The notes beneath the pieces are model-generated. The model was not told the DNA's origin and made no database searches. It saw nothing but the letters and a program-made list of their open reading frames with translations. From NCBI RefSeq assembly GCF_000197735.1, contig NC_014550.1:3472001-3536000 (forward strand): a DNA stretch of 64,000 nt. The letters are read 5' to 3'. This DNA comes from Glutamicibacter arilaitensis Re117 (GTDB taxonomy: Bacteria > Actinomycetota > Actinomycetes > Actinomycetales > Micrococcaceae). The position numbers and the translations under genes are program-made. This document shows, in pieces, positions 1-64,000 of this stretch. The first letter of the stretch is position 1; every line of letters begins with the position of its first letter.

Positions 1-470
1 TGCTCGCCGGCGTCGCGCTGCTCTACAGCGGCGATTCGGTCATGGGAGCCTTCACGCTGGTGACCACCGTTTCGGCGTTGTGCTTCATGTTCGTCTGGAC
101 CATCATCCTGCTCAGCTACCTGGTCTTCCGCGCCCGCCGCCCGCATCTGCACGATGCATCGAAGTTCAAGATGCCCGGCGGACGCGTCATGCCTTACGTA
201 GTATTGGGCTTGTTCGTCTTCATCCTCTGGGCGCTGACCACCCAGGCCGATACCTTCACCGCGTTGATCATCACCCCGGCATGGTTCCTGATCCTGGCTG
301 CCGGCTACCTGTACGTCCGCCGCAACCCGCAGCACCAGGCGCTGCGTGACGCGCATGTGGCCAAGGTAGCGCACGAACGCTACGAGGCAGCCGCCTACCG
401 TGATGCGAAATCCTTCGCCAAGCGCGAGGACGAATCCTCCGTGAAGGTCACCGAGGACATCAAGCAGTAG
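1..470 (+). CDS. cycA: CycA-type D-serine/D-alanine/glycine amino acid permease, C-terminal part
   Basis: The reading frame is open from base 3, so the gene begins before the window; about 155 C-terminal residues are visible. It has hydrophobic segments typical of the last membrane helices of an APC-superfamily permease, then a charged cytoplasmic tail. The SKFKMPGGR loop followed by a long helix is characteristic of the AAT/CycA branch (proton-coupled uptake of D-serine, D-alanine and glycine). The substrate is inferred from that resemblance. A hairpin follows the stop, consistent with the end of a transcript. Confidence 0.75.
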   Translation, partial: LAGVALLYSGDSVMGAFTLVTTVSALCFMFVWTIILLSYLVFRARRPHLHDASKFKMPGGRVMPYVVLGLFVFILWALTTQADTFTALIITPAWFLILAAGYLYVRRNPQHQALRDAHVAKVAHERYEAAAYRDAKSFAKREDESSVKVTEDIKQ

Positions 471-493
471 CTGACGCAGGCACCTGTTCCAAC

Positions 494-533
494 CAGATTG
501 GCTCCGGCATCGATTGATGCCGGGGCCAATCTG
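494..533 (+). terminator. Hairpin after the permease gene
   Basis: CAGATTGGC plus CCGGCATC pair with GATGCCGG plus GCCAATCTG across a four-base loop with one mismatched pair. It lies 24 bases after the permease stop. No long T run follows, so it is a likely but not certain terminator. Confidence 0.6.
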
Positions 534-639
534 CATAGACGCTGGGATTGCTACCGCACAGGCTCAGCGCGATGCGATCATGTCCGCAGGCATCAACCAC
601 TTGCATGAATCCATCTGCTGCAGCTTGGAGGACAGACTG

Positions 640-849
640 ATGACACCAACCGGTAGGATATCGAGCTTCGAACTGGCTCAAAAGCTTCTTTCGCTGCCCG
701 ATTGGACGCTCGATGGGCGCGGACTGCGGGCCGCTTACCGTTTCGATTCAGCCAGCACTGCCTTGCAGTTCATTGTCCAGGTCGGACTGCGCTGCGAGCA
801 GGACAACTGGCATCCGCATCTGGATTGGCGGGTCACCACCGGACGCTGA
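640..849 (+). pseudogene. Truncated pterin-4a-carbinolamine dehydratase-like protein
   Basis: ATG at 640 follows GGAGG at 627-631. The 69-residue product resembles the first two thirds of a 4a-hydroxytetrahydrobiopterin dehydratase: a W-T-L start, a core helix, then NWHPHLDWR, matching the HHPDVDWRYN region of the family. The family normally continues about 25-30 residues with a T-H-D-x-G-G-L-T segment, which is absent in all three frames downstream. The sequence instead runs into the 3' end of the neighbouring opposite-strand gene. It is probably a deletion-truncated remnant. A second PCD domain occurs at 21613-22263. Confidence 0.5.
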
Positions 850-862
850 GGCCATCAGTGCT

Positions 863-1225
863 TCAGCTTCGGCGCCGGCGGGCCATGAATAGCGAGATCA
901 CGATGCTCTGCACCGCGCCCACGCCCGCACCGAGCACGGTCATGGATATGCGGTCGATGAGCAGGGACGAGGCCGGTTCGGGGCTGACCATGTGGACCAT
1001 CAGCAACGCGGTGACAGTCATGAAGACCATGCCCACCGCATAGTTGCGCAAGATCACCAGCTCAATGGTGAATTGCGAGGCCAGCGCGACGGCCAGAATC
1101 GCCCAGACCGGGGAATCGAAAGCGAAGACCGAAGCGGTCAGCGCAACGCCAACGCAGGTGCCTACGCAGCGCTGCAGCCCGCGGGCTACCCGCGCATAGG
1201 TGTCAGCACCGGTAACGTTGCTCAT
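863..1225 (-). CDS. Small FUSC-like membrane protein
   Basis: 120 residues with about four predicted membrane segments. The pattern (an R-x-x-G-T-x-x-G start, an acidic/aromatic middle, then R-N-Y-A-x-G-M-V-F-M-T) matches one half of FUSC/aromatic-acid-exporter-type domains, here as a free-standing small protein. The ATG at 1225 overlaps the stop of the upstream EamA gene (ATGA), so the two are translationally coupled. Function unknown; a small transporter partner is possible. Confidence 0.6.
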   Translation of the reverse strand: MSNVTGADTYARVARGLQRCVGTCVGVALTASVFAFDSPVWAILAVALASQFTIELVILRNYAVGMVFMTVTALLMVHMVSPEPASSLLIDRISMTVLGAGVGAVQSIVISLFMARRRRS

Positions 1226-2220
1226 CGCCGCGGCCGTTTGGCGATCCTGGCGACTTTGGCCGTCCGCAATTCGTCGATGCGGACCAGCACCACGCCGCAC
1301 ACGATCAGCAGTCCGCCAAACAGCTGCACCGCACCGGGCAGCTCTGCCAGCAGCAGCCATGCCCAAAGCACCGCGAACAGCACCTCGGTCAACGAGATGA
1401 AGCTGGCGACCTTGGAACCCAGCTCCCGGGCAGCCATCACGCCGGTGGTGTAGGAGAACACTGTTGCGATCAGGATCAGCCCGGTCAGCGCCAGCCACCA
1501 CGGGGTTTCGAAGCCGGCGAAGGAACCTGTGCCGGCGGCCCACTGCATGGGCAGAATGCCCAGGCCTCCCACGGCCAGCATGGTCACCGCGCCCACTGCC
1601 ATGCCTCCGGCAGAGAGCATGATTGGCGGAAGCGCCCCATCGACCCTGGCGCTGATGAAGAAGTACACCGTCAGGCCGATAGCTGCTCCCAGGCCCCAGA
1701 GCACGCCAATCGGATCAATTCGTGTCGTTCCGGTCAGGTCAAGCACCGCCACCAGCCCGGCCAGCGACAGCAAGGTCCCGGCGATGGTCGCAATGGATGG
1801 ACGTTTTTGGTGCTTGGCCCACAGCACCAGCACAATCAGCACCGGTGCCAGGTATTCCAGCAGCAGCGCGACTCCCACATCCAGTCGCTGCACCGCGAGG
1901 AAGTAGCACAGCTGGCAGGCCCCCACGCCGAACAGGCCGAAGAGCGCAATCGATACCCAGTTGGTGCGCAGCAAGACCCACCGCCCGCGCATTGCCATGA
2001 GAGCTGGAATAGCCAGGACCAGCGCCGCTCCGGCCATGCGCGCAGCGACCGCGGCGGTTGGACTCCATCCAGCTTCGAAAAGGCCCTTGGCGAAGGAGCC
2101 GGACAGCCCGAAGGCCGCCGAGGAGGCCAAGGCAATCCAGATGCCCCTGGACTGGCTGGGGAGGCGGGTTCCGGCCGGGTGCGGGGCTGCAGGCAATCCA
2201 GGGTCAGGCAGTTCGCTCAT
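1222..2220 (-). CDS. EamA/DMT-family transporter (RhaT-like)
   Basis: 332 residues with about ten hydrophobic helices in two EamA repeats, the organisation of drug/metabolite transporters exporting amino acids or metabolites. The ATG at 2220 is preceded by GAAAGA; a longer upstream extension in the same frame is not protein-like. The second repeat holds the typical TGVMAARELGSKVASF loop. It forms a coupled pair with the FUSC-like gene and is divergent from the CGNR regulator at 2335. Substrate unknown. Confidence 0.75.
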   Translation of the reverse strand: MSELPDPGLPAAPHPAGTRLPSQSRGIWIALASSAAFGLSGSFAKGLFEAGWSPTAAVAARMAGAALVLAIPALMAMRGRWVLLRTNWVSIALFGLFGVGACQLCYFLAVQRLDVGVALLLEYLAPVLIVLVLWAKHQKRPSIATIAGTLLSLAGLVAVLDLTGTTRIDPIGVLWGLGAAIGLTVYFFISARVDGALPPIMLSAGGMAVGAVTMLAVGGLGILPMQWAAGTGSFAGFETPWWLALTGLILIATVFSYTTGVMAARELGSKVASFISLTEVLFAVLWAWLLLAELPGAVQLFGGLLIVCGVVLVRIDELRTAKVARIAKRPRR

Positions 2221-2334
2221 AAGGGTCTTTCGCGCAGAATTCCATGTCCCATTCAGGGGCAAAAGGGGATATGAGCATGACGATACGGTTAGGCTTGAGG
2301 GGCAGTCAATCCACCCACCTTCCAGGATCGAATT

Positions 2335-2886
2335 ATGACCTTTGCCCCAGATATCGAAGCTTCGTTGAAGTCCGTGGTGAACCTGTTGAACACCGAGGTG
2401 CAAATCGTGGACATGCTCTCCACCGTCGCTGATCTCGATGAATTCCTTGATGCCGAAAATTTTGCCGGCTCCCGCGCGCACAACCAGGCAGAGCTTCGCT
2501 CCATTCGCCAGCTGCGCTCCCAGCTGAAGAACATCTGGACTGGCACCGAGGAAGAGTCGGTCTTCCGGGTCAATGCGATCTTGCGCAATGCCAACGCCCA
2601 GCCGCAGCTGATCAAGAGCGAATCGCTGGGCTATCACCTGCACGCCACCACCAATAGCACCCCGCTCTACGACCGCATGGCCGTGGACGCCGCGATGGCG
2701 CTGGCGGAAGTGATCCGCTCCGGTGGCTTGCAGCGGCTGCGGATCTGCGCGTCGGCGGATTGCGAGGCGGCGCTGCTGGACCTGTCGCGCAACCGCTCCA
2801 AGCTGTACTGCGATACCGGCAACTGCGCTAACCGGGAGCATGTGCGTGCCTACCGTGCGCGCAAATCCGGGAAAAGCTCGCGCTAG
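2335..2886 (+). CDS. ABATE/CGNR zinc-finger transcriptional regulator-like protein
   Basis: 183 residues. The N-terminal 120 form the alpha-helical ABATE domain and the C-terminus is a CGNR zinc finger, with the C-x4-C pair in CASADCEAALLD and the second pair in YCDTGNCANREHVRAYRAR. Such proteins are common presumed stress regulators in actinobacteria. It is divergent from the EamA transporter (114-bp shared promoter region), which makes that transporter a plausible target. The effector is unknown. Confidence 0.8.
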   Translation: MTFAPDIEASLKSVVNLLNTEVQIVDMLSTVADLDEFLDAENFAGSRAHNQAELRSIRQLRSQLKNIWTGTEEESVFRVNAILRNANAQPQLIKSESLGYHLHATTNSTPLYDRMAVDAAMALAEVIRSGGLQRLRICASADCEAALLDLSRNRSKLYCDTGNCANREHVRAYRARKSGKSSR

Positions 2887-2973
2887 CAAGGCGCTCGCCT
2901 TTTGCCTGGTCGGGGCCCTATGATGAACATACCACCGGTATGCCGGCAGTTGCAGTAATGGAAGGGGCAGTTC

Positions 2974-3282
2974 ATGACTCAGGAAACCCACGCTTCAGAT
3001 GATTACGAGGCACGGTTGGAAGCTGCTGAAAGCGGCCCCTTGAAAGCCGCCGCTCGCTGGGTTGTCGCCCTGGCTTCCGCCACCCTGGGCGATGCCGAGT
3101 ACGAAGCGAATGAGCCCCAGGTAGTCGTGCATTCCCGCCTGGATGATTCCGTGCTTCTGCGCATGACAACATCGAGTCTCGAAGAAGCTGAGCGGCTGAT
3201 TGTCCAGATCCGCGAGGACCTCCAGGCCCTGAGCACCGAGGAGTTCAAGGCGGAGTGGGAAGGCGCCGGCGACAAGTCCTAG
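2974..3282 (+). CDS. Small conserved-type protein of unknown function
   Basis: 102 residues, acidic, no membrane segment. ATG at 2974 follows GGAAGGGGCAG. I recognise no family. A central SRLDDSVLLRMTTSSLEEAERLI stretch suggests a small alpha/beta fold. It stands alone between the CGNR gene and the convergent rraA. Reading frame, codon use and ribosome site support a real gene. Confidence 0.55.
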   Translation: MTQETHASDDYEARLEAAESGPLKAAARWVVALASATLGDAEYEANEPQVVVHSRLDDSVLLRMTTSSLEEAERLIVQIREDLQALSTEEFKAEWEGAGDKS

Positions 3283-3298
3283 CCGGGCCAGCTGGCGC

Positions 3299-3775
3299 TT
3301 AGTTTTCGACGAGAATTCCGTCGATATCCGCATACACCATGGCACCCGGACGGATCTTCACGTCCCCGATGCTGATCACTTCATCCACTGAGCCATGCGA
3401 GCGCTTGACGGTTTTGCGCGGGTTGCTGCCCAGCGCCTTGATGCCAAGCTCCATGTCCGCCAGCGCGGCACGGTCGCGTACCGCACCGTTGATCACGACT
3501 CCGGCCCACCCGTTGGCCTCGGCGCTGGCGGCGATCATGTCGCCCATCAGGGCATAGCGCAGCGAGGCTCCGCCATCGACCACGAGCACCGCTCCATTGC
3601 CCGGGAAGCTCAGGATCTCCTTGACCAAGCCATTGTCCTCATGGCACTTCACGGTACGCGCCGGGCCGTAGAAGGACAGCCGGCCGCCGAAGTCCTGGAA
3701 CTGCGCCGAGATTGACTGCAGGGCGTCGCCATGCTGGTCATAGAGGTCGGCCGTGCTGATCGGTTCCTGATGCAT
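3299..3775 (-). CDS. rraA: RraA family protein (RNase E inhibitor or HMG/oxaloacetate aldolase-like)
   Basis: 158 residues, the usual RraA length. The family core is present: G-D-M-I-A-x-x-A-x-x-x-G-W-A-G-V-V-I-N-G followed by A-V-R-D, the loops that bind the divalent metal and oxo-acid in the aldolase members. RraA proteins either inhibit RNase E-type enzymes or act as 4-hydroxy-4-methyl-2-oxoglutarate/oxaloacetate lyases. Sequence alone does not decide. The gene is monocistronic and convergent with the small gene before it. Confidence 0.85.
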   Translation of the reverse strand: MHQEPISTADLYDQHGDALQSISAQFQDFGGRLSFYGPARTVKCHEDNGLVKEILSFPGNGAVLVVDGGASLRYALMGDMIAASAEANGWAGVVINGAVRDRAALADMELGIKALGSNPRKTVKRSHGSVDEVISIGDVKIRPGAMVYADIDGILVEN

Positions 3776-3867
3776 GGTGCTTCCTTCGTGAGCTGCGATA
3801 CTGGTTCACCCCACAGCTTAGCCCCCAACGCTTGCGCACCTTCGGGCATGTCGGAAAGTTTAGCGTC

Positions 3868-5343
3868 CTACAGGTTCAGTTCCGCTTCATAGGCTTTGGC
3901 GTCCAAGGCGCCAAGTCGCGAGTTGCGGCGGCCGAAGCCCAAGTAGATGCCAGCTCCTACCGCCATCCAGATGCCGAAGACCACCCAGGTGATCCCCGCC
4001 AGGTTGAACATCAGGAACAGGCAGGCGGCAATGCCCAGGATCGGGGTGGCCGGGTACAGCGGAACTCGGAAGGTACGCGGGGTATCCGGCTGGGTTTTGC
4101 GCAAGTACATTACCGAGACGCCCACCAGCGAGAAAGCGAACAGGGTGCCGATACTGGTCGCCTCTGCCAGCTGGCCCAGCGGAATCAGCGAGGCGGCAAT
4201 GGCCACGGCCCCGCCGGTAACGTAGGTGCCGATAACCGGGGTGTGGGTCTTCGGCGAAACCTTGGCGAAGAAGCGCGGGATCAGGCCATCGCGGCCCATG
4301 GAAAGCAGGATGCGGGTCTGTCCATATAGCGTGGTGAGCACCACCGAGACGATGGCGATGACCGAAGCAAGGGCGAAGGCCAGGACCATCCACTTCTGTC
4401 CGGTGATTTCGGAAACGATCTGCACCAGGGCCGCTTCGGAGTTCGCGAACCAGTCCCATTCGCGGGCGCCGATGGCGGCCACAGCAACCAGCACGTAGAT
4501 CGTGGTCACCAGCACCATGGCAATCATGATGGCCCGGGGAAGGTCCTTCTGCGGGTTCTTGGCTTCCTCGCCGGCAGTGGAGGCCGCATCGAAGCCGATG
4601 TAGGAGAAGAAGACCATCGAGGCCGCGCCGGTGACGCCTGCCGCACCCATTGGCAGCAACGGAGCAAAGTTGCCGGCGTTGAATGCCGTGAAGGCGACGA
4701 CTACGAAGAAGATGAGGATGGCGATCTTCACGATCACCATGGCAGTGTTGGCCAATGCCGATTCACGGGCACCGCGCACCAGCAGCAAGGTCGCCAAGAT
4801 GACCACGATCAGTGCCGAGAGGTTGATGATTCCCCCATCGCCTGGACCGGCGGCCAAGGCTTGCGGCAAGGCCAGTCCGAAGATCTCCAGCGTCTGGTTC
4901 ACATACGCGCCGGCTCCAACTGCCACGGCCGCCGCGGAAACTGCGTACTCCAGCACCAGGCACCAGCCGCAGATCCACGCCATGCCTTCGCCCAAGGTTG
5001 CGTAGGAATAGGAGTAGCTGGAGCCGGAGACCGGGACCATGCCAGCCATCTCGGCATATGACACGGCGGAAAGCAGCGCGGTGATGCCCGCCAGCACGAA
5101 TGCGATCCAGATGGCTGGGCCGGCCACTGGCACGGCGGAGCCGAGGATCACCAGGATGCCGGTGCCCAAGGTGGCTCCGACCGAGATCATGACCAGCTGG
5201 GTGACGCCCAGCGAGCGCTTGAGCGAGCCGAGACCGGCGTTGTTAGCTGCGTCGTTGGCCATCGCCTCGATGGACTTGCGGCGGCGCAGCTGCTTGCCCA
5301 GTGGGGTGTGGCCGTACTGCTCGGGGGTACTCCTGCTACTCAC
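3868..5343 (-). CDS. APC-superfamily (CAT-type) amino acid permease
   Basis: 491 residues with twelve or more predicted helices. The N-terminal RRRKSIEAM segment followed by LKRSLGVTQLVMISVGATLGTGIL and the E-E-A-x-N-P-Q-K-D-L-P loop are hallmarks of cationic amino acid transporters of the APC superfamily. I chose GTG at 5343 because AAGGA (5350-5354) lies six bases upstream; ATG at 5361 in the same frame is the alternative. It is followed by a GC hairpin-like stretch near 5395-5450. Substrate range is inferred. Confidence 0.85.
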   Translation of the reverse strand: MSSRSTPEQYGHTPLGKQLRRRKSIEAMANDAANNAGLGSLKRSLGVTQLVMISVGATLGTGILVILGSAVPVAGPAIWIAFVLAGITALLSAVSYAEMAGMVPVSGSSYSYSYATLGEGMAWICGWCLVLEYAVSAAAVAVGAGAYVNQTLEIFGLALPQALAAGPGDGGIINLSALIVVILATLLLVRGARESALANTAMVIVKIAILIFFVVVAFTAFNAGNFAPLLPMGAAGVTGAASMVFFSYIGFDAASTAGEEAKNPQKDLPRAIMIAMVLVTTIYVLVAVAAIGAREWDWFANSEAALVQIVSEITGQKWMVLAFALASVIAIVSVVLTTLYGQTRILLSMGRDGLIPRFFAKVSPKTHTPVIGTYVTGGAVAIAASLIPLGQLAEATSIGTLFAFSLVGVSVMYLRKTQPDTPRTFRVPLYPATPILGIAACLFLMFNLAGITWVVFGIWMAVGAGIYLGFGRRNSRLGALDAKAYEAELNL

Positions 5344-5469
5344 TTGAAATCCTTGGTGCATGCTTGAGGCATCCTGCCTCGGTCAATTGGCCCGGCAAAC
5401 GACAACGCGCTGGGACTATCTGTGAATGGATAGTCCCAGCGCGTCAGGCCGCGTGGCTAAGCTTTATTA

Positions 5470-5763
5470 TCAGTCTTCAAACTTCTTATCCGGGTTGGCA
5501 GAGGATCGGTTGACCCCGGTCCCCTTGCCCAGTTCAGGATCATTGTCCTTGGCTGCCATGGTCATTACCGATATGACCAGCAGGCTTGCGATGAAGGCAA
5601 TGCCGAAACATGCCAGGCCGATGTCGAAGCGCAACGGATTCTGCGACCCGCCGGTGGAGGTAATCAAACCGACTATCCCAGCGACAACCGCCAAGATCAG
5701 GGAGAAGCTCAATGGGCCTTTAATTGACTGGCTCCACGGTTGCTTCTTCTTGTTGTTTCCCAC
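5470..5763 (-). CDS. Small two-helix membrane protein
   Basis: 97 residues: basic N-terminus (GNNKKKQPWSQ), two hydrophobic helices (about residues 18-38 and 50-72), then an acidic tail ending KKFED. No recognised family. It is last in a same-strand run (MHS transporter, LldD, DUF308-like protein, this gene) and 38 bp after the previous stop, so probably co-transcribed. Confidence 0.6.
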   Translation of the reverse strand: MGNNKKKQPWSQSIKGPLSFSLILAVVAGIVGLITSTGGSQNPLRFDIGLACFGIAFIASLLVISVMTMAAKDNDPELGKGTGVNRSSANPDKKFED

Positions 5764-5801
5764 CAGAAACTCCGTTTCTACTTTTGCTTCAGACCTAAAG
5801 A

Positions 5802-6416
5802 CTAGTTGTTTTCTTGGCCTGGCGTGTTGGTCGTGGTCGGGGCAGCTGCCTTCATTTCATGGCGATGGCCAAAGGCGGCAATCAGCGCGAAGACCGCAAG
5901 AATGATGGTGCCGCCGCCAATCAGGCCGAACAGCGAGTGCGCATCCATACCTCCGCTGAAGCACAGCGAGATGGCCAAGATCACGCCAACAGCACCAGAA
6001 ACAAGCTGGTTCCTAAACGGCGGGAAGGCCTCGCGGTACTTGGCGAAGACGATCAATTCAGCAATACCGCCCGCCAGGAATGCCAGGGCACCCACATAGC
6101 CAACCCATGCAATCGAGGTGACGAAGATGATGGCGATACCAGCGAAAAGCATCAAACCTGCGCCCAGTGCATATGGTGCGCGCGATTTTTCCGGCGCACT
6201 TTCCACTGCTACGTACTGCCACATGAACACGCCAGTGACAACGAGGAATGCAGCTGTGGAGTACGTGACGACCTTGTCATCTGCGCCGATCCAGAAAATC
6301 GACATCAGGGCATAGGCCAGAGCCGCCAGACCACGCAGGAAGACTGGGCGGAATACATCAGCGGCTTGAACTGGGGTGGTTTTTGGTGCAGGCACAATTT
6401 CTATTCTACCGCTCAT
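5802..6416 (-). CDS. HdeD/DUF308-like membrane protein
   Basis: 204 residues from ATG at 6416 with six predicted helices and short loops, arranged like HdeD/DUF308 proteins (repeated helix hairpins with G-x-x-x-L-x-x-G-I-A-E-L). These are linked to acid or membrane stress, but the biochemical role is unknown. The start region overlaps no neighbour; LldD ends 34 bp upstream. An in-frame ATG at 6449 is less likely. Family assignment is moderate. Confidence 0.55.
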   Translation of the reverse strand: MSGRIEIVPAPKTTPVQAADVFRPVFLRGLAALAYALMSIFWIGADDKVVTYSTAAFLVVTGVFMWQYVAVESAPEKSRAPYALGAGLMLFAGIAIIFVTSIAWVGYVGALAFLAGGIAELIVFAKYREAFPPFRNQLVSGAVGVILAISLCFSGGMDAHSLFGLIGGGTIILAVFALIAAFGHRHEMKAAAPTTTNTPGQENN

Positions 6417-6450
6417 AGAACTAACCGCCACTTCGTGCGGGTAAATCACA

Positions 6451-7671
6451 TCAGCTACGGCGGCGAATCAGCGACTCGTCCAGATCCTTGATGCTCGCAG
6501 CGCCCATCAGCTGCATATTCACTTCCACTTCCTTGGCCAGCAGTTCGATAGCCCGGCTCACGCCCTCCTCGCCGCCAGCCATCAGCCCGTAGAGGTAGGC
6601 ACGGCCAATGAGCACGAAGTCCGCGCCAGCACAAAGGGCCGCGACAATGTCCGCGCCGGACATGATGCCCGAATCCATGATGATTTCCATCTCCGGGCCT
6701 ACCTCTGCACGCACTTCGCTCAAGGCTTCGAAAGCAATTGGTGCGCGGTCCAGCTGCCGTCCGCCGTGGTTGGAAACTACCAGCCCATCGGCACCGGCGG
6801 CCTTGGCCTTGGCGGCATCCTCGGTGGTGAGCACGCCTTTGACGAAGAGCTTGCCCTTCCATAGCTCGCGGATCCACCTCAGGTCCTCGAAATCCAAGGA
6901 GGAATCGAACATGGAGTTGATGATCGTTGGCAGGTCCGCAGAGGTATCGGATAATGATGCGAACTTCAGCGAATCGGTAGTCAGGAAGTTGTACCACCAC
7001 TCCGGGCGGTAGGAAGCATCAAGCACGGTCTTCAGCGTCAGCTCCGGCGGAATCTTCATGCCGTTGCGTGCATCGCGCAAGCGCTGCCCGGCCACCGGGG
7101 TATCCACGGTCACCAGCAGGGTGTCGAAGCCTGCAGCGGCGGCGCGTTCCACCAGTTTCTTGGACTTTTCCCGGTCCTTCCACAAGTAGAGCTGGAACCA
7201 CTTGCGGCCTTCGGGAGCTGCTGCGGCGACTTCTTCGATGGAGCGGGTGCCCATGGTGGACAGGCTGAAGGGAATTCCTGCTTTCTGGGCAGCGCGCGAG
7301 CCGCCGATTTCACCTTCAGAATGCATGAAGCGGGTGAACCCGGTGGGAGCAATGCCAAAAGGCAAGGCCGAGGGGGCACCGGCAATGGTCGTGGAAAGAT
7401 CCGAATGCGCGGTGCCGTGCAGGATGCGTGGCAGCAGCTCGACGGAGTGGAAGACCTGGCGGGCCCGGGTAGCGGTGATTTCGCGTCCGGCTGCGCCGTC
7501 CACGTAATCGAAAGCGGCGGTGGGTGTCCGTCGTTTGGCGATGGTCCGCAGGTCCCACACATCAGCGGCTGCGGCCAAGCGTACGGCTCGGCGGTTGGCC
7601 GAAGGCAGCTTGAACTTCATCAGGCTGAGCAGTTCAGCCACATCTGGTAGTTGGCGCTTGAGGTTGCCCAT
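6451..7671 (-). CDS. lldD: FMN-dependent L-lactate dehydrogenase / alpha-hydroxy-acid oxidase
   Basis: 406 residues, normal for actinobacterial LldD. It oxidises an (S)-2-hydroxy acid, typically L-lactate, to the keto acid through FMN. Visible motifs are the FDYVDGAA start of the barrel, GIAPTGF in FMN binding, the catalytic S-N-H-G-G-R-Q-L-D loop, and DSGIMSGADIV/GADFVLIGRAYLYG in the phosphate-binding region. It follows the MHS transporter by 30 bp on the same strand; the divergent FCD-type GntR gene resembles LldR-type regulators. Lactate as substrate is inferred from this context. Confidence 0.85.
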   Translation of the reverse strand: MGNLKRQLPDVAELLSLMKFKLPSANRRAVRLAAAADVWDLRTIAKRRTPTAAFDYVDGAAGREITATRARQVFHSVELLPRILHGTAHSDLSTTIAGAPSALPFGIAPTGFTRFMHSEGEIGGSRAAQKAGIPFSLSTMGTRSIEEVAAAAPEGRKWFQLYLWKDREKSKKLVERAAAAGFDTLLVTVDTPVAGQRLRDARNGMKIPPELTLKTVLDASYRPEWWYNFLTTDSLKFASLSDTSADLPTIINSMFDSSLDFEDLRWIRELWKGKLFVKGVLTTEDAAKAKAAGADGLVVSNHGGRQLDRAPIAFEALSEVRAEVGPEMEIIMDSGIMSGADIVAALCAGADFVLIGRAYLYGLMAGGEEGVSRAIELLAKEVEVNMQLMGAASIKDLDESLIRRRS

Positions 7672-7701
7672 TACTTGTTCTTTCTCCTGCGAAATTATTG
7701 G

Positions 7702-9015
7702 TCAGTACAGCGTGCGCGAGCTGGCGCGGGTGCCGATGAAGATTGCGATGGCCGAGGATAGGCAGCAGAGGACCAGGTAGCCGGCCGGAGGCACGATGGA
7801 ACCACTTCCTGCTTGCAGAAGTGCTGCTGCAATGAGCGGCGAGAGCCCGGCGACAATCGCTCCGTTGAGTTCTCGCGCTAGGGCAATCCCGGAAAAACGG
7901 ACCGATACGGGGAACAGCTCGGTCAGGAACGCTCCTTGGGCGCCGGATGTACAAGGAATCACCAGTGCGTAGCCCACAGCGATGCCGAAGAACCCCAGAA
8001 GGAATTCGCCGGTGGAGAGCAACGCGAAGATGGGGAATGCCAGAATCAGCCCGGAGATGTTTCCGGCGGCCAGCACCTTGGAAGCACCGAATTTGTCAGC
8101 CAGCCATCCTCCCACCGGCGTGAGCACTACCGAAACCAAGGAACCCAAGGTCACTGCGAGCAATGCCTGGCTGCGTTCCATTCCGCTGGAGACCATCAGG
8201 CTCAGCGCGAACACCGCAAGGATGTAGTTCGTGGCGTTGTGCCCTGTGATGGCCAAGAATCCCAAGACCACCCGGCGCCAATGCCCAGCGAAAACCTGCA
8301 CAATGGGAAGCTTGGCCTGTTGCTGGTTGGCACGTGCCGACGCCATGGCCGTGGCATATTCAGGGGTCTCTTCCAGCTTGTTGCGGATGTAGATTGCCAC
8401 GATGAATAGCAGGGCCGAGATCAGGAACGGGATGCGCCAGGCCCAGCCGAGCAAGACTTCATCCCCGGCCAGCGAGACCAAGAAGAAGCAGACGGTAGCC
8501 AGGGCGATGCCTAGTGGCGGGGTGGAGAGCACCAGCGAAGTGTAGAGTCCGCGTTTTTTGGGCTCCACGAATTCGGCCACCAGGGTCATGGCGCCGGTCA
8601 GTTCCGCTCCAGCACCAAAGCCCTGGATCAGGCGCAGCAGCACCAGCAGGCCTACGGACCATACGCCCCAGGTTTGGGCGGTCGGCAGCAAACCGATACC
8701 TACGGTGGCGATGCCCATCAAGATGATCGAGAGCAGCATGGCAGGACGGCGGCCCACCCTATCCCCCAGATGCCCGATGAGCACGCCGCCCAGCGGACGG
8801 GCCACGAAGCCCACCGCGAAGGTGGCAAAGGAGGCGATGGATGCCGCTGATTCACCGGCGCCGGCGAAGAACAGCGGACCGATCACCACCGATGCAGCAG
8901 CTCCGTAGAGGGCGTAGTCGTACCATTCGATGGCCGTGCCGAAGACCGAAGCGAGCAGGGCTCGACGCCGGTTGCGCGCTTGCTGCGTGCTGGCTGAGTT
9001 CTGGGTGGTCGCCAC
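7702..9015 (-). CDS. MHS-family MFS transporter
   Basis: 437 residues, twelve predicted helices. The start (R-R-R-A-L-L-A-S-V-F-G-T-A-I-E-W-Y-D-Y-A-L-Y-G) and the G-H-L-G-D-R-V-G-R-R loop mark the metabolite:proton symporter family (ShiA/KgtP/ProP branch). It heads the operon with lldD, so uptake of lactate or another hydroxy or keto acid is likely. It is divergent from the GntR gene at 9146 with palindromic sequences between them. Confidence 0.85.
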   Translation of the reverse strand: MATTQNSASTQQARNRRRALLASVFGTAIEWYDYALYGAAASVVIGPLFFAGAGESAASIASFATFAVGFVARPLGGVLIGHLGDRVGRRPAMLLSIILMGIATVGIGLLPTAQTWGVWSVGLLVLLRLIQGFGAGAELTGAMTLVAEFVEPKKRGLYTSLVLSTPPLGIALATVCFFLVSLAGDEVLLGWAWRIPFLISALLFIVAIYIRNKLEETPEYATAMASARANQQQAKLPIVQVFAGHWRRVVLGFLAITGHNATNYILAVFALSLMVSSGMERSQALLAVTLGSLVSVVLTPVGGWLADKFGASKVLAAGNISGLILAFPIFALLSTGEFLLGFFGIAVGYALVIPCTSGAQGAFLTELFPVSVRFSGIALARELNGAIVAGLSPLIAAALLQAGSGSIVPPAGYLVLCCLSSAIAIFIGTRASSRTLY

Positions 9016-9027
9016 AGTCTGAGTCCT

Positions 9028-9075
9028 TGGGTTGAAGTAGGCTAGCGTAAGATACCTGAAATATATTTCAACCCA
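9028..9075. promoter_or_regulatory. Candidate GntR operators in the divergent promoter
   Basis: A perfect 14-bp palindrome, TGAAATATATTTCA, lies at 9057-9070. It overlaps one arm of a longer inverted repeat, TGGGTTGAA (9028-9036) with TTCAACCCA (9067-9075). Both sit between the MHS transporter and the GntR regulator, where such regulators normally bind. Confidence 0.5.
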
Positions 9076-9145
9076 GACTAGAGTGTTCTCCAGAAGGACG
9101 CCTAGAACAGGTCGCTAAGTTACGACCCATCAGAATCGGAGAAGC

Positions 9146-9781
9146 ATGGCCAACTCGATCTCCGAAAGGCTCACGCAGACCCTGCGAGAACGCATCAACC
9201 GCGGAGAGCTCGCCCCTGGCACCCTGGTGATCGAACCGGCGTTGGCCCAGGAATTCGAGGTTTCGAAAACCCCGGTGCGCGAATCATTGCGCCAGCTCAC
9301 CAGCGAAGGGTTATTGCAGGTGTTGCCCAAGAAGGGCTACCTGGTGCGGGCGATCTCGATGAACGATGTCTATGAAGTCCTGGAACTGCGAAGCCTGCTC
9401 GAGCCGCATGTGGCAGGACAGGTATCTGCCATGCACTCGGCAGCCTTGATCGTTTCCCTGGCCGGGCATCTAGAAGCCCAGGAAAAACTGGCCGTCAGCG
9501 ACCCCATAGCCTCAATGCACGCTGCCCAGCGCTTTCATAGCGAATTGGCCGCGGCATCGCGCAACTCGCGCATTGTGGCCAGCTTGGAGAACTGCTTCAC
9601 GCAGACCGCACGCGCGCACTATGTACTGCCCTCCATGCAGCCCTACATGTCGCAATCCGATGAGCTGAGCGAGCACCAGCAAATCCTGGCCACCATCCAG
9701 CAGTCTGACCCCGAAGCGGCCACCCGGGCCATGGCACTGCATCTGGACTCCATCCGGCGCGCGATGCTCGGACAAGCCTAG
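9146..9781 (+). CDS. GntR/FCD-family transcriptional regulator
   Basis: 211 residues. Residues 1-70 form a GntR winged helix (L-R-E-R-I-N-R-G-E-L-A-P-G-T, then V-S-K-T-P-V-R-E-S-L-R-Q-L). Residues 75-205 form the all-helical FCD effector domain with the metal-binding pattern R-S-L-L-E-P and a late H-x-x-x-I. Divergence from the MHS transporter-lldD operon predicts control of that operon by its hydroxy or keto acid, and autoregulation. Confidence 0.85.
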   Translation: MANSISERLTQTLRERINRGELAPGTLVIEPALAQEFEVSKTPVRESLRQLTSEGLLQVLPKKGYLVRAISMNDVYEVLELRSLLEPHVAGQVSAMHSAALIVSLAGHLEAQEKLAVSDPIASMHAAQRFHSELAAASRNSRIVASLENCFTQTARAHYVLPSMQPYMSQSDELSEHQQILATIQQSDPEAATRAMALHLDSIRRAMLGQA

Positions 9782-9886
9782 TTCCAGCACCCCCTCGAAT
9801 CCCAAGGCAGCGTGGCACTGGGCGCAACGACATCTACTCGGGCAGGACCTTAGCTGCCCGCCGAGCGCTTGCCTGTCCCTGGCGGT

Positions 9887-11227
9887 TCAGCTGCCCAGGC
9901 GCATCCATGCAGTGCTCTTGGCACGAAGCGACAAGGTCACCCCGCGAGCAGCCATATAGCCAATGGCGAAGGCAACCCAAATCCACAAGATCGAACTGTG
10001 AGCATCGGAAGCAAACGCTTGGACTGCCCAAAGCATCGGTGCATAGAGAACCAGGTTCACTACGCCCACCAGTCCGAGGTAGCGGGCATCTCCGGCGCCA
10101 ATGAGTACGCCATCAAGCACGAATACCAAACCGCACAACGGCTGGGACAATGCCAGGATCCATAGGCCTACCGTGGTCAGCTGGCGGATCTGCTCATCTG
10201 GTGTGAAGATCATCGGGAACACCCACGAGGTGGCCAACAGCAAGGCGCCTGTGGCGATGCCGAAGTAGATTCCCCAGCGGCTCATGATGCCGGTGAGCTT
10301 GCGAACCCGCGCCGCATCTCCACGCCCCAGTTCCTGGCCAATCATTGCTTGGGCGGCGATAGCCAGGGCGTCCAACGCGAAGGCCAGGAAGCTGAAAATG
10401 GTGAAGACCAGCTGATGCGCGGCCAGGGTCTGCGTGCCGGAATTGGTGGCAACAATAACGGTGAGCAGCAGTGCGGCGCGCATGCTCAGGTTGCGCAGCA
10501 TCAGCCACGATCCGACTTGCCCGGTGGAGATAAAACCGGACCAGCTCGGAGCCATGGATATCCCCTGCTGGCGAATACGTGGCAAGATCATCCACAAATA
10601 CACCGCGGCCATAATCCACTGGGCAATGGAAGTACCCAGAGCGGCACCGGCCACCGACATGTTCGCACCGTAGACCAACGAAAAATTCAGTACGATATTC
10701 AGGCCGAATCCTGCGGTGGCAACCACCAGCGGGGTTTTGGTATCTTGCATTCCGCGCAACACTCCGGTGGCGGCAAGGACCAGCAGCATGGCTGTCAATC
10801 CGGGCAACGAATAGTGGATGTAGTCCACGGCAAATTCTGCAGTGGCGCCCTGGCCACCCATCATCGAGACCAGGCCCTCCGCGGTGAAATATCCCAAGCT
10901 GGAGAGCACGATTCCAAGCACCACGGCAAACCACATGCCATCACGGCCAGCGGCCATGGCCTTGGGCAGATTGCCTGCGCCGATGGCTCTGGCCACGGCA
11001 GGAGTAGTGGCATAGGCCAAGAAAATCATGAGCCCTACCGCGGTCTGGAGCACCGTGGTGCCCAACGCGGCACCAGCCAATTCCTGGACGCCAAGGTGCC
11101 CCACTATGGCCGAGTCGGCCATGAGGAACAGCGGTTCAGCAATTAGCGCGCCCAAGGCAGGAACAGCTAAGGCAAGGATTTGCCGGGAAATGCTTCGCGG
11201 GGAATCAGTGGGGGTTGAAGGGTTCAC
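9887..11227 (-). CDS. MATE-family efflux transporter (DinF-like)
   Basis: 446 residues, twelve predicted helices in two homologous halves. The N-terminal region I-L-A-L-A-V-P-A-L-G-A-L-I-A-E-P-L-F-L followed by D-S-A-I-V-G-H-L-G is diagnostic of MATE transporters, DinF branch, which export drugs or metabolites by cation antiport. It is alone on its strand; the upstream 200 bp are shared with the divergent metallo-hydrolase gene. Confidence 0.85.
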   Translation of the reverse strand: MNPSTPTDSPRSISRQILALAVPALGALIAEPLFLMADSAIVGHLGVQELAGAALGTTVLQTAVGLMIFLAYATTPAVARAIGAGNLPKAMAAGRDGMWFAVVLGIVLSSLGYFTAEGLVSMMGGQGATAEFAVDYIHYSLPGLTAMLLVLAATGVLRGMQDTKTPLVVATAGFGLNIVLNFSLVYGANMSVAGAALGTSIAQWIMAAVYLWMILPRIRQQGISMAPSWSGFISTGQVGSWLMLRNLSMRAALLLTVIVATNSGTQTLAAHQLVFTIFSFLAFALDALAIAAQAMIGQELGRGDAARVRKLTGIMSRWGIYFGIATGALLLATSWVFPMIFTPDEQIRQLTTVGLWILALSQPLCGLVFVLDGVLIGAGDARYLGLVGVVNLVLYAPMLWAVQAFASDAHSSILWIWVAFAIGYMAARGVTLSLRAKSTAWMRLGS

Positions 11228-11432
11228 GCTCCCACTTTACGAATAGCCGAGGTCTTTCACCATTTGCACCCGCCAGGCAAGACATCTTGGCGATATCGAC
11301 AGCTCTGGAAGAAGGTGGCCGCAGCGACTACTTTGGAAGCACACAGCAGGCCAGTTTCTTGCAGCGTTTGAAAGGGCAGGTATACCCGTGGGCTCAGAAT
11401 AAACCGGGCATTGGCAGTGTGCAGGATGCGCC
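11228..11432. other. Intergenic promoter region between MATE and MBL-fold genes
   Basis: About 205 bases with no convincing gene. The last 33 bases are in frame with the following gene and encode C-A-G-C (11418-11429), a match to the zinc-binding N-terminus of that protein family, but they contain no usual start codon. The in-frame TAA is at 11400-11402. Confidence 0.4.
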
Positions 11433-12221
11433 GTGGAATTTCCGCCGGGAGCACAACCGTCTGGACAGTGTCCTATTTGCGCCGATGAACGCCAATACTT
11501 CCCCGGCGGCACACAGCGCTGGGTGCGGACCGAAGAGTTGCTCCAGGACGGTCATGAATTGACTTTGACCTCCCTGGAACCGGGCCTGACGGCAATTTCT
11601 TGCCCCGAGATCGGGATCGGGCAAGGCGCCTTGCTGGTGGAGAGCACCGAAGGGAATTTGCTGTTTGATGTTCCCGGACTGATCACTGACCAGATCATCG
11701 ATTGGCTGAAGTCGCGTGGACGCTTGGCTGGAATCGTAGCCAGCCACCCGCATATGTATGGAGTGCAGCAGCAGTTCAGCCAGGCCATGGAAGATGCGCC
11801 GATTTATATTGCTCGCAAAGATGCCCAATGGGTGCAATATTCTTCTGCCGCGATGACCCTGTGGGACGACGAGTTCGAGGTGCTGCCTGGTCTGAAGCTG
11901 CTGCAAATAGGCGGACATTTCCCCGGGAGCACCGTTGCCGGTTGGGAGGCCGGTGCCGATGGGCGCGGGGTGTTGTTTGCAGGTGACGCAATTTTTCCGG
12001 TGGCCGATGGCAATGTGACTTTCCTGCGCAGTTACCCAAATAGGATTCCACTTTCCGCCGCTGTAGTGCGCCGGCTGGCCAAGAGCGTGGAAGCGCTGGA
12101 ATTTGACCGGCTCTATAATAATTTCGCCACCTGCATCCAAAGCGATGCCCACCGCATCGTGCAGTTCTCTGCTGAGCGTTATGCCCGGTGGGTATCAGGA
12201 GAACTTGACCATTTAACCTGA
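11433..12221 (+). CDS. MBL-fold metallo-hydrolase-like protein with N-terminal zinc ribbon remnant
   Basis: 262 residues from GTG at 11433. It begins with a C-P-I-C-A-D-E-R-Q-Y-F segment, the second knuckle of a small zinc ribbon seen in a family of actinobacterial MBL-fold proteins, then the MBL domain. The usual H-x-H-x-D-H is altered to S-H-P-H-M-Y-G, while G-G-H-F-P-G-S and F-A-G-D-A keep later metal positions. Hydrolase activity is therefore uncertain. The first C-x-x-C knuckle lies just upstream of the first available start codon, so translation may begin at an unusual codon. Confidence 0.7.
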   Translation: MEFPPGAQPSGQCPICADERQYFPGGTQRWVRTEELLQDGHELTLTSLEPGLTAISCPEIGIGQGALLVESTEGNLLFDVPGLITDQIIDWLKSRGRLAGIVASHPHMYGVQQQFSQAMEDAPIYIARKDAQWVQYSSAAMTLWDDEFEVLPGLKLLQIGGHFPGSTVAGWEAGADGRGVLFAGDAIFPVADGNVTFLRSYPNRIPLSAAVVRRLAKSVEALEFDRLYNNFATCIQSDAHRIVQFSAERYARWVSGELDHLT

Positions 12222-12265
12222 GTTTTCCGGCTCAAGCATTAAATATGCCTTATTTGGAATATTTC

Positions 12266-13465
12266 TCAGGAGCGGAGTGAAGGATCGTTCTTCGACAAGA
12301 AGGAGGCCAGAATAACCGCTAGGACTTGCAGTCCTGCCACGCTGAGCACGACGCTTCCCCAGCCATAGTGGATGAAGGGGATACCAATGAGCCAGCCCAA
12401 GAGTGACGAGCCGACGTAGTAGAACAGGTTGTACAAGCTCGATGCCTGGGCGCGAGCTCCAGTGGCCAATACCGGAACCCAACCGCTGGCCACAGCATGG
12501 GCGGCAAAGAACCCAGCGGTGAAGATCAGCAAGCCCAAAATGATCAGTACCAAATTGCCGGCCAACGTCCCCAGCAGCCCCAGTGCGCTGACCAAGATGC
12601 TGATCCGCAGGGTGTTACGGCGTCCTAGCTTGGCTACTACTTTTCCACTGGCCACCGACGTATAGGTTCCAGAGAGATAAGCCAGGAACACCAGCGCCGC
12701 CAGTGACGGCGGGATCAAGTAGGGCGCGGCTTCGAGCCGGAATGCCAGATAATTGTAGACGGCGACGAATCCACCCATGAGCAAGAACCCCTGGGCATAG
12801 ACCAGCGCCATCTTGCCGCGAAATGCGCGGGCGAATTTTCCGGCGATTGCACGCAAGCTTTGATTGCGGATCGGTTCGAAGCCTTGGGCATCCGGAGCTT
12901 TGAGCAAGAAGAACAGTGTGGCTATGGCAGCCATGATGCTCACCGCGGCGATCCCCCACCGCCATCCGGCAGGATCGCCCACGAAGCTGGCTACCAAACG
13001 TCCCGCCAGGCCGCCTAAGGTGGTCCCGGAAATATAGGTCCCGCTTGCCACCGCCACGGCCCGCGGGCTGATCTCATCGACGAGGAAGGCTAGTGCCGAA
13101 CCGGGTACGCCGGCAAGAGCAACGCCCTCAAAGAAACGGATCACCACCAGCACTTCAAAGTTCGCAGATTGCGTGCTGAGCAATCCCAGAGCCACCGAGG
13201 AAACCAAAGCGACGCAGATGACCTTCCGCCGGCCCATCCGATCAGAAATAATTGCCCAGGGCGTTACTGCCAGCGCCAATCCAAGGGTGGCCGAGGAGAC
13301 TGCCAAAGCTGCTTGGGAGGAAGAAATCTGAAAATAGCCAGCGATGACTGGCAGCAGTCCCTGTACCGCGTAGAGCTGCGAGAAGGTCGCAACACCCCCT
13401 ACGAACAGTGCCAACAGCATGCCCCGATAGGCAGGAGTATGCGGTTCAATTCCGGTAAAGGGCAC
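12266..13465 (-). CDS. MFS transporter (YnfM/AraJ-like)
   Basis: 399 residues with twelve predicted helices. The D-R-M-G-R-R-K loop after helix 2 and the G-S-A-L-A-F-L-V-D-E segment in helix 5 fit the small-substrate exporter branch of the MFS (YnfM, arabinose-efflux permeases). The ATG at 13465 lies three bases after the stop of the CPBP protease gene, so the two are co-transcribed with the protease first. Substrate unknown. Confidence 0.8.
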   Translation of the reverse strand: MPFTGIEPHTPAYRGMLLALFVGGVATFSQLYAVQGLLPVIAGYFQISSSQAALAVSSATLGLALAVTPWAIISDRMGRRKVICVALVSSVALGLLSTQSANFEVLVVIRFFEGVALAGVPGSALAFLVDEISPRAVAVASGTYISGTTLGGLAGRLVASFVGDPAGWRWGIAAVSIMAAIATLFFLLKAPDAQGFEPIRNQSLRAIAGKFARAFRGKMALVYAQGFLLMGGFVAVYNYLAFRLEAAPYLIPPSLAALVFLAYLSGTYTSVASGKVVAKLGRRNTLRISILVSALGLLGTLAGNLVLIILGLLIFTAGFFAAHAVASGWVPVLATGARAQASSLYNLFYYVGSSLLGWLIGIPFIHYGWGSVVLSVAGLQVLAVILASFLSKNDPSLRS

Positions 13466-13468
13466 GCT

Positions 13469-14239
13469 TTAGACTCCCATGGGAAGCAGCGGGTACAGCA
13501 GGTACACCACCAGCAGAGCCACCGTGTTGTTGATGACGTGCAGCATGTAGGAATACGCCATGGATTTGCCCGAGAGGATGTAGGCAAGGCCCATCATCAC
13601 ACCGAGCATGAAGTACGGAACGACTTCGAGCCACGAGCTGATGCCCGCACCGATGAAGTGGATCCCTGCGAACAGCACCGTGGAGACCAACGCACAGAGC
13701 CAGACATTGAACTTGCGTGAGAGCTTGCCGATCAGCAGATGGCGGAACAGGTATTCCTCCACGAAAGGGCCGAAGAGCGCAGTCACCACCAGCATCACCG
13801 GAAGCGGAACGGTGCCGGCCATGGATTCCAATGCAGCTTGGTTCTCGCTTGTCACCGCTTGGCCGGTCAGTCCAGCGATGATTGCGTTCACCGCAATGGT
13901 CAGCATCCAGCCGCCTGGCAGCATCAACCATTTGGCCACGGGGTGATACCGCATGGTTTTGAAGGATTCGAAGAATTGCGGGCCGCATTGGATCATCGCG
14001 AGGATGAAGAAACTGACATACAAGATCAGGTTGATCCCGAACAGCGCTTGGTCAGGCGTTGAGAATGCATCCATATATCCGGGGATCAGGCTGATCAGCC
14101 CGGCGGCGCCGCCGACAAAGAAGATCAGATAGGCAAGAACGGTCCAGAAATCACCTTTGGTAAATTTTCCGGCATCAAAGGTGCGTTGCCTAGGCCTCGG
14201 TGCCAAATAGGGATTCATGTACTCTGGCCGTTGTTGCAT
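13469..14239 (-). CDS. CPBP-family intramembrane glutamic protease (CAAX-type)
   Basis: 256 residues, about seven helices. All family motifs are present: E-E-x-x-x-R (V-E-E-Y-L-F-R-H-L-L-I-G), F-x-x-x-H (L-F-A-G-I-H-F) and H-x-x-x-N (M-L-H-V-I-N-N-T). Members are membrane proteases used in bacteriocin self-immunity or signal processing; the target here is unknown. The N-terminal 30 residues are basic and cytosolic. It leads a two-gene transcript with the MFS exporter. Confidence 0.85.
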   Translation of the reverse strand: MQQRPEYMNPYLAPRPRQRTFDAGKFTKGDFWTVLAYLIFFVGGAAGLISLIPGYMDAFSTPDQALFGINLILYVSFFILAMIQCGPQFFESFKTMRYHPVAKWLMLPGGWMLTIAVNAIIAGLTGQAVTSENQAALESMAGTVPLPVMLVVTALFGPFVEEYLFRHLLIGKLSRKFNVWLCALVSTVLFAGIHFIGAGISSWLEVVPYFMLGVMMGLAYILSGKSMAYSYMLHVINNTVALLVVYLLYPLLPMGV

Positions 14240-14310
14240 ATGACAAGCCTAATCGTCTTCCATGTGGATTCCCCTATAAGACCAACTGCCGGCATTCCCA
14301 GCGGCGGGGA

Positions 14311-15603
14311 TCACTGTCCGTTGTATTCGAAGTGCCAGGCTTCCGCATAGGGATTGCGACTTCCATCGGCCCGGAACTCCTCCAGATTCTTTCGGTGCAG
14401 CCAGTTGTACTTCTTCGAGTTGGATTTCAGCCACTTGTAGTATTTCCCGCGGAACGAATAGGCATGGGACTCGGGCACATCGATGGCCAGTCCCCAACCG
14501 TGGTTCGAAGTACCCGGTTTCGCTGCAATATACGCGCCGAGTTCCTTGTAGTAGTACTTCTGCGTGTCCAAGGTGCGATAGGCCAGGTCTACGTCGATGT
14601 TCTTGCCGAATTTTTTCTTGAACGCCGTGTTCATTCGCGTGAGATCCGCGAGCGCAGGAGCGGCGATCAAGGTCTTTTCCTTGTCCCAGGGAATAGCGGC
14701 GAGCATCGATTCAGGCAGCATTCCATTGGCTTTCTTCACAACCTGTTTACGGGTGTAGTTCTTCGTGTTGGAGGTTGGTGCGGTGCTTTTGCGTGCCAAC
14801 GCCGAAGCCTTCATCCAGCCATCCATTCCCTGGGTGCGCACGAAATACCAACCAGCCACCGGCCCACCGGCCTTCTCCCATCGCAGGTCCCGGTAGACAA
14901 TCGAGTTTTTCGGAATATCCCCGATGCGAAGCCGCTTGCCGGCAGCCGCGTAGAGATCCGTGCCCGAGGACTTCGTGAAGTAGCGATCGTTCAAGCCGGC
15001 CCGATTGGTCGTGTAGGCACCGGTATCGACTTGGCAGCCCTTGACGCAGGTTTGCACATGCTTGTGAGAAACCCAGCCAGTTTTTTTCTTGTAGGTGATC
15101 TTGTACCACCCATTGCTGGCCCGAGCTACTGCTTTGACAGCCGCATTCTCGGGCAAGGAACCTATGATCTTATGGCTGGTGCCTGCCCCTTGGCGGATGT
15201 TGACAGCAGCGGTCGCGTTGACCCACAGGTTGATTTTCTTCGATGGGCCGGACTTCGGCTTGGGTGCCGGATGGCGCGAGACGGCCTTGGCATATTTGTT
15301 GGAGATCCAGCCTGTTTTCTTCTTGTACGACACTTTGTACCAGCCATTGGCTGCCTGCTGGGAAACAGGCACCGTGGTGTTCTTCGGAATCGTGCGCACG
15401 ATTGCATATTTGGTGCTCTCGCCCTTGCGCATGTTCAGGTTGGCAGTGGTTTTCACACTGGCAACGCCGGTCTTAGCCAGCGGAACGGCAGCAGTCTCCA
15501 CAGCAGCCAGCGCCGGTGCAGCTTGGGACGGAACACCCAGCCCTACGAGTAGCAGTGACGCAGCCATCAAGGCCGCCAAGAATCGTGGACGCAGGATTCG
15601 CAT
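14311..15603 (-). CDS. Secreted SH3-domain D-alanyl-D-alanine carboxypeptidase (VanY/M15)
   Basis: 430 residues. A signal peptide of about 35 residues has an alanine-rich cleavage region, followed by three SH3-type repeats (about 55-110, 130-185, 215-275) with the recurring W-Y-K-V-S/T-Y-K-K-K-T-G-W-(I/V)-S. The C-terminus is an M15/VanY domain with zinc motifs S-N-H-G-W-G-L-A-I-D-V and E-A-W-H-F-E-Y, which cleaves D-Ala-D-Ala or a similar cell-wall peptide. ATG at 15603 has AAGGAG 11 bases upstream. The SH3 repeats probably bind peptidoglycan. Confidence 0.88.
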   Translation of the reverse strand: MRILRPRFLAALMAASLLLVGLGVPSQAAPALAAVETAAVPLAKTGVASVKTTANLNMRKGESTKYAIVRTIPKNTTVPVSQQAANGWYKVSYKKKTGWISNKYAKAVSRHPAPKPKSGPSKKINLWVNATAAVNIRQGAGTSHKIIGSLPENAAVKAVARASNGWYKITYKKKTGWVSHKHVQTCVKGCQVDTGAYTTNRAGLNDRYFTKSSGTDLYAAAGKRLRIGDIPKNSIVYRDLRWEKAGGPVAGWYFVRTQGMDGWMKASALARKSTAPTSNTKNYTRKQVVKKANGMLPESMLAAIPWDKEKTLIAAPALADLTRMNTAFKKKFGKNIDVDLAYRTLDTQKYYYKELGAYIAAKPGTSNHGWGLAIDVPESHAYSFRGKYYKWLKSNSKKYNWLHRKNLEEFRADGSRNPYAEAWHFEYNGQ

Positions 15604-15872
15604 TGCCTGACCGCTCCTTGCTTTCCGTGTGAAGACCAGTGGAAGCCGCACAGTCCGGCATCAGCCGTTGCGCCTTTGCTGGCAGAGGATCGTACCTCCC
15701 GATCCCGCCAACTGCTAAGAACAGTCGCTGGATGCTTCGCCTATTATTTCATAAAACCGGTCGTCAGGATCTGTTAATTGCCCCACGAGCCAGTCCGACG
15801 CGGAATTTCTATTCGAAGGCATAGAACGGACTCCCGACGCAGTGCAATTTGAAATGCTTCGCGAATCCGTGA

Positions 15873-15909
15873 CGTGCAGGCAATGCCTGCCGGCTGCACG
15901 CTAGTTTTT
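15873..15909 (+). terminator. Candidate rho-independent terminator
   Basis: CGTGCAG (15873-15879) pairs with CTGCACG (15894-15900), with GGCA/TGCC pairing inside, followed by CTAGTTTTTG. It points along the plus strand, where no intact gene precedes it, in the roughly 300-base gap between the VanY gene and the aquaporin relic. No other feature is seen in that gap. Confidence 0.4.
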
Positions 15910-15966
15910 GTCGAATCCCCCAGGGGCCTTATCGGCAAAGTCTGGGAACTACATCTTGCAGCTGAC

Positions 15967-16080
15967 TCAGGCAATCGCAGCACCAATGATTGGTGCCACG
16001 ATAAGCACCCATAGCTGCCCCAGCGCTTCTGGGCCCGCGGACCATGCCACGCCCAACGAACGTGCAGAGCAATCCCCCTT
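15967..16080 (-). pseudogene. Relic of an aquaporin C-terminus
   Basis: The minus-strand frame ending at TGA (15967-15969) encodes about 38 residues, C-S-A-R-S-L-G-V-A-W followed by S-A-G-P-E-A-L-G-Q-L-W-V-L-I-V-A-P-I-I-G. This closely resembles the end of AqpZ-type aquaporins: the second NPA box region N-P-A-R-S-L-G, then the last helix. Here N-P-A has become C-S-A, and nothing upstream resembles the rest of the channel. I read it as a fossil left by deletion of the gene body. Confidence 0.5.
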
Positions 16081-16094
16081 GAGCTTGGACGCGA

Positions 16095-16137
16095 CAATGC
16101 CGCAGCCAGAAGAGGTCTTCTTCGTGCTGCGGCATTG
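16095..16137 (-). terminator. Long hairpin downstream of the ABC exporter operon
   Basis: CAATGCCGCAG (16095-16105) pairs with CTGCGGCATTG (16127-16137), with an inner AGAAGA/TCTTCT stem. It lies 18 bases after the stop of the ABC gene on the minus strand. No T run follows, so it may stabilise RNA or stop transcription. Confidence 0.5.
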
Positions 16138-16154
16138 GTGTTGCTCGCCTGGAT

Positions 16155-18245
16155 TTAGCTCGTCAGTGGCTGATCCGGATCGTTGGCCCCAGGAGCATCG
16201 GCTAGCGGCATGCCGCCGGTTACTGCGGCTACCGCTGCAGTATCGGGATTCGCATCCACGTCCTCAGCCGGACCGGCGAACTGCGACTGGTACAACCGGT
16301 AGTACGCACCGCGGGATTCAAGCAGCTTCTCATGGTTGCCCTGCTCGACGATCTTGCCCGATTCCATCACCAAAATGGTGTCGGCATCGCGAATCGTCGA
16401 GAGCCGGTGGGCAATCACGAAGCTGGTCCTGTCGCTGCGCAACGCGGCCATGGCCTGCTGCACCAGCACCTCGGTACGGGTATCCACCGAGCTGGTCGCT
16501 TCATCGAGGATCAACAGCGACGGGTTGGCGACGAATGCACGGGCAATGGTGATCAGCTGCTTCTCACCGGCCGATACGTTTGTTCCTTCTTCGTCGATGA
16601 TGGTGTCGTAGCCATCTGGCAAGGCCCTGACGAAGCGGTCCACGAAGGTCGCATTGGCTGCTTCGATCACTTCCTCATCGGTGGCATCCAGGCGTCCGTA
16701 GCGGATATTTTCCATGATCGTTCCGCCAAAGAGCCATGCATCCTGCAGCACCATGCCCACCTTGGAACGGAGGTCGGCACGGGACAGCGCAGTGATGTCC
16801 CGGTTATCGAGCATGATCTTCCCGGAGTTCAACTCGTAGAAGCGCATCACCAGATTCACCAGGGTGGTCTTGCCAGCCCCGGTAGGTCCCACAATGGCTA
16901 CCGTATGCCCCGGATCCGCGTCGAAGGACAGGTCCTCAATCAGCGGCTTGTCCGGGCTGTAGGAGAAAGACACGTTCTGGAAGGAGACATGACCGTCGGC
17001 ACGGACAGGCAAGGTCTCCTTCGCGTCATCCGGATCCTGCTCCTCGGCATCCAGCAGCTCGAAGGTGCGCTCGGCCGAAGCCACGCCGGACTGCAGCATG
17101 TTCGCTACGCCCGCAATCTGCCCCAGCGGCTGGGTGAACTCTCGGGAGTACTGGATGAACGCGGTTGCATCGCCCAGGCTCATGGTGCCCGAAGCCACGC
17201 GCAGCCCGCCCACTACGGCGATGCCCACGTAGGCCAGGTAGGACACGAAGTTCATTACCGGCATGATCATGCCCGAGACGAACTGGGCGCCGAAGCTGGC
17301 CCTGTACAGCTCCTCGTTGCGCACGGTGAAGCGTTCCACCATGTCTTCTTCGCGGCCGAAGACCTTCATCAGCTCGTGGCCGGAGAAGGATTCCTCGATC
17401 TGGCCGTTAAGCGCTCCGGTGTTCTTCCACTGCGCAGTGAACAGCTTCTGCGCCCGGGTGCCGATGATGCCCGCGGCAGCCGCGGACAGCGGCAGGGCCA
17501 CCAGCGCGATCAGCGCCATCTGCCAGGAGACCACGAACATCATGATCACGATGCCGATAACGGTCATGGCCGAGGAGACCAGCTGGCTCAGCGCCTGCTG
17601 CAGCGCATTCTGGATGTTGTCCACGTCGTTGGTCACGCGCGAGAGCAGATCCCCGCGCTGGCGCGTATCGAAGTAGTTCAGCGGCAACTTGTTGATCTTG
17701 TCCTCGACGTCCTTGCGCAAGTTGTAGACCACGCGCATGACCAGCTTGTTCAGCAGCCAGCCCGAGGCCCACGAGAAGAGCGAGGCGACGAAGTACATGG
17801 AGAGCACAATCAGGATGTACTGCGAAAGCTGGGTGAAGTCGATGCCCTGCCCGGGGACGAAGTCCACCTTGGAGAGCATGTCGGCCTGGGTTCCCTGCCC
17901 GGAGTCGCGCAGCTGCTGGATCACCAGCTCCGCCGGCGTGCCGGCCGGGATGTTCTTGCCGATCAGCCCGGCGAAGATCACGTCCATGGCCTTGCCCAGG
18001 ATCCGCGGTGCGATCACCGAGAGCACCACGTACACGGTGATCAGCGCGAACACCAGGACCATGCCCAGCTTGTACGGGGACATCAGCCCGACCAGGCGCT
18101 TGGCCGATGGCCAGAAATGCTCGGCCTTGCGCACCGGGGCGCCGCCGCTCCAGTCGTCGGCTCCCGCCGCGGCATCGAATTCGTTGACGTCCGCAAGCTC
18201 GCTTTCGAGCTGTTCCGGATCGATATTCTTCTGCTTCTTCGCCAT
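16155..18245 (-). CDS. ABC exporter half-transporter (subunit B)
   Basis: 696 residues: an acidic N-terminal extension, six membrane helices (about 55-370), then a nucleotide-binding domain (about 425-665) with Walker A G-P-T-G-A-G-K-T-T, signature V-S-A-G-E-K-Q and Walker B L-L-I-L-D-E-A-T-S-S-V-D. The catalytic glutamate is present. Its ATG directly follows the TAA of the partner gene, so the two form a heterodimeric multidrug or lipid exporter of the TM287/288 or TmrAB type. Substrate unknown. Confidence 0.88.
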   Translation of the reverse strand: MAKKQKNIDPEQLESELADVNEFDAAAGADDWSGGAPVRKAEHFWPSAKRLVGLMSPYKLGMVLVFALITVYVVLSVIAPRILGKAMDVIFAGLIGKNIPAGTPAELVIQQLRDSGQGTQADMLSKVDFVPGQGIDFTQLSQYILIVLSMYFVASLFSWASGWLLNKLVMRVVYNLRKDVEDKINKLPLNYFDTRQRGDLLSRVTNDVDNIQNALQQALSQLVSSAMTVIGIVIMMFVVSWQMALIALVALPLSAAAAGIIGTRAQKLFTAQWKNTGALNGQIEESFSGHELMKVFGREEDMVERFTVRNEELYRASFGAQFVSGMIMPVMNFVSYLAYVGIAVVGGLRVASGTMSLGDATAFIQYSREFTQPLGQIAGVANMLQSGVASAERTFELLDAEEQDPDDAKETLPVRADGHVSFQNVSFSYSPDKPLIEDLSFDADPGHTVAIVGPTGAGKTTLVNLVMRFYELNSGKIMLDNRDITALSRADLRSKVGMVLQDAWLFGGTIMENIRYGRLDATDEEVIEAANATFVDRFVRALPDGYDTIIDEEGTNVSAGEKQLITIARAFVANPSLLILDEATSSVDTRTEVLVQQAMAALRSDRTSFVIAHRLSTIRDADTILVMESGKIVEQGNHEKLLESRGAYYRLYQSQFAGPAEDVDANPDTAAVAAVTGGMPLADAPGANDPDQPLTS

Positions 18246-19979
18246 TTAGGCCACCTCCTCCACGCTCAGCTGGGATGCCACGATTTCCTGATAGGTTTCC
18301 GAGGTTTCGAGCAGTTGCTCGTGGGTACCCCGGGCCACGATTTCGCCATGGTCCAGGACCAGGATCTGGTCCGCACCGGTAATGGTCGATACGCGCTGGG
18401 CCACGATGATCACCGCGGCGTCCTTGGTCGGTTCGGCCAGGGCCGCACGCAGCCTGGCATCGGTGTTCACATCCAGTGCCGAGAAGGAATCATCGAAGAG
18501 ATAGGTGCTCGGCTTGGCGGCCAGGGCCCGGGCGATGCACAAGCGCTGGCGCTGGCCGCCGGAGACGTTGGTGCCGCCCTGCGAGATCTTGGAATCCAAT
18601 TGGCCCTCGCGTTCGGCGACGAACCCGTCGGCCTGCGCTACCTTCAGCGCCTCCCACAGCTCCTCCTCGGTGGCATTCTGGGCGCCAAAGCGCAGGTTGC
18701 TGCCGATGGTTCCGGAGAACAGGTAGGGGCGTTGCGGAACCGCGGAGATATTGCGCGAAATGGTGTCGCGTCCCAGTTCGGCCAGCGGCACCCCGCCAAT
18801 CAGGATTTCGCCTTCGGTGGCGTCATAGAGCCGCGGGATCAGGTTCAGCAAGGTGGTCTTGCCGGCACCGGTGGAGCCGATGATGGCAGTGGTCTGCCCC
18901 GGCTTGGCGGTGAAGGAGATATCGTTCAGCACCGGCGCCTCGGCGCCGGGGTATCCGAAGCTGACGTTCTTGAATTCCACGGTGCCCGGGGTGGGCAGCG
19001 CGATCTGCCGTTCGGCGGCATCGAGCATGCTCGGCTCGCTGTCGAGCACCTCGGAGATGCGGTCGGCCGAAACCATGGCACGGGGAATCATCATGGCCAT
19101 GAAGGTACCCATCATGACCGCCATCAGGATCTGCAGCAGGTACTGCAGGAAGGCGGTCAGCGCGCCGACCTCCACCTGGTTGTTATCCACCCGGTGCCCG
19201 CCGAACCACAGCACGGCGGCGGTGGACAGGTGCAGGATCATGGTGATCGCCGGGAACATCAGCACGAACAGGTTGCCGACCTTGACACCGAGGTCGGTCA
19301 GTTTCTGGTTGGCATCGGCATAGCGTTGGGTCTCATGCTCTTCGCGCACGAAGGCGCGCACCACGCGGATGCCGGTGATCTGCTCGCGCAGCACGCCGTT
19401 GATCCCGTCGATGCGGGTCTGCATATCGCGGAACAGCGGCATGAGCTTGATGACCAGCAGGCCCACGACAATGAGCACCAGCGGTACCGAAACCCAAACG
19501 AGCCAGGACAGTCCGGGATCTTCGCGGATGGCCATGATCACGCCGCCGATGGACATGATCGGCGCGGTGATCATGAAGTTCAGCGCCATCAGGGTGAGCA
19601 TCTGGATCTGCTGCACGTCGTTGGTGCCGCGGGTGATCAAGGTAGCGGCGCCGAACTTGTTCACGTCCTGGGCTGAGAAGGTCGAGACCTTTTCGAAGAC
19701 CGACTGGCGGATGTCGCGTCCCACGCTCATGGCGGTTTTGGCTCCGAAGTAGACGGCTGCTACCGCGGTGGCTACCTGGATGAGGGCTACCACCAGCATC
19801 AGTCCGCCGGTACGCCAGATGTAGTCGATATCGGCTTTGACCACGCCGACATCGATGATCTTGGCGTTCAGGCTGGGCAGGTACAGCGTGGCCACGGTGG
19901 TGGCCAGCTGCAAAATGACTACGGCAATGATCCACCCCATGTACGGCTTGGAGTGTTTCAAGATGAGCTTGAGAAGCAT
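18246..19979 (-). CDS. ABC exporter half-transporter (subunit A, degenerate catalytic site)
   Basis: 577 residues from ATG at 19979 (GAGGA eight bases upstream). Six helices precede an NBD with Walker A G-S-T-G-A-G-K-T-T, a canonical signature V-S-G-G-Q-R-Q-R, and Walker B Y-L-F-D-D-S-F-S-A-L-D. Aspartate replaces the catalytic glutamate, as in the degenerate site of heterodimeric exporters such as TM287. First gene of the pair; the partner at 16155 has the intact glutamate. Confidence 0.88.
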   Translation of the reverse strand: MLLKLILKHSKPYMGWIIAVVILQLATTVATLYLPSLNAKIIDVGVVKADIDYIWRTGGLMLVVALIQVATAVAAVYFGAKTAMSVGRDIRQSVFEKVSTFSAQDVNKFGAATLITRGTNDVQQIQMLTLMALNFMITAPIMSIGGVIMAIREDPGLSWLVWVSVPLVLIVVGLLVIKLMPLFRDMQTRIDGINGVLREQITGIRVVRAFVREEHETQRYADANQKLTDLGVKVGNLFVLMFPAITMILHLSTAAVLWFGGHRVDNNQVEVGALTAFLQYLLQILMAVMMGTFMAMMIPRAMVSADRISEVLDSEPSMLDAAERQIALPTPGTVEFKNVSFGYPGAEAPVLNDISFTAKPGQTTAIIGSTGAGKTTLLNLIPRLYDATEGEILIGGVPLAELGRDTISRNISAVPQRPYLFSGTIGSNLRFGAQNATEEELWEALKVAQADGFVAEREGQLDSKISQGGTNVSGGQRQRLCIARALAAKPSTYLFDDSFSALDVNTDARLRAALAEPTKDAAVIIVAQRVSTITGADQILVLDHGEIVARGTHEQLLETSETYQEIVASQLSVEEVA

Positions 19980-20277
19980 GTGGAAAATCCTCGCTGGCAT
20001 CAAGCTCTCCGGCATGCTGGACCTTCGGATTAAGGGCAGCGTGATTGAAGAGCGATTGCCAGTCTAGCGCTCGCCTTGGACACTTTGAATCATCCTTGCG
20101 ATTGATTTTTATCAATCACTGGCAGGCACCCGCATTCCCGCAGGATCCCGGGCATGGTGGCGTTAATCATAAACAGTGTATTTGCCGGCAGGACAGGTGC
20201 CGGTTACTTGCCGCCAGCTCCTCTTGCGGTGGACATCACCGTTCTGCCTAGTTCAGTGCCCCGCGGCCCAGATAGGC
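19980..20277. other. Intergenic region before the ABC exporter
   Basis: Nearly 300 bases between the M20 gene end and the ABC exporter start. It presumably carries the exporter promoter (AT-richer stretch near 20095-20130, read on the minus strand). I see no gene or clear repeat. Confidence 0.4.
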
Positions 20278-21488
20278 CTAGGCGGCCACCACCTGGGCGC
20301 GGGTTCCGGTTTCCAGGGTCGGATGGATCGCCGGGGCGAAGAATGACGAGTGGTTCGCCGGGATCTTCGAGGCAACGGTGCCCTCGGCGACCGCCGCCCG
20401 GTAGGCGTCCGGATCCGCGCAGCCCACCGTCCAGTAGGTGTACGGGACCCCGAAGGCATCGGGAATGGTGCTGAAGTCTTCCGAGGCGGTGGCCGGGTCG
20501 GCCTGGTAGACCTGCCCCTCGGCGAAATGCTCTTCAAAGGCCTTGGTGACCTTCTCGTTGGACGCCGCGTCATTGCTGGTCAGCGGGAACTGGTCGTAGA
20601 ACTCGAAGTCCGGTTCCTGTGGCGAGCCGGCCGCGGCGCATTCGCCGCGCACGATGCGTTCGATGGAGTCGATGACGTGCTGGCGCAATGCCGGATCGTA
20701 GGTGCGGATGTTCAGCAGCAGCTGGGCCCGGTCCGGGATGATGTTCGCGGTGCTGCCGGCGTTCACTGCGCCCACGGTGAGCACGGCGAACTGCCCAGGG
20801 CGGGTTTCACGCGAAACGATAGTCTGCAGCTTGAGCACGATGGATGAGGCCAGCACCACCGGGTCCACGGAGTTGTGCGGCATCGAGCCGTGGGCTCCGC
20901 GCCCGTAGACGGTGATGCGCAGGCTGTCCCCGGCGGAGAGGAGCGGCCCTGCGGTGGTGCCGATTTTCCCGGCTTCCACCGGCATCACGTGCTGGGCCAA
21001 GGCCACCGCGGGCTTGGGGATCTTCTCCACCAGTCCGTCGGCCATCATTGCCTTGGCTCCTGCGGCGGTTTCCTCGGGCGGCTGGAAGATCGCGATATGG
21101 GTTCCGGTCCAGGCGTCCTTGTGTTCGGAGAGCAGGCGCGCTGCGCCCAAGAGGGTAGCGATGTGCATGTCGTGGCCGCAGGCATGCATCACGCCTTCGA
21201 CCGTGGATGAGTAGTCCAGTCCCCGGTATTTTCGGTGACCGGCAGTGCGTGGATGTCGGCGCGTGCCAGCTCTGCAGGTCCTTGTCCGTTGGCCAGCACG
21301 CCCACGATTCCGGTGCCGCCGATCTTGTGGATCTCATAGCCCAGGGCACCGAGCTCCGAGGCGATCCGTGCGGAGGTGTCATGTTCTTCCAGTCCCAGCT
21401 CGGGATGCCGGTGGAAATGCTGGTAGAGCTCGCTCTGCCAGGGCAGTTGCTCCTGGAGGGAATCGATAATTTCCTGTACGGCACCCAT
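20278..21488 (-). pseudogene. M20 amidohydrolase (hippurate hydrolase-like) split by a frameshift
   Basis: Two abutting frames make one about 400-residue M20 peptidase. Residues from 21488 give the start and A-R-A-D-I-H-A-L-P-V-T-E-N-T-G; the frame then shifts and continues with V-M-H-A-C-G-H-D-M-H, P-P-E-E-T-A-A-G-A and the terminal N-H-S-S-F-F-A-P. All metal-binding motifs are present. The break is at a run of four C on the plus strand (21221-21224); one extra base would restore N-T-G-G-L-D-Y-S-S. Either a sequencing error or a recent mutation. Members hydrolyse N-acyl or indole-acetyl amino acids. Confidence 0.75.
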
Positions 21489-21612
21489 TTTTCGTTCCTC
21501 TCAGGCCCTGGCATCGGTGTCCGCCGGGGTGGCGGACACTCGGGCTACGGTTCAATCTTCAACTTGTCCATCGGCGGGGACTCAGTCCCGAACATGAAGC
21601 AAGGCTTCTGGC

Positions 21613-22263
21613 TCAGCGGTCCGCTTCGGTGCAGAGGCAAAAGCGGTTCCCTTGCCGGTCCGTGGCCACGTAGAAGCCCGGCGCATACTGCTCATCGATC
21701 GCGACGCCCTGCTCCTTGAGCGCGTCCAGCACCTTTGCGCTTTGGGAATAGGGGTTCCAGATATCCAGGTGAAGCCGGTTCTCATTCGGGGTCGCCGTCT
21801 GCTGGAACCAGATGGCCGGCTTCCGGTGATCCGGGTCCGCCAGGCTGCCATCTTCTTGCACCTTGTACCCCAGCCCGGCAGCCCATTGCGCGGCAATGGC
21901 CGCGGGGTCATCGGTATCGATGCCGATTTCCACCGCACCGATCAGGTCCACCCGCGGTTTGGCTCCCAACGCTTCGGCCCGCTCGGAAATCTTGGAAGCC
22001 AGCGCGATATCCCGGGCAGTGATGGCTCCACCGGCATCATGGGAGGTCGTGGAGACGAAGAGGCGGTTATAGCGCCAGTCCACATCCGGGTGGTGGTTAT
22101 CCATTTCCGCGGCCCCGGCGATATCGCTGAACAGCTCAATGGCCGCGGCGGAAGTCCTGGTCTGGAACACGGCCGCGATGGCTCCTGGAATTTCGCGCCA
22201 ATGCGGCAGCTCCTCCAGGTAGTCACGCAGCTGCTGGTTGCTGAGAATATCTGTGTCGCTCAT
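21613..22263 (-). CDS. Pterin carbinolamine dehydratase - glyoxalase (VOC) fusion protein
   Basis: 216 residues from ATG at 22263 (AGGGGAG upstream). Residues 1-100 are a pterin-4a-carbinolamine dehydratase domain with the active-site M-D-N-H-H-P-D-V-D-W-R-Y and the S-H-D-A-G-G-A-I-T segment. Residues 105-216 are a VOC/glyoxalase-like domain ending in N-R-L-H-L-D-I-W and D-R-Q-G-N-R-F-C-L-C. PCD recycles the pterin cofactor of aromatic hydroxylases; no such hydroxylase is nearby. The fused VOC domain may bind the product or act separately. Confidence 0.75.
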   Translation of the reverse strand: MSDTDILSNQQLRDYLEELPHWREIPGAIAAVFQTRTSAAAIELFSDIAGAAEMDNHHPDVDWRYNRLFVSTTSHDAGGAITARDIALASKISERAEALGAKPRVDLIGAVEIGIDTDDPAAIAAQWAAGLGYKVQEDGSLADPDHRKPAIWFQQTATPNENRLHLDIWNPYSQSAKVLDALKEQGVAIDEQYAPGFYVATDRQGNRFCLCTEADR

Positions 22264-22447
22264 GGTTCTCCCCTTTCGACAGCAACTGTGCCACCGGCCA
22301 CCTGCTGGTTCAAGACCTTGGCGGCAATTCAAAGCAGACCCGGGCCGCGCATCGCATCCTGCTCGAATCCTGTGAACTTCTGCGATGCCAGTGCCACTGG
22401 TGCACAGACGCGGATAGTCTCGAATCCATTGGGTCGAAGGAGCTCAC

Positions 22448-22984
22448 ATGGTCAATATCTTCCAGGCAGAAGTCAACGACTCCACCTTGGACGACGTCGT
22501 TCCAGAAAGTGCCAACAGGTGGCGCAGGCTGCTGAGCCTGATCACCCTTGCGGTGGTTGCCGCCCTCGTGATCGCGGCGGGCTTCGGGATTTTCGAGCAG
22601 GAGCGCTCCGCATCCGTTGGCAACGGCCAGCTGCAGATGGACATCGATTTCCCTGGCACTGTTCGTGCGGGCAACGAGATGGATCTGGCCATCTCGATCA
22701 CTTCTGCGCAACCGCTGCCCGAAACGGTGGAAATTTCCATCTCACAGGAGTACTTGGATTTCTTCGAGGACTTCGCGGTGCTTCCCGAAGCGCAGTCGCA
22801 AAGCAGCGGACGGCAGAGGGCCGTCGACTTCGAGCTGTCCGCGCAGCCAGGAGCGCGCCATGCGGTCTTCCACTTCAAGGGGCGCGCCGCCGATGACTGG
22901 GCTCCGAGAACCGATGGACAGGTGGCAGTGGAAGTCGGCGGTTCCACGCTGTCTGCCGATATCAGAACATGGAGGATGCCATAA
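22448..22984 (+). CDS. Membrane-anchored protein with extracytoplasmic beta domain
   Basis: 178 residues. ATG at 22448 follows GAAGGAG. A short cytosolic N-terminus, one helix (about residues 27-48), then an extracytoplasmic domain rich in alternating hydrophobic residues, suggesting an Ig-like beta fold. No enzymatic motif seen. The TAA is immediately followed by the ATG of the DUF421 gene, so the two are co-translated and may form one membrane complex. Confidence 0.6.
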   Translation: MVNIFQAEVNDSTLDDVVPESANRWRRLLSLITLAVVAALVIAAGFGIFEQERSASVGNGQLQMDIDFPGTVRAGNEMDLAISITSAQPLPETVEISISQEYLDFFEDFAVLPEAQSQSSGRQRAVDFELSAQPGARHAVFHFKGRAADDWAPRTDGQVAVEVGGSTLSADIRTWRMP

Positions 22985-23440
22985 ATGGATATTGTCATCC
23001 GCGCTGCGATCGCATTCATTGTGCTGTGGCTGGTGACCCGCGCCGCGGGCCGCTCCACCTTGGGCGAGCTGTCCTCATTCGAACTGGTGCTCTTCGTGGT
23101 CATGGGCGATCTGGTGCAGCAAGGCATCACCATGGAGGACCGCTCGCTGCTGGGCAACCTGCTGGCCGCATTCACCATGGTGCTGCTGGCGGCCATCCTG
23201 GCCTATGCCAACATGCGCTGGCCGAAGATCGGCAAGTTGACCCAAGGCCGGCCCATCGTGCTGATTCGCGATGGGAGCATCGACCGCAAGGCCCTGCATG
23301 CCGAGCGCATCGGACTCGATGAGCTGAGCATGCTTGCCCGGCTGGCCGGCATCGAGGACTACAATTCCATCCGGTTGGCGATCCTGGAAGCAAACGGCAA
23401 GGTTTCGTTCTTCACCCACGAGGCGCAATCCCAGCAATGA
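22985..23440 (+). CDS. DUF421 (YetF-like) membrane protein
   Basis: 151 residues: three helices in the first 75, then a soluble domain with R-P-I-V-L-I-R-D-G and L-D-E-L-S-M-L-A-R-L-A-G-I. The L-G-E-L-S-S-F-E-L-V-L-F-V-V-M-G-D-L helix is the DUF421 hallmark. YetF proteins occur in spore and stress contexts with unknown mechanism. Directly coupled to the preceding membrane protein. Confidence 0.8.
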   Translation: MDIVIRAAIAFIVLWLVTRAAGRSTLGELSSFELVLFVVMGDLVQQGITMEDRSLLGNLLAAFTMVLLAAILAYANMRWPKIGKLTQGRPIVLIRDGSIDRKALHAERIGLDELSMLARLAGIEDYNSIRLAILEANGKVSFFTHEAQSQQ

Positions 23441-23487
23441 GCCTGCGCCCCGGCCGGATACCGGGGGCGTGGCCCATGCTCCGGGGA

Positions 23488-23814
23488 CTATTGCTGATCG
23501 GGGTCCTGCCGCTGGTCCGGCAGGTTGGCGTCCGGTTCCTGTTCCAGCTCTTCGGCGTAGGCCGCAAGCTCGCTCTCATCCGCAGCTCCCTGCCTGCCAT
23601 CAGGCTCGGGCAGCAAGGTTTCGGGATTCAGCGCCAGTGATTCTTCGTCGTTCTGCTCCAGTATCTGCTGGACGCCGTGCAGCGGGTCTTCGCCGCCATC
23701 GCCCTGCGGTGCATCCGGGGTGCCGGGGGCTGGCTGGCCATCTCGCCCATCCATCGGTTCATCCGCATCGCGGTCCTGGCGCACATCATCGAATTCCGAA
23801 TTATTCAGTGACAT
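23488..23814 (-). CDS. Acidic, low-complexity small protein
   Basis: 108 residues from ATG at 23814, rich in D, E, Q and G, with no membrane segment; likely intrinsically disordered. It starts two bases after the stop of the isochorismatase-like gene and follows it in a transcript. No family recognised. Similar acidic proteins lie at 24612, 25338 and 28491, suggesting a stress-related group. Confidence 0.5.
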   Translation of the reverse strand: MSLNNSEFDDVRQDRDADEPMDGRDGQPAPGTPDAPQGDGGEDPLHGVQQILEQNDEESLALNPETLLPEPDGRQGAADESELAAYAEELEQEPDANLPDQRQDPDQQ

Positions 23815-23816
23815 GA

Positions 23817-24410
23817 TTACTCCTTTTCCGATTTCCATTGGGAAATTATGTGGTTGGTTTCCAGCAGCTTCTGCCGGTGCTGCTTGCGCATGAATTCCAG
23901 CGTGGAGGATTCGAAATCCGGATCCCCGCTTGCGGTTGCATCCCTGGCCACCGCAACGGGAAGGTTCGCCGCGAAGGCATCCGCTGCCGTTGCGGAAATG
24001 CAGGTATCAGAGGAGACCCCGGCAATCACCAGGGAGTTGGCCCGCCGGACCAGCAGCAGATCGCCCAGCCCCGTGTTCCAAAAGGCGCGCTCCCGGCGCT
24101 TGATCACCTCGATGGCACCGTCCAGCAGCAGTTCCGGCAAATACGCGGCACTGCTGGTTCCCTCGAACAGGTAGCCCTGCCCATCCTCCAGCATCTTCAG
24201 GGTCCACGTTGACCTGTCTTCCTTGTGCACCGTGCGCACGCTGATCACCGGAATGCCCGCCGCGTTTGCGGCCGCTGCCAGCCGGTTGCAGTTGGCTGCC
24301 ACCTGCTTACGGCTTCTTGCCAACGCGGGGTCGTCGAAGAAGCCGACTTGCAGGTCGATCAGCAGCAGCGCCGGATTGCTGAAGTCGCTGGTGGAAGATG
24401 TCTGGCTCAA
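23817..24410 (-). CDS. Isochorismatase-like cysteine hydrolase
   Basis: 197 residues with the catalytic triad pattern of the isochorismatase/nicotinamidase family: aspartate in A-L-L-L-I-D-L-Q-V-G-F-F, a mid-chain lysine (V-I-K-R-R-E-R-A-F) and cysteine in V-S-S-D-T-C-I-S-A-T. Members cleave amides or enol ethers; the substrate cannot be named. It sits among small stress-type genes, not in a biosynthetic cluster. Confidence 0.82.
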   Translation of the reverse strand: MSQTSSTSDFSNPALLLIDLQVGFFDDPALARSRKQVAANCNRLAAAANAAGIPVISVRTVHKEDRSTWTLKMLEDGQGYLFEGTSSAAYLPELLLDGAIEVIKRRERAFWNTGLGDLLLVRRANSLVIAGVSSDTCISATAADAFAANLPVAVARDATASGDPDFESSTLEFMRKQHRQKLLETNHIISQWKSEKE

Positions 24411-24413
24411 GGC

Positions 24414-24579
24414 TCAATCGCATTCCGCGCAATGCACGCAGCAATACGCCAGCGGCTCGTGGCGCACCACGTGGCCCAAGATGGCGCACTCGAAGCTGTA
24501 GTAAGTTTCCCGTGCGCGTGCCTTTGGTGATCGAGAACAGCGGTTCAGTTCCATTCCGGCAGGTAGCGCAGGCTTGCAT
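24414..24579 (-). pseudogene. Small cysteine-rich protein with an internal frameshift
   Basis: From ATG at 24579 the frame reads M-Q-A-C-A-T-C-R-N-G-T-E-P-L-F-S-I-T-K. If one G of the GGG run about 75 bases in is removed, it continues E-T-Y-Y-S-F-E-C-A-I-L-G-H and ends C-C-V-H-C-A-E-C-D before TGA at 24414-24416. The result is a compact 54-residue zinc-ribbon-like protein with paired cysteines at both ends. As written the frame is broken. Sequencing error or mutation; function unknown. Confidence 0.5.
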
Positions 24580-24611
24580 CGGTTGCCTCCTGGAATCGGC
24601 TTGCCCTGCGG

Positions 24612-24860
24612 CTATCGCGTCTCGGGCTCATCGCTGTACTGGTCTTCGCCATCCACGTCCATATCCGGATCGGTGCCGATGGCCGGATCCTCGGCTTGCG
24701 GGTCATCCTCCAGCTCGGAGGCATCCATATCGTCGTGCGGAAGGTGCTCGTCGTCGGGCTGTCCCAGCGGCCAGGCTTTCTCCACCAGATCCTGATCCGG
24801 ATCCTTGAATCGCTCGGTCGCGTTCGCAATGGCTTCCTTGGCCTTGTCAATGAATCCCAT
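24612..24860 (-). CDS. Small acidic protein with basic helical N-terminus
   Basis: 82 residues from ATG at 24860. G-F-I-D-K-A-K-E-A-I-A-N-A-T-E-R-F-K forms a likely amphipathic helix, followed by a strongly acidic tail (D-D-E-H-L-P-H-D-D-M-D). No family recognised beyond similar small proteins of related actinobacteria. Lies alone, 32 bp after the broken cysteine-rich gene. Confidence 0.55.
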   Translation of the reverse strand: MGFIDKAKEAIANATERFKDPDQDLVEKAWPLGQPDDEHLPHDDMDASELEDDPQAEDPAIGTDPDMDVDGEDQYSDEPETR

Positions 24861-25005
24861 GTTCCTCGTCCTTCCAAATTGCTTTGCGTCGGTCATCTAC
24901 CAATTACCAGCTGGACCCCTGCCCGGTACATGCTTAATCGGGTGTTGTCAGGTTCCCGGCCCGTCCACCTGCCAAGAGTGTCTCCTACCCGGGCAAGGCG
25001 AAGAT

Positions 25006-25050
25006 GAAGGAGCTGGCGGGAAAACACGTAGTTTTTCCGCCAGCTCCTTC
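25006..25050. terminator. Strong hairpin terminator
   Basis: GAAGGAGCTGGCGGGAAAA (25006-25024) pairs with TTTTTCCGCCAGCTCCTTC (25032-25050) with one mismatch. It lies just beyond the stop of the minus-strand gene 25062-25310, which it probably terminates. Confidence 0.75.
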
Positions 25051-25061
25051 GTGTCCCTGCG

Positions 25062-25310
25062 CTATCTGCCGTTGGCGTCGGTACCGCCGTGCGGATCATC
25101 CAGCGTGCTAGGTCCGCGGATCACCCGATACAGTCCGTACAGGAAGACCAGCGCACCCCATCCGGCAACAATCCACATGGGGCCGGAGGTGCTGTCCGGG
25201 GCGGCCAGCACCGCATAGATGGAGAAGCCGATGGCCAGCAGGCCGCCGACCACCACCAGCCAGATGCCGGGGCGGCGCTTTCGCTGCGCTCTTGCCGGAT
25301 TTCCAGTCAT
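25062..25310 (-). CDS. Small two-helix membrane protein
   Basis: 82 residues. Basic N-terminus (R-K-R-R-P-G), two helices (about 14-34 and 44-64), then a polar tail. No recognised family. It precedes the strong terminator at 25006-25050. First of a set of short genes upstream on the same strand (25338 and 25522). Confidence 0.55.
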   Translation of the reverse strand: MTGNPARAQRKRRPGIWLVVVGGLLAIGFSIYAVLAAPDSTSGPMWIVAGWGALVFLYGLYRVIRGPSTLDDPHGGTDANGR

Positions 25311-25337
25311 GGCATTTCCTTTCGCAAATGATCGGGT

Positions 25338-25493
25338 TCATCCCGCGTCGTAGCGGTCCTCGTTTTCCTCTGACCGCTCTTCGGTGTTCTCCTTGATGTC
25401 GCCTCGACGGGCTACGCGCTCGTCACCGGGCTGGACTTCCTGGCCAGGTTCGGCTGTGCGGGCCGGGTTCTCTTCGTTCTTGCGGTCTTCCAT
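25338..25493 (-). CDS. 51-residue charged protein
   Basis: ATG at 25493, with AGGAG seven bases upstream, opens a frame of 51 residues to TGA at 25338-25340. The product is highly charged (M-E-D-R-K-N-E-E-N-P-A-R-T-A, then E-R-S-E-E-N-E-D-R-Y-D-A-G), with no hydrophobic segment; likely disordered. The good ribosome site and place in a run of small same-strand genes support it. Function unknown. Confidence 0.5.
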   Translation of the reverse strand: MEDRKNEENPARTAEPGQEVQPGDERVARRGDIKENTEERSEENEDRYDAG

Positions 25494-25521
25494 TACCGAT
25501 CTCCTGTTCTCGGGCGGTGGG

Positions 25522-25788
25522 TTATGAATTCCGCAGGGCCTTGATCAGCTCTGCCTTGCGCATCTTGGATCGGCCTTCGACACCGATTTCCCTGGCCCGA
25601 TCTCGCAGCTGCTGCACGCTCCAGTCCTCGTAGTCCCCGGCTTTGCCCCCGCGCTTTCCCACGGCCGAACGGCCATCGCGGGCAGCGGCATTGGCGATGC
25701 GTGCGGACTTCTGCTTGGAGTTCCCCTCATCGCGCAGTTCCTCGTAGAGTTCTTCGTCCTTGATCCGGCTGCTGTCCTTGCCTGCCAT
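25522..25788 (-). CDS. Rho-N/SAP-like domain small protein (DUF7218 type)
   Basis: 88 residues from ATG at 25788 with a GAGAGGAGAG ribosome site. The N-terminal half (K-D-E-E-L-Y-E-E-L-R-D-E-G-N-S-K-Q-K-S-A-R-I-A-N-A) resembles small stress proteins. The C-terminal 35 residues (W-S-V-Q-Q-L-R-D-R-A-R-E-I-G-V, then S-K-M-R-K-A-E-L-I-K-A-L-R) form a helix-extended-loop-helix like the Rho termination factor N-terminal or SAP nucleic-acid-binding fold. Probably a small nucleic-acid-associated stress protein. Confidence 0.7.
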   Translation of the reverse strand: MAGKDSSRIKDEELYEELRDEGNSKQKSARIANAAARDGRSAVGKRGGKAGDYEDWSVQQLRDRAREIGVEGRSKMRKAELIKALRNS

Positions 25789-26102
25789 TTCTCTCCTCTC
25801 CCGTGCGCTCGGCCAGCGATCGCTCCGCCGGCATAGTGGCCTTCTGCGCACCACGGTAGCCCGGTGCTTGATGCGGCAACAGGGTGGCGACAAGACTCTG
25901 CGCTGAATCCCAGACTCCTGCGCTAGCACAGTTCCATTGCCGGTGCATGAAGCTGGATCCTTGCCTCAAGAAGGCTGGCCGTTGCCGCCAAAACCGCCGT
26001 CCGCGATTCAGCTGCGCCGCATTCAGGCGAACACTGGAATCATCCTGGACGCCGCTGGCGGCTCCGCCCCGGCGTCCTTCCGGCAACAGCAGGAGGAAAA
26101 TC

Positions 26103-27044
26103 ATGGCAGAAAATAATTCCCATCATTCCGCCGGCCAAGAGACGGCCCCGGACGGAGCATCGGGCACCGGGCAGCAAGAGCGCGCCGGCAAGGAACGGAT
26201 CAGTCCTCCCGAGCAGCGCCAGCCCGAACCGGGCCTGGACCAGGAATTGCGGCCCAAGGCGGATCACGGCGAGCACAGCTACAAGGGCAGGGACCGGCTG
26301 ACCGGCAAGCGCGCACTGATCACCGGAGGCGATTCGGGCATCGGGGCTGCGGTGGCCATCGCCTTCGCGAGGGAAGGCGCCAAGGTGGCCTTGGCCTATC
26401 TGCCTTCCGAACAGCCTGATGCAGATGCCATCGCCGGGGTCCTGGAAGATGCGGGAGTCGAAGTGCACCTGCTGCCCGGGGACCTGCGCGACCGCAACTA
26501 CCGCGATTCATTGATTGATGAGGCGGTGGCCGCGCTGGACGGCCTGGACATCCTGGTGAACAATGCCGGCAAGCAGATCAGCGTCGAGTCCTTGGAAGAC
26601 CTGAGCGATGAACAGATCGAGGCGACCTTCGATGTGAACATCTTCGCGATGTTCGCCCTGAGCCGGGCGGCACTGCGGGTGCTTCCCGAAGGCGGATCCA
26701 TCATCAACACCACGTCCATCCAGGCTTTTGATCCCTCGGATCATCTGATGGACTATGCCGCGACCAAGGGAGCTATCAGCAACTTCACCAAATCGTTGGC
26801 ATCCCAGGCAGCGAAGAAGGGCATCCGGGTCAACGCCGTGGCGCCCGGTCCTATTTGGACTCCGCTGCAGCCCTCCGACGGCCAGCCCATCGAGGCGCTG
26901 CCGAAGTTCGGCCACGACACCTGGCTGGGCCGGGCCGGGCAGCCGGTGGAACTCGCCCCGGCCTATGTGTTCCTGGCCAGCGACGAGGCATCCTATGTCG
27001 TCGGTTCAACGGTGCACGTGAACGGCGGCAAGAACCAGCCGTAG
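26103..27044 (+). CDS. Short-chain dehydrogenase/reductase (general-stress type)
   Basis: 313 residues from ATG at 26103 (GGAGG upstream). A polar extension of about 60 residues precedes the SDR core with T-G-G-D-S-G-I-G (NADP binding), N-N-A-G, catalytic serine in I-N-T-T-S-I-Q, and Y-A-A-T-K. The extension with E-R-I-S-P-P-E-Q-x-Q-P-E-P-G matches the YhxC/YdaD-type oxidoreductases linked to general stress. Substrate unknown. Ends at a convergent terminator. Confidence 0.82.
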   Translation: MAENNSHHSAGQETAPDGASGTGQQERAGKERISPPEQRQPEPGLDQELRPKADHGEHSYKGRDRLTGKRALITGGDSGIGAAVAIAFAREGAKVALAYLPSEQPDADAIAGVLEDAGVEVHLLPGDLRDRNYRDSLIDEAVAALDGLDILVNNAGKQISVESLEDLSDEQIEATFDVNIFAMFALSRAALRVLPEGGSIINTTSIQAFDPSDHLMDYAATKGAISNFTKSLASQAAKKGIRVNAVAPGPIWTPLQPSDGQPIEALPKFGHDTWLGRAGQPVELAPAYVFLASDEASYVVGSTVHVNGGKNQP

Positions 27045-27065
27045 ACGGATCCTCCTGCATTACCG

Positions 27066-27107
27066 GGAGCCTGCCCCAACCGTGCATCCAGCACAGGGGC
27101 AGGTTCC
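27066..27107. terminator. Bidirectional hairpin between convergent genes
   Basis: GGAGCCTGCCCC (27066-27077) pairs with GGGGCAGGTTCC (27096-27107) with one G-T pair. It lies between the SDR gene and the convergent membrane-protein gene. Confidence 0.55.
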
Positions 27108-27149
27108 GGACCGCTGGAGGCGCATTGGAATAAAGCGCTCATCCGAGGA

Positions 27150-28238
27150 TTACTGAACGTCATCCTTGCTGATGATGAATTCCATATTCCGCCGCTCGTA
27201 TTCGCGCTGGCTGAAGGTGGCACGCTGGACTTCCTTCACTTCATCGAAGCTGGATCCGATGGCGCCGCCCATGGTGCCCAACGATGACGCCAGCCACGCA
27301 AGGTTAATGTATTCGGCCAGCGTGACGTCGTGGCGCAGCTGGTAGGCAAGGTATTCCTGGTCAATGACAATCAGTGATCCTGCCAGCAGCGCCAGGAACA
27401 TCAGCAGGTACATGGCGGTGGCTGCGAACCCGACGGTGAGCACTGTGGCCACGTTGTAAACCACGATCCGCTCGCGGCGGCGGTGGCCCTTGGGCTTTTC
27501 CCACAGCCGGTTATGCAGCAGCAGCCACAAGGTGAGGATCAGGATGCTGGCTACCGTGATCATCACCAGCCTGCGGTTGGGCAGGTAGTCGGCCATGGAC
27601 CAGATGCTGGTGTAGAACACGCCGAAGGCGCCGGTGGCCACTGCGCCGGCCATCGCCGAAGAGAGCCTGGGGACCAGTTTCCATGGTCTGTTGCTGCGCA
27701 CCATCCCGGCGATCAGCAGCAGCCGCCCGCGCAGGCCCTCGATGCTGTTGATCCGGTTGTGCTCGTTTTCCAAGTCCTGCCTGCTGGCGTGCACGCTCAT
27801 GGCCCGTCCCAGCGGAGTGGGCGGCAAAGCAGGCCGGCGTCCGGTGGCCAGTTCCCTGACCAATTCGGCCAGTTCCTTGGCGACCGTGCGCGGACGGGCC
27901 AGTCCCAGGCTGGGCATGGAAAGCACCGCTGACCCCTCTGCAGGGGAAATGACGGTGCGCACGGGACGGCGCTGAACGTAGTGCGGCGCATCGGTGAGGT
28001 AGATGATGAAATCCCATCCGTGCTTCTGGCGCAGCTTGGGCACATGGTCGTTTAGCACCACGCGTCCTGATTCGCCCAACGGCAAAGAGAAGGGAGCAAC
28101 TTCCACATTCCATTCGGAACCGTGTCCGTGCAGCTTCTCCAGCACCGATTCCAGACGTTGGCTCACCTTATTGGCCATGGCATGCGCAATGCCAGGATCG
28201 GCAATCACGCCTACCGTGCGCGCTTGGGTTTCTTCCAT
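27150..28238 (-). CDS. Membrane protein of unknown function
   Basis: 362 residues from ATG at 28238. The N-terminal 190 residues are soluble and alpha/beta-like (V-G-V-I-A-D-P-G-I-A-H, later D-F-I-I-Y-L-T-D-A-P-H-Y), suggesting a small-molecule-binding domain. Four helices follow (about 205-330), then a charged tail. No family recognised. It sits alone among stress-type genes, divergent from the small acidic gene at 28491. Confidence 0.6.
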   Translation of the reverse strand: MEETQARTVGVIADPGIAHAMANKVSQRLESVLEKLHGHGSEWNVEVAPFSLPLGESGRVVLNDHVPKLRQKHGWDFIIYLTDAPHYVQRRPVRTVISPAEGSAVLSMPSLGLARPRTVAKELAELVRELATGRRPALPPTPLGRAMSVHASRQDLENEHNRINSIEGLRGRLLLIAGMVRSNRPWKLVPRLSSAMAGAVATGAFGVFYTSIWSMADYLPNRRLVMITVASILILTLWLLLHNRLWEKPKGHRRRERIVVYNVATVLTVGFAATAMYLLMFLALLAGSLIVIDQEYLAYQLRHDVTLAEYINLAWLASSLGTMGGAIGSSFDEVKEVQRATFSQREYERRNMEFIISKDDVQ

Positions 28239-28490
28239 GTTCAAGGATGCCTCGCTGCTAGTTGGTTCCGGCCGGGGCCACATTGCCACCCACCCTAGGC
28301 ACCTTGGCCCAAGACCGCAGGGCCATCCAGCCTCTTCGCAGGATCCACCAGCTCGCATCCAGTCTGGATCCGCGGAATTCCGGGGTTTCCAGATTCACAG
28401 GCAATGCCCACCCCGGCGGTCTTGTTGTCGCTTGCCGGTTATGGAATGGTCTGGGGCATCCAACCGAACAACCCAGGAGCTGAGCCATCG

Positions 28491-28685
28491 ATGGATTCCA
28501 CCGACCGCAAAGAAGAACAGCACCCCAGCGGTTCGGGCCAGCCCGGCGCGCAGCCGGAGCAGGACCTTAATGGAGAACAGAACCAAGAAGAGAACACTGT
28601 CGGGGAGCATCCGGATGCTTTCGAGCAGCCGGCCGAAGAGCAGGATCCGAGCAACGTGGACACCGACCAGTTCAGCACCGACTGA
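28491..28685 (+). CDS. 64-residue acidic protein
   Basis: ATG at 28491 follows AGGAG. The product is composed almost wholly of polar and acidic residues (rich in E, Q, D, S and N) and is probably disordered. No family recognised. It is 42 bp before the alcohol dehydrogenase gene on the same strand and may share its transcript. Confidence 0.5.
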   Translation: MDSTDRKEEQHPSGSGQPGAQPEQDLNGEQNQEENTVGEHPDAFEQPAEEQDPSNVDTDQFSTD

Positions 28686-28727
28686 TCTGCAGTCACCTTA
28701 CCGGACGAGGAACGAAGGAGAAGCATT

Positions 28728-29900
28728 TTGAAGGCACTGACATGGCAAGGCAAGCGCAAGATCGGCTACAGCGATGTACCGGATCCGGTGATCCAGGACC
28801 CGGGAGACATCATCATCAAGGTCACTTCCACCGCCATCTGCGGCTCGGATCTGCATCTCTACGAGCTGCTGGGCCCGTATATGCATGCCGGTGACGTGCT
28901 CGGGCACGAAACCATGGGCATCGTGCAGGAGATCGGTTCCGGGATCACCAACTTGGCGGTGGGCGACCGCGTGGTGATTCCGTTCAACATCTCCTGCGGA
29001 CACTGCTGGATGTGCGAGCACGGGTTGCAGTCCCAGTGTGAAACCACCCAGGTGCGCAAGCATGGCAAGGGTGCGCAGTTCTTCGGCTATTCCGAGCTCT
29101 ACGGGCAGGTCCCCGGCGGCCAGGCCGAGTACCTGCGCGTGCCGCATGCCGACTACGGGGCGGTGAAGGTCGGCCAGGAGCTGCCGGACCACCGCTACCT
29201 GTTCCTCTCGGACATCCTGCCAACTGCATGGCAAGGCGTGGAATACGCCAATGTCCCGGAGAACGGCACTCTGGCGGTGTACGGGCTGGGACCGGTCGGC
29301 CAGTTGGCAGCGCGCATCGGACGCTACCTGGGCTACGAAGTGCTGGGCATCGATCCGGTGGCTGAACGCCGGGCCATGGCCGAACGCCACGGCATCAAGA
29401 CCTTGAACTTCACCAAGGACACCGTGGGCGAATTGCGCGGGCGCACCGGCCGGGGACCTGACTCCGTACTGGATGCGGTGGGCATGGAAGCCCACGGCTC
29501 CCCGGTCTCCTCCATGTTCCAGCAGGCCACCGGCCTGCTGCCGGACAAGGCCGCGCAGCTTGCCATGGAAAATGTTTCCGCGGACCGCACCAGCGTGCTG
29601 GATTCGGCCATCGACGCGGTGCGCCGAGGCGGGACCCTGTCGATCAGCGGGGTCTATGCAGGCGCCGCCACCCCGATGCCGATGCTCAAGCTCTTCGACA
29701 AGCAGATCCAGATCCGCCAGGGCCAGTGCAACGTCCGTTCTTGGACCGAGCACCTGCTGCCGCTGGCCGAGGATCCCGGCGACCCGCTGGGCTTGGATGA
29801 CCTGGTCACCCACGAGCAACCGCTTTCGGCCGGTCCGCAGATGTACGAGACTTTCCAGAAGAAGCAGGATGCCTGCATCAAGGTGGTACTCAAGCCTTGA
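28728..29900 (+). CDS. Zinc-dependent alcohol dehydrogenase (formaldehyde dehydrogenase-like)
   Basis: 390 residues from TTG at 28728, seven bases after GAAGGAG. MDR-family zinc enzyme: catalytic zinc region I-C-G-S-D-L-H and G-H-E-T-M-G, structural zinc lobe C-G-H-C-W-M-C-E-H-G with a later cysteine, and Rossmann motif G-L-G-P-V-G-Q-L-A. The long insertion before the C-terminus matches the glutathione-independent FDH-like group. Substrate not known. Convergent with the ku remnant. Confidence 0.82.
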   Translation: MKALTWQGKRKIGYSDVPDPVIQDPGDIIIKVTSTAICGSDLHLYELLGPYMHAGDVLGHETMGIVQEIGSGITNLAVGDRVVIPFNISCGHCWMCEHGLQSQCETTQVRKHGKGAQFFGYSELYGQVPGGQAEYLRVPHADYGAVKVGQELPDHRYLFLSDILPTAWQGVEYANVPENGTLAVYGLGPVGQLAARIGRYLGYEVLGIDPVAERRAMAERHGIKTLNFTKDTVGELRGRTGRGPDSVLDAVGMEAHGSPVSSMFQQATGLLPDKAAQLAMENVSADRTSVLDSAIDAVRRGGTLSISGVYAGAATPMPMLKLFDKQIQIRQGQCNVRSWTEHLLPLAEDPGDPLGLDDLVTHEQPLSAGPQMYETFQKKQDACIKVVLKP

Positions 29901-29904
29901 GCCG

Positions 29905-30483
29905 CTAGGCGCTCTTCGTCCCGGAACCGGAGGCCTTCTTCTTGCTCGGCGAGGAGGAGGCCTCCTTCGCGGTTTTCTTCTTGGCCGCCTGCTTCTTCTT
30001 CGCGGCCGGCTTCTTTGCCCCGGTCTCCTTCTTGGCCACAGGTTTCTTTTCCGCAGGCTTTGCGCTCTCCCCGGACTGGCCGGCCCGGCTGGAGGACTTT
30101 GCCTTGCGCCCGCCGATGCTGCGCTTGAGCGCTTCCATCAGGTCAATGACATCCCCGGACCCCTCCTCGGATTCACCAGCTCCGAAAGTGGCCTCGGTAT
30201 CCAGATCCTCGCCCTGCTCGATCTTCGCCTCGATCAGGGCCTGCAGCTGCACCTGGTAGTCATCCTCGAAGTCCTGCGGAGTGAAGTCCCCGCTGTACTG
30301 CTGGACCAGGGTTGCGGACATCTTCAGTTCCTGGGCGCTGATCTTCGGGGCTTTCTCCGGGGCCACCTGCTGTGCATCGCGCAGCTCATCGGCCCACATC
30401 ACCGCCTGCAGCACGATCACCGTGGAGCGCACGCGCAGCACGCCCAAGCGCGTCTTCTGGCGCAGCGCGAAACGCAGCTCCGC
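29905..30483 (-). pseudogene. ku: 3' half of a Ku (NHEJ) gene
   Basis: The minus-strand frame is open from 30483 to the stop at 29905 and encodes about 192 residues. F-A-L-R-Q-K-T-R-L-G-V-L-R-V-R and V-I-V-L-Q-A-V-M-W-A-D-E-L-R match the second half of bacterial Ku, followed by the usual lysine-rich tail (K-K-T-A-K, K-K-P-A-A-K-K). The N-terminal half and promoter are missing: at about 30484 the sequence changes to the opposite-strand ligD gene. A short product from an internal start is conceivable but would lack the DNA-encircling half. Confidence 0.8.
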
Positions 30484-30925
30484 CTACGAATTGGGAGGGC
30501 GCAGCGGCAGCTGGATCAAGATCAAGCACCAGCGGCACCAGGAAGTGGTGGTGATCGGCTGGCGGGCAGGCCAGGGATCGCGCACCCGCACCCTGGCCTC
30601 GTTGCTGCTGGCCGTACCGGGCGAGGACGGCTTGGAATACGCCGGCCGGGTGGGCACAGGATTCAGCGATGCGCAGCTGGCAAGCATCCGCGAGCGGCTG
30701 GGGAAGATCGAACGCCAAACTCCACCGGCCAAGAACGTGCCTGCGGCGCATCAGCGCGATGCCCACTGGGTCGACCCCGAGTACGTGGCCCAGGTGCGCT
30801 ACAGCGAGCTGACCGGCGAGCGCCTGCTGCGCCATCCGGTCTGGCGTGGCTGGCGCGATGACAAGCAACCGGATCAAGTCCGCTGGGAAGCGGAGGATCT
30901 GGCCGAAGGACCCGATTCAAAGTAA
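30484..30925 (+). pseudogene. ligD: 3' end of an NHEJ DNA ligase (LigD) gene
   Basis: The plus frame encodes about 146 residues of the OB-fold end of an ATP-dependent DNA ligase: Y-E-L-G-G-R-S-G-S-W-I-K-I-K, Q-E-V-V-V-I-G-W, Y-A-G-R-V-G-T-G-F, and final R-H-P-V-W-R-G-W-R-D-D-K. The nucleotidyltransferase core with the active lysine, and any polymerase or nuclease domains, are absent. Upstream bases belong to the antisense of ku. The two genes are normally divergent, so a single deletion removed both 5' parts. Confidence 0.8.
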
Positions 30926-30944
30926 CTACTGCAAGGAGCACAAC

Positions 30945-31202
30945 ATGAAATTGCTGGTAAAGATCTTCGGAACCCTCGTCTCCCTGGGCGCAGGCTGGCT
31001 CGGAGCCAAGCTCGTCTCCGGGATATGGCACAAGGCCACAGGAGAAGAACCGCCCTCGCTGGCCAATCCGGACAAGCAGCAGCAGGCCGCTGCGGGCAAG
31101 GTCCTGGTCTTCGCGGTGATCTCCGGTGCCAGCGCCTCGGTCATCCAGGCGATGGCCAAGCGCTGGACGCAGAAGCTGGAGGCAAAGGCCGGAGCCCGCT
31201 AG
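30945..31202 (+). CDS. DUF4235 family small membrane protein
   Basis: 85 residues with AAGGAG before ATG at 30945. The glycine-rich N-terminal helix (L-V-S-L-G-A-G-W-L-G-A-K-L-V-S-G-I-W) and later G-A-S-A-S-V-I-Q-A-M-A helix define DUF4235, a small actinobacterial membrane protein. Function unknown. It lies 19 bp after the ligD remnant and probably shared its transcript. Confidence 0.75.
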   Translation: MKLLVKIFGTLVSLGAGWLGAKLVSGIWHKATGEEPPSLANPDKQQQAAAGKVLVFAVISGASASVIQAMAKRWTQKLEAKAGAR

Positions 31203-31238
31203 CGGCTGCGCCTGGTCGAGGCGCTGCTTGGAACAAGT

Positions 31239-31306
31239 CCGCAGGTGCCGCTAGCTGTTGATCCGTGGCTCGGCTACGGAGGATCGCAGTCCAGCGGCAC
31301 CTGCGG
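31239..31306. repeat. Large stem-loop
   Basis: CCGCAGGTGCCGCT (31239-31252) is a perfect inverted match to AGCGGCACCTGCGG (31293-31306), with an inner stem GATCCGT/ACGGAGGATC. It lies downstream of the DUF4235 gene and may be a terminator or a mobile palindrome. Confidence 0.5.
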
Positions 31307-31398
31307 CCTGCCGTGGAACTGGTGGCCCGGGCTCTGGATAATTCCCCACCATAGGCATAAAATGAAATACGAATATCACAATACGAAAGTAGGAACAG

Positions 31399-31875
31399 AT
31401 GTCGGAAAATTCCACCGTACTTGCCGCAGGGGATCAGGCTCCGGACTTTTCGTTGCGCAACGCCGACGGGGACACCGTTTCCCTGGCAGACTACGCAGGC
31501 AAAAATGTCATCGTGTACTTCTACCCGAAGGCTGCCACCCCGGGCTGCACCATTGAGGCCTGCGATTTCCGGGACAACATCAATTCCCTGCTCGGCGCCG
31601 GATACTCGGTGCTTGGAATTTCCCCTGACGAGCCCGCAGAGATCGCGCAGTTCGCCAACGATGAATCACTGAACTTCCCGCTGCTTTCCGACCCGGACAG
31701 CAAGGTTGCCAAGGCATACGGTTCCTACGGCGAGAAGTCCAAGAATGGCAACACTTTCGTGGGCACCTTGCGATCCACCGCGGTGGTGGCTCCCGATGGC
31801 ACCATCAGCCAGATTGAATACGGCGTGGAAGCGCGGGGCCACGTGAGCCGCCTGCGTGAATCTTTGGGCGTCTAA
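31399..31875 (+). CDS. bcp: Peroxiredoxin, Bcp type
   Basis: 158 residues, normal length. It reduces hydroperoxides with thiol donors. The peroxidatic cysteine is in K-A-A-T-P-G-C-T-I-E-A-C-D-F-R-D, with the nearby second cysteine typical of Bcp. An R-S-T-A-V-V loop follows. ATG at 31399 is preceded by GTAGGAACAG. Monocistronic, ending in a strong convergent terminator. Cytosolic. Confidence 0.88.
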   Translation: MSENSTVLAAGDQAPDFSLRNADGDTVSLADYAGKNVIVYFYPKAATPGCTIEACDFRDNINSLLGAGYSVLGISPDEPAEIAQFANDESLNFPLLSDPDSKVAKAYGSYGEKSKNGNTFVGTLRSTAVVAPDGTISQIEYGVEARGHVSRLRESLGV

Positions 31876-31903
31876 GCGCTACCAGGCTTCCAGCCACAAC
31901 GAA

Positions 31904-31950
31904 AACTGCTCCTTGGCAATCGAAAATGTTCCGATTGCCAAGGAGCAGTT
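31904..31950. terminator. Bidirectional terminator
   Basis: AACTGCTCCTTGGCAATCG (31904-31922) is a perfect inverted match to CGATTGCCAAGGAGCAGTT (31932-31950). It lies between the convergent bcp and aldehyde dehydrogenase genes. Confidence 0.8.
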
Positions 31951-31972
31951 GCCTTTGTGCGCTAGGGATACC

Positions 31973-33349
31973 CTAGCGGCCGGCGATCTTCACCAGCTTG
32001 TGGTTGATGAACTCATCCATGCCGTACTTGCCCAATTCGCGGCCGATGCCCGAGCGCTTCACCCCGCCGAATGGCAGCTCCGGGAAGGAAGCTGAAGGCT
32101 CGTTGATGGCCACCATGCCGCTTTGCAGCTGAAGCGAGATCCGCTCTGCGCGCTCAAGATCCTTGGTGTGGATCGAAGCGCCCAAACCGTAATCGGTGTT
32201 ATTGGCCAAGGCCACCGCTTCTTCCTCGGAATCCACCTTGTAGAGCACCGCAACCGGACCGAAGAGCTCCTCGGAGAACGCACGCATCTGCTCAGTTACT
32301 CCGGCCAGGATGGTCGGCTCGTAGAACGCACCGTCGCCTTCTACCGGCTTGCCGCCGGCCAGCACCGTGGCACCCTTGTCGATGGCGTCTTGAACCTGGG
32401 CGGCCAAGCCATCGCGAGCGGCGGCTGAAGACAGCGGGCCCAGGAAAGTCTCGGCCTGGGTCGGATCTCCCACCTTGATTCCGGAGACCTGCTCCACCAG
32501 AGCCCGGGAGAAGTCCTCGTAGACCGAGGAATCGATGATGAAGCGCTTGGCCGCATTGCACGCCTGGCCGGTGTTGCCGAAGCGGGCGCGCATGCCCAGC
32601 TTTGCGGTACGCGCGATATCCGCATCGTCCATGACCAGGAATGGATCCGAGCCACCCAGTTCCAGCACGACCTTCTTCAGGTTGCGTCCGGCAATCTCCG
32701 CCACTGCGGAACCGGCACGCTCGGAACCGGTCAGCGAAACCCCTTGGACACGGCGGTCGGCGATGATGTCTGCAACCTGCTCGTTGGTGGCAAAGATGTT
32801 CACGTAGGCGCCCGCCGGGGCCGCCGCCTCCTTGAAGATCTCCTCCATGGCCAAGGCGGATTCCGGGCACTGCGGCGCATGCTTGAGCAGGATGGTGTTG
32901 CCGTTCATCAAGTTGGGTGCGACGAAGCGGGCCACCTGGTAGTACGGGAAGTTCCACGGCATGATGCCAAGCAACGCACCCACCGCTTCCTTGCGCACCA
33001 GCGCCTTGCCGCCCGAGGCGATTTCCAGCTCCTCGTCGGCCAGGAACTTCGGTCCGTTCTTCGCGTAGTAGCGGTAGATGGCAGCTACGATGCCGATCTC
33101 CCCCATCGCTTGCTTGATGGGCTTGCCCATTTCGCGGGTGATGATCGCTGCCAGTTGCTCAGCGCGCGCCTCGTAGATATCTGCCACGCGCTCCAGCAGG
33201 GCGACGCGTTCATCCAGCGCGGAAAGCGACCACTGGGTGTAGGCGCTATCCGCCTTGGCGATGGCATCTTGGATCTGTTCATCGGTGGCAGTCGGGTAGG
33301 TTGCTTCGACTCCGCCGGTGGCTGGGTTGGTTACCGCATACATGCTCAT
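31973..33349 (-). CDS. gabD: NAD(P)-dependent succinate-semialdehyde dehydrogenase-like enzyme
   Basis: 458 residues, aldehyde dehydrogenase superfamily. Catalytic cysteine in F-G-N-T-G-Q-A-C-N-A-A-K-R-F, general-base glutamate in V-L-E-L-G-G-S-D-P, cofactor loop M-P-W-N-F-P-Y-Y-Q, and the C-terminal P-F-G-G-V-K-R-S-G-I-G-R-E-L. It resembles succinate-semialdehyde dehydrogenases of the short actinobacterial type. The exact aldehyde is inferred; no transaminase neighbour supports a GABA pathway. Confidence 0.82.
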   Translation of the reverse strand: MSMYAVTNPATGGVEATYPTATDEQIQDAIAKADSAYTQWSLSALDERVALLERVADIYEARAEQLAAIITREMGKPIKQAMGEIGIVAAIYRYYAKNGPKFLADEELEIASGGKALVRKEAVGALLGIMPWNFPYYQVARFVAPNLMNGNTILLKHAPQCPESALAMEEIFKEAAAPAGAYVNIFATNEQVADIIADRRVQGVSLTGSERAGSAVAEIAGRNLKKVVLELGGSDPFLVMDDADIARTAKLGMRARFGNTGQACNAAKRFIIDSSVYEDFSRALVEQVSGIKVGDPTQAETFLGPLSSAAARDGLAAQVQDAIDKGATVLAGGKPVEGDGAFYEPTILAGVTEQMRAFSEELFGPVAVLYKVDSEEEAVALANNTDYGLGASIHTKDLERAERISLQLQSGMVAINEPSASFPELPFGGVKRSGIGRELGKYGMDEFINHKLVKIAGR

Positions 33350-33526
33350 GCTGCTCCTTGGAAATCCCGTCGATTAGTGTCCACAGCCCAGTCTGCCAGC
33401 AATGCCCCGGCGTTTGGCAAGCAGATGCCGCTGGAAGTCCAACGCTCCATGCCACCGTGGCGCAAGCTGCCGCAGTCGAGCCCTGGTCTGGCAGTATCCA
33501 GGTCCAGCGGCAGTTGGCCAACCAGC

Positions 33527-33915
33527 TCATCTCAGGTTCTTTTTCCCGCAAAGTGGCGCGATAAATTGCACGAGCTGCTGGTGTTTCAGCGGATTGTTGA
33601 TGCGCGTCTGCAATATGGGCACTTCACCCGCCCCGATGGACAGGCTCCCCCGTTGCTCCCCGGGCCAAGCCAGCGACTTCGTTCCGCCATTCATCGGCGC
33701 ACTGCAACCCGTCTGGATCGCATTGCCGCGGCCCATGCATGCGCGGTGAGCTGCAATTCCTGAACGCTGCGCCTGGGAGTTGGCCGAACCCGCCCCGCAG
33801 CGGCCAAGGTTTCCATCACCTGCTTGACCACCTCAAACGCACTTAGTTGCCCGAGTTCTCCGGAACGCGACCCCGGCTGAAGGCACAAGTCGATTTCATT
33901 AGCTAAGCTAACCAT
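33527..33915 (-). pseudogene. Possible decayed MarR-type regulator
   Basis: In the nearly 600-base gap before the photolyase gene, two overlapping minus-strand frames look like pieces of one winged-helix protein. From ATG at 33915: A-N-E-I-D-L-C-L-Q and E-L-G-Q-L-S-A-F-E-V-V-K-Q-V-M-E. After a frame change near 33700: L-S-I-G-A-G-E-V and L-K-H-Q-Q-L-V-Q-F-I-A-P-L. Resemblance to MarR proteins is weak, but a MarR-style palindrome sits right at the start. The rest of 33350-33945 shows nothing else. Confidence 0.25.
33899..33911. promoter_or_regulatory. MarR-like operator palindrome
   Basis: TTAGCTAAGCTAA is a perfect 13-bp palindrome 35 bp before the photolyase start and just upstream of the decayed regulator frame. 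TTAGC-type palindromes are usual for MarR regulators. Confidence 0.45.
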
Positions 33916-33945
33916 CTAAGCCGCTGATCGGAGGAAAGAGTTCAA

Positions 33946-35340
33946 ATGAACCAATCACCGCTGCCGTTGCAGCTCATGTGGTTCCGGGATGACCTGCGCA
34001 CCGCAGACAATCCGGCCTTGTCTTCTGCGCTGGCCGCAGGGCCAGTAATCGCAGTGTTCATCCTTGACCAGCAGTCCCCTGGCATCCGTCCATTAGGCGG
34101 TGCGGCAAAGTGGTGGCTGCATCACGGGCTGAAGAGCCTGCGGGCCGCATTGGAGGACCTGGGCATACCGCTGGTGCTGCGCAAGGGTCCTGCGGACAGC
34201 ATCATGACGGAACTGGCCCGGCAAACCAATGCGCAGGCCGTTCACTGGAACCGGCGCTATGGCCAACCGGAGCGCGCGGTGGATACCCGGGCCAAGACGG
34301 CACTGCGCGGCCTCGGGCGGGAAGCCCGCAGCTACCCCGGCACGCTATTGCACGAACCGTGGGAGCTGCTGACCAAGAAAGGGACCGGCTACAAGGTTTT
34401 CACCCCCTTCTACAACGCCCTGGGCGACAGCGCCATCAGGCCCCCACTGCCGGCGCCATTGGGACAGGACACCTTCAGCGCAGCCGGGATCCCGAACGGC
34501 CTCGAACTGGAAGACCTCGAGCTGCTGCCAGCCACGGCGCAATGGACAGCTGGATTGGCCGCGCAGTGGGAGCCAGGCGAAGCCCCTGCCCGCCATCGGC
34601 TAGAAAATGTCCTGGAGTCAATTGCCCAGGATTACCCGGAGCATCATGACCGCCCCGATCTGGACGGCACCTCTGCCTTGTCCCCGGCCCTGCGCTGGGG
34701 GCACCTGGGTGCCCACGAGATGTGGGACGCCCTGGGCCGGCTTGCCGCCGAGAATCCCAAGGCTGGTGCAGGTGCCACTGCCATGCGGCGCCAACTGGCA
34801 TGGCGGGATTTCTGCTGGCACCTGTATTACCATCACCCGCAGCTTCCGGACAGGAATCTGCGCACGGATTTCGACCACTTCGACTGGGTTTGGCCCGAGC
34901 AGGACCAGCAGGTTGCCAGCTACGTGCAGCTATGGCAGAAAGGACGCACCGGCTTCGGGCTGGTGGATGCTGGCATGCAGCAACTATGGCAGACCGGATG
35001 GATGCACAACCGGGTTCGCATGGTTGCAGCCAGCCTGCTGGTCAAGAATCTGCAAGTGCACTGGAAGGTCGGCGAGCGCTGGTTCTGGGACACCCTGGTG
35101 GATGCGGATATCGCCAGCAATACCGCCAATTGGCAGTGGGTTGCTGGCAGTGGTGCCGATGCGGCACCCTATTTCAGGGTCTTTAATCCGGAATTGCAGG
35201 CGAAGAAATTCGACCCGCAGGGAAGCTATGTCTCTCAGTTCGCGCCGTTGGCCGCACAGCCGATCGTGGATCTGAAGCAATCACGGCTCGACGCATTGGA
35301 TGCCTATGATCAGATGAAGCTCCGACTTGGCGAAATCTGA
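33946..35340 (+). CDS. phr: Deoxyribodipyrimidine photolyase
   Basis: 464 residues. It repairs UV-induced cyclobutane pyrimidine dimers using FAD and light. The N-terminal alpha/beta antenna domain starts W-F-R-D-D-L-R-T-A-D-N-P-A-L. The helical FAD domain (about 210-460) has R-R-Q-L-A-W-R-D-F, G-F-G-L-V-D-A-G-M-Q-Q-L and W-M-H-N-R-V-R-M, then D-A-D-I-A-S-N-T-A-N-W-Q-W. All are class I photolyase signatures. ATG at 33946 follows GGAGGAAAG. Single gene. Confidence 0.9.
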   Translation: MNQSPLPLQLMWFRDDLRTADNPALSSALAAGPVIAVFILDQQSPGIRPLGGAAKWWLHHGLKSLRAALEDLGIPLVLRKGPADSIMTELARQTNAQAVHWNRRYGQPERAVDTRAKTALRGLGREARSYPGTLLHEPWELLTKKGTGYKVFTPFYNALGDSAIRPPLPAPLGQDTFSAAGIPNGLELEDLELLPATAQWTAGLAAQWEPGEAPARHRLENVLESIAQDYPEHHDRPDLDGTSALSPALRWGHLGAHEMWDALGRLAAENPKAGAGATAMRRQLAWRDFCWHLYYHHPQLPDRNLRTDFDHFDWVWPEQDQQVASYVQLWQKGRTGFGLVDAGMQQLWQTGWMHNRVRMVAASLLVKNLQVHWKVGERWFWDTLVDADIASNTANWQWVAGSGADAAPYFRVFNPELQAKKFDPQGSYVSQFAPLAAQPIVDLKQSRLDALDAYDQMKLRLGEI

Positions 35341-35477
35341 GGAACGCACCCCTGCCTTTCACGCAATTGCGCATTCCCCGGCTCCGGATCATGGCAGCTG
35401 CGGCATCTTGTGGTCGCGAGGCATCGCTGGACATTCAATGGAAAACTCATTCCGGCTTCCGGGCAACAGGAAGCTGA

Positions 35478-35525
35478 AGCCCGCCGATCCACGAAGATCT
35501 TCACCTGCTCCTCGTTGTTCTGATC
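35478..35525 (-). pseudogene. Fossil 3' end of a zinc alcohol dehydrogenase
   Basis: Read on the minus strand this stretch gives D-Q-N-N-E-E-Q-V-K-I-F-V-D-R-R-A, nearly the same as the last residues of the dehydrogenase at 36892-37953 (N-N-N-E-E-H-V-K-I-I-V-D-P-R-A). The DNA is also alike. Nothing further upstream matches, so only about 50 bases of a lost gene copy remain. The rest of 35341-35749 holds no convincing gene. Confidence 0.45.
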
Positions 35526-35708
35526 CGTAACTTCTTCAGCTCACTTCTTCAGCGCATCGGCTTCCTTGCTGGAGGGATCCAGAGCGAATACACACAACCA
35601 CGGGCTTGCGTGCACCCGAAGAGTTAAAAAGATCCGGTCAAGACCAATCCGTCTCCCGTCGTTCTCCGAAGAACTTCTACAGGGTTCCTTCCGGAACCCG
35701 CAGAACTC

Positions 35709-35730
35709 GACACGGACTAGAATCCGTGTC
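35709..35730. promoter_or_regulatory. Inverted repeat before the DUF4383 gene
   Basis: GACACGGA (35709-35716) and TCCGTGTC (35723-35730) are perfect arms around CTAGAA, ending 19 bases before the start codon. It could be an operator overlapping the promoter or a leader hairpin. Confidence 0.35.
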
Positions 35731-35749
35731 CCAGGAAGGACTGATTGCC

Positions 35750-36160
35750 ATGCGCACATCGCCTAACCGCTTGCTCGCAACGATTTTCGGGGCCGTGTAC
35801 CTCCTTGTCGGCCTGCTCGGGTTCCTTGTCACTGCCGGCGTGGACTTCTTCGCAACAGAGGGCGGGAAGCTGATCATTTTCGAGGTCAATCCACTTCACA
35901 ACGTCATCCACTTGGCCATCGGCGCTGCGCTGCTCATCGCTGGGCTCGGATCCGTGCGTGCTTCGAAGCTCGCCAACACCACAGTGGGCGCCGTCTACCT
36001 CCTGGTTGGCATCCTCGGCCTCTTCTTGGCCTCAACAGCGCTGAACATCATTGCCCTGAACGGTGCAGATAACGTCCTGCATCTAGCCAGCGCGATTGTC
36101 CTGCTGTCGGTAGGCCTGTCCCAGGACCGGACGCCAGCAGCCCATACTGCACGGTCATGA
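35750..36160 (+). CDS. DUF4383 family membrane protein
   Basis: 136 residues from ATG at 35750 (AGGAAGGA upstream). Four helices; the repeated F-G-A-V-Y-L-L-V-G-L-L-G-F and V-G-A-V-Y-L-L-V-G-I-L-G-L, plus N-P-L-H-N-V-I-H-L-A-I-G and A-D-N-V-L-H-L-A, define DUF4383. Function unknown, common in actinobacteria. Its stop overlaps the ATG of the next membrane protein gene (ATGA). Confidence 0.82.
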   Translation: MRTSPNRLLATIFGAVYLLVGLLGFLVTAGVDFFATEGGKLIIFEVNPLHNVIHLAIGAALLIAGLGSVRASKLANTTVGAVYLLVGILGLFLASTALNIIALNGADNVLHLASAIVLLSVGLSQDRTPAAHTARS

Positions 36161-36831
36161 TTTCCCACGAGGCCATGGAGCCTGCCACCGAACCTGCCAC
36201 GCAAGGGCGAGATGCAGTTGCGGGCTCCGTTGCCTTCGGCGGCCTCTATGCCGGGATCGCTGGTCTGGGAGTCGCGGCGCTGGCCGCGGCCTCCTCCGCC
36301 AGTCTGGCCTCGGCATTCGGGGTCGGGTCTGCCTCGGCACCGTGGTGGGCGTGGCTCGGCGCGATAGCATCCGCGGCCTGGGCCGGGGTGGCGCTGGTGT
36401 ACGCCGTCGCCAGTCTGCTGAAGGCAGCGGCCCCTGCCGTGAAGCTTGCGGTCCCCTGCCTGGCGCTCGTCTCCTCCGTGCATTTAGCCAGCATTGTTGC
36501 CGGCCTTTGGGGGTTCCCGGAGGGAGCGAAGAATCTGGATCTCACTATTGCTTCCTTGCTGCTGCTTGAGCTGTCGGTGCTGGCGGTCTTCGTGTGGCAG
36601 CGCAAGCGGCGGAAGAACTATCCGCACCGGGCAGTGCGGTCCAGCAGCCTAGTTGTCCTCGGGAGCATGTTTGCCGGTTCAGTTGCGGTTGCGGCGGTTG
36701 CCAGTTTGGGGTTGGCAGCTTCGTCCGCCGGAGAACTGGCGGTACCGCATTCCGAGCACGGCATTCACCATTCGGGAGACATCGACCCGGGAATCATTGG
36801 CAAGATGAAACAGGCAGAACACCACCACTAG
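36157..36831 (+). CDS. Histidine-tailed membrane protein
   Basis: 224 residues, about five helices very rich in alanine and glycine. It ends in a soluble tail with H-S-E-H-G-I-H-H-S-G-D and a terminal E-H-H-H, which might bind metal. No family recognised. Translationally coupled to the DUF4383 gene. Ends before the bidirectional terminator. Confidence 0.6.
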   Translation: MISHEAMEPATEPATQGRDAVAGSVAFGGLYAGIAGLGVAALAAASSASLASAFGVGSASAPWWAWLGAIASAAWAGVALVYAVASLLKAAAPAVKLAVPCLALVSSVHLASIVAGLWGFPEGAKNLDLTIASLLLLELSVLAVFVWQRKRRKNYPHRAVRSSSLVVLGSMFAGSVAVAAVASLGLAASSAGELAVPHSEHGIHHSGDIDPGIIGKMKQAEHHH

Positions 36832-36840
36832 CCGCAGCCC

Positions 36841-36872
36841 GGGGGCCAGTGCCAGGTATCCTACTGGCCCCC
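36841..36872. terminator. Bidirectional hairpin terminator
   Basis: GGGGGCCAGT (36841-36850) pairs perfectly with ACTGGCCCCC (36863-36872), between convergent genes. Confidence 0.7.
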
Positions 36873-36891
36873 CATAGCCGAGGATTGCTGG

Positions 36892-37953
36892 CTACGCCCG
36901 CGGATCAACGATGATCTTCACGTGTTCCTCGTTGTTGTTGATCAGCTGGTCAAAGCCTTCGGACACCAGTGCATCAAGTCCGATGCGCCCGGTGATGAAC
37001 GGCGCGAGATCCAACTTGCCGCTTTGCACCAATGCAATGGTGTCCGGATGGTCATTGGCGTAGCCAATGGTGCCGCGCAGGTCGATTTCCTTTAGCACCA
37101 GCTTGGGCATGTCCACTTCAGGCTTATGCCCCCAGATCGAGACGTTGACGATCACCCCGCCGGGAGCCACCGCGTCCAGGAGCATGTCCAGCACCGCCGG
37201 GACCGAGGAGCACTCGAATCCGGCATCCGCACCACGGCCGCCGGTCGCCTCGCGCACCTTGTCCGCCACGTCCCCGTCCCTCGGGTCGAAGACCTCGTCG
37301 GCAACCCCGGTTTCCCGTGCCTTAGCCTTGCGGGCCTCGGAGAGTTCCGAGATGTAGACCGTCAGCCCCTTGGCTTTGAGCACCGCTGCGGTCAGCAGGC
37401 CGATCGGGCCGGCCCCGCCCACGATGGCTACCTGCCCGGCCTGAGCACCGGAGCGGACGAAGGCGTGGTGGGCTACGGACAGCGGCTCGATCAGCGCGGC
37501 TTCATCCAGTGGGATCTTGCCGATGGGATGCACCCAGCGGCGTTCCACGACGATTTTCTCGGATAGCCCTCCGCCGCGGCCGCCCAGGCCGATGAAGTTC
37601 ATGTCCCGGGAGAGCTGGTACTGCTGGCCTTCGCCGGTGTCCACATCCTCGTGGATGATGTAGGGTTCCACCACGACGTTCTCGCCGACTTCGAGGCCAG
37701 TGACGCCCTCGCCCAGGGCGGTAATGGTTCCGGAGAATTCATGGCCCATGGTCACCGGCGCGCTCTCCCCGGAAATCGGGTGCGGATGCCCTGCCGGCGG
37801 GATGAAGATCGGGCCCTCCAAGTATTCGTGCAGATCGGTGCCGCAAATGCCGCACCAGGCCACGTCGATGGCCACTGTTCCCGGTTTCAGCTGCGGCTCA
37901 TCGATGTCCTCGATCCGGATGTCCTTCTGGTCGTAATACCGTGCTGCGCGCAT
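36892..37953 (-). CDS. 2,3-butanediol dehydrogenase-like zinc alcohol dehydrogenase
   Basis: 353 residues from ATG at 37953 (GAGGGGG upstream). MDR superfamily: catalytic zinc region W-C-G-I-C-G-T-D-L-H-E-Y and G-H-E-F-S-G, Rossmann G-G-A-G-P-I-G-L-L. The overall sequence follows (R,R)-butanediol dehydrogenases. Unusually, the four-cysteine structural zinc lobe expected after V-V-V-E-P is replaced by Y-I-I-H-E-D-V-D-T-G-E, with no cysteines. It is still likely an NAD-dependent diol or ketol enzyme. Confidence 0.8.
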   Translation of the reverse strand: MRAARYYDQKDIRIEDIDEPQLKPGTVAIDVAWCGICGTDLHEYLEGPIFIPPAGHPHPISGESAPVTMGHEFSGTITALGEGVTGLEVGENVVVEPYIIHEDVDTGEGQQYQLSRDMNFIGLGGRGGGLSEKIVVERRWVHPIGKIPLDEAALIEPLSVAHHAFVRSGAQAGQVAIVGGAGPIGLLTAAVLKAKGLTVYISELSEARKAKARETGVADEVFDPRDGDVADKVREATGGRGADAGFECSSVPAVLDMLLDAVAPGGVIVNVSIWGHKPEVDMPKLVLKEIDLRGTIGYANDHPDTIALVQSGKLDLAPFITGRIGLDALVSEGFDQLINNNEEHVKIIVDPRA

Positions 37954-38139
37954 GGTCCCCCTCGATTCTTCTGCCTGTTGTTGACCGGCCCGATGCCGGC
38001 CGGTGCTTCCAGCACCCAAGCTACTACGGCCGCCAGGGTTTGAGAACCGTTGCAAAAGGTTTCATTCCGGAAACCCAGCAAGCCATCCAGCCAAGGCCCA
38101 GCCATAGGCACACGACTTCTTGGCGGCGCACAATGGACT

Positions 38140-38673
38140 ATGGACATCATGTCGGCGGCGCAGCGTTCGGCGCTCATGTCGCTCATGTCGCGCATTTCCA
38201 GCAAGGACACCGGGCCGGAACTGGCCTTGCGCCGATTGCTGCATGCCGCCGGGTACCGCTACCGCGTGCACGGCATCCTGCCCGCGCGGCAAGTTGCCCA
38301 GCTGCGTTCTTCGCATCCCGAGATCCCATTGCGGGGCGGAAAGCTCCCCGGTTCCCCGGATCTGGTCTTCAGCGCCCGGCGCAAAGCCATCTTCGTCAAC
38401 GGCTGCTTCTGGCACGGCCATGACTGCCCGGTGGGCCAGCGCCGACCCGCGTCCAATACCGGCTATTGGAACCCCAAGCTGGATGCCAACATCGCCCGGG
38501 ACCAGCGGAACCTGGATCATCTGGCTGCTCTCGGCTGGGAATCGCTGACGCTGTAGGAATGCGAGCTGAAGTCCATGGATAACGTCTTGCGCAGAACTGC
38601 AAGCTTTCTCGGCCCGGCACGAATACTGCCGCGCGGCGCAACCCCGCAGCCGCCGGGCCATGGTGTTGGCTAA
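38140..38673 (+). pseudogene. vsr: Very short patch repair (Vsr) endonuclease with in-frame stop
   Basis: ATG at 38140. Vsr nicks DNA beside T-G mismatches made by deamination of methylcytosine. K-D-T-G-P-E, G-S-P-D-L-V-F, I-F-V-N-G-C-F-W-H-G-H-D-C and R-D-Q-R-N-L match the family. After L-G-W-E-S-L-T-L comes TAG (38554-38556), then E-C-E-L-K-S-M-D-N-V-L-R-R in the same frame. Family members have tryptophan exactly there (W-E-C-x-L), so TGG became TAG. Reading on, the frame closes at 38671-38673. As written, a 138-residue product lacks the last helix. Confidence 0.75.
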
Positions 38674-38735
38674 GATCGGAGAGTCCACCCGGCCCAGAGC
38701 ACCGCGGCCGCGCACTATAACTTTCCCAGAGGGCC

Positions 38736-40019
38736 ATGAAAACCAGCACGTCCCGCTTCGAAGTCCCGGTACTCCTGGGGACGCAGACGCTGTTCAATAT
38801 CGGCTTTTACGCTGTCGTTCCCTTCCTCGCGGTAGTCCTGGCAAACGATTTCCTGCTGGCATCAACGGCAGTGGGTCTGATTCTGGGCATCAGAACCTTT
38901 GCCCAGCAGGGGCTGTTCTTGGCCGGAGGAACTCTTGCGGACCTCTTCGGTGCCCGCACCATGATCCTGATCGGCTGCGCGGTCAGAGCCGCGGGCTTCC
39001 TGACCCTGGCAGCCTCCTTATGGGCCAGCACTCCCATGCTGTGGCTGTTCGTCCTTGGCACCCTGCTAACCGGATTCGGCGGAGCACTGTTTTCACCCGG
39101 GCTGAGCATTCTGGTGGCCGCCGCGCAAACTGCCCGGGATCAACGCCAACGTCAAGAAGTTCGCAAGACCTCGCTTTTTGCTTGGCTGAGTATCACGGGA
39201 GAAATCGGCGCCGTCACCGGGCCACTGGTGGGTTCCGCCCTGTGGGGCTGGGGCTTTTCCACCGTGGCAGGATTCGGAGCGGCATTCTTTGTGGCCATTG
39301 GCATTTTCTTGGCCATCACGTTGCGCGGCGAAGGCCACGCAAGCTCCACGGGGCCGTCCGATAAAGCGAAATCAATAGTTTCCAAGCCGCGTGGCAGCCT
39401 GCGTCACTGCATGAAAGATCGCGCGTTCCTTGCCTTCTGCGGATTGCACGCCTCGGACCTTCTCGCCTACAACCAGCTGTATTTGGCTATCCCCTTGGAG
39501 CTGGATCGCCAGGGGTTGGATACGCAGTGGCTGGGCTTCATTTTTGCATGGATATCCATCTTGACCCTGGGCCTGCAGCTTCCCGTTGCCTGGGTGGGCG
39601 CAAGAATCGGTGCTGCGTCAACGTTGCGCGCCGGCTACTTGCTGAGTGCCGCGGGATTCTGCGTGCTCGCGTTTGTCCCCGCTTCAGTTTTCGGGGACGG
39701 CACCAGCCCGGCACGCATTCTTTGCGCGGTAACCCTGCTGACTTTGGGCCACATGAGCGTCCATCCCACCGCGCTGGGACTGGTCCCCAAATTTGCTGGC
39801 CGAAATGCCTCCGGTTCTTATTTTGGCTTGCTCTCCAGCTGTGGCGGCCTGGCAGTGCTTATGGGCAACGTGCTCTTCGGCTGGCTGCTGGCGCAAGCCG
39901 AGGCTTCGACCATTGTGCCGTTCCTCCCATGGATGGTGCTGATTGTTCCGCTGGCACTTGCATCATGGCTTGGCTCGCGGGTGGTTCAACGGCGCGCACT
40001 GGATCAATACCGAGCATGA
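38736..40019 (+). CDS. MFS exporter
   Basis: 427 residues, twelve predicted helices. G-G-T-L-A-D-L-F-G-A-R between helices 2 and 3 and V-T-G-P-L-V-G-S-A-L in helix 5 fit drug or metabolite exporters (MdtH/EntS-like). It lies upstream of an Opp-type importer with a candidate iron box between, an order like the exporter-importer pairs of metallophore systems. Export of a metallophore is a hypothesis only. Confidence 0.78.
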   Translation: MKTSTSRFEVPVLLGTQTLFNIGFYAVVPFLAVVLANDFLLASTAVGLILGIRTFAQQGLFLAGGTLADLFGARTMILIGCAVRAAGFLTLAASLWASTPMLWLFVLGTLLTGFGGALFSPGLSILVAAAQTARDQRQRQEVRKTSLFAWLSITGEIGAVTGPLVGSALWGWGFSTVAGFGAAFFVAIGIFLAITLRGEGHASSTGPSDKAKSIVSKPRGSLRHCMKDRAFLAFCGLHASDLLAYNQLYLAIPLELDRQGLDTQWLGFIFAWISILTLGLQLPVAWVGARIGAASTLRAGYLLSAAGFCVLAFVPASVFGDGTSPARILCAVTLLTLGHMSVHPTALGLVPKFAGRNASGSYFGLLSSCGGLAVLMGNVLFGWLLAQAEASTIVPFLPWMVLIVPLALASWLGSRVVQRRALDQYRA

Positions 40020-40167
40020 ACTACGACACATAACGTGAAATTCCGGTGGAACTTCCACGGCTTACAAGAACTTTTCACTACTCAGCCGGTGTTCCCCTGA
40101 TGCCGCAAATTCCTTTGGTGCACGGGATGCTTTCGGCAAGCTCACGACCTCAGGAAAACAGAGGTAA

Positions 40168-40201
40168 TTAGGGTACGCTTACCAAGGCCCTAATGCATTA
40201 G
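40168..40201 (+). promoter_or_regulatory. Candidate DtxR/IdeR iron box and adjacent palindrome
   Basis: TTAGGGTACGCTTACCAAG (40168-40186) matches the DtxR/IdeR consensus (TTAGGTTAGSCTAACCTAA) at 14 of 19 positions by hand count. CTAATGCATTAG (40190-40201), a perfect palindrome, follows. Both precede the substrate-binding protein gene, suggesting iron-dependent repression. Confidence 0.45.
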
Positions 40202-40235
40202 ATGCCAATTCATCACGTATTGCCGAAGGATTTCC

Positions 40236-41777
40236 ATGAACCTTGGACGACTAAGCGCAGCCGCAGGATTTGCGGCCCTTGCCCTCGTACTGACATCTTG
40301 CAGCTCCACCGCTACTCCCTCCCCGGACGCAGCGGCAGACTCGGAGGCCCGCGTAGTCGTAGCGAACTTCCGTGCCCCAGTGTCCAACTGGGCCTTGGAA
40401 AGCGATGATGCCTATGTGCTCTCTATCGCCGGTTGCCTGGAAACCCTGTCAAAGTATGACCAGACCGAGAAGAAGGTTGAGCCGATGCTCGCCACTTCTT
40501 GGAAGCAAACCTCGGATACCGTGTGGGACTTCGAGCTGCGCAAGAACGTGAAGTTCCAGGATGGCACCGCATTTGATGCCAAAGCTGTGGCCGCGTCGCT
40601 GAATCATGTCCTTGAAGCCACTGCACCAGCACGTGCAGTGAACCCCAAGACCATCAAGAAGGTCGAGGCCGTTGATGCTGATACCGTTCGCGTCACCACC
40701 CCGTCCGCTGATCCGCTGCTCCCTTACCGGATGGCGAGCGTGAACGCTGGCGTGCTCTCCCCTGCCGCATACACCGATAAGGGCATTGACCCGATGAACC
40801 ACTGCACCGGGCCCTTTGCCCCGGTCTCGGAAAAAGCCGGGCAGTCCCTGACCTTGGACCGCAATGAGAACTACTGGGACGGAGAGGTGAAGCTGGCTGG
40901 CGGCGAAATCCGCTACATCACCGAAGGCGCCACCCGAGCCACCCAGGTGCAGACCGGCGAGGCTGACATTTCCATGTCCATCCCGGCCACCAGCCTGGCT
41001 ACCTTGGAAGCCGATGACAAGATCAGCGTGCTCAAGGCCGACTCGCCTCGCACCTCGACCCTGTACCTGAACAACTCGCGCGCTCCATTCGAGAACCTGG
41101 ACCTGCGCAAGGCCGCCACCATGGCCTTGGACCTGCCGGCCATGGCCGCCAGCGTCTACGAAGGCGCTGCGCAGCCTGCCACCGGCCCCTTTGCCCCGAG
41201 CGAGCCTTGGGCCAACCCGGACCTGGCCGTACCGCAGGTGAATATCGAAGAAGCCAAGAAGCTGGTGGAAGCCTCCGGATACCAGCAGGACAAGCCGCTG
41301 GAAATCATTGCGATCACCGAACGCGCGGAGTTCGCCGGGGTGGGCTCCATCATCCAGGAGCAGTTCAAGCAGATCGGCTTGCAGGCCAACGTGGTGACCA
41401 AATCCTATGGCGCAGCCGAGCCCGATGTGCTGGCCGGCAAGTACGACATGATCCTCAGCCAGCGTAACCGGATGATCGACATCGCTGACCCGATCGGCTT
41501 CCTCCAGTCCGACTACAGCTGCGAGGGCGGCTACAATCTGAGCCACTACTGCAACAAGGACTACGACTTGCTGGTCGGCCAGGCACTGGTGGAGAAGGAT
41601 GAAAGCAAGCGCCACGACCTGTACCGCAAGGCAGGCGATATCCTCGCCGATGACGCGGCGAACGTCTGGCTGGTCAACGAGCAGGCAATTGACGCCGTGG
41701 GAGCCAAGGTCCAGGGCTACGTCCAGGACCCGCTGACCCGATACGTGCTGACCAAGGATCTGGCGAAGACCAGCTAG
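40236..41777 (+). CDS. Opp/Nik-type ABC transporter substrate-binding lipoprotein
   Basis: 513 residues. Signal peptide with lipobox L-T-S-C (cysteine about residue 22), then a family 5 solute-binding protein with W-D-F-E-L-R-K-N-V-K-F-Q-D-G-T-A-F and Y-L-N-N-S-R-A-P-F. The family binds peptides, nickel, opines or metal-metallophore complexes. It is the first gene of the five-domain importer ending at 45107, behind a candidate iron box, so a metal chelate is the favoured but unproved ligand. Confidence 0.85.
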   Translation: MNLGRLSAAAGFAALALVLTSCSSTATPSPDAAADSEARVVVANFRAPVSNWALESDDAYVLSIAGCLETLSKYDQTEKKVEPMLATSWKQTSDTVWDFELRKNVKFQDGTAFDAKAVAASLNHVLEATAPARAVNPKTIKKVEAVDADTVRVTTPSADPLLPYRMASVNAGVLSPAAYTDKGIDPMNHCTGPFAPVSEKAGQSLTLDRNENYWDGEVKLAGGEIRYITEGATRATQVQTGEADISMSIPATSLATLEADDKISVLKADSPRTSTLYLNNSRAPFENLDLRKAATMALDLPAMAASVYEGAAQPATGPFAPSEPWANPDLAVPQVNIEEAKKLVEASGYQQDKPLEIIAITERAEFAGVGSIIQEQFKQIGLQANVVTKSYGAAEPDVLAGKYDMILSQRNRMIDIADPIGFLQSDYSCEGGYNLSHYCNKDYDLLVGQALVEKDESKRHDLYRKAGDILADDAANVWLVNEQAIDAVGAKVQGYVQDPLTRYVLTKDLAKTS

Positions 41778-41778
41778 C

Positions 41779-42732
41779 GTGCTTCCTCTAACCACCATGC
41801 TGCGCCGAGTCCTTGGACTCGGCGCAGCAGTTCTGCTTTCATCCTTCGCGGTATTCCTGGTCCCCTTTGTTTCTCCCGGGGACCCCGTGCGGTCCTTGCT
41901 GCGCGCACGCATGGATATCGGGGCTGCCGACGAGGCCACGGTGCAGGCCTACGCGCAGCAATTCGGCCTGCACGACCCGATGCTGGTGCAGTTCGGAAGG
42001 TGGCTGGGCCGGTTCGCCACCGGAGACATGGGCATCTCGCATATCAGCGGCACCCCGGTAGCCGACCAGGTGCTGCCAGCAATTGGCGTCACCCTGTCCT
42101 TGGCCGGCAGCGCCCTGGTGGTGGCCATCGCTGTGTCCATTGTCCTGGGAGTACTTTCGGCCACCCGTGCCGGGAGGTGGCCCGATAGGCTGATCACCTC
42201 GATAACCCATGCGCTGATCGCGATCCCCGAATACGCGCTGGCTCCGTTGCTGGTCCTGCTCTTCGCGGTGCGCTGGTCATTGCTTCCCTCGGCCGGTTTC
42301 GATTCCCCGGCCTCGTTGGTGCTCCCGGTCTTCATTCTGGCCTTGCGCCCCATCAGCTTTTTCACCGTAGCGGTGCGCTCGGGGGTGTGCCAGGCTTTGG
42401 ACTCCGAGCATGTGCTGGCGGCCCGTGCCCGCGGGCTGAGCAGCACCCAAGCTTTGGTTCGCCATGTGGTTCCCCATGGATTGCTGCCGTTGTGGACCAT
42501 GGTGGGTGTCTGGTTTGCCGGGTTGCTGGGCGGGTCGGTCATCGTGGAAGTCATCTTTGCCATTCCCGGCATGGGACGGTTGATCTTCGACTCCATCGTT
42601 GATGCTGATATCCCGGTAGCCCAGGGAGGCGTGGTGGTGGTAGTGACCTGTGCCGTGGTGGTGACCGGAATCGTTGACCTGGTGCACAAGATCAGTGATC
42701 CCAATGTGAGGATTGGTGTACGACATGGCTAG
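41779..42732 (+). CDS. Opp/Dpp-type ABC permease (DppB-like)
   Basis: 317 residues from GTG one base after the lipoprotein stop (ATG at 41797 is an alternative). About six helices, with the long extracytoplasmic segment after helix 1 containing Q-F-G-L-H-D-P-M-L-V-Q-F and the coupling motif A-R-A-R-G-L-S-S-T-Q-A-L-V-R-H. One of two permeases forming the channel. Confidence 0.87.
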   Translation: MLPLTTMLRRVLGLGAAVLLSSFAVFLVPFVSPGDPVRSLLRARMDIGAADEATVQAYAQQFGLHDPMLVQFGRWLGRFATGDMGISHISGTPVADQVLPAIGVTLSLAGSALVVAIAVSIVLGVLSATRAGRWPDRLITSITHALIAIPEYALAPLLVLLFAVRWSLLPSAGFDSPASLVLPVFILALRPISFFTVAVRSGVCQALDSEHVLAARARGLSSTQALVRHVVPHGLLPLWTMVGVWFAGLLGGSVIVEVIFAIPGMGRLIFDSIVDADIPVAQGGVVVVVTCAVVVTGIVDLVHKISDPNVRIGVRHG

Positions 42733-43576
42733 GAATCATTCCAAGGAAATCCTGCTTGCCCCTCCCGCATGCATTTTGCTGACGGTGGTCATCCTGACCA
42801 TCGCCGCCCCGTGGATTTCCCCCTATGACCCTGATGCCCAGAGCTTGGCGGACCGGTTGCAGGGGCCCAACCTGTCCCACCTGCTGGGCACAGATGCCCT
42901 GGGCCGCGACACCTTGAGCCGGGTGCTGCACGGTGGCCGGTTCTCGCTGTCGGTAGCGCTGATCACCACGCTGTTCTCGCTGCTGGTTGGCACCGCACTG
43001 GGCCTGCTCAGCGCGCTGCGCGGCGGGTGGCTGGATGAGCTCTTCCTGCGCGTGAACGACTTGCTGCTTGCGCTGCCCGAAATCGTGATAGCGCTGCTGA
43101 TCATCGCGGTCATGGGTCCCGGATTCTTCACCATGGTGCTTTCCGTGGGCGTTGTGGCGTGGACCCCCACCGCACGGTTGGTGCGTTCCATGGCGGCCCA
43201 GGCATTGAGCACCCACCATGTCGAAGCCTCCAAGCATGTGGGCGCTTCGCGCTGGTTCATCCTGCGCCACCACGTCCTGCCCTTCGTGGCTGGACCGGTG
43301 CTGGCACAGGCCGCATTGCGCTTCGGGCTGCTGCTCGTATTGCTCGGCTCATTGTCCTACTTGGGCATCGGTGTCCAGCCGCCGCAGTCGGACTGGGGCT
43401 CGATGCTGGCCGAGGCCCAGCCTCATGCAATCCGTTCCCCTTGGGGCTTGATTGCGCCGGGCGCCGCCATCTTCCTGATCAGTTTCTGCGTCACCCTGCT
43501 GGGCAATCGAATCACCCAGGTGCTGGGCGGGCAGGACGTGCTTGCTACCGAGGCCAAGGCGGAAGCCCATGACTAA
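42725..43576 (+). CDS. Opp/Dpp-type ABC permease (DppC-like)
   Basis: 283 residues from ATG at 42725, overlapping the previous stop by eight bases; TTG or GTG at 42713-42716 are alternatives. Typical DppC start (L-L-G-T-D-A-L-G-R-D-T-L-S-R-V-L-H-G-G-R) and coupling motif E-A-S-K-H-V-G-A-S-R-W-F-I-L-R-H. Second permease of the importer. Confidence 0.87.
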   Translation: MARNHSKEILLAPPACILLTVVILTIAAPWISPYDPDAQSLADRLQGPNLSHLLGTDALGRDTLSRVLHGGRFSLSVALITTLFSLLVGTALGLLSALRGGWLDELFLRVNDLLLALPEIVIALLIIAVMGPGFFTMVLSVGVVAWTPTARLVRSMAAQALSTHHVEASKHVGASRWFILRHHVLPFVAGPVLAQAALRFGLLLVLLGSLSYLGIGVQPPQSDWGSMLAEAQPHAIRSPWGLIAPGAAIFLISFCVTLLGNRITQVLGGQDVLATEAKAEAHD

Positions 43577-45107
43577 AGAACTTGAATTCATTGATCTTTC
43601 GGTCAGCTCCGGCGATCAGCGATTGCTCTCCGAAGCGCGCGGTGCCCTGCGAGCCGGCGAATTGGTGGCGGTTGTCGGGCGTTCCGGTTCCGGCAAGACG
43701 CTGCTCACCAAGGCCATTATCGGCCTGCTGCCCCAGCAGCTGCGTGCTGAGGGGCAGATCCTGCTTGATGGCCAGCGCCTTGACCAGCAGGGCGAGAAGG
43801 CCATGGACCAGATCCGCGGACGGCGCATCAGCATGTTGTTCCAGCAGCCCAAGCGCGTGATGAACCCGCGGCTGACCATCCGCGCGCATCTGCTCGAAGC
43901 CCTTGGAGCCCACGGCTGGGGCAAAGCCCGCCAGCACGAGGAGCAGGTGCTGTCCCTGCTCGAAGAAGTAGGCCTGGCCCCCGCCAAGCAGATTGCCGGC
44001 AAGCGCCCGGACCAGCTCTCCGGCGGCATGGCCCAACGCGCCATGCTGGCCATCGCCCTGGCCGCTGACCCGGAGTTCATCCTGGCAGATGAACCGACTT
44101 CATCGCTGGATTCAATCCTCAAGTCCGAGGTGCTGCAATTGCTGCGCCGCAAGCAGCAGGAACGTGGCGTGGGCGTCCTGTTCATCACCCACGACATTGC
44201 CAGCATCCAGCACATTGCCGACCGCATCGTGGTAGTCAGCGACGGGCAGATTGTGGACCAGTGCCCCACCGCGCAGATCTTTTCCAAGGACCGCCACGCC
44301 AAGACACGCGAGCTGGTCGAGGCCAGCTTGCCTCCCCTGCGCACGCCACGAGCGAAGGATTCGCAATGCTTGCTGGAAGCGGTAGACGCGGGCAAGAACT
44401 ACACGCGCCGCGCAAAGGGCCCTGCAGCATTGAAGCCCACGAGCTTGCGCCTGCACGGTGGCCAGGTCCTGGGAGTGGTAGGCCGTTCCGGCTCGGGCAA
44501 GAGCACCTTCGCCAGGCTGCTGGCCGGGTTGGAACAGCCAACGACCGGACGGATCATTCAAACGCACCATAATGGCGAAGCAACGCGGGTGCAGGTCATT
44601 GCCCAGGAACCGTACTCTTCCTTCGATCCCCGGCTTTCCATCCGCACTTCGATGAGCGCGGCAGTGCACCGGCTGCCGGCAATCCAGGCCGGGGAGCGCA
44701 TGGCGCAAGCCATGGCCCAGGTGGGGCTGCCCGGGGAATTACTGGATCGCAGGCCGGGCCAGTGCTCAGGCGGCCAGCTCCAGCGGCTGGCTATCGCACG
44801 AGCGCTGCTGACCGACCCTCAGATTTTGATCTGCGATGAATCCACCTCGGCACTGGATTCGGTAGCCCAGCGCCACATCCTTGATCTGCTACTTAAGTTG
44901 CGCGACTCCATGGGGTTGAGCCTCGTGGTCATTTCCCACGACATGGACGTGATCCGCTATGCCAGCGATGACGTGGCCGTGTTCTACGAGGGCGAGCTGG
45001 TGGAGCATCGTCCGCTCTACGAGTTCCTGGGCAATGCGGAACACCAGCACAGCAAGGATCTCGTGGCTGCGCTGGATATCACTGCGGCGGTTCCTTCCGC
45101 CAGCTGA
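43569..45107 (+). CDS. Fused Opp/Dpp-type ABC ATPase (DppD-DppF)
   Basis: 512 residues from ATG at 43569, overlapping the permease stop. Two ATPase domains in one chain. Domain 1: Walker A G-R-S-G-S-G-K-T-L-L, signature L-S-G-G-M-A-Q, Walker B F-I-L-A-D-E-P-T-S-S-L-D. Domain 2: Walker A G-R-S-G-S-G-K-S-T-F, signature C-S-G-G-Q-L-Q, Walker B I-L-I-C-D-E-S-T-S-A-L-D. Both look active. It completes the importer (lipoprotein, two permeases, fused ATPase). Confidence 0.88.
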   Translation: MTKELEFIDLSVSSGDQRLLSEARGALRAGELVAVVGRSGSGKTLLTKAIIGLLPQQLRAEGQILLDGQRLDQQGEKAMDQIRGRRISMLFQQPKRVMNPRLTIRAHLLEALGAHGWGKARQHEEQVLSLLEEVGLAPAKQIAGKRPDQLSGGMAQRAMLAIALAADPEFILADEPTSSLDSILKSEVLQLLRRKQQERGVGVLFITHDIASIQHIADRIVVVSDGQIVDQCPTAQIFSKDRHAKTRELVEASLPPLRTPRAKDSQCLLEAVDAGKNYTRRAKGPAALKPTSLRLHGGQVLGVVGRSGSGKSTFARLLAGLEQPTTGRIIQTHHNGEATRVQVIAQEPYSSFDPRLSIRTSMSAAVHRLPAIQAGERMAQAMAQVGLPGELLDRRPGQCSGGQLQRLAIARALLTDPQILICDESTSALDSVAQRHILDLLLKLRDSMGLSLVVISHDMDVIRYASDDVAVFYEGELVEHRPLYEFLGNAEHQHSKDLVAALDITAAVPSAS

Positions 45108-45141
45108 TTTCCGCCGTCTGACAAAGGACGGATCTCCTTTG

Positions 45142-45545
45142 CCCTGACTTGGACCGCATATGGATTAATGGACTCTGACCGGCAGCTCACAAAAGAATCT
45201 TTCCAAAACCGACCGGAATTCCATTGCCTGACCTACCTGTTGCATAGTTCCTGCCGGGTTATGCGGCTCTATCCCAGATTTTCCAGCAACACCAAAGAAC
45301 CTGTTTCAGAGGGGAGACGGAAGCCCGGCTGGTAGGAAGCCGAAACACACAAGGCCAGCAACAGCGGAAGTTGCTGGGCCAGCGACTATTCAGGTCCGAA
45401 AGCCGGAGGGTTAGCCGGAAATCCCGATCATGATGACAATAATTCTTGCCATGTCGATGAATGCGGGAACCGAGTTCATCCAGACCAGCTGGACGGTTTT
45501 GATCCCGAACTTCTTCTTCCGCGCGATAACGTCCTGGGCGAGGCC
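45142..45545 (+). pseudogene. Decayed copy of a pheC-like gene
   Basis: Bases 45142-45217 align without gaps to 55601-55676, the leader and start of the intact pheC-like gene, with most positions equal; the start ATG is CTG here. Similarity continues at a lower level, and near 45468 the plus strand reads T-E-F-I-Q-T-S-W-T-V-L-I-P-N-F against P-E-F-I-Q-T-S-W-K-D-L-M-P-D-F of the intact protein. Roughly the N-terminal third is left. It marks the left edge of the accessory block. Confidence 0.65.
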
Positions 45546-45622
45546 TGCATGTGCAGGTAACGCATTAAGAACCACTCTGGGATCGTGGAATTTCATAATA
45601 GTTGCCCCATACCCGCTACAGT

Positions 45623-45637
45623 GGAAACCACCTTTCC
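45623..45637. promoter_or_regulatory. Palindrome before the IclR gene
   Basis: GGAAACCACCTTTCC is an interrupted palindrome 23 bases before the IclR start. It shares TGGAAAC with the inverted repeat upstream of pyrD, so both may be IclR sites. Confidence 0.3.
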
Positions 45638-45660
45638 GGTGGACGGTAACGGAGGAAGAC

Positions 45661-46422
45661 ATGCAGGTAGTGGTCCGATCACTCGAAGTACTGAGGATCT
45701 TGGCACGATCCCCGAAGGGAATGACTCTTGGGGAAATCAGCGATCGGCTCGACCTGCCCGTCGCCAGTGCGCACAGAACAGCGGCAGTGCTCGAACGCGA
45801 GCGATTCATTACGCGTTCCGCCACCAATAGGCGTTATTTTCTGGGTCCGGCTGTCTTAGAGCTTGTCCAGTCAGATTACTCTCGCGAATCTCCACTCGTG
45901 ACCGCGCATAAGGCGGTCGCAGAAGCAAGCAGGCTCAGCGGCGAAACTGTCTTCCTTTCAGAGTTCTCCGGCGACAAAGTCGTGTGTCTTGCGCTGTCCG
46001 AATCCAGATATCCTTTGCGTCTCTATGTACGAGTAGGGCAGACGATGCCATTACATGCTGCCGCAGCCGCGCGCACGCTGCTAGCGTGGCAGCAGCCAGA
46101 AACCGTGCAGAAATTGCTGTCAAATTCCGAGCTGACTCCATTTACGCCCGACACCCCTAGCACGATTAATGCGGTAATGGATCATTTGGCGGCCATCAGA
46201 GCCACGGGCTATGACATTTGCGAGTCGGAACTGGACGAGAACGTTTGGGCAGTTTCCGCGCCAGTTAGATCCTCCACTGGCCAAGTTGTCGCTTCAATAA
46301 CCCTGGCTTCGCCGACGCAGCGAATGGCACGAGCCGATATTCGAGATGAGGCTGTACGGCTCACTTTGGCCGCTGCGCATGAAATGGCATCCGATCTGGG
46401 CTATGAAGAACCAGAGACCTAG
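45661..46422 (+). CDS. IclR-family transcriptional regulator
   Basis: 253 residues from ATG at 45661 (GGAGG upstream). N-terminal winged helix (V-V-R-S-L-E-V-L-R-I-L-A-R-S-P-K-G-M-T-L, then L-P-V-A-S-A-H-R-T) and a C-terminal GAF-like effector domain with R-V-G-Q-T-M-P-L-H-A-A-A-A-A-R. IclR proteins sense small carboxylates and control catabolic operons. Being directly upstream of the orotate-type operon, it is its likely regulator, perhaps sensing orotate or dihydroorotate. Confidence 0.85.
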   Translation: MQVVVRSLEVLRILARSPKGMTLGEISDRLDLPVASAHRTAAVLERERFITRSATNRRYFLGPAVLELVQSDYSRESPLVTAHKAVAEASRLSGETVFLSEFSGDKVVCLALSESRYPLRLYVRVGQTMPLHAAAAARTLLAWQQPETVQKLLSNSELTPFTPDTPSTINAVMDHLAAIRATGYDICESELDENVWAVSAPVRSSTGQVVASITLASPTQRMARADIRDEAVRLTLAAAHEMASDLGYEEPET

Positions 46423-47100
46423 GCATTAGAGAACAGCCCCTATCACGCTGCAGGATTTCCGTATATCGCTCGAATCGCTTGCCGCACACGCAGTTCATCC
46501 TGCCCATTTTGGAAACGCGGATCAAGTATTCCGTCGTGACTGGTTAATGGAATCTGCGTTGGGCCAACCGCCAACACCGCAGGTCTTCCCTCTCCTGAGC
46601 GCACGGTTATTGCGAACAGAAACGATTTGGGCTCTCAGGGTCATCTGCGTTGCTCCACGCGATCACTTCCGGGAATCCATTCCTGCCTCGAACCCGATGC
46701 ATCCACCCCTAGAAACGGGAGCTCCTCCGCTTCTCATGCTCTCGGTAAATCATTCGTGCACTATGACCTCAGCACCTTTATATGAAATGGCATCGTTCAC
46801 TAGCAGCCCTCGCCCGCAAGCATGCAGGCTTCTTTGCGTCATAATTCGGTCAAATTTGATGATCCAAAGACCATATTTGTCAAAGTTTTTTTAATCATCA
46901 TTTTCCACTTCGCATGCCAAAAATCCGTTTGTGTTTTCACCTAGCGGATGAAATGGAAACTTCATCACCCGTTGCGTAGAATTCAGTGAAATGCCGTTCA
47001 TTCAGCGTCGAAATCAACGAAGATCGGGATCTTGACAGGTACTTGTGATGCACCTCATGCTTGTCATAAGTTCACGTCACGGATTAAGGGATTTTGCCAA
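46423..47100. other. Long AT-rich intergenic region with candidate operator
   Basis: About 680 bases with no convincing gene; a 115-codon plus-strand frame inside has no ribosome site or protein-like composition. The last 250 bases are AT-rich. GATGAA (46947-46952) and TTCATC (46961-46966) form an inverted repeat around ATGGAAAC. The promoter of the following operon must lie here. Confidence 0.45.
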
Positions 47101-48090
47101 ATGGAAAATGAGGTTTTACTCGACAGCCCGTCGAGCTGCGAAAAGAAGCACGCGACTGATGCTGGGGCGGATTTATCAATCGCCCTGGGCGAGCTTTCTC
47201 TGGCTAATCCGATCATGCCGGCATCGGGTTGCTTCGGACCTGAGCTTGCTCCGTTCCTCGCTTTCGACCAGCTTGGAGCGGTGGTGACCAAAACAGTCTT
47301 TTCAGTGCATCGAGCCGGGAATCCAGCCCATCGATTGACTGAAACGGAATTTGGAATGCTCAACAGTGTGGGTATTCCAAGTCTGGGCAGCGAGGGGTTT
47401 AGAAATGGGCTTCTCAAGGAATACCAGGCTAGCGGAACTCGCGTTGTAGTCAGCATTGGTGGCCTCTTCACCCAAGAGTATTTCACGGTTGCCGAGGAGC
47501 TGGGCCAGGAAGACGTCGACGCTTTCGAGGTGAATGTTTCATGTCCAAATTTGGAACATGATGGCTTGCCGATCGGAACCTCTCCCGACCGAGTTTTCGA
47601 AGTGATTCAGGGAATCCGCAAACATACTGATCATCCCTTATTCGTCAAGCTCACCCCCACGGTCAACTCGATAGGAGAAATAGCAAAAGCTGCGGAAGAT
47701 GCTGGTGCAACTGCGGTAACTGTAGCTAACAGCTTTTCGGGTCTAGCTATCGACGCCCCGCGGCGGAAAAGCGTATTGGGCAGTGGAGCCGGCGGATACA
47801 CCGGCCCGGCCGTCAAGCCCTTGGCACTGAAGTTAGTGCGGGATGCTGCGCAGGCAGTCACCATTCCTGTCATCGGATGCGGCGGAATCACCACATCGCG
47901 GGACGTTGCTGAATTCATGATCGCAGGTGCGACTGCAATTCAGGTAGGGACAGCAACATTTACGCGGCCCACGGCAATGGGTGAAATTCTTGCTGGATTA
48001 GATGCTCTTTGCCACCAATTGAAGGTTTCCAAGCTCTCGGATCTAATCGGAACCCTTGACACCCCTATTCCCTCCCGGAGGCTAGCATGA
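47101..48090 (+). CDS. pyrD: Dihydroorotate dehydrogenase, class 1B catalytic subunit (likely orotate reductase)
   Basis: 329 residues. FMN barrel interconverting orotate and dihydroorotate. Class 1 motif F-E-V-N-V-S-C-P-N-L-E-H-D-G has catalytic Cys148; A-V-T-V-A-N-S-F-S-G-L-A-I-D, G-G-Y-T-G-P-A-V-K-P and the phosphate loop I-G-C-G-G-I-T-T point to class 1B, which works with PyrK and NAD(H). High-GC actinobacteria normally make pyrimidines with class 2 PyrD, so this enzyme is probably catabolic. ATG at 47101 has a weak site (AAGGGAT); TTG at 47032 is possible. Ends in an ATGA overlap with the transporter gene. Confidence 0.85.
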   Translation: MENEVLLDSPSSCEKKHATDAGADLSIALGELSLANPIMPASGCFGPELAPFLAFDQLGAVVTKTVFSVHRAGNPAHRLTETEFGMLNSVGIPSLGSEGFRNGLLKEYQASGTRVVVSIGGLFTQEYFTVAEELGQEDVDAFEVNVSCPNLEHDGLPIGTSPDRVFEVIQGIRKHTDHPLFVKLTPTVNSIGEIAKAAEDAGATAVTVANSFSGLAIDAPRRKSVLGSGAGGYTGPAVKPLALKLVRDAAQAVTIPVIGCGGITTSRDVAEFMIAGATAIQVGTATFTRPTAMGEILAGLDALCHQLKVSKLSDLIGTLDTPIPSRRLA

Positions 48091-49361
48091 CAAATAATCA
48101 CCTGACTTCTGATCTCAAAGCGAGGCGAGGCAAGTCGTCCAACAGAACGGACGAGGAACGCTACGGACGCAAGGCCGTCTTCGCTTCCGCCATCGGCTAC
48201 GGACTAGATGGTTTCGATCTCTTGATCCTCAGCTTTGCCTTGTCGGGAATTATCGCAACTTTCGGGCTTACGGACATTGAAGCAGGGTCTCTTCACACTA
48301 TTACCTTGCTGGGCGCGGTTCTGGGAGGCATTGTCTTTGGCGTTTTGGCCGACAGGTTTGGCCGCGTAAAGATGTTGACCTACTCGGTAGTGCTCTTTGC
48401 GCTCTTTACGGGTTTGTCAGCCGTTGCCACTGGATTCGCGGATCTTGCGGCATACCGATTCATTGCAGGCATAGGTATCGGCGGTGAATTCGGCATTGGC
48501 ATGACGCTAGCGGCAGAAGCCGTGCCAGCGAAGATGCGTGCTCGCGCTACTTCCTGGGTGGCGATCGGTTTCCAATTCGGTGTACTCGCCGCCGCCATAC
48601 TTTCGGCACCTGTCATCAGCGTATTTGGCTGGCGCGGACTTTTCGTTATCGGAGCCGTCCCCGCGATCGTCGCAATCGTCCTGCGAAAGCGCTTGCACGA
48701 ACCCCCGAAATTCCTCGAAAAAGTCCACAATGATGGTCAGAACTCGCAAACTAAGGCCAAGTCCAACCCATTGCGTCTGCTAGTAGGCAGCAAGAAAGCT
48801 GTACGGATCACGCTAGCCATGATCATCCTGACGTCTGTTCAGAATTTTGGATATTTCGGAATCATGAGTTGGCTTCCTCGATACCTTAATACGCAGTTCA
48901 ACCTCAATTTGATGAGTTCTTCCATTTGGACGGCAGTAACCGTTGTTGGCATGATGTCCGGAATCCTCGTCTTCGGCCAACTAGCTGATCGAATTGGCCG
49001 ACGCAAGACTTTCTGGATATTCCAAATTGGCGCGGCAGTTTCCGTTCTAGCCTACAGCCAGATGACCGACGCAACCTTGCTGCTCATAGGCGGCTTCGTC
49101 ATGGGTGCCTTTGCCAATGGCATGCTCGGCGGCTATGGCGCTCTCATGGCCGAGTTGTATCCAACTGAGGCTCGGGCCACCGCACAGAATGTTCTATTCA
49201 ACATCGGCCGCGGTATCGGTGGTTTTGCCCCAATCGTGATCGCACTCATCGCATCCCAGTACGGTTTCGCTTTCGCTCTGGGGCTTCTGCCAGCAATCTA
49301 TCTTCTTGCTTTCCTCACCATGTTCCTCGTCCCCGAACGCAGCGGAGCAGAACTCAACTAA
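48087..49361 (+). CDS. MFS transporter, aromatic-acid:proton symporter type (candidate orotate uptake)
   Basis: 424 residues, twelve predicted helices. G-Y-G-L-D-G-F-D-L-L-I in helix 1 is the hallmark of the AAHS branch (4-hydroxybenzoate, benzoate and similar carboxylates), with D-R-F-G-R-V-K after helix 2 and G-G-E-F-G-I-G in helix 4. Overlap with pyrD makes it part of the operon. Orotate, a planar heteroaromatic carboxylate, fits this family; the substrate is inferred. Confidence 0.82.
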   Translation: MTNNHLTSDLKARRGKSSNRTDEERYGRKAVFASAIGYGLDGFDLLILSFALSGIIATFGLTDIEAGSLHTITLLGAVLGGIVFGVLADRFGRVKMLTYSVVLFALFTGLSAVATGFADLAAYRFIAGIGIGGEFGIGMTLAAEAVPAKMRARATSWVAIGFQFGVLAAAILSAPVISVFGWRGLFVIGAVPAIVAIVLRKRLHEPPKFLEKVHNDGQNSQTKAKSNPLRLLVGSKKAVRITLAMIILTSVQNFGYFGIMSWLPRYLNTQFNLNLMSSSIWTAVTVVGMMSGILVFGQLADRIGRRKTFWIFQIGAAVSVLAYSQMTDATLLLIGGFVMGAFANGMLGGYGALMAELYPTEARATAQNVLFNIGRGIGGFAPIVIALIASQYGFAFALGLLPAIYLLAFLTMFLVPERSGAELN

Positions 49362-49419
49362 GCCCGACAGGCCGCAAGTGCATGCGGCATTCTTCGCGCC
49401 CTCAGGCAAAGGAAAACCA

Positions 49420-49947
49420 ATGACCACGCTCTCAACAACTACTCCGCCAGAAATTGTCCAAGACAGCTCCGAGCAGCGGCTGGATCTATTGGCCGATTTG
49501 AAAGCCCTGCGACCAACCGAAGGAGACCTGCCGGACGCTCGCTTGGCCCTTCATCGTCCAGCAATATTACGACGTCTCGCGGAATCCCTTGCTGCCCGTA
49601 TTCCTGCAGGCGTTGACCGTCTCGTAGCCCAGTCAGGGACAGATGCCATTCTCGCCACTGCGGTATCGCTGCACAGCGGCATCGCCTTCGCACTGGTAGA
49701 TCTCGCTAACCCCGAGATCTTAGGAGAAATGCACCGATCTGAACGAACTCTACTTATCGGATTCGAACTGGACGCAAATACGCCTGGCCTCCTAGCCATC
49801 CTCCAGGCATCCGGAACAGCGCCGGAAATGAGCTTGCACGTTCTCGATACCCGGTACTCGCAGACAGCATCTCCGGACTTGACTACCCACACGCTGTTCG
49901 ACTTCACTGAACTCTCACACCCTATCCAGGAGAGACACCATGACTGA
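49420..49947 (+). CDS. PRTase-like small protein 1 (unknown function)
   Basis: 175 residues from ATG at 49420. Residues 45-145 follow the order of a type I phosphoribosyltransferase (orotate PRTase-like): helix L-A-E-S-L-A-A-R-I, then V-D-R-L-V-A-Q-S-G-T-D-A, a strand G-I-A-F-A-L-V-D, and R-T-L-L-I-G-F-E-L-D-A-N-T-P-G where PRTases have the acidic PRPP loop (V-D-D-x-x-T-T-G). The two aspartates and T-T-G are missing, so it is unlikely to use PRPP. Lies between transporter and amidohydrolase and overlaps the next gene, a divergent sibling. Confidence 0.6.
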   Translation: MTTLSTTTPPEIVQDSSEQRLDLLADLKALRPTEGDLPDARLALHRPAILRRLAESLAARIPAGVDRLVAQSGTDAILATAVSLHSGIAFALVDLANPEILGEMHRSERTLLIGFELDANTPGLLAILQASGTAPEMSLHVLDTRYSQTASPDLTTHTLFDFTELSHPIQERHHD

Positions 49948-50443
49948 CAACACCGCAAGCATTCTCGAATTCGCACACACCCTCGCCCAACCAGCTGAGG
50001 CCAGCAAGATGACCTCTGTCCAAGCACCCACCGTCGCTGAACTTCTGGGAAAGGAACTGGCATCGGCCTTGGGTTCCTCCCCTATCTCCACAGTGGTGGT
50101 CTGGGACCAGATCGAGTCTGCAGTTCTTGGCCACGTCGTGGCCCGGGAACTGGATGCTGAATTAATTTACGCCTTCTCAGTTGAGGGTTCACTCGGCCTG
50201 TCCGCAGAGCTCCGCTCCGATTCACGAGTGGCCCTGATCAGCTACGACTGGTCCGAGCTCCATGGCCTAAGCGCTTTGGCCAGTTTCGTAGAGTCAAAGG
50301 GAGCAACAGTCCTCAGCGTCGGCTCGGTCATTTCTGAACCCAATCTAGAAATCGCAGCCGGAATCAAAACGCATGCCCTAACCGGCAGCCAACTTGAAAT
50401 ACCAGACTCATTAAAGGAACAACATGTCGTCGACAACGGCTGA
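49940..50443 (+). CDS. PRTase-like small protein 2 (unknown function)
   Basis: 167 residues. The ATG at 49940 overlaps the previous stop by eight bases. Same layout as its neighbour: L-G-K-E-L-A-S-A-L, then S-T-V-V-V-W-D-Q-I-E-S-A-V-L-G-H-V-V-A, and R-V-A-L-I-S-Y-D-W-S-E-L-H-G-L-S at the PRPP-loop position, again without D-D and T-T-G. G-A-T-V-L-S-V-G-S-V-I follows, as in PRTases. The pair may form a heterodimer that binds orotate or a nucleotide, perhaps as sensor or channelling partner. Confidence 0.6.
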   Translation: MTDNTASILEFAHTLAQPAEASKMTSVQAPTVAELLGKELASALGSSPISTVVVWDQIESAVLGHVVARELDAELIYAFSVEGSLGLSAELRSDSRVALISYDWSELHGLSALASFVESKGATVLSVGSVISEPNLEIAAGIKTHALTGSQLEIPDSLKEQHVVDNG

Positions 50444-51725
50444 AACAACTGGAGCCCTTTCGGAGTTCGCCGCTGAGCGGGTCCAATCGCACATTGAGGC
50501 ATTTGCTTCCGTGTGCGAACCCGCCAGCGGTCCCGGGATCACCCGGCTGGGCTACAGCGCCCTAGAACGCAAGGCCCACGAAATCTTCCAGTCCTATATG
50601 GCGGGCCTAGGCTTAGAGGTAAGCACTGACGCTGCAGGGAATTCAATAGCGGAATTACCGGGCCAGGATCCTTCGCTACCCGCCATAGGTACTGGCTCCC
50701 ACCTTGACAGCGTCCCGAATGGTGGCGCCTTCGACGGCATCGCCGGCGTCGTAGCCGCGATGGAAGTTGCCAGAACGTTGAGCACGGCAAGTCAACCGCC
50801 GCGCCACCCCATCCGATTCGTGGCTTTCGCCGCAGAAGAGGGAGCCAGATTCGGCCAAGCCTGCACCGGAAGCCGTATCATATCCGGACTGACCAAGGCC
50901 AGGGATCTGCCGGCATTATTGGATCAGGACGGAATTAGTGTCGCTCAGGCCATGGCGGCCCTCGGTATCGATCCTCTTGCAGTTGAGAAAGCCCAATGGA
51001 ATCCAGACGACTGGGCCGGTTTCATAGAGCTGCATATCGAGCAAGGAAGCGTGCTCACCGACGCCGGCATGCCAATCGGAGTCGTTGACCTGATCTCCGG
51101 AAGCACGCGCATTAAAATCGAGATCAAGGGGCGTGCTTCGCACACAGGCGGAACCCCGATGCACCTTCGTGCAGATGCTCTAGCGGCAGCCTCCGAAATC
51201 GTGCTGGCGGCAGAGTCCCTTGCAAACGACCCAGGTCACCACGGGACACGCATCACGGTCGGAAAGATGGACGTATTCCCGGGTTCGATAACCACTATCC
51301 CGGGAGAATGCCAGCTTCACATTGACGTGAGGGATACGGACCCCGCGCGCCAACGCGTGTCCACATCAGAATTGATTTCACGTGCATACGATATCGCGAG
51401 TTCCCGGAAAACCGAGATCAATGTTGAAATACTCGCAGATGCTTCTCCAGTGATTCTGCCCATTGCGATCCGCAACGCAATTACGACTTCAGCAGCATCA
51501 CAAGGTATTGAGTATCGGGTAATGCCCTCAGGGGCCAGCCACGACACCCAGATGATCAACCATGTTTGCCCTAGCGGAATGATCTTTGTCCCCAGCCAGA
51601 ACCATGGTGTAAGCCATTCACCGGACGAGCTGACAACCTATTCTGATCTTGCCGTAGGCATCGATCTCCTCACAGTGAGCTTGCGAGAGCTCGATAGTTC
51701 CCTCAACACCCAAAATTCCCACTAG
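50424..51725 (+). CDS. M20 N-carbamoyl amino-acid amidohydrolase (candidate ureidosuccinase)
   Basis: 433 residues, AllC/HyuC branch of M20. ATG at 50424 with AAAGGAA, overlapping the previous gene by 20 bp. Metal ligands: G-S-H-L-D-S-V (His93), G-G-A-F-D-G-I (Asp104), A-E-E-G-A-R-F (Glu138-139), L-H-I-E-Q-G and a late histidine (S-H-D-T-Q). The family hydrolyses N-carbamoyl amino acids or allantoate. Among pyrD, pyrK, dihydroorotase and aspartase the fitting substrate is N-carbamoyl-L-aspartate, giving aspartate, CO2 and ammonia. Confidence 0.82.
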   Translation: MSSTTAETTGALSEFAAERVQSHIEAFASVCEPASGPGITRLGYSALERKAHEIFQSYMAGLGLEVSTDAAGNSIAELPGQDPSLPAIGTGSHLDSVPNGGAFDGIAGVVAAMEVARTLSTASQPPRHPIRFVAFAAEEGARFGQACTGSRIISGLTKARDLPALLDQDGISVAQAMAALGIDPLAVEKAQWNPDDWAGFIELHIEQGSVLTDAGMPIGVVDLISGSTRIKIEIKGRASHTGGTPMHLRADALAAASEIVLAAESLANDPGHHGTRITVGKMDVFPGSITTIPGECQLHIDVRDTDPARQRVSTSELISRAYDIASSRKTEINVEILADASPVILPIAIRNAITTSAASQGIEYRVMPSGASHDTQMINHVCPSGMIFVPSQNHGVSHSPDELTTYSDLAVGIDLLTVSLRELDSSLNTQNSH

Positions 51726-51734
51726 GAGCTTGCC

Positions 51735-52634
51735 ATGTCCACAACTTCTAACGTGCCCGTGCTCAGCCCGGACAATGCTCCCTGCGCCGACGGCTGGGAA
51801 CTGGCCAAATTGCCACGCAAACCACGCCCACGAGCCACCGCCGGTCATTATCAGGTCATAGACCATCGTCCGCTCGGGGACCGCTACATGGCCCTCACGC
51901 TGCATGCCCCCGCTATAGCCGAGTCTGCTCAACCAGGCCAATTTCTGATGTTGACCGCTGCCCGCAAGGGTGAAGCCACGCCTGCTTTGCCACGACCCAT
52001 GGCAATTTACTCTACCGACGATGACAGCGGAAATATCGAAGTTTTCTATGGCGTTGTCGGATCTGGCACAGAACGGCTTAAATCCTTCCGAGTGAGCGAG
52101 GAAATGTTCGTTGTCGGCCCCTTGGGCCGGGCATTTGAAATCGAAGAGAATGTACAGCGCGTTTTGCTTATCGGACGGGGAATCGGCACCTGCTCATTGA
52201 CCACCGTCGCGCAGCATAACGCCAAGCGGAATCTCCAGATCACAGCAGTGACCAGTGCAAGAGACTCTACGGCATTGATTGGCGCGGATTTCTACCGGGA
52301 CAATGGCGCAAAGGTATATGAAGTTACCGATGTCGAAGGCACAAGCACACCAGAAGCGCTATTTGCCACGCTTACCTCTGATCTTGATTCCAATCCCCCA
52401 CAGGTCATCATGACTTGTGGTTCAGAAAGACTCACGAAGTTGTGTGAAGCCCTGGCTTCCCGTTGGGATGCGAAAATCCAAGTCTCTGTGGAGGCCCATA
52501 TGGCCTGCGGCTTGGGCTACTGCCACGGATGCGCTTCAGGGGCTCGCAGTGAAGGAGATGAAAGCCCTCTGATCTGCAACGATGGTCCCGTTTTCTCTTG
52601 GACCCCGGTTTCCCCAGAATTGCAGGTCCCATGA
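51735..52634 (+). CDS. pyrK: Dihydroorotate dehydrogenase electron-transfer subunit
   Basis: 299 residues. FAD site R-P-M-A-I-Y (87-92), nucleotide-binding L-L-I-G-R-G-I-G-T-C-S-L, and a [2Fe-2S] site with Cys258, 263, 266 and 281 in M-A-C-G-L-G-Y-C-H-G-C followed by I-C-N-D-G-P-V-F. PyrK passes electrons between NAD(H) and PyrD FMN. Working with the operon PyrD it could reduce orotate with NADH. An N-terminal extension of about 35 residues is longer than usual. Its stop overlaps the dihydroorotase start (ATGA). It is separated from pyrD by four genes, unlike Firmicute operons. Confidence 0.85.
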   Translation: MSTTSNVPVLSPDNAPCADGWELAKLPRKPRPRATAGHYQVIDHRPLGDRYMALTLHAPAIAESAQPGQFLMLTAARKGEATPALPRPMAIYSTDDDSGNIEVFYGVVGSGTERLKSFRVSEEMFVVGPLGRAFEIEENVQRVLLIGRGIGTCSLTTVAQHNAKRNLQITAVTSARDSTALIGADFYRDNGAKVYEVTDVEGTSTPEALFATLTSDLDSNPPQVIMTCGSERLTKLCEALASRWDAKIQVSVEAHMACGLGYCHGCASGARSEGDESPLICNDGPVFSWTPVSPELQVP

Positions 52635-53956
52635 AAACGGCCGCTGCACACTGGAGCATCGGCTCATCCCTCGGCGACATGATTCTCACCGGCGTCCTTC
52701 CCTATGGTGGCCCGCCAGCTGATGTCCTGATTTCTGATGGAAAGTTCGTTTCTTTCGTTTCCCAGGATCAAGCTCGCAATCCAGAGGCCCAGGTAGTGGA
52801 TTGCCAAGGACTGATCATGATGCCAGGATTCGTCGACCTCCACACCCATCTCAGAGAACCCGGCGGTGAAGCGGCTGAGACCATCTCGACCGGAACACGC
52901 TCGGCGACGGCAGGAGGCTACACCGACGTGTTCGCGATGGCCAATACCGATCCTGTCACGGATTCAGCTGAGCGCGTTCGGAACCTAGTCGCATTAGCCA
53001 ACCTCCATGGTGCGTGCCGTGTACATCCGGTTGGCGCCCTGACGAAAAACTTGGAAGGAAATGAATCCGCTCCCTACGCAGAAATGGCCGCCGCCGGAGC
53101 ACACATTTTTTCAGATGATGGCCGATGCCTTGACAACGCCAATCTCACTCGCCAGGGACTTCAAGCTGTTGCCGCATTTGGCGGAGTTCTTGCTCAGCAT
53201 GCCCAAAGCGCCGATTTGGCAGGTCAAGGACAGATCAATGCCGGTCCAGCTGCCCAATCGACTGGGATTCCGGCGTGGCTGGGAGTTGCCGAAGAAACGA
53301 TTATCGCCAGGGATGCCATCCTGGCCGCAGAAACCGGTGCCCATTTGCACGTTTGCCATATATCGACGCGTCGATCAGCAGACATAGTCCGCTGGGCAAA
53401 ATCGCAAGGTTGGCCGGTTACCGCTGAGGTCACCCCGCATCATCTGTTGCTCTCCGATGAGCTGGCAGCTCTTGCAGATACCCGTTACAAGGTCAACCCG
53501 CCTTTGCGCTCAGTGGATGACGTGCTGGCCTTGCGCGCGGCGTTGCTGGACGGAACCATTGATGCTGTCGCCACTGATCATGCCCCGCACACTGCGGAAA
53601 CAAAAGCCAGAAACTGGTGCGATGCTCCCTTCGGAATGACTGGACTCGAGACCGCACTGTCCGTTGTTGCCAAAGTGCTAGAGGATGCAGAACATCTGGA
53701 TTGGAATCTCGTCGCAGCTGTCATGTCTGAGGCGCCGGCGCGGATAGGCGGTATCAGCGAATTCGCAGGGCGCCCGCTAGCCGTCGGAGAACCTGCCTCA
53801 TTCTGCCTAATTGAAGATCAGCAGTGGACAGTAACTTCTGAAAACCGGTATTCGAAGTCCGATAATAATCCCTTCCGGGGAAATAGTTTCCGCTACAAAG
53901 TTGTAGCGACTGCCCTCGAAGGTCGCCTAGTCCACCTCGCGAATGAAAGCCGTTGA
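52631..53956 (+). CDS. pyrC: Dihydroorotase (type I)
   Basis: 441 residues. Zinc hydrolase interconverting dihydroorotate and N-carbamoyl-aspartate. D-L-H-T-H-L-R-E-P-G (His71, His73), N-T-D-P (substrate side), H-V-C-H-I-S-T, K-V-N-P-P-L-R and A-T-D-H-A-P-H are all present; these distinguish it from hydantoinases. A roughly 15-residue leader precedes the usual start, so M-I-L-T-G at 52679 is an alternative. In this operon it should run in the ring-opening direction. It overlaps the aspartase gene. Confidence 0.85.
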   Translation: MKTAAAHWSIGSSLGDMILTGVLPYGGPPADVLISDGKFVSFVSQDQARNPEAQVVDCQGLIMMPGFVDLHTHLREPGGEAAETISTGTRSATAGGYTDVFAMANTDPVTDSAERVRNLVALANLHGACRVHPVGALTKNLEGNESAPYAEMAAAGAHIFSDDGRCLDNANLTRQGLQAVAAFGGVLAQHAQSADLAGQGQINAGPAAQSTGIPAWLGVAEETIIARDAILAAETGAHLHVCHISTRRSADIVRWAKSQGWPVTAEVTPHHLLLSDELAALADTRYKVNPPLRSVDDVLALRAALLDGTIDAVATDHAPHTAETKARNWCDAPFGMTGLETALSVVAKVLEDAEHLDWNLVAAVMSEAPARIGGISEFAGRPLAVGEPASFCLIEDQQWTVTSENRYSKSDNNPFRGNSFRYKVVATALEGRLVHLANESR

Positions 53957-55418
53957 CATCACCATGCCACTAATTAGCGCTTCCCATGCAGGTTCCAGAA
54001 TCGAACACGATCTCATTGGAAACTACGCAATCCCCAGCTATGCGTACTACGGTGTGCACACGGCCCGTGCCGCCGAGAACTTCCAGCTCAGCGGATCGGT
54101 GCTCAGTTCGCAGCCCGTCTTCATTGCTGCTCTGGCCGCCGTTAAGCAGGCCGCCGCGATCGCAAATAAAGCCACCGGGCAGCTGAGTGCTGAGAAGGCA
54201 GATGCAATCATCTTGGCTTGTGACGAAATACGCTCAGGAAAGTTACACGACCAGTTCATCGTAGACATGATCCAAGGCGGTGCTGGGACTTCGACAAATA
54301 TGAATGCCAACGAGGTTGTCGCCAACCGGGCTTTGGAACATCTTGGCTACAAAAGGGGCCAATACGAGTTCCTTCATCCGCTCCAAGACGTAAACATGGG
54401 TCAGAGTACGAATGATGTGTTCCCGACAGCGCTCAAGCTTGCGTTGGACAACCATATTCTCAGTCTCCTGGAGAGTTTGGCCCACTTGAGACGTGCATTG
54501 CAACGGAAAGCGGAAGAGTTCGCCAACGTCATCAAAATGGGCCGAACGCAGCTCCAAGATGCAGTACCGATGACACTTGGACAAGAATTCTTGGCCTATG
54601 CAGTAACTCTTGGTGAAGACGAGGCCCGGCTCCGCGAAGGACGCTTGCTGTTGCACGAGTTGAATCTCGGGGGCACTGCCATCGGTACCGAGCTGAACGC
54701 TCACCCAGAATACCGTGCACATGCAATCGACGCGCTTAGATCAGCTACCGGGATCGATAGCCTGGTATCGGCTGCCAATCTTGTCGAAGCAACTTCAGAC
54801 GTTGGAGTCTTCGTTCAGCTGTCTGGGATCCTGAAGCGTGTCGCGGTCAAATTATCCAAAACGTGCAACGATCTCAGGCTTCTGTCCTCAGGGCCACGTT
54901 CCGGGTTCAATGAAATCAATCTGCCAGCAAGGCAGGCTGGTTCGAGCATAATGCCCGGTAAAGTGAACCCTGTTATCCCGGAAGCGGTTAACCAGGTGGC
55001 TTTCGAAGTAATCGGTAACGATGTCACCGTGACATTGGCAGCCGAAAGCGGACAGCTCCAGCTCAATGCCTTCGAACCAATAATCGCCAGGGCACTCTTT
55101 GCGAATTTGCAGCAACTCGGTGCCGCTAGTCGAATGCTGGCAGATAAATGCATCGATGGAATCACTGCTAACAAAGAGTTCCTCGAACAACGCGTTACTG
55201 AGTCGATCGGGCTGGTTACTGCTCTCAGCCCACGAATCGGTTACGAGAATGCAACACGTATCGCTCAAGAAGCCCTGATCACTGGGCAAGGAGTGACCGA
55301 GTTGGTACTATCATCAGGGCTGCTAACTCAGCAGGAACTTGCGATTGTGCTGTCGGAGATGCTTACCGGTGCGGGGAGGCAATTCCAAGAAGGCCAATCC
55401 GCAGAAGCCACATTGTAG
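53943..55418 (+). CDS. aspA: Aspartate ammonia-lyase
   Basis: 491 residues, fumarase/aspartase superfamily. Converts L-aspartate to fumarate and ammonia. R-I-E-H-D-L-I-G start, G-A-G-T-S-T-N-M-N-A-N-E, G-Q-S-T-N-D-V-F-P-T and the signature G-S-S-I-M-P-G-K-V-N-P (about residues 334-344) followed by V-I-P-E-A-V-N-Q-V are aspartase-like (fumarases differ at several of these places). ATG at 53943 overlaps the dihydroorotase stop; 53964 is an alternative. Last step of the proposed pathway, feeding the citric acid cycle. Confidence 0.87.
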   Translation: MKAVDITMPLISASHAGSRIEHDLIGNYAIPSYAYYGVHTARAAENFQLSGSVLSSQPVFIAALAAVKQAAAIANKATGQLSAEKADAIILACDEIRSGKLHDQFIVDMIQGGAGTSTNMNANEVVANRALEHLGYKRGQYEFLHPLQDVNMGQSTNDVFPTALKLALDNHILSLLESLAHLRRALQRKAEEFANVIKMGRTQLQDAVPMTLGQEFLAYAVTLGEDEARLREGRLLLHELNLGGTAIGTELNAHPEYRAHAIDALRSATGIDSLVSAANLVEATSDVGVFVQLSGILKRVAVKLSKTCNDLRLLSSGPRSGFNEINLPARQAGSSIMPGKVNPVIPEAVNQVAFEVIGNDVTVTLAAESGQLQLNAFEPIIARALFANLQQLGAASRMLADKCIDGITANKEFLEQRVTESIGLVTALSPRIGYENATRIAQEALITGQGVTELVLSSGLLTQQELAIVLSEMLTGAGRQFQEGQSAEATL

Positions 55419-55433
55419 TCCGCATGCAATTCA

Positions 55434-55472
55434 GCGACGTTGGCGAGATGAAGCGCATTTCGCCGACGTCGC
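55434..55472 (+). terminator. Hairpin after the orotate-type operon
   Basis: GCGACGTTGGCGA (55434-55446) pairs with TCGCCGACGTCGC (55460-55472) with one G-T pair, 16 bases after the aspartase stop. No strong T run. Confidence 0.6.
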
Positions 55473-55633
55473 GTCGAAAGGGTCTAGCTTGAGCAACCGA
55501 TATAAGACGAACACCGTCTGTGTCTCCTGTCGCTAGCTTGATCAGTACTCCGTTTCACCCACGTATTTGGGGAATTCACGAAACGGACTTGACTCTTGCA
55601 CCCTGACTTGGACGGCTTATAGATTGATGGACT

Positions 55634-56473
55634 ATGACCGACAGTTCACAGAAGAATCCGTCCATTACCCGCCGGTTGCCGTTGCTGGTCCTATGCGCAG
55701 CCTTGTTCCTTTCAAGCTGTTCGGCTCCAGCCCCGGAATCCGGCGACGTCCAGAAGCCAGTTTCCGACAGCACCAGGCTGGATAGCGTTGTTGAAACCGG
55801 AACGTTGAAGGTCTGCACCACCGGCGACTACCGTCCGTTCACCTACCTCGACCCGGATTCCGGGGAATGGTCGGGAATCGACATCACGATGGCGAAAAAT
55901 CTTGCCGAGACCATGGGCGTCGAACCAGAGTTCATCCAGACCTCGTGGAAAGACTTGATGCCGGACTTCCTCTCCAAGTGCGATATGGCAGTAGGCGGGG
56001 TTTCCATTTCCATGGAACGTGCCCAGCAGGCCTACTACAGCGAAGCCACGCTGGACGAGGGCAAGACGCCAATCACCCTGTGCGAGAACGTGGAGAAGTA
56101 CGACACGATCAAGGAAATCAACCAGCCCGGGGTCCGTTCCATCACCCCGATCGGCGGTACCAACGAGAAGTTCGCCGATGCGAATTATCCCGACGGTGAG
56201 ATCATCCGCTTCGAGGACAACAACAAGATCTTCGATGAGATCATTGCCGGGCGTGCCGACGTGATGACCACCGATGCCTCCGAAACTCGGTGGGTGGCCA
56301 ACGAGCACCCCGAGCTGTGTGCGGTGCACCCGGATAAGCCGTTCAATTTCTCCCAGAAGGCCTATCTGCTGCCGCTGGGCGATGACGAGTTCCAGGAGTA
56401 CGTGAACCAGTGGCTGAACATGGCCAAAAACGATGGGACGCTCGCGGCTGCCGAGAAGCCCTGGTTCGGCTAA
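55634..56473 (+). CDS. Lipoprotein cyclohexadienyl dehydratase-like protein (PheC type)
   Basis: 279 residues. Lipobox L-S-S-C near residue 29, then a periplasmic-binding-protein fold. T-T-G-D-Y-R-P-F-T-Y, F-I-Q-T-S-W-K-D-L-M, G-K-T-P-I-T-L-C, G-G-T-N-E-K-F-A and H-P-E-L-C-A-V-H-P follow PheC of Pseudomonas almost motif for motif. PheC converts prephenate or arogenate to phenylpyruvate or phenylalanine outside the cytosol. An amino-acid-binding role is the alternative. A decayed copy lies at 45142. Strong terminator follows. Confidence 0.78.
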   Translation: MTDSSQKNPSITRRLPLLVLCAALFLSSCSAPAPESGDVQKPVSDSTRLDSVVETGTLKVCTTGDYRPFTYLDPDSGEWSGIDITMAKNLAETMGVEPEFIQTSWKDLMPDFLSKCDMAVGGVSISMERAQQAYYSEATLDEGKTPITLCENVEKYDTIKEINQPGVRSITPIGGTNEKFADANYPDGEIIRFEDNNKIFDEIIAGRADVMTTDASETRWVANEHPELCAVHPDKPFNFSQKAYLLPLGDDEFQEYVNQWLNMAKNDGTLAAAEKPWFG

Positions 56474-56494
56474 CGGCCGCCAGAACATGACAAT

Positions 56495-56548
56495 AAGCCA
56501 GTGGCCACGCCTCGAACTCTTCGGAGCGTGGCCACTGGCTTCTTCTTT
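56495..56548 (+). terminator. Rho-independent terminator of the pheC-like gene
   Basis: AAGCCAGTGGCCACGC (56495-56510) is a perfect inverted match to GCGTGGCCACTGGCTT (56526-56541), followed by CTTCTTTTC. Confidence 0.85.
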
Positions 56549-56576
56549 TCCTTGAACTTGCCCGGACCCAGAACTG

Positions 56577-57350
56577 CTAATGCATGTGGCTGCCACCATT
56601 GATGTCAATGGTGGTGCCGGTCAGGTAGGAAGCACCTTCGGATGCCAGGAAGCCGATGACCGATGCGACTTCTCCAGTGGTTGCGGTGCGCCCAATGGGG
56701 ATCCCCGCGGCAATGGCCGCTTCCTGCTCGTCGGTGCTGCCAACACGGATGTTGGTATCCACAGCGCCTGGTGCAATCGCGTTGACGGTGACGCCGCTAG
56801 CCGAGATCTCACGGGCCAGCGCCTTGGTGAAACCGAGGATTGCCGCTTTCGCTGAGGAATAAGGGACCTTGCCGAAGACTCCGCCGCCACGTTGGGCTGA
56901 CACGGAAGACATGTTGATTACTCGTCCCCATCCACTCTCGATCATTTCCGGCAGGAATGCCTTGGTGACCAGGTACGTGCCCGTGGCGTTGACGTTCATG
57001 ATCTTGTTCCAGATATCCAAAGTCGTATCCAGGAAATCCACCGGGGAGGTAATTCCCGCGATATTCACTACGGCGCCGGCAGGAGGCAGCTCCCCCGCGG
57101 CGACGCGGGCTGCCACTGCCGCTTGTGCGGTGGCGACCGAGGACTCGTCGGCAACGTCGATCTCGTGGCCGAATGCCGGCACGCCAAATTCTTCTGCAAT
57201 CTCCGCGGCTACGCGCTCGGATGCGGAGTGGTCCAGATCCAGAATCGCTATTCCCCAGCCTTCCCGGGCCAAGTGCCGGGCGGTTTCGATGCCGATCCCC
57301 TGTGGCGAGGTGGCACCGGTCAGTACTGCAGTGCGCTGGATTTGATTCAT
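56577..57350 (-). CDS. SDR-family dehydrogenase (FabG-like)
   Basis: 257 residues from ATG at 57350. T-G-A-T-S-P-Q-G-I-G (cofactor; P-Q replaces the usual residues before G-I-G), V-N-I-A-G, catalytic S-S-V-S and Y-S-S-A-K-A-A, and A-P-G-A-V-D-T. The C-terminus G-G-S-H-M-H is histidine-tipped. Divergent from the MHS transporter-transketolase operon with two identical palindromes between, so it belongs to the same regulon and probably oxidises a polyol or hydroxy-acid to a ketose. Confidence 0.82.
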   Translation of the reverse strand: MNQIQRTAVLTGATSPQGIGIETARHLAREGWGIAILDLDHSASERVAAEIAEEFGVPAFGHEIDVADESSVATAQAAVAARVAAGELPPAGAVVNIAGITSPVDFLDTTLDIWNKIMNVNATGTYLVTKAFLPEMIESGWGRVINMSSVSAQRGGGVFGKVPYSSAKAAILGFTKALAREISASGVTVNAIAPGAVDTNIRVGSTDEQEAAIAAGIPIGRTATTGEVASVIGFLASEGASYLTGTTIDINGGSHMH

Positions 57351-57473
57351 AGGATTCCTGCTTTCAATACGGCTCGCCCGAACAACGATGAGGCGAACTT
57401 GGTGGTTGCGGCGCGCTGCCCTGGGCGAGAGCACCAGAAGTTTGTGGTGCACACCACGATAGTTTTGTTTACT

Positions 57474-57551
57474 GTTGACAGTCAACTGTTAAATTTCTTC
57501 TTGACAGGACTTGTGTCGACACTCACACTGCTATTAGTGTTGACTGTCAAC
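57474..57551. promoter_or_regulatory. Pair of GntR-type operators
   Basis: GTTGACAGTCAAC (57474-57486) and GTTGACTGTCAAC (57539-57551) are perfect 13-bp palindromes differing only in the central base, 65 bp apart, flanking the divergent promoters. A related imperfect copy precedes the GntR gene at 60940-60964. Confidence 0.7.
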
Positions 57552-57595
57552 AATGAAAGTTGCCCGCATCCCACAACTCACGAAGGGAGCCACCC

Positions 57596-58933
57596 ATGAG
57601 CAGTGAAGCTCTAGAAATGCGTGGCCCGATCCACGGCACCAAGGACGCCAAGCGCGTCGCCATAGGCTCCAGCGTTGGCGCCACCATCGAAACCTACGAT
57701 TTCATCGGCTTCGGCACCGCGGCCGCCCTGTATTTCGGCCACGCGTTCTTCCCGGGCACCGATCCGCTGCTCGGAACGCTGGCATCCTTCGCCACCTTGG
57801 GCGTAGGCTTCGCCGCCCGGCCCCTCGGCGGAATTATCGGCGGCCATCTCGGTGACAAAATCGGGCGCAAGCCGGTGCTTGTCACTTCGCTGATCGTCAT
57901 GGGCCTGGCCACTTTCTTCATCGGTTTGCTGCCCACCTATGAGCAAGTTGGCGTGCTGGCTCCAGCACTCCTGGTTTTTGTGCGCATCGTCCAAGGACTG
58001 GCCTTCGGCGCCGAATGGGGCGGGGCAATCCTGATGACCTATGAACACGCACCATGGATGCAAAAGGGCAGGTTCACCGGGATCGTCCAGTCCGGATTCC
58101 CGGTAGGGTTGCTGCTGGCCAATCTGGTGTTCCTGCTCAGCGTGCAACTGCCTGGCGACTGGGGCTGGCGTGTTCCGTTCCTTGCCAGCCTCCTGCTGGT
58201 CATCGTTGGATTGGTCATCCGCTCGAAGGTCCCGGAGTCGCCTGTGTTCGACGATGTCAAAAACTCAGGGCAGATCGTCAAGTCGCCGATTATGGATGTT
58301 ATCCGCACCGACTGGCGCAATATCCTGCGCGGCATCGGGCTGCGCATTGCCGAGACCGCAGGCTACGCGGTCTCCATCACCTACATGATCTCCTACCTGC
58401 ACACCACCGGCTTGGCGGCGAACTGGCAGACGCTGACCGCCTTGAGCATCGCCGCGGCCGTTGGCATCTTCGCGACCTACCGCTGGGGCAGGCTCACCGA
58501 CCGCGTCGGACGGCGCACCGTCTACCTATTCGCTTGCGCCTTTGCCGCGCTCTTCGGCATTCCGATGTTCCTGATGGTCAACACTGGCTCGTTCCTGATG
58601 ATCATTGCCACGATCGTGATCTCCTACGCAATCTGCCAGAACTCCATGGCCGGCGCCCAGGGTGCCTGGATCCCAGAGCTCTTCCAGGCCAAGACCCGCT
58701 CTTCCGGCGCATCGCTGGCCTACCAGATCTCAGCCATGGTTTCAGGTTTCACGCCATTCATCACCACCTTGCTCTTCATGCAGTTCGGCTGGATGGGCCC
58801 GGCCGCGCTCTTCATCAGCTACGCGCTGATCGGCTTGTGGGCGGCATTAGCCACCAAGGAAACCTGGGGCGCACGCGAACGGCGTCTCGCCGACCAGGCC
58901 ATCGCCGCGAATCCGCAGAAAAGCTGCGTCTGA
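57596..58933 (+). CDS. MHS-family MFS transporter
   Basis: 445 residues from ATG at 57596 (GAAGGGAG upstream). A-I-G-S-S-V-G-A-T-I-E-T-Y-D-F-I-G-F in helix 1 and G-G-H-L-G-D-K-I-G-R-K mark the metabolite:proton symporter family (ShiA/ProP branch). First gene of an operon with the two transketolase subunits, 53 bp before the next. Substrate is probably a small polar acid or sugar acid used by this cluster. Confidence 0.85.
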   Translation: MSSEALEMRGPIHGTKDAKRVAIGSSVGATIETYDFIGFGTAAALYFGHAFFPGTDPLLGTLASFATLGVGFAARPLGGIIGGHLGDKIGRKPVLVTSLIVMGLATFFIGLLPTYEQVGVLAPALLVFVRIVQGLAFGAEWGGAILMTYEHAPWMQKGRFTGIVQSGFPVGLLLANLVFLLSVQLPGDWGWRVPFLASLLLVIVGLVIRSKVPESPVFDDVKNSGQIVKSPIMDVIRTDWRNILRGIGLRIAETAGYAVSITYMISYLHTTGLAANWQTLTALSIAAAVGIFATYRWGRLTDRVGRRTVYLFACAFAALFGIPMFLMVNTGSFLMIIATIVISYAICQNSMAGAQGAWIPELFQAKTRSSGASLAYQISAMVSGFTPFITTLLFMQFGWMGPAALFISYALIGLWAALATKETWGARERRLADQAIAANPQKSCV

Positions 58934-58986
58934 CCCCGGGCAGCAACCCCGGACACCGACCCGTTGAATTCCTGAAAGGACTTCCC

Positions 58987-59871
58987 ATGGCAATTGCAGC
59001 CACCGACAACCAGACGCTGAATTTGGGCCAGCGCACCGAAAGGGTCCGCGACGCCGCCTACCGCATCCGCCACCACTCGCTGAACATGGGCGAGGTGCAG
59101 GGCCAAGGATATGTAGGTCAAGCATTGGGCGCTGCGGACATGTTCGCGGCCGTCTACGCGGACCAGCTGGACTTCCGTCCGGCAGAACCGGACTGGGAGG
59201 ACCGCGATCGCTTCCTGCTTTCCACCGGCCACTACGCCATCGGCTTCTATGCCGCACTGGCCGAAGCGGGCATCATTCCGGTCGAGGAGCTGGAAACCTA
59301 CGGTTCGGATGACTCAAGGCTTCCGATGTCCGGAATGTCCACCTACACCCCCGGCATGGAAATCTCCGGAGGCTCCCTGGGCCACGGCCTGTCCGTCGCG
59401 GTGGGCATGGCCCTGGGACTGCGCCACCAGAACAGGACCCAGCGGGTGATCAATTTCCTTTCCGATGGCGAACTGGATGAAGGCTCCACCTGGGAAGCGG
59501 CCATGGGTGCCGCCCACCACCAGCTCGGCCAGCTGACCGCCATGGTGGACATCAATGCCCTGCAGGCCGATGGCGCGACCGCCGGCGTGCTGCGCACGGA
59601 ACCGGTCACCGAGAAATGGGAAGCCTTCGGCTGGTACGCCCAGCGGATCAACGGCAATGACCCGCGAGCGCTGCTGCAGGCCTTCGACAACATCGCGGCC
59701 CAAGCGGCCCTCGCCTCGCGCCCCTCGGTCATCCTGTGCGACACCAAGGTAGGCCGCGGCGTTCCGCTGCTGGAAAACCGCGAGAAAGCCCACTTCATGC
59801 GCATTGAAGACAACGAATGGCAGATCTGCCGCGACCAACTCACCGAAGGCTTCGAAGGGAGCAACTCCTAA
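58987..59871 (+). CDS. Transketolase, N-terminal subunit
   Basis: 294 residues from ATG at 58987 (GAAAGGA upstream). Thiamine diphosphate domain: G-H-Y-A-I-G-F-Y, G-G-S-L-G-H-G-L-S-V-A-V-G, and the TPP motif L-S-D-G-E-L-D-E-G followed by N-A-L-Q-A-D-G. A stand-alone subunit needing the next gene. Split transketolases often serve specialised sugar catabolism rather than the pentose phosphate pathway. The stop directly abuts the next ATG. Confidence 0.88.
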   Translation: MAIAATDNQTLNLGQRTERVRDAAYRIRHHSLNMGEVQGQGYVGQALGAADMFAAVYADQLDFRPAEPDWEDRDRFLLSTGHYAIGFYAALAEAGIIPVEELETYGSDDSRLPMSGMSTYTPGMEISGGSLGHGLSVAVGMALGLRHQNRTQRVINFLSDGELDEGSTWEAAMGAAHHQLGQLTAMVDINALQADGATAGVLRTEPVTEKWEAFGWYAQRINGNDPRALLQAFDNIAAQAALASRPSVILCDTKVGRGVPLLENREKAHFMRIEDNEWQICRDQLTEGFEGSNS

Positions 59872-60864
59872 ATGTCTGCCACCGCTAAACCACGGCTGAA
59901 AACCTCGGCCATGATTGCCTCCTTCGCGGAGCCCGGCCAGAAGACCGCGCCAGCGCCTTTCGGCCATGCCCTGGCCAAGGCGGCCGAGCAGGATCCGCGC
60001 ATCGTGGGCCTGACTGCCGATCTGGGCAAGTACACGGATATGCACATCTTCGCCCAGCAGCATCCCGAGCGCTTCTTCCAGATGGGCATGGCCGAGCAGC
60101 TGCTGTTCGGGGCCGCCGCGGGCTTCGCCGAAACCGGCATGATCCCCTTTGCTTCCACCTATTCGGTGTTCGCGGCCCGGCGGGCCTATGACTTCCTGTG
60201 CCTGGATATCGCCGAGCCGAACCTCAATGTGAATATCGTGGGCGGCCTGCCCGGGCTGACCACCGGCTATGGCCCGAGCCACCAGGCCACCGAGGACATT
60301 GCCATCTTCCGCGGGATGCCGAACCTGACCATCGTGGATCCCTGCGATTCGGTGGACATCGAGCAATCGGTGCCGCAGCTAGCGGCTTGCGAAGGGCCAA
60401 CCTACCTGCGCCTGCTGCGCGGCAAGGTGCCTACCGTCCTGGATGAATACGACTACAGCTTCGAATTGGGCAAGGCAAAAGTACTACGCGGTGGACGTGA
60501 CGTCGTCTTCGTCTCCAGCGGCCTGATGACCATGCGCGCGCTGGACGCCGCGAAGGAACTGGCCAAGCACAACGTGGATGTTTCGGTGGTGCACTCCCCC
60601 ACAATCAAGCCCTTCGACTCGGAAACAGTCCTGAAGGAGGTCAGCGGGGACCGCCTGGTGGTCACACTGGAGAACCACTCGGTCATCGGCGGGTTGTTCG
60701 AGACCCTGGCTTCCACCATGATCCGCGGCGGGGTTTCCTCTAAGGTCATTCCCATCGGCCTGCCCGATGAATTCTTGAACGCAGGCGCGTTGCCGACACT
60801 CCATGACCGCTACGGGTTGTCGATCAGCGCGATTGTGTCCAAGGTCCTGGCAGCGCTTAGCTAG
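59872..60864 (+). CDS. Transketolase, C-terminal subunit
   Basis: 330 residues. Pyrimidine-binding and C-terminal domains: G-L-T-A-D-L-G-K-Y-T, F-F-Q-M-G-M-A-E-Q (conserved glutamate activating TPP), P-F-A-S-T-Y-S-V-F and G-P-S-H-Q-A-T-E-D. An N-terminal extension of about 25 residues is present. No kinase, isomerase or aldolase lies beside it, so the ketose split by this enzyme is unknown. Confidence 0.88.
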   Translation: MSATAKPRLKTSAMIASFAEPGQKTAPAPFGHALAKAAEQDPRIVGLTADLGKYTDMHIFAQQHPERFFQMGMAEQLLFGAAAGFAETGMIPFASTYSVFAARRAYDFLCLDIAEPNLNVNIVGGLPGLTTGYGPSHQATEDIAIFRGMPNLTIVDPCDSVDIEQSVPQLAACEGPTYLRLLRGKVPTVLDEYDYSFELGKAKVLRGGRDVVFVSSGLMTMRALDAAKELAKHNVDVSVVHSPTIKPFDSETVLKEVSGDRLVVTLENHSVIGGLFETLASTMIRGGVSSKVIPIGLPDEFLNAGALPTLHDRYGLSISAIVSKVLAALS

Positions 60865-60892
60865 ATCTGCCTCGATCATCTTGCTGATTCGT

Positions 60893-60930
60893 CTTGGGAG
60901 GGTGCAGTGCTCGCACTGCACCCTCCCAAG
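60893..60930. terminator. Perfect hairpin terminator
   Basis: CTTGGGAGGGTGCAGTGC (60893-60910) is a perfect inverted match to GCACTGCACCCTCCCAAG (60913-60930) across a two-base loop, 28 bases after the transketolase stop. Confidence 0.75.
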
Positions 60931-60939
60931 GCGCTAAAA

Positions 60940-60964
60940 TCAACAGTTAACAATCGACAGTTGA
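60940..60964. promoter_or_regulatory. Imperfect operator before the GntR gene
   Basis: A 25-bp stretch with TCAAC at the left end and GTTGA at the right, 23 bases before the start codon. Its half-sites match the GTTGACnGTCAAC palindromes at 57474-57551, suggesting autoregulation. Confidence 0.45.
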
Positions 60965-60987
60965 ATTCCAATCCCTAGGGGTGCTCC

Positions 60988-61650
60988 ATGGCCATCGCCG
61001 ATTCTTCCTTGGTAGGCCTTCGCAAGAAGAGCCTGCGCGAGCAGGCCCTGATTGCGTTGCGCCGTGCCATCACCACCGGCGAATTGCAGCAGGGAACCCA
61101 CCTGGTGGAAACCGAGCTGTCTGCGTCCATGCAGATCAGCCGGGGCACCTTGCGCGAAGCCTTGCGCCAGCTGGAGCAGGAGGGATTGGTGTCCGCCGGA
61201 GAACGCGGACGACTGTCCGTTCGCCACCTGGACAACAAGGAAATCCAAGACATCTTCGCGGTGCGCGCCTCGCTGGAAACCCTGGCGGCCACGACGCTGC
61301 TGCAGCGCGAAGACCTTACCGATGCGCTCGCGCAGCTGCGCGCCGCGGTCAGCACCATGGAGCAACTCGCGGGCCATGAAATCGAGGAGCGGATCGAAGC
61401 GGATCTCGAGTTCCACCGCACCCTGTGCCGGCTGTCCGAGAATGACACCCTGCTGCATGCCTGGGAGCAGCTTGAGGGCTCCATCCGCATGTCCATCATG
61501 TTCGGCGGCTACGAACGCGGGGTGCGCAATATGGATGTCGCACGCCATTTCAAGCTGGTGGACACCATCGAGGCTGGCGACAGCGCCGCAGTGAGCTCGG
61601 AAATCTCCGAGCATATGCGCATTGCCGCCGAAACCCTGATGGGCTCGTAG
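60988..61650 (+). CDS. GntR/FCD-family regulator of the transketolase cluster
   Basis: 220 residues. Winged helix at residues 10-75 (L-R-E-Q-A-L-I-A-L-R-R-A-I, then I-S-R-G-T-L-R-E-A-L-R-Q-L), FCD effector domain at 85-215 with D-L-E-F-H-R-T-L and late histidines. ATG at 60988 follows TAGGGGTG. Likely binds the GTTGACnGTCAAC palindromes and senses the substrate or an intermediate of the cluster. Confidence 0.85.
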   Translation: MAIADSSLVGLRKKSLREQALIALRRAITTGELQQGTHLVETELSASMQISRGTLREALRQLEQEGLVSAGERGRLSVRHLDNKEIQDIFAVRASLETLAATTLLQREDLTDALAQLRAAVSTMEQLAGHEIEERIEADLEFHRTLCRLSENDTLLHAWEQLEGSIRMSIMFGGYERGVRNMDVARHFKLVDTIEAGDSAAVSSEISEHMRIAAETLMGS

Positions 61651-62198
61651 GAATCTTCTGCGGTCTGCCCATCTCGCTCCTCGAGGTGTTTGTGTTACGC
61701 CTCGATGCGGCGGGGCCCAACCGGACTTGTACCGGTTACGGGGATACGGTCTGGGAAAGCTGGATCGGTCATCGAACAAAGCGTTCAGTCGCCCCTGACA
61801 ATGACGCCGGACGGGAACGTTGATCCGCGCCTTTTTCCACGTGCTGCCCCTCGACTGGTTACGTCGCCACCACGAACCACCAAGCGGAAAGTGATAGCAA
61901 CACGGATCCTTACTATCATTTTCTAAGAAAGTGATAGTAAGGGAAATTCATACCATCGCTTTGGAGGGACCCATAGCTGGCTCTCTTTACGCCTGGCCTG
62001 CGTTCAGCTCCCCTATTTTGAGGTGCCAAGAGCACTTCTGACTGCCGAAAATCCTCATATCTTCTCCGGTGCTGAAGTTCAGCGATCGAGATGACTTGGA
62101 CTCTGCGCAAATGAAAAAGCTCATCAAGAGCGATTTGACGCAAAAGCTTTTGCTATTGAGACCTCCCTGTCGTCCAGTGACCTAAGCCCAAGTGCACG
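61651..62198. other. Intergenic stretch at the start of the accessory end
   Basis: About 550 bases with no convincing gene. Near 62047-62165 the plus strand reads coding-like (K-F-S-D-R-D-D-L-D-S-A-Q-M-K-K-L-I-K), possibly the rest of a lost gene, but I recognise no family and see no start. The palindromes at 61886-61942 are listed separately. GC content falls visibly toward the HipBA locus. Confidence 0.35.
61886..61942. promoter_or_regulatory. Orphan operator-like palindrome and repeat
   Basis: CCTTACTATCA (61908-61918) and TGATAGTAAGG (61932-61942) are perfect arms of a 35-bp palindrome with one inner mismatch. A third copy of the half-site, GGAAAGTGATAGCAA, begins at 61886. No gene follows within 300 bases. 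Confidence 0.45.
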
Positions 62199-62286
62199 TT
62201 CATTCACATTAATGAAAGTGAACAAACGTACACTTTCGTAAAAGTGTACGTACATTCACTTATAATAATGTGCATATACGTGCACA
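62199..62286. promoter_or_regulatory. Multiple operator palindromes before hipBA
   Basis: ACGTACACTTT (62227-62237) and AAAGTGTACGT (62242-62252) are perfect arms. GTGCA (62271-62275) and TGCAC (62282-62286) form another pair. TTCAC/GTGAA repeats lie at about 62199-62223. Such arrays are bound by HipB-type antitoxins. AGGAGG follows at 62290. Confidence 0.6.
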
Positions 62287-62298
62287 ACAGGAGGTTTC

Positions 62299-62952
62299 AT
62301 GAATCGCGACGTTTCGACCCAAAAGGAACTCGGAGCATTCGTGCATGATGCCCGGATGAAACTCGGCCTCACTCAAGAAGCCCTAGCCGACCGCGCAGGC
62401 GTTTCGCGCAAATGGCTTATAGGCCTGGAGCAGGGTGTACGCACGAGAGCTGAACTCGGCAAGGTGTTAGATACCTTTGAAGCACTCGGGATATCAATAA
62501 ATCTTTCTTTCAATGCTGAACTCGAAATCGAGTCATCAGATGAAGACCGCTACCATTCGATAGCTCGTATCTCTCCGGCCGCGTCGGAAGCAATTAGAAA
62601 AGCCTCGAGTTTGGATCAGTCCTCTTTCCCAAGATTGGCACCCTCGAACATAGGTCAATCGGCCTTCCGAAAACTAGCCGCATCGGGGCTCGGCGAATCC
62701 TCATTCCAAAAGTTCGCCAAAGAACTGCGCATCCAAACAGGCATCCGAAACCTAGCCGCCTCCGATCTCGGTCAATCGGCGTTGCAACAGTCCCTTAGAA
62801 AAGGGTTGCCTAGTTCAGATGCTTCGACTTTCGATCGCAACTCAAGTACAGCGAACGACGTAGAAAGCGAGCAGGATCAAGCACTTCTTGATAATGACGA
62901 ATGCAATGAACCGGACAATAAAGATGAGAACAACGAACAGGGCCCGCGATGA
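62299..62952 (+). CDS. hipB: HipB-like antitoxin with C-terminal 13-residue repeats
   Basis: 217 residues, more than twice the usual HipB length. Residues 8-75 are an XRE-type helix-turn-helix (L-T-Q-E-A-L-A-D-R-A-G-V-S-R-K-W-L, E-Q-G). Residues 105-169 hold five tandem 13-residue repeats (for example IGQSAFRKLAASG and LGESSFQKFAKEL), and the last 45 residues are acidic and disordered-looking. It should repress its own promoter and neutralise HipA. Overlaps hipA by ATGA. Confidence 0.8.
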   Translation: MNRDVSTQKELGAFVHDARMKLGLTQEALADRAGVSRKWLIGLEQGVRTRAELGKVLDTFEALGISINLSFNAELEIESSDEDRYHSIARISPAASEAIRKASSLDQSSFPRLAPSNIGQSAFRKLAASGLGESSFQKFAKELRIQTGIRNLAASDLGQSALQQSLRKGLPSSDASTFDRNSSTANDVESEQDQALLDNDECNEPDNKDENNEQGPR

Positions 62953-64000
62953 AAGAACTCGTGACCTTTTTATACGGGCAGCCTGTCGGAATCCTTCAAC
63001 AAGATCATTTTGGTAACAGAAAATTTCAATTCGTCCCACAAGATTCTAGACAAGCCAGATTATCCCTGGCAATGCCCTATCGAGAGACCCCTTACCAGCG
63101 CTCTATTACTGATCCGTTCATCGAGGGGCTAATTCCGGAAGGCGAAGCTGTCCGCCAGTCGTTCGCTGATGACTTTGGCATTTCGGCAAAGAATCCCTTC
63201 GCCTTACTTGAGCATATTGGGTTTGAATGTGCAGGCGCAGTGCAGTTCGTACGGCCGGATGAAATTGATGAGTTCATTCACATCCCCGGTGAACTGGTGG
63301 CGTGCAGTGACAAAGAAATCGGTCAACGTATCAGGGCCTTGTCTTCGTCCCCAAGAGGATCGTGGACCGTCAATCGCGAACGATGGTCACTAGCTGGAGC
63401 CCAAAGCAAATTCGCTTTGCGCTGGCAAAACGGGTGGCATGAAGCCACAGGCAGTGAACCGACAACCCACATTTTCAAACCTGGAATCCAAGACTTTCGA
63501 GATCAGGCACTCAATGAGCATCTGTGCCTGAAGACGTTAGGACTCGTGGGGATGCAAGTCGCCGAGACCAGCTTCATGCAGTTCGACGGGCAATCGGCAA
63601 TCGTGGTGAATCGATACGACCGGCTCGTCGAGGGAAACACCGTCTACCGGGTCCATCAGGAAGACTTCTGCCAAGCCACATCAACCGTACCGACCAATAA
63701 GTACGAGTCGAACCGAGGGCCCAGCGCATTAAAGATCATCAATACCCTCCGGGAAGCCCGCGCTCCCGAAACTGAAGTCCACAAATTCGTTGAAGGCCTC
63801 ATTGGAAATTACCTTTTGGGGGCTCCCGACGCACACGGCAAGAACTACTCGATACTTCATCTTCCCGACGGTGGCGTACAGCTTGCACCGTTTTACGACA
63901 TTGCGTCTGGCTTGCCTTACGAACACGTTGATAATGACGGTTTCCCAAAGAGAAATGATGGACTGCGGATGGCAGCCATGGCCATCGGGGGCGAGCGAAG
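62949..64000 (+). CDS. hipA: HipA-like serine/threonine kinase toxin (partial)
   Basis: The frame runs off the window; 350 residues seen. N-terminal subdomain with D-P-F-I-E-G-L-I-P-E-G-E, then W-S-L-A-G-A-Q-S-K-F-A-L (the ATP and autophosphorylation loop region), H-I-F-K-P-G-I (ATP-binding lysine), V-V-N-R-Y-D-R, catalytic N-Y-L-L-G-A-P-D-A-H-G-K-N and metal-binding P-F-Y-D-I-A-S. HipA kinases phosphorylate aminoacyl-tRNA synthetases and cause persistence. Kinase residues look intact. AT-richer than the flanks, suggesting transfer. Confidence 0.85.
   Translation, partial: MKELVTFLYGQPVGILQQDHFGNRKFQFVPQDSRQARLSLAMPYRETPYQRSITDPFIEGLIPEGEAVRQSFADDFGISAKNPFALLEHIGFECAGAVQFVRPDEIDEFIHIPGELVACSDKEIGQRIRALSSSPRGSWTVNRERWSLAGAQSKFALRWQNGWHEATGSEPTTHIFKPGIQDFRDQALNEHLCLKTLGLVGMQVAETSFMQFDGQSAIVVNRYDRLVEGNTVYRVHQEDFCQATSTVPTNKYESNRGPSALKIINTLREARAPETEVHKFVEGLIGNYLLGAPDAHGKNYSILHLPDGGVQLAPFYDIASGLPYEHVDNDGFPKRNDGLRMAAMAIGGER

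Follow-up and report, generated by a model that had tools for sequence, protein, structure and literature searches.

A probable laterally acquired gene cassette for orotate degradation, with an apparently inactive phosphoribosyltransferase pair, in Glutamicibacter arilaitensis Re117

Reductive degradation of orotate is known from anaerobes such as Clostridium (Zymobacterium) oroticum. Uracil can be degraded along similar lines by the Pyd pathway, in which PydA, PydB and PydC carry out reduction, ring opening and carbamoyl hydrolysis, with beta-alanine as product. In turn, PurR and PyrR use the phosphoribosyltransferase (PRT) fold apart from catalysis while retaining the PRPP site. According to published accounts, (i) the dihydroorotate dehydrogenase of C. 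oroticum is of class 1B (PMC10395836); (ii) PydA belongs to the reductive uracil pathway (PMC7332683); and (iii) an APRT isoform of Trypanosoma is not active (PMC8836349).

The window (the whole stretch of 64,000 nucleotides of Glutamicibacter arilaitensis Re117 DNA analysed here) contains a cassette which, judging from its sequences, very probably represents a laterally acquired, IclR-associated catabolic pathway from orotate to fumarate. The C. oroticum pathway and the cassette would have the same intermediates, with a class 1B NAD-linked dihydroorotate dehydrogenase in both. The Pyd pathway and the cassette would have in common the logic of reducing the ring, opening it and hydrolysing the carbamoyl group. 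With ATG starts chosen, the genes of the cassette are:

45661-46422, + strand: IclR-type regulator, 253 aa (Pfam IclR_C 113 bits, HTH_IclR 46.5 bits)
47101-48090, + strand: PyrD, class 1B dihydroorotate dehydrogenase, 329 aa (NCBIfam, PDB matches)
48087-49361, + strand: MFS transporter nearest AAHS, presumed orotate importer, 424 aa (TIGR00895)
49420-49947, + strand: ORF-A, putative decayed orotate phosphoribosyltransferase (OPRT), 175 aa (AF2 fold, homologues)
49940-50443, + strand: ORF-B, putative pseudo-phosphoribosyltransferase of the W-x6-VLGHVVAREL family, 167 aa
50424-51725, + strand: M20 N-carbamoyl-L-amino-acid amidohydrolase, presumed ureidosuccinase, 433 aa (NCBIfam, PDB)
51735-52634, + strand: PyrK, FAD/2Fe-2S electron-transfer subunit, 299 aa (PF10418, PDB, Cys set)
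52631-53956, + strand: PyrC, class I dihydroorotase, 441 aa (TIGR00857, PDB, metal-site patterns)
53943-55418, + strand: AspA, aspartate ammonia-lyase, 491 aa (NF008909, PDB, GSSIMPGKVNPVIPEAVNQV)

The seven genes named in the preliminary description (IclR, PyrD, MFS, M20, PyrK, PyrC and AspA) were all located at 45661-55418 on the + strand, but that inventory had overlooked ORF-A and ORF-B between the transporter and the M20 gene. The tight spacing it described holds from PyrD through AspA, with junctions of -20 to +58 bases (ORF-A/ORF-B overlap by 8 bases and ORF-B/M20 by 20), but not for the IclR gene, which is 678 bases away from PyrD. Compared with the closest IclR proteins at three related loci, the IclR protein shows 50-61% identity. 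Upstream of pyrD, there is a weak candidate for an operator:

46947-46966, no strand: palindrome GATGAAATGGAAACTTCATC, possible operator (perfect 6-base arms)

The IclR-box pattern, made up of this one palindrome and scattered TGGAAA sites, was not convincing across loci. Promoter and terminator scans gave matches no commoner than in shuffles (5 vs 5.2 and 10 vs 9.6, respectively), and the search for regulatory RNA in 45100-47200 gave a single match of 13 bits, far under the gathering score of 40.

The enzymes can be assigned to families as follows. PyrD exceeds the cut-offs of both NF005574 (317.9 bits, cut-off 269) and TIGR01037 (275.1, cut-off 270); its closest PDB structures are 5ue9_A and Lactococcus lactis PyrDB (1ep1_A), and residues 145-150 read NVSCPN, the Cys of which we take to be the catalytic residue. 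PyrK exceeds the cut-off of PF10418 (38.9 bits, cut-off 23.9), carries the four Cys of a 2Fe-2S site at 258, 263, 266 and 281, and is closest to 5ksw_B and 1ep1_B; its FAD domain match (PF00970, 16.4 bits against 21.1) and the NCBIfam PyrK models are under their cut-offs. PyrC exceeds that of TIGR00857 (374.4 bits, cut-off 279), contains metal-site patterns and is closest to 3gri and 3mpg. AspA scores 701 bits with NF008909 (cut-off 510) and 647.2 bits with TIGR00839, under the cut-off of 681.2; its closest structures are 6wng and 1jsw and its sequence carries GSSIMPGKVNPVIPEAVNQV. The assignment of the transporter to the AAHS type stands in part: TIGR00895 (AAHS) is the top NCBIfam model, yet its 326.5 bits fall short of the cut-off of 418.55. 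The MFS protein shows 53-62% identity to the MFS proteins of related loci in two phyla.

The M20 protein exceeds the cut-offs of NF006771 (427.9 bits, cut-off 399) and TIGR01879 (393.3, cut-off 204), is closest in the PDB to the L-carbamoylase 3n5f_A (281.7 bits), and carries metal-ligand patterns whose residues presumably bind metal. The ErtE N-carbamyl-L-glutamate amidohydrolase (NF058540) belongs to the same M20 family and acts on the next homologue of carbamoyl-aspartate; the window protein, at 377.7 bits vs a cut-off of 520, is not an ErtE member. Since it stays below that cut-off and scores best with models of wide scope ("allantoate amidohydrolase"), the M20 substrate is not fixed by sequence.

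In the proposed pathway, (i) the MFS protein would import orotate; (ii) PyrD and PyrK, whose families and cofactor patterns are seen in the sequences, would reduce orotate to dihydroorotate with NADH; (iii) PyrC, with its family and metal patterns, would open the ring of dihydroorotate to give N-carbamoyl-L-aspartate; (iv) the M20 enzyme, assigned to its family, may hydrolyse this compound to aspartate, CO2 and ammonia; and (v) AspA, likewise assigned to its family, would convert aspartate to fumarate and ammonia. Candidate genes for every step from orotate to fumarate are thus present here, as had been claimed, but the set is "complete" only in the window and in a Cupriavidus plasmid: an aspartase lies within the cassette in these two of the 11 loci tested and was not found in the other nine. 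The Cupriavidus aspartase is 64% identical to the window AspA.

A search for co-occurrence of the genes in other genomes, proposed beforehand as a check, found the core genes together in two phyla; this recurrence rules out chance clustering. Similar cassettes occur in Streptomyces and Nonomuraea, and all nine of the PyrK-bearing plasmid regions read have PyrK, PyrD and an M20-type hydrolase next to one another (the hydrolase being identified from annotation only in four). Four of these regions (two Variovorax, Cupriavidus and Klebsiella) also contain the importer and a PyrC of about 350 residues. In the remaining five plasmid stretches there is no PyrC, according to annotation in Roseomonas, Nitratireductor, Pacificitalea and Roseicitreum and to tblastn in Neorhizobium. 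Together with the separate biosynthetic set described below, this recurrence makes orotate catabolism, as originally suggested, the best reading of the cassette.

It is distinctly unlikely that the cassette degrades a relative of orotate (dihydroorotate, 5-carboxymethylhydantoin, carbamoyl-aspartate or a substituted orotate), orotate being one of several substrates or none. Such a substrate would be compatible with the breadth of the M20 and PyrC families and with locus L098, which keeps A-B-M20-PyrC and where PyrD and PyrK were not found in 17.7 kb. Nevertheless, PyrD, PyrK, PyrC and OPRT-type proteins together point to orotate/dihydroorotate chemistry, and the constant PyrK-PyrD-M20 association in the nine plasmid regions argues in the same direction.

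The preliminary description was in all likelihood right that this is not a biosynthetic operon. That reading is rejected on account of genes elsewhere in the genome: pyrR, pyrB, pyrC, carA, carB and pyrF stand together (named from their sequences without a family search, pyrC being placed separately), a second PyrD lies at C3:1904472, and a PyrE above its cut-off lies at C3:200084. At gene-content level, the cassette as the only biosynthetic source of these steps is thereby excluded. There is also a second aspartase-like gene, 60% identical to the cassette AspA. It is scarcely credible that the cassette is a redundant pyrimidine biosynthesis set with PyrD/PyrK and PyrC running forward: reactions of these types are reversible and the enzymes are homologous to the biosynthetic ones, but the biosynthetic set is present elsewhere, M20 and AspA would consume the intermediate, family searches of the cassette found no aspartate transcarbamylase and no working OPRT, and the insertion is rare.

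The claim that pyrE is missing requires a similar distinction: there is no working one, but the cassette encodes two predicted PRT folds, both lacking the PRPP motif, of which ORF-A appears to be of OPRT descent. Both proteins show this fold in structures predicted as single chains (for ORF-A, an AF2 model from 15 rows with pLDDT 72.9 and pTM 0.68, whose top rows in the structure comparison are OPRTs). The PRPP motif with its acidic pair is absent from ORF-A and ORF-B of the window, and the sequence motif comparison found in ORF-A neither the flexible-loop Lys nor the orotate hood; we take this loop to carry the catalytic Lys of OPRTs and the N-terminal hood to be the orotate-binding part. In the ORF-B family, the PRPP motif was seen in none of the 32 aligned members. 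In view of these sequences, ORF-A and ORF-B are apparently catalytically dead relatives of OPRT. By sequence comparison, ORF-A derives from an OPRT that is still intact-looking in one related genome (G808), whose OPRT-type A retains all the OPRT motifs. The claim of A-B kinship is carried by the predicted structures; the profile alignment of A against B is weak (probability 21%, E 0.001). No match for A or B was found in PHROGs, and tblastn against the plasmids with ORF-B and with P0041 gave no match.

Most likely, ORF-A and ORF-B would form a heterodimer of OPRT remains plus an inactive partner. Tentatively, the pair, though no longer catalytic, may have been retained to regulate or scaffold the pathway. 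The fuller form of this proposal, put forward just as tentatively, is a two-subunit pseudo-OPRT in which an ancestral active OPRT (A) would have been joined to an inactive partner (B) within an orotate-degrading operon; A would later have lost catalysis, and the pair would have persisted to regulate or scaffold either the M20 carbamoyl-aspartate hydrolase or the partition of orotate between degradation and UMP synthesis. A and B are not tied to orotate reduction, because in L098 they stand where neither PyrD nor PyrK was found, and L005 has PyrK while PyrD and MFS were not found.

It is rather unlikely that ORF-A and ORF-B act together with IclR in sensing a ligand, a role for which PurR and PyrR use the PRT fold. 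A regulator gene stands directly before or overlaps A or B in Streptomyces, Nonomuraea and G808; Nonomuraea has two IclR genes, one before B and one before A; and an HTH gene precedes A in L098 (by eye) and the PRT in two Variovorax plasmids. In the window, however, 3 kb separate the IclR gene from ORF-A, 678 bases lie between it and PyrD, and A and B have lost the PRPP and orotate sites; adjacency to M20 is the more consistent feature (a PRT-like gene adjoins M20 in 10 of the 12 PRT-bearing loci). That the two genes are functionless, decaying remnants is also rather unlikely: catalytic parts were lost stepwise and a truncated A lies ahead of B in Pseudonocardia, but the window frames are open, overlap their neighbours and share about 50-60% identity with homologues, many columns being invariant, and the B family covers 71 protein clusters. 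Finally, it is very improbable that they remain enzymes whose substrate or ligand has changed: ORF-B has conserved residues of its own (W55, H65, R69 and G83), but neither protein has the PRPP motif, and catalytic loop and orotate hood are missing.

Lateral acquisition is the best reading of the genomic context. The cassette is an insertion of about 10 kb (GC 0.549 vs 0.610), and five of the six congeneric regions read have the same site without it. Its edges are marked by:

45142-45517, + strand: remnant of a second solute-binding-protein gene copy (5' part, decayed), left insertion edge (blastn, alignment)
55634-56473, + strand: intact solute-binding-protein gene, right insertion flank (PF00497)

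The decayed copy gives two collinear blastn matches, at 55601-55675 (81%) and 55872-55973 (72%). Of 17 other members of the genus, 12 have a counterpart with 78-96% identity to the intact gene, which neighbours the ABC operon in five others of the genus. Among the 395 family genomes drawn, ORF-B and the catabolic-type PyrK each occur in one, the window's own. When 396 phylum genomes were searched with PyrK, 260 matched at E 1e-20, the next best at 159 bits vs 544 for the window's own; on sequence grounds, the matches other than the window's own are taken as biosynthetic. The class search with A7 found five of 384 genomes, including the window's own, two 31-bit matches (G607 and G855) being left out.

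If the preferred reading of orotate catabolism is true, genes would be assigned to aerobic orotate degradation, and one core (reductase pair, hydrolase and importer) would have reached two phyla, in part carried by plasmids. Nature would also supply a graded set, beginning with an intact-looking OPRT and ending with a pair whose members are both dead, on which one could test why inactive enzymes are retained. Annotation of class 1B pyrD/pyrK and pyrC as biosynthetic would then be unwarranted in such genomes. Among the open-access literature matches listed, no title or abstract start concerned such an operon or the A/B pair.

As regards known systems, A and B resemble PurR, PyrR and the inactive Trypanosoma APRT isoform in showing a PRT fold apart from catalysis; unlike PurR and PyrR, they have lost the PRPP site and are encoded as a pair. 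The plasmid operons of Proteobacteria (L022-L026, L061, L062, L063 and L066) have the PyrK-PyrD-M20 core in common with the cassette, and the MFS in three of them is 53-55% identical to that of the window. Their PyrC, if present, is of the type of about 350 residues; L061, L062 and L066 have TRAP transporters; four operons contain an OPRT with the PRPP motif and two one with a changed motif; and several encode an extra protein of about 105-108 residues. Where Pyd has dihydropyrimidine dehydrogenase and dihydropyrimidinase, the cassette has PyrD/PyrK and PyrC, and its product at this stage would be aspartate instead of beta-alanine. Compared with C. oroticum, the genes are here found in an actinobacterium, as one linked cassette with a presumed MFS importer, an aspartase and A/B; the comparison is at the level of the pathway.

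The cassette, a gene set proposed to take orotate to fumarate, comprises nine genes in the following order:

45661-55418, all forward strand: IclR, PyrD, MFS (presumed orotate importer), ORF-A (A), ORF-B (B), M20 (carbamoyl amidohydrolase), PyrK, PyrC and AspA
49420-49947, forward strand: ORF-A, predicted phosphoribosyltransferase (PRT) fold without the PRPP motif
49940-50443, forward strand: ORF-B, likewise

The gene families of the orotate-catabolism operon claimed in the preliminary description were recovered, ORF-A and ORF-B being additional to the seven genes named there. Tight spacing holds from PyrD through AspA (junctions, in order, of -4, +58, -8, -20, +9, -4 and -14 bases) and does not extend to IclR, which lies 678 bases upstream of PyrD. 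Family scans identified PyrD as class 1B, the M20 protein as an M20 carbamoylase, PyrC as a class I dihydroorotase and AspA as an aspartase; PyrK was identified through its Fe-S domain and scores under the NCBIfam PyrK cut-offs. The transporter, described as AAHS-type, is indeed closest to that group, with a score under the model's cut-off. The nearest solved structures are L. lactis-type DHODB (PyrD and PyrK), the L-N-carbamoylase 3n5f (M20) and bacterial dihydroorotases and aspartases (PyrC and AspA, respectively). The expected active-site residues, located by sequence pattern and presumed to have their usual functional roles, were found in the cassette enzymes. ORF-A and ORF-B had no match in a Pfam scan, and ORF-B matched the pyrE model weakly (E 2.3e-4; 20.9 bits, cut-off 150).

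The cassette is not biosynthetic, as had been stated: elsewhere in the host genome (3.92 Mb, estimated 100% complete), pyrR, pyrB, pyrC, carA, carB and pyrF are grouped in a single stretch (named from sequence alone, except pyrC, which was located separately), and a second PyrD and a PyrE scoring above cut-off are also encoded. There is, in addition, a second aspartase-like gene (60% identity).

ORF-B (E 1e-8) and the catabolic-type PyrK (E 1e-20) were each found in one of the 395 family genomes drawn, namely the window's own; within the genus, full-length ORF-B occurs in 1 of 18 genomes, with weak matches of ~63 residues in two further members. Since close homologues of A and B are present in other strains, including named Arthrobacter and Paenarthrobacter proteins, the cassette is rare, not unique. 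Of the 17 further genomes of the genus, 12 carry the solute-binding-protein gene to its right at 78-96% identity; the regions of six of these 12 were inspected. In five (G003, G007, G011, G006 and G001), the ABC operon located left of the cassette in the window directly adjoins that gene; in the sixth (G017), the match is confined to the gene itself. The left edge of the insert bears a decayed copy of the 5' part of the same gene, and GC content is 0.549 in the insert versus 0.610 in the remainder of the window. We infer that the cassette was gained laterally. To the right of the solute-binding gene, positions 56506-61847 are absent in G011, where 61848 onward closely adjoins it; therefore, the site may collect insertions.

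Two strict ORF-B patterns, scanned against 84,980 species (one genome per species, relatives of the window's genome being possibly excluded), returned the first three of the following loci; the fourth is a 3.3 kb contig of genome G808:

Streptomyces (L004): PyrD, MFS, IclR, A, B, M20, PyrK, PyrC (match over the first 164 residues only)
Nonomuraea (L006): MFS, IclR, B, PyrD, IclR, A, M20, PyrK, PyrC
Pseudonocardia (L005): IclR, truncated A, B, PyrK; opposite strand with M20 plus a separate PRT; neither PyrD nor MFS found
G808 (L099): MFS, IclR, A, B, M20

Beside the Nonomuraea operon (L006:16331-19760) lie a 293-residue protein without Pfam match and M20-family, thymidylate-kinase-like and OMP-decarboxylase-family proteins; Streptomyces L004:15282-20098 holds reading frames resembling these neighbours (by eye), plus a BtpA protein. 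Around the Pseudonocardia IclR-B-PyrK (L005:1634-16547), hydantoinase-like, MmgE/PrpD-like, M20, PRT and amino-acid ABC transporter genes were recognized by eye, and one FAD-binding protein by family scan.

A PyrK search of plasmids matched 103 records (53 from Klebsiella). Regions were chosen (i) via PyrK: Variovorax RA8, Roseomonas, Cupriavidus, Klebsiella grimontii and Neorhizobium (L022-L026); and (ii) via PRT: Nitratireductor, Pacificitalea, Variovorax VAI-C, Sinorhizobium, Paracoccus and Roseicitreum. Sinorhizobium and Paracoccus show just a pyrC-pyrE pair. In the remaining nine, PyrK, PyrD and an M20-type hydrolase are adjacent to one another (hydrolase identified in L022-L026 by tblastn with the Variovorax RA8 protein, and in L061, L062, L063 and L066 by annotated name alone); together with the similar sets in Streptomyces and Nonomuraea, this bears out the conserved co-occurrence for which a search had been suggested. 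PyrC, of a ~350-residue type, occurs in both Variovorax regions, in Cupriavidus and in Klebsiella, and was neither annotated nor matched within the stretch in the other five. This type gave no tblastn match to the window's 441-residue PyrC and was therefore probably taken up separately. Of 11 loci tested for aspartase (window, L004-L006, L022-L026, L098, L099), two have it, the window and, at 64%, Cupriavidus, the one plasmid match; it was looked for and not found in L004, L005 and L006. Window and Variovorax RA8 share 47% identity in PyrD, 38% in PyrK and 30% in M20, all exceeded by MFS (53-55% with L022, L024 and L025). That the importer is best kept between phyla points to a single substrate shared by both.

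In plasmid orotate operons, a ~108-residue protein follows the PRT or regulator (L022:14800-15126; L025:14258-14584), with 44% identity between Variovorax and Klebsiella; the Variovorax copy has no Pfam match, the Roseomonas protein gave no match, and L061, L062, L063 and L066 have proteins alike in length and position. In the Klebsiella region inspected (L025), the operon adjoins arsenic-resistance genes.

Regarding the origin of the pair, G808 A retains SGRASSYYIDKY (hood), RREAKNYATG (loop) and LLLEDVLTTG (PRPP motif), all lacking in G808 B. By eye, the separate Pseudonocardia PRT (L005:10037-10651) keeps the hood and a PRPP-like motif with an altered loop, Streptomyces A keeps a trace of the hood, and A of Nonomuraea, genome G968 and the window keeps none. 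In a FastTree of 18 sequences, with long branches, uncertain alignment and some low inner supports (0.249), the A proteins and that PRT form one group (support 0.959), to which neither the window genome's PyrE nor the proteobacterial PRTs belong. Four alphaproteobacterial catabolic PRTs retain the PRPP motif, and two from Variovorax have it changed and the loop shortened; the proteobacterial proteins seem to have been recruited independently, from local orotate PRTs (OPRTs). ORF-B is part of a broader family comprising at least 71 protein clusters (E 0.01; 7998 candidates scored), and one of these clusters bears the name of a Chloroflexota assembly. In an alignment of 32 family members, the PRPP motif was seen in none, and W55, V62, L63, H65, V66-R69 and G83 are invariant or >=90% conserved.

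A PRT-like gene lies in or by 12 clusters (window, L004, L005, L006, L098, L099, L022, L063, L023, L061, L062, L066) and adjoins M20 in 10, the exceptions being the two Variovorax plasmids; this count excludes Cupriavidus (C-terminal match only), two biosynthetic controls, and Klebsiella and Neorhizobium, in whose plasmid regions no PRT was found. In L098 (A-B-M20-PyrC), no PyrD or PyrK was found within 17.7 kb, so A and B appear to go with the hydrolase rather than the reductase. There, frames resembling UbiD, a racemase and an ABC solute-binding protein follow (by eye), and the cluster perhaps serves a different substrate. As a first guess, A and B would pair as a heterodimer acting in regulation or as a scaffold, because both keep the helix after the former pyrophosphate loop, a helix that lies at the dimer face of the PRT fold. 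One main rival makes the pair a sensor working for IclR; immediately upstream of A or B lies a regulator gene in L004, L006 and L099; in L098, A is preceded by an HTH-like gene (by eye), and in the two Variovorax plasmids the PRT is preceded by an HTH gene. The other is decay without function.

Among the matches listed, neither the cassette in two phyla nor a doubly dead OPRT pair appears in open-access titles or abstract openings. For the chemistry proposed here, orotate degradation in C. oroticum is an established precedent.
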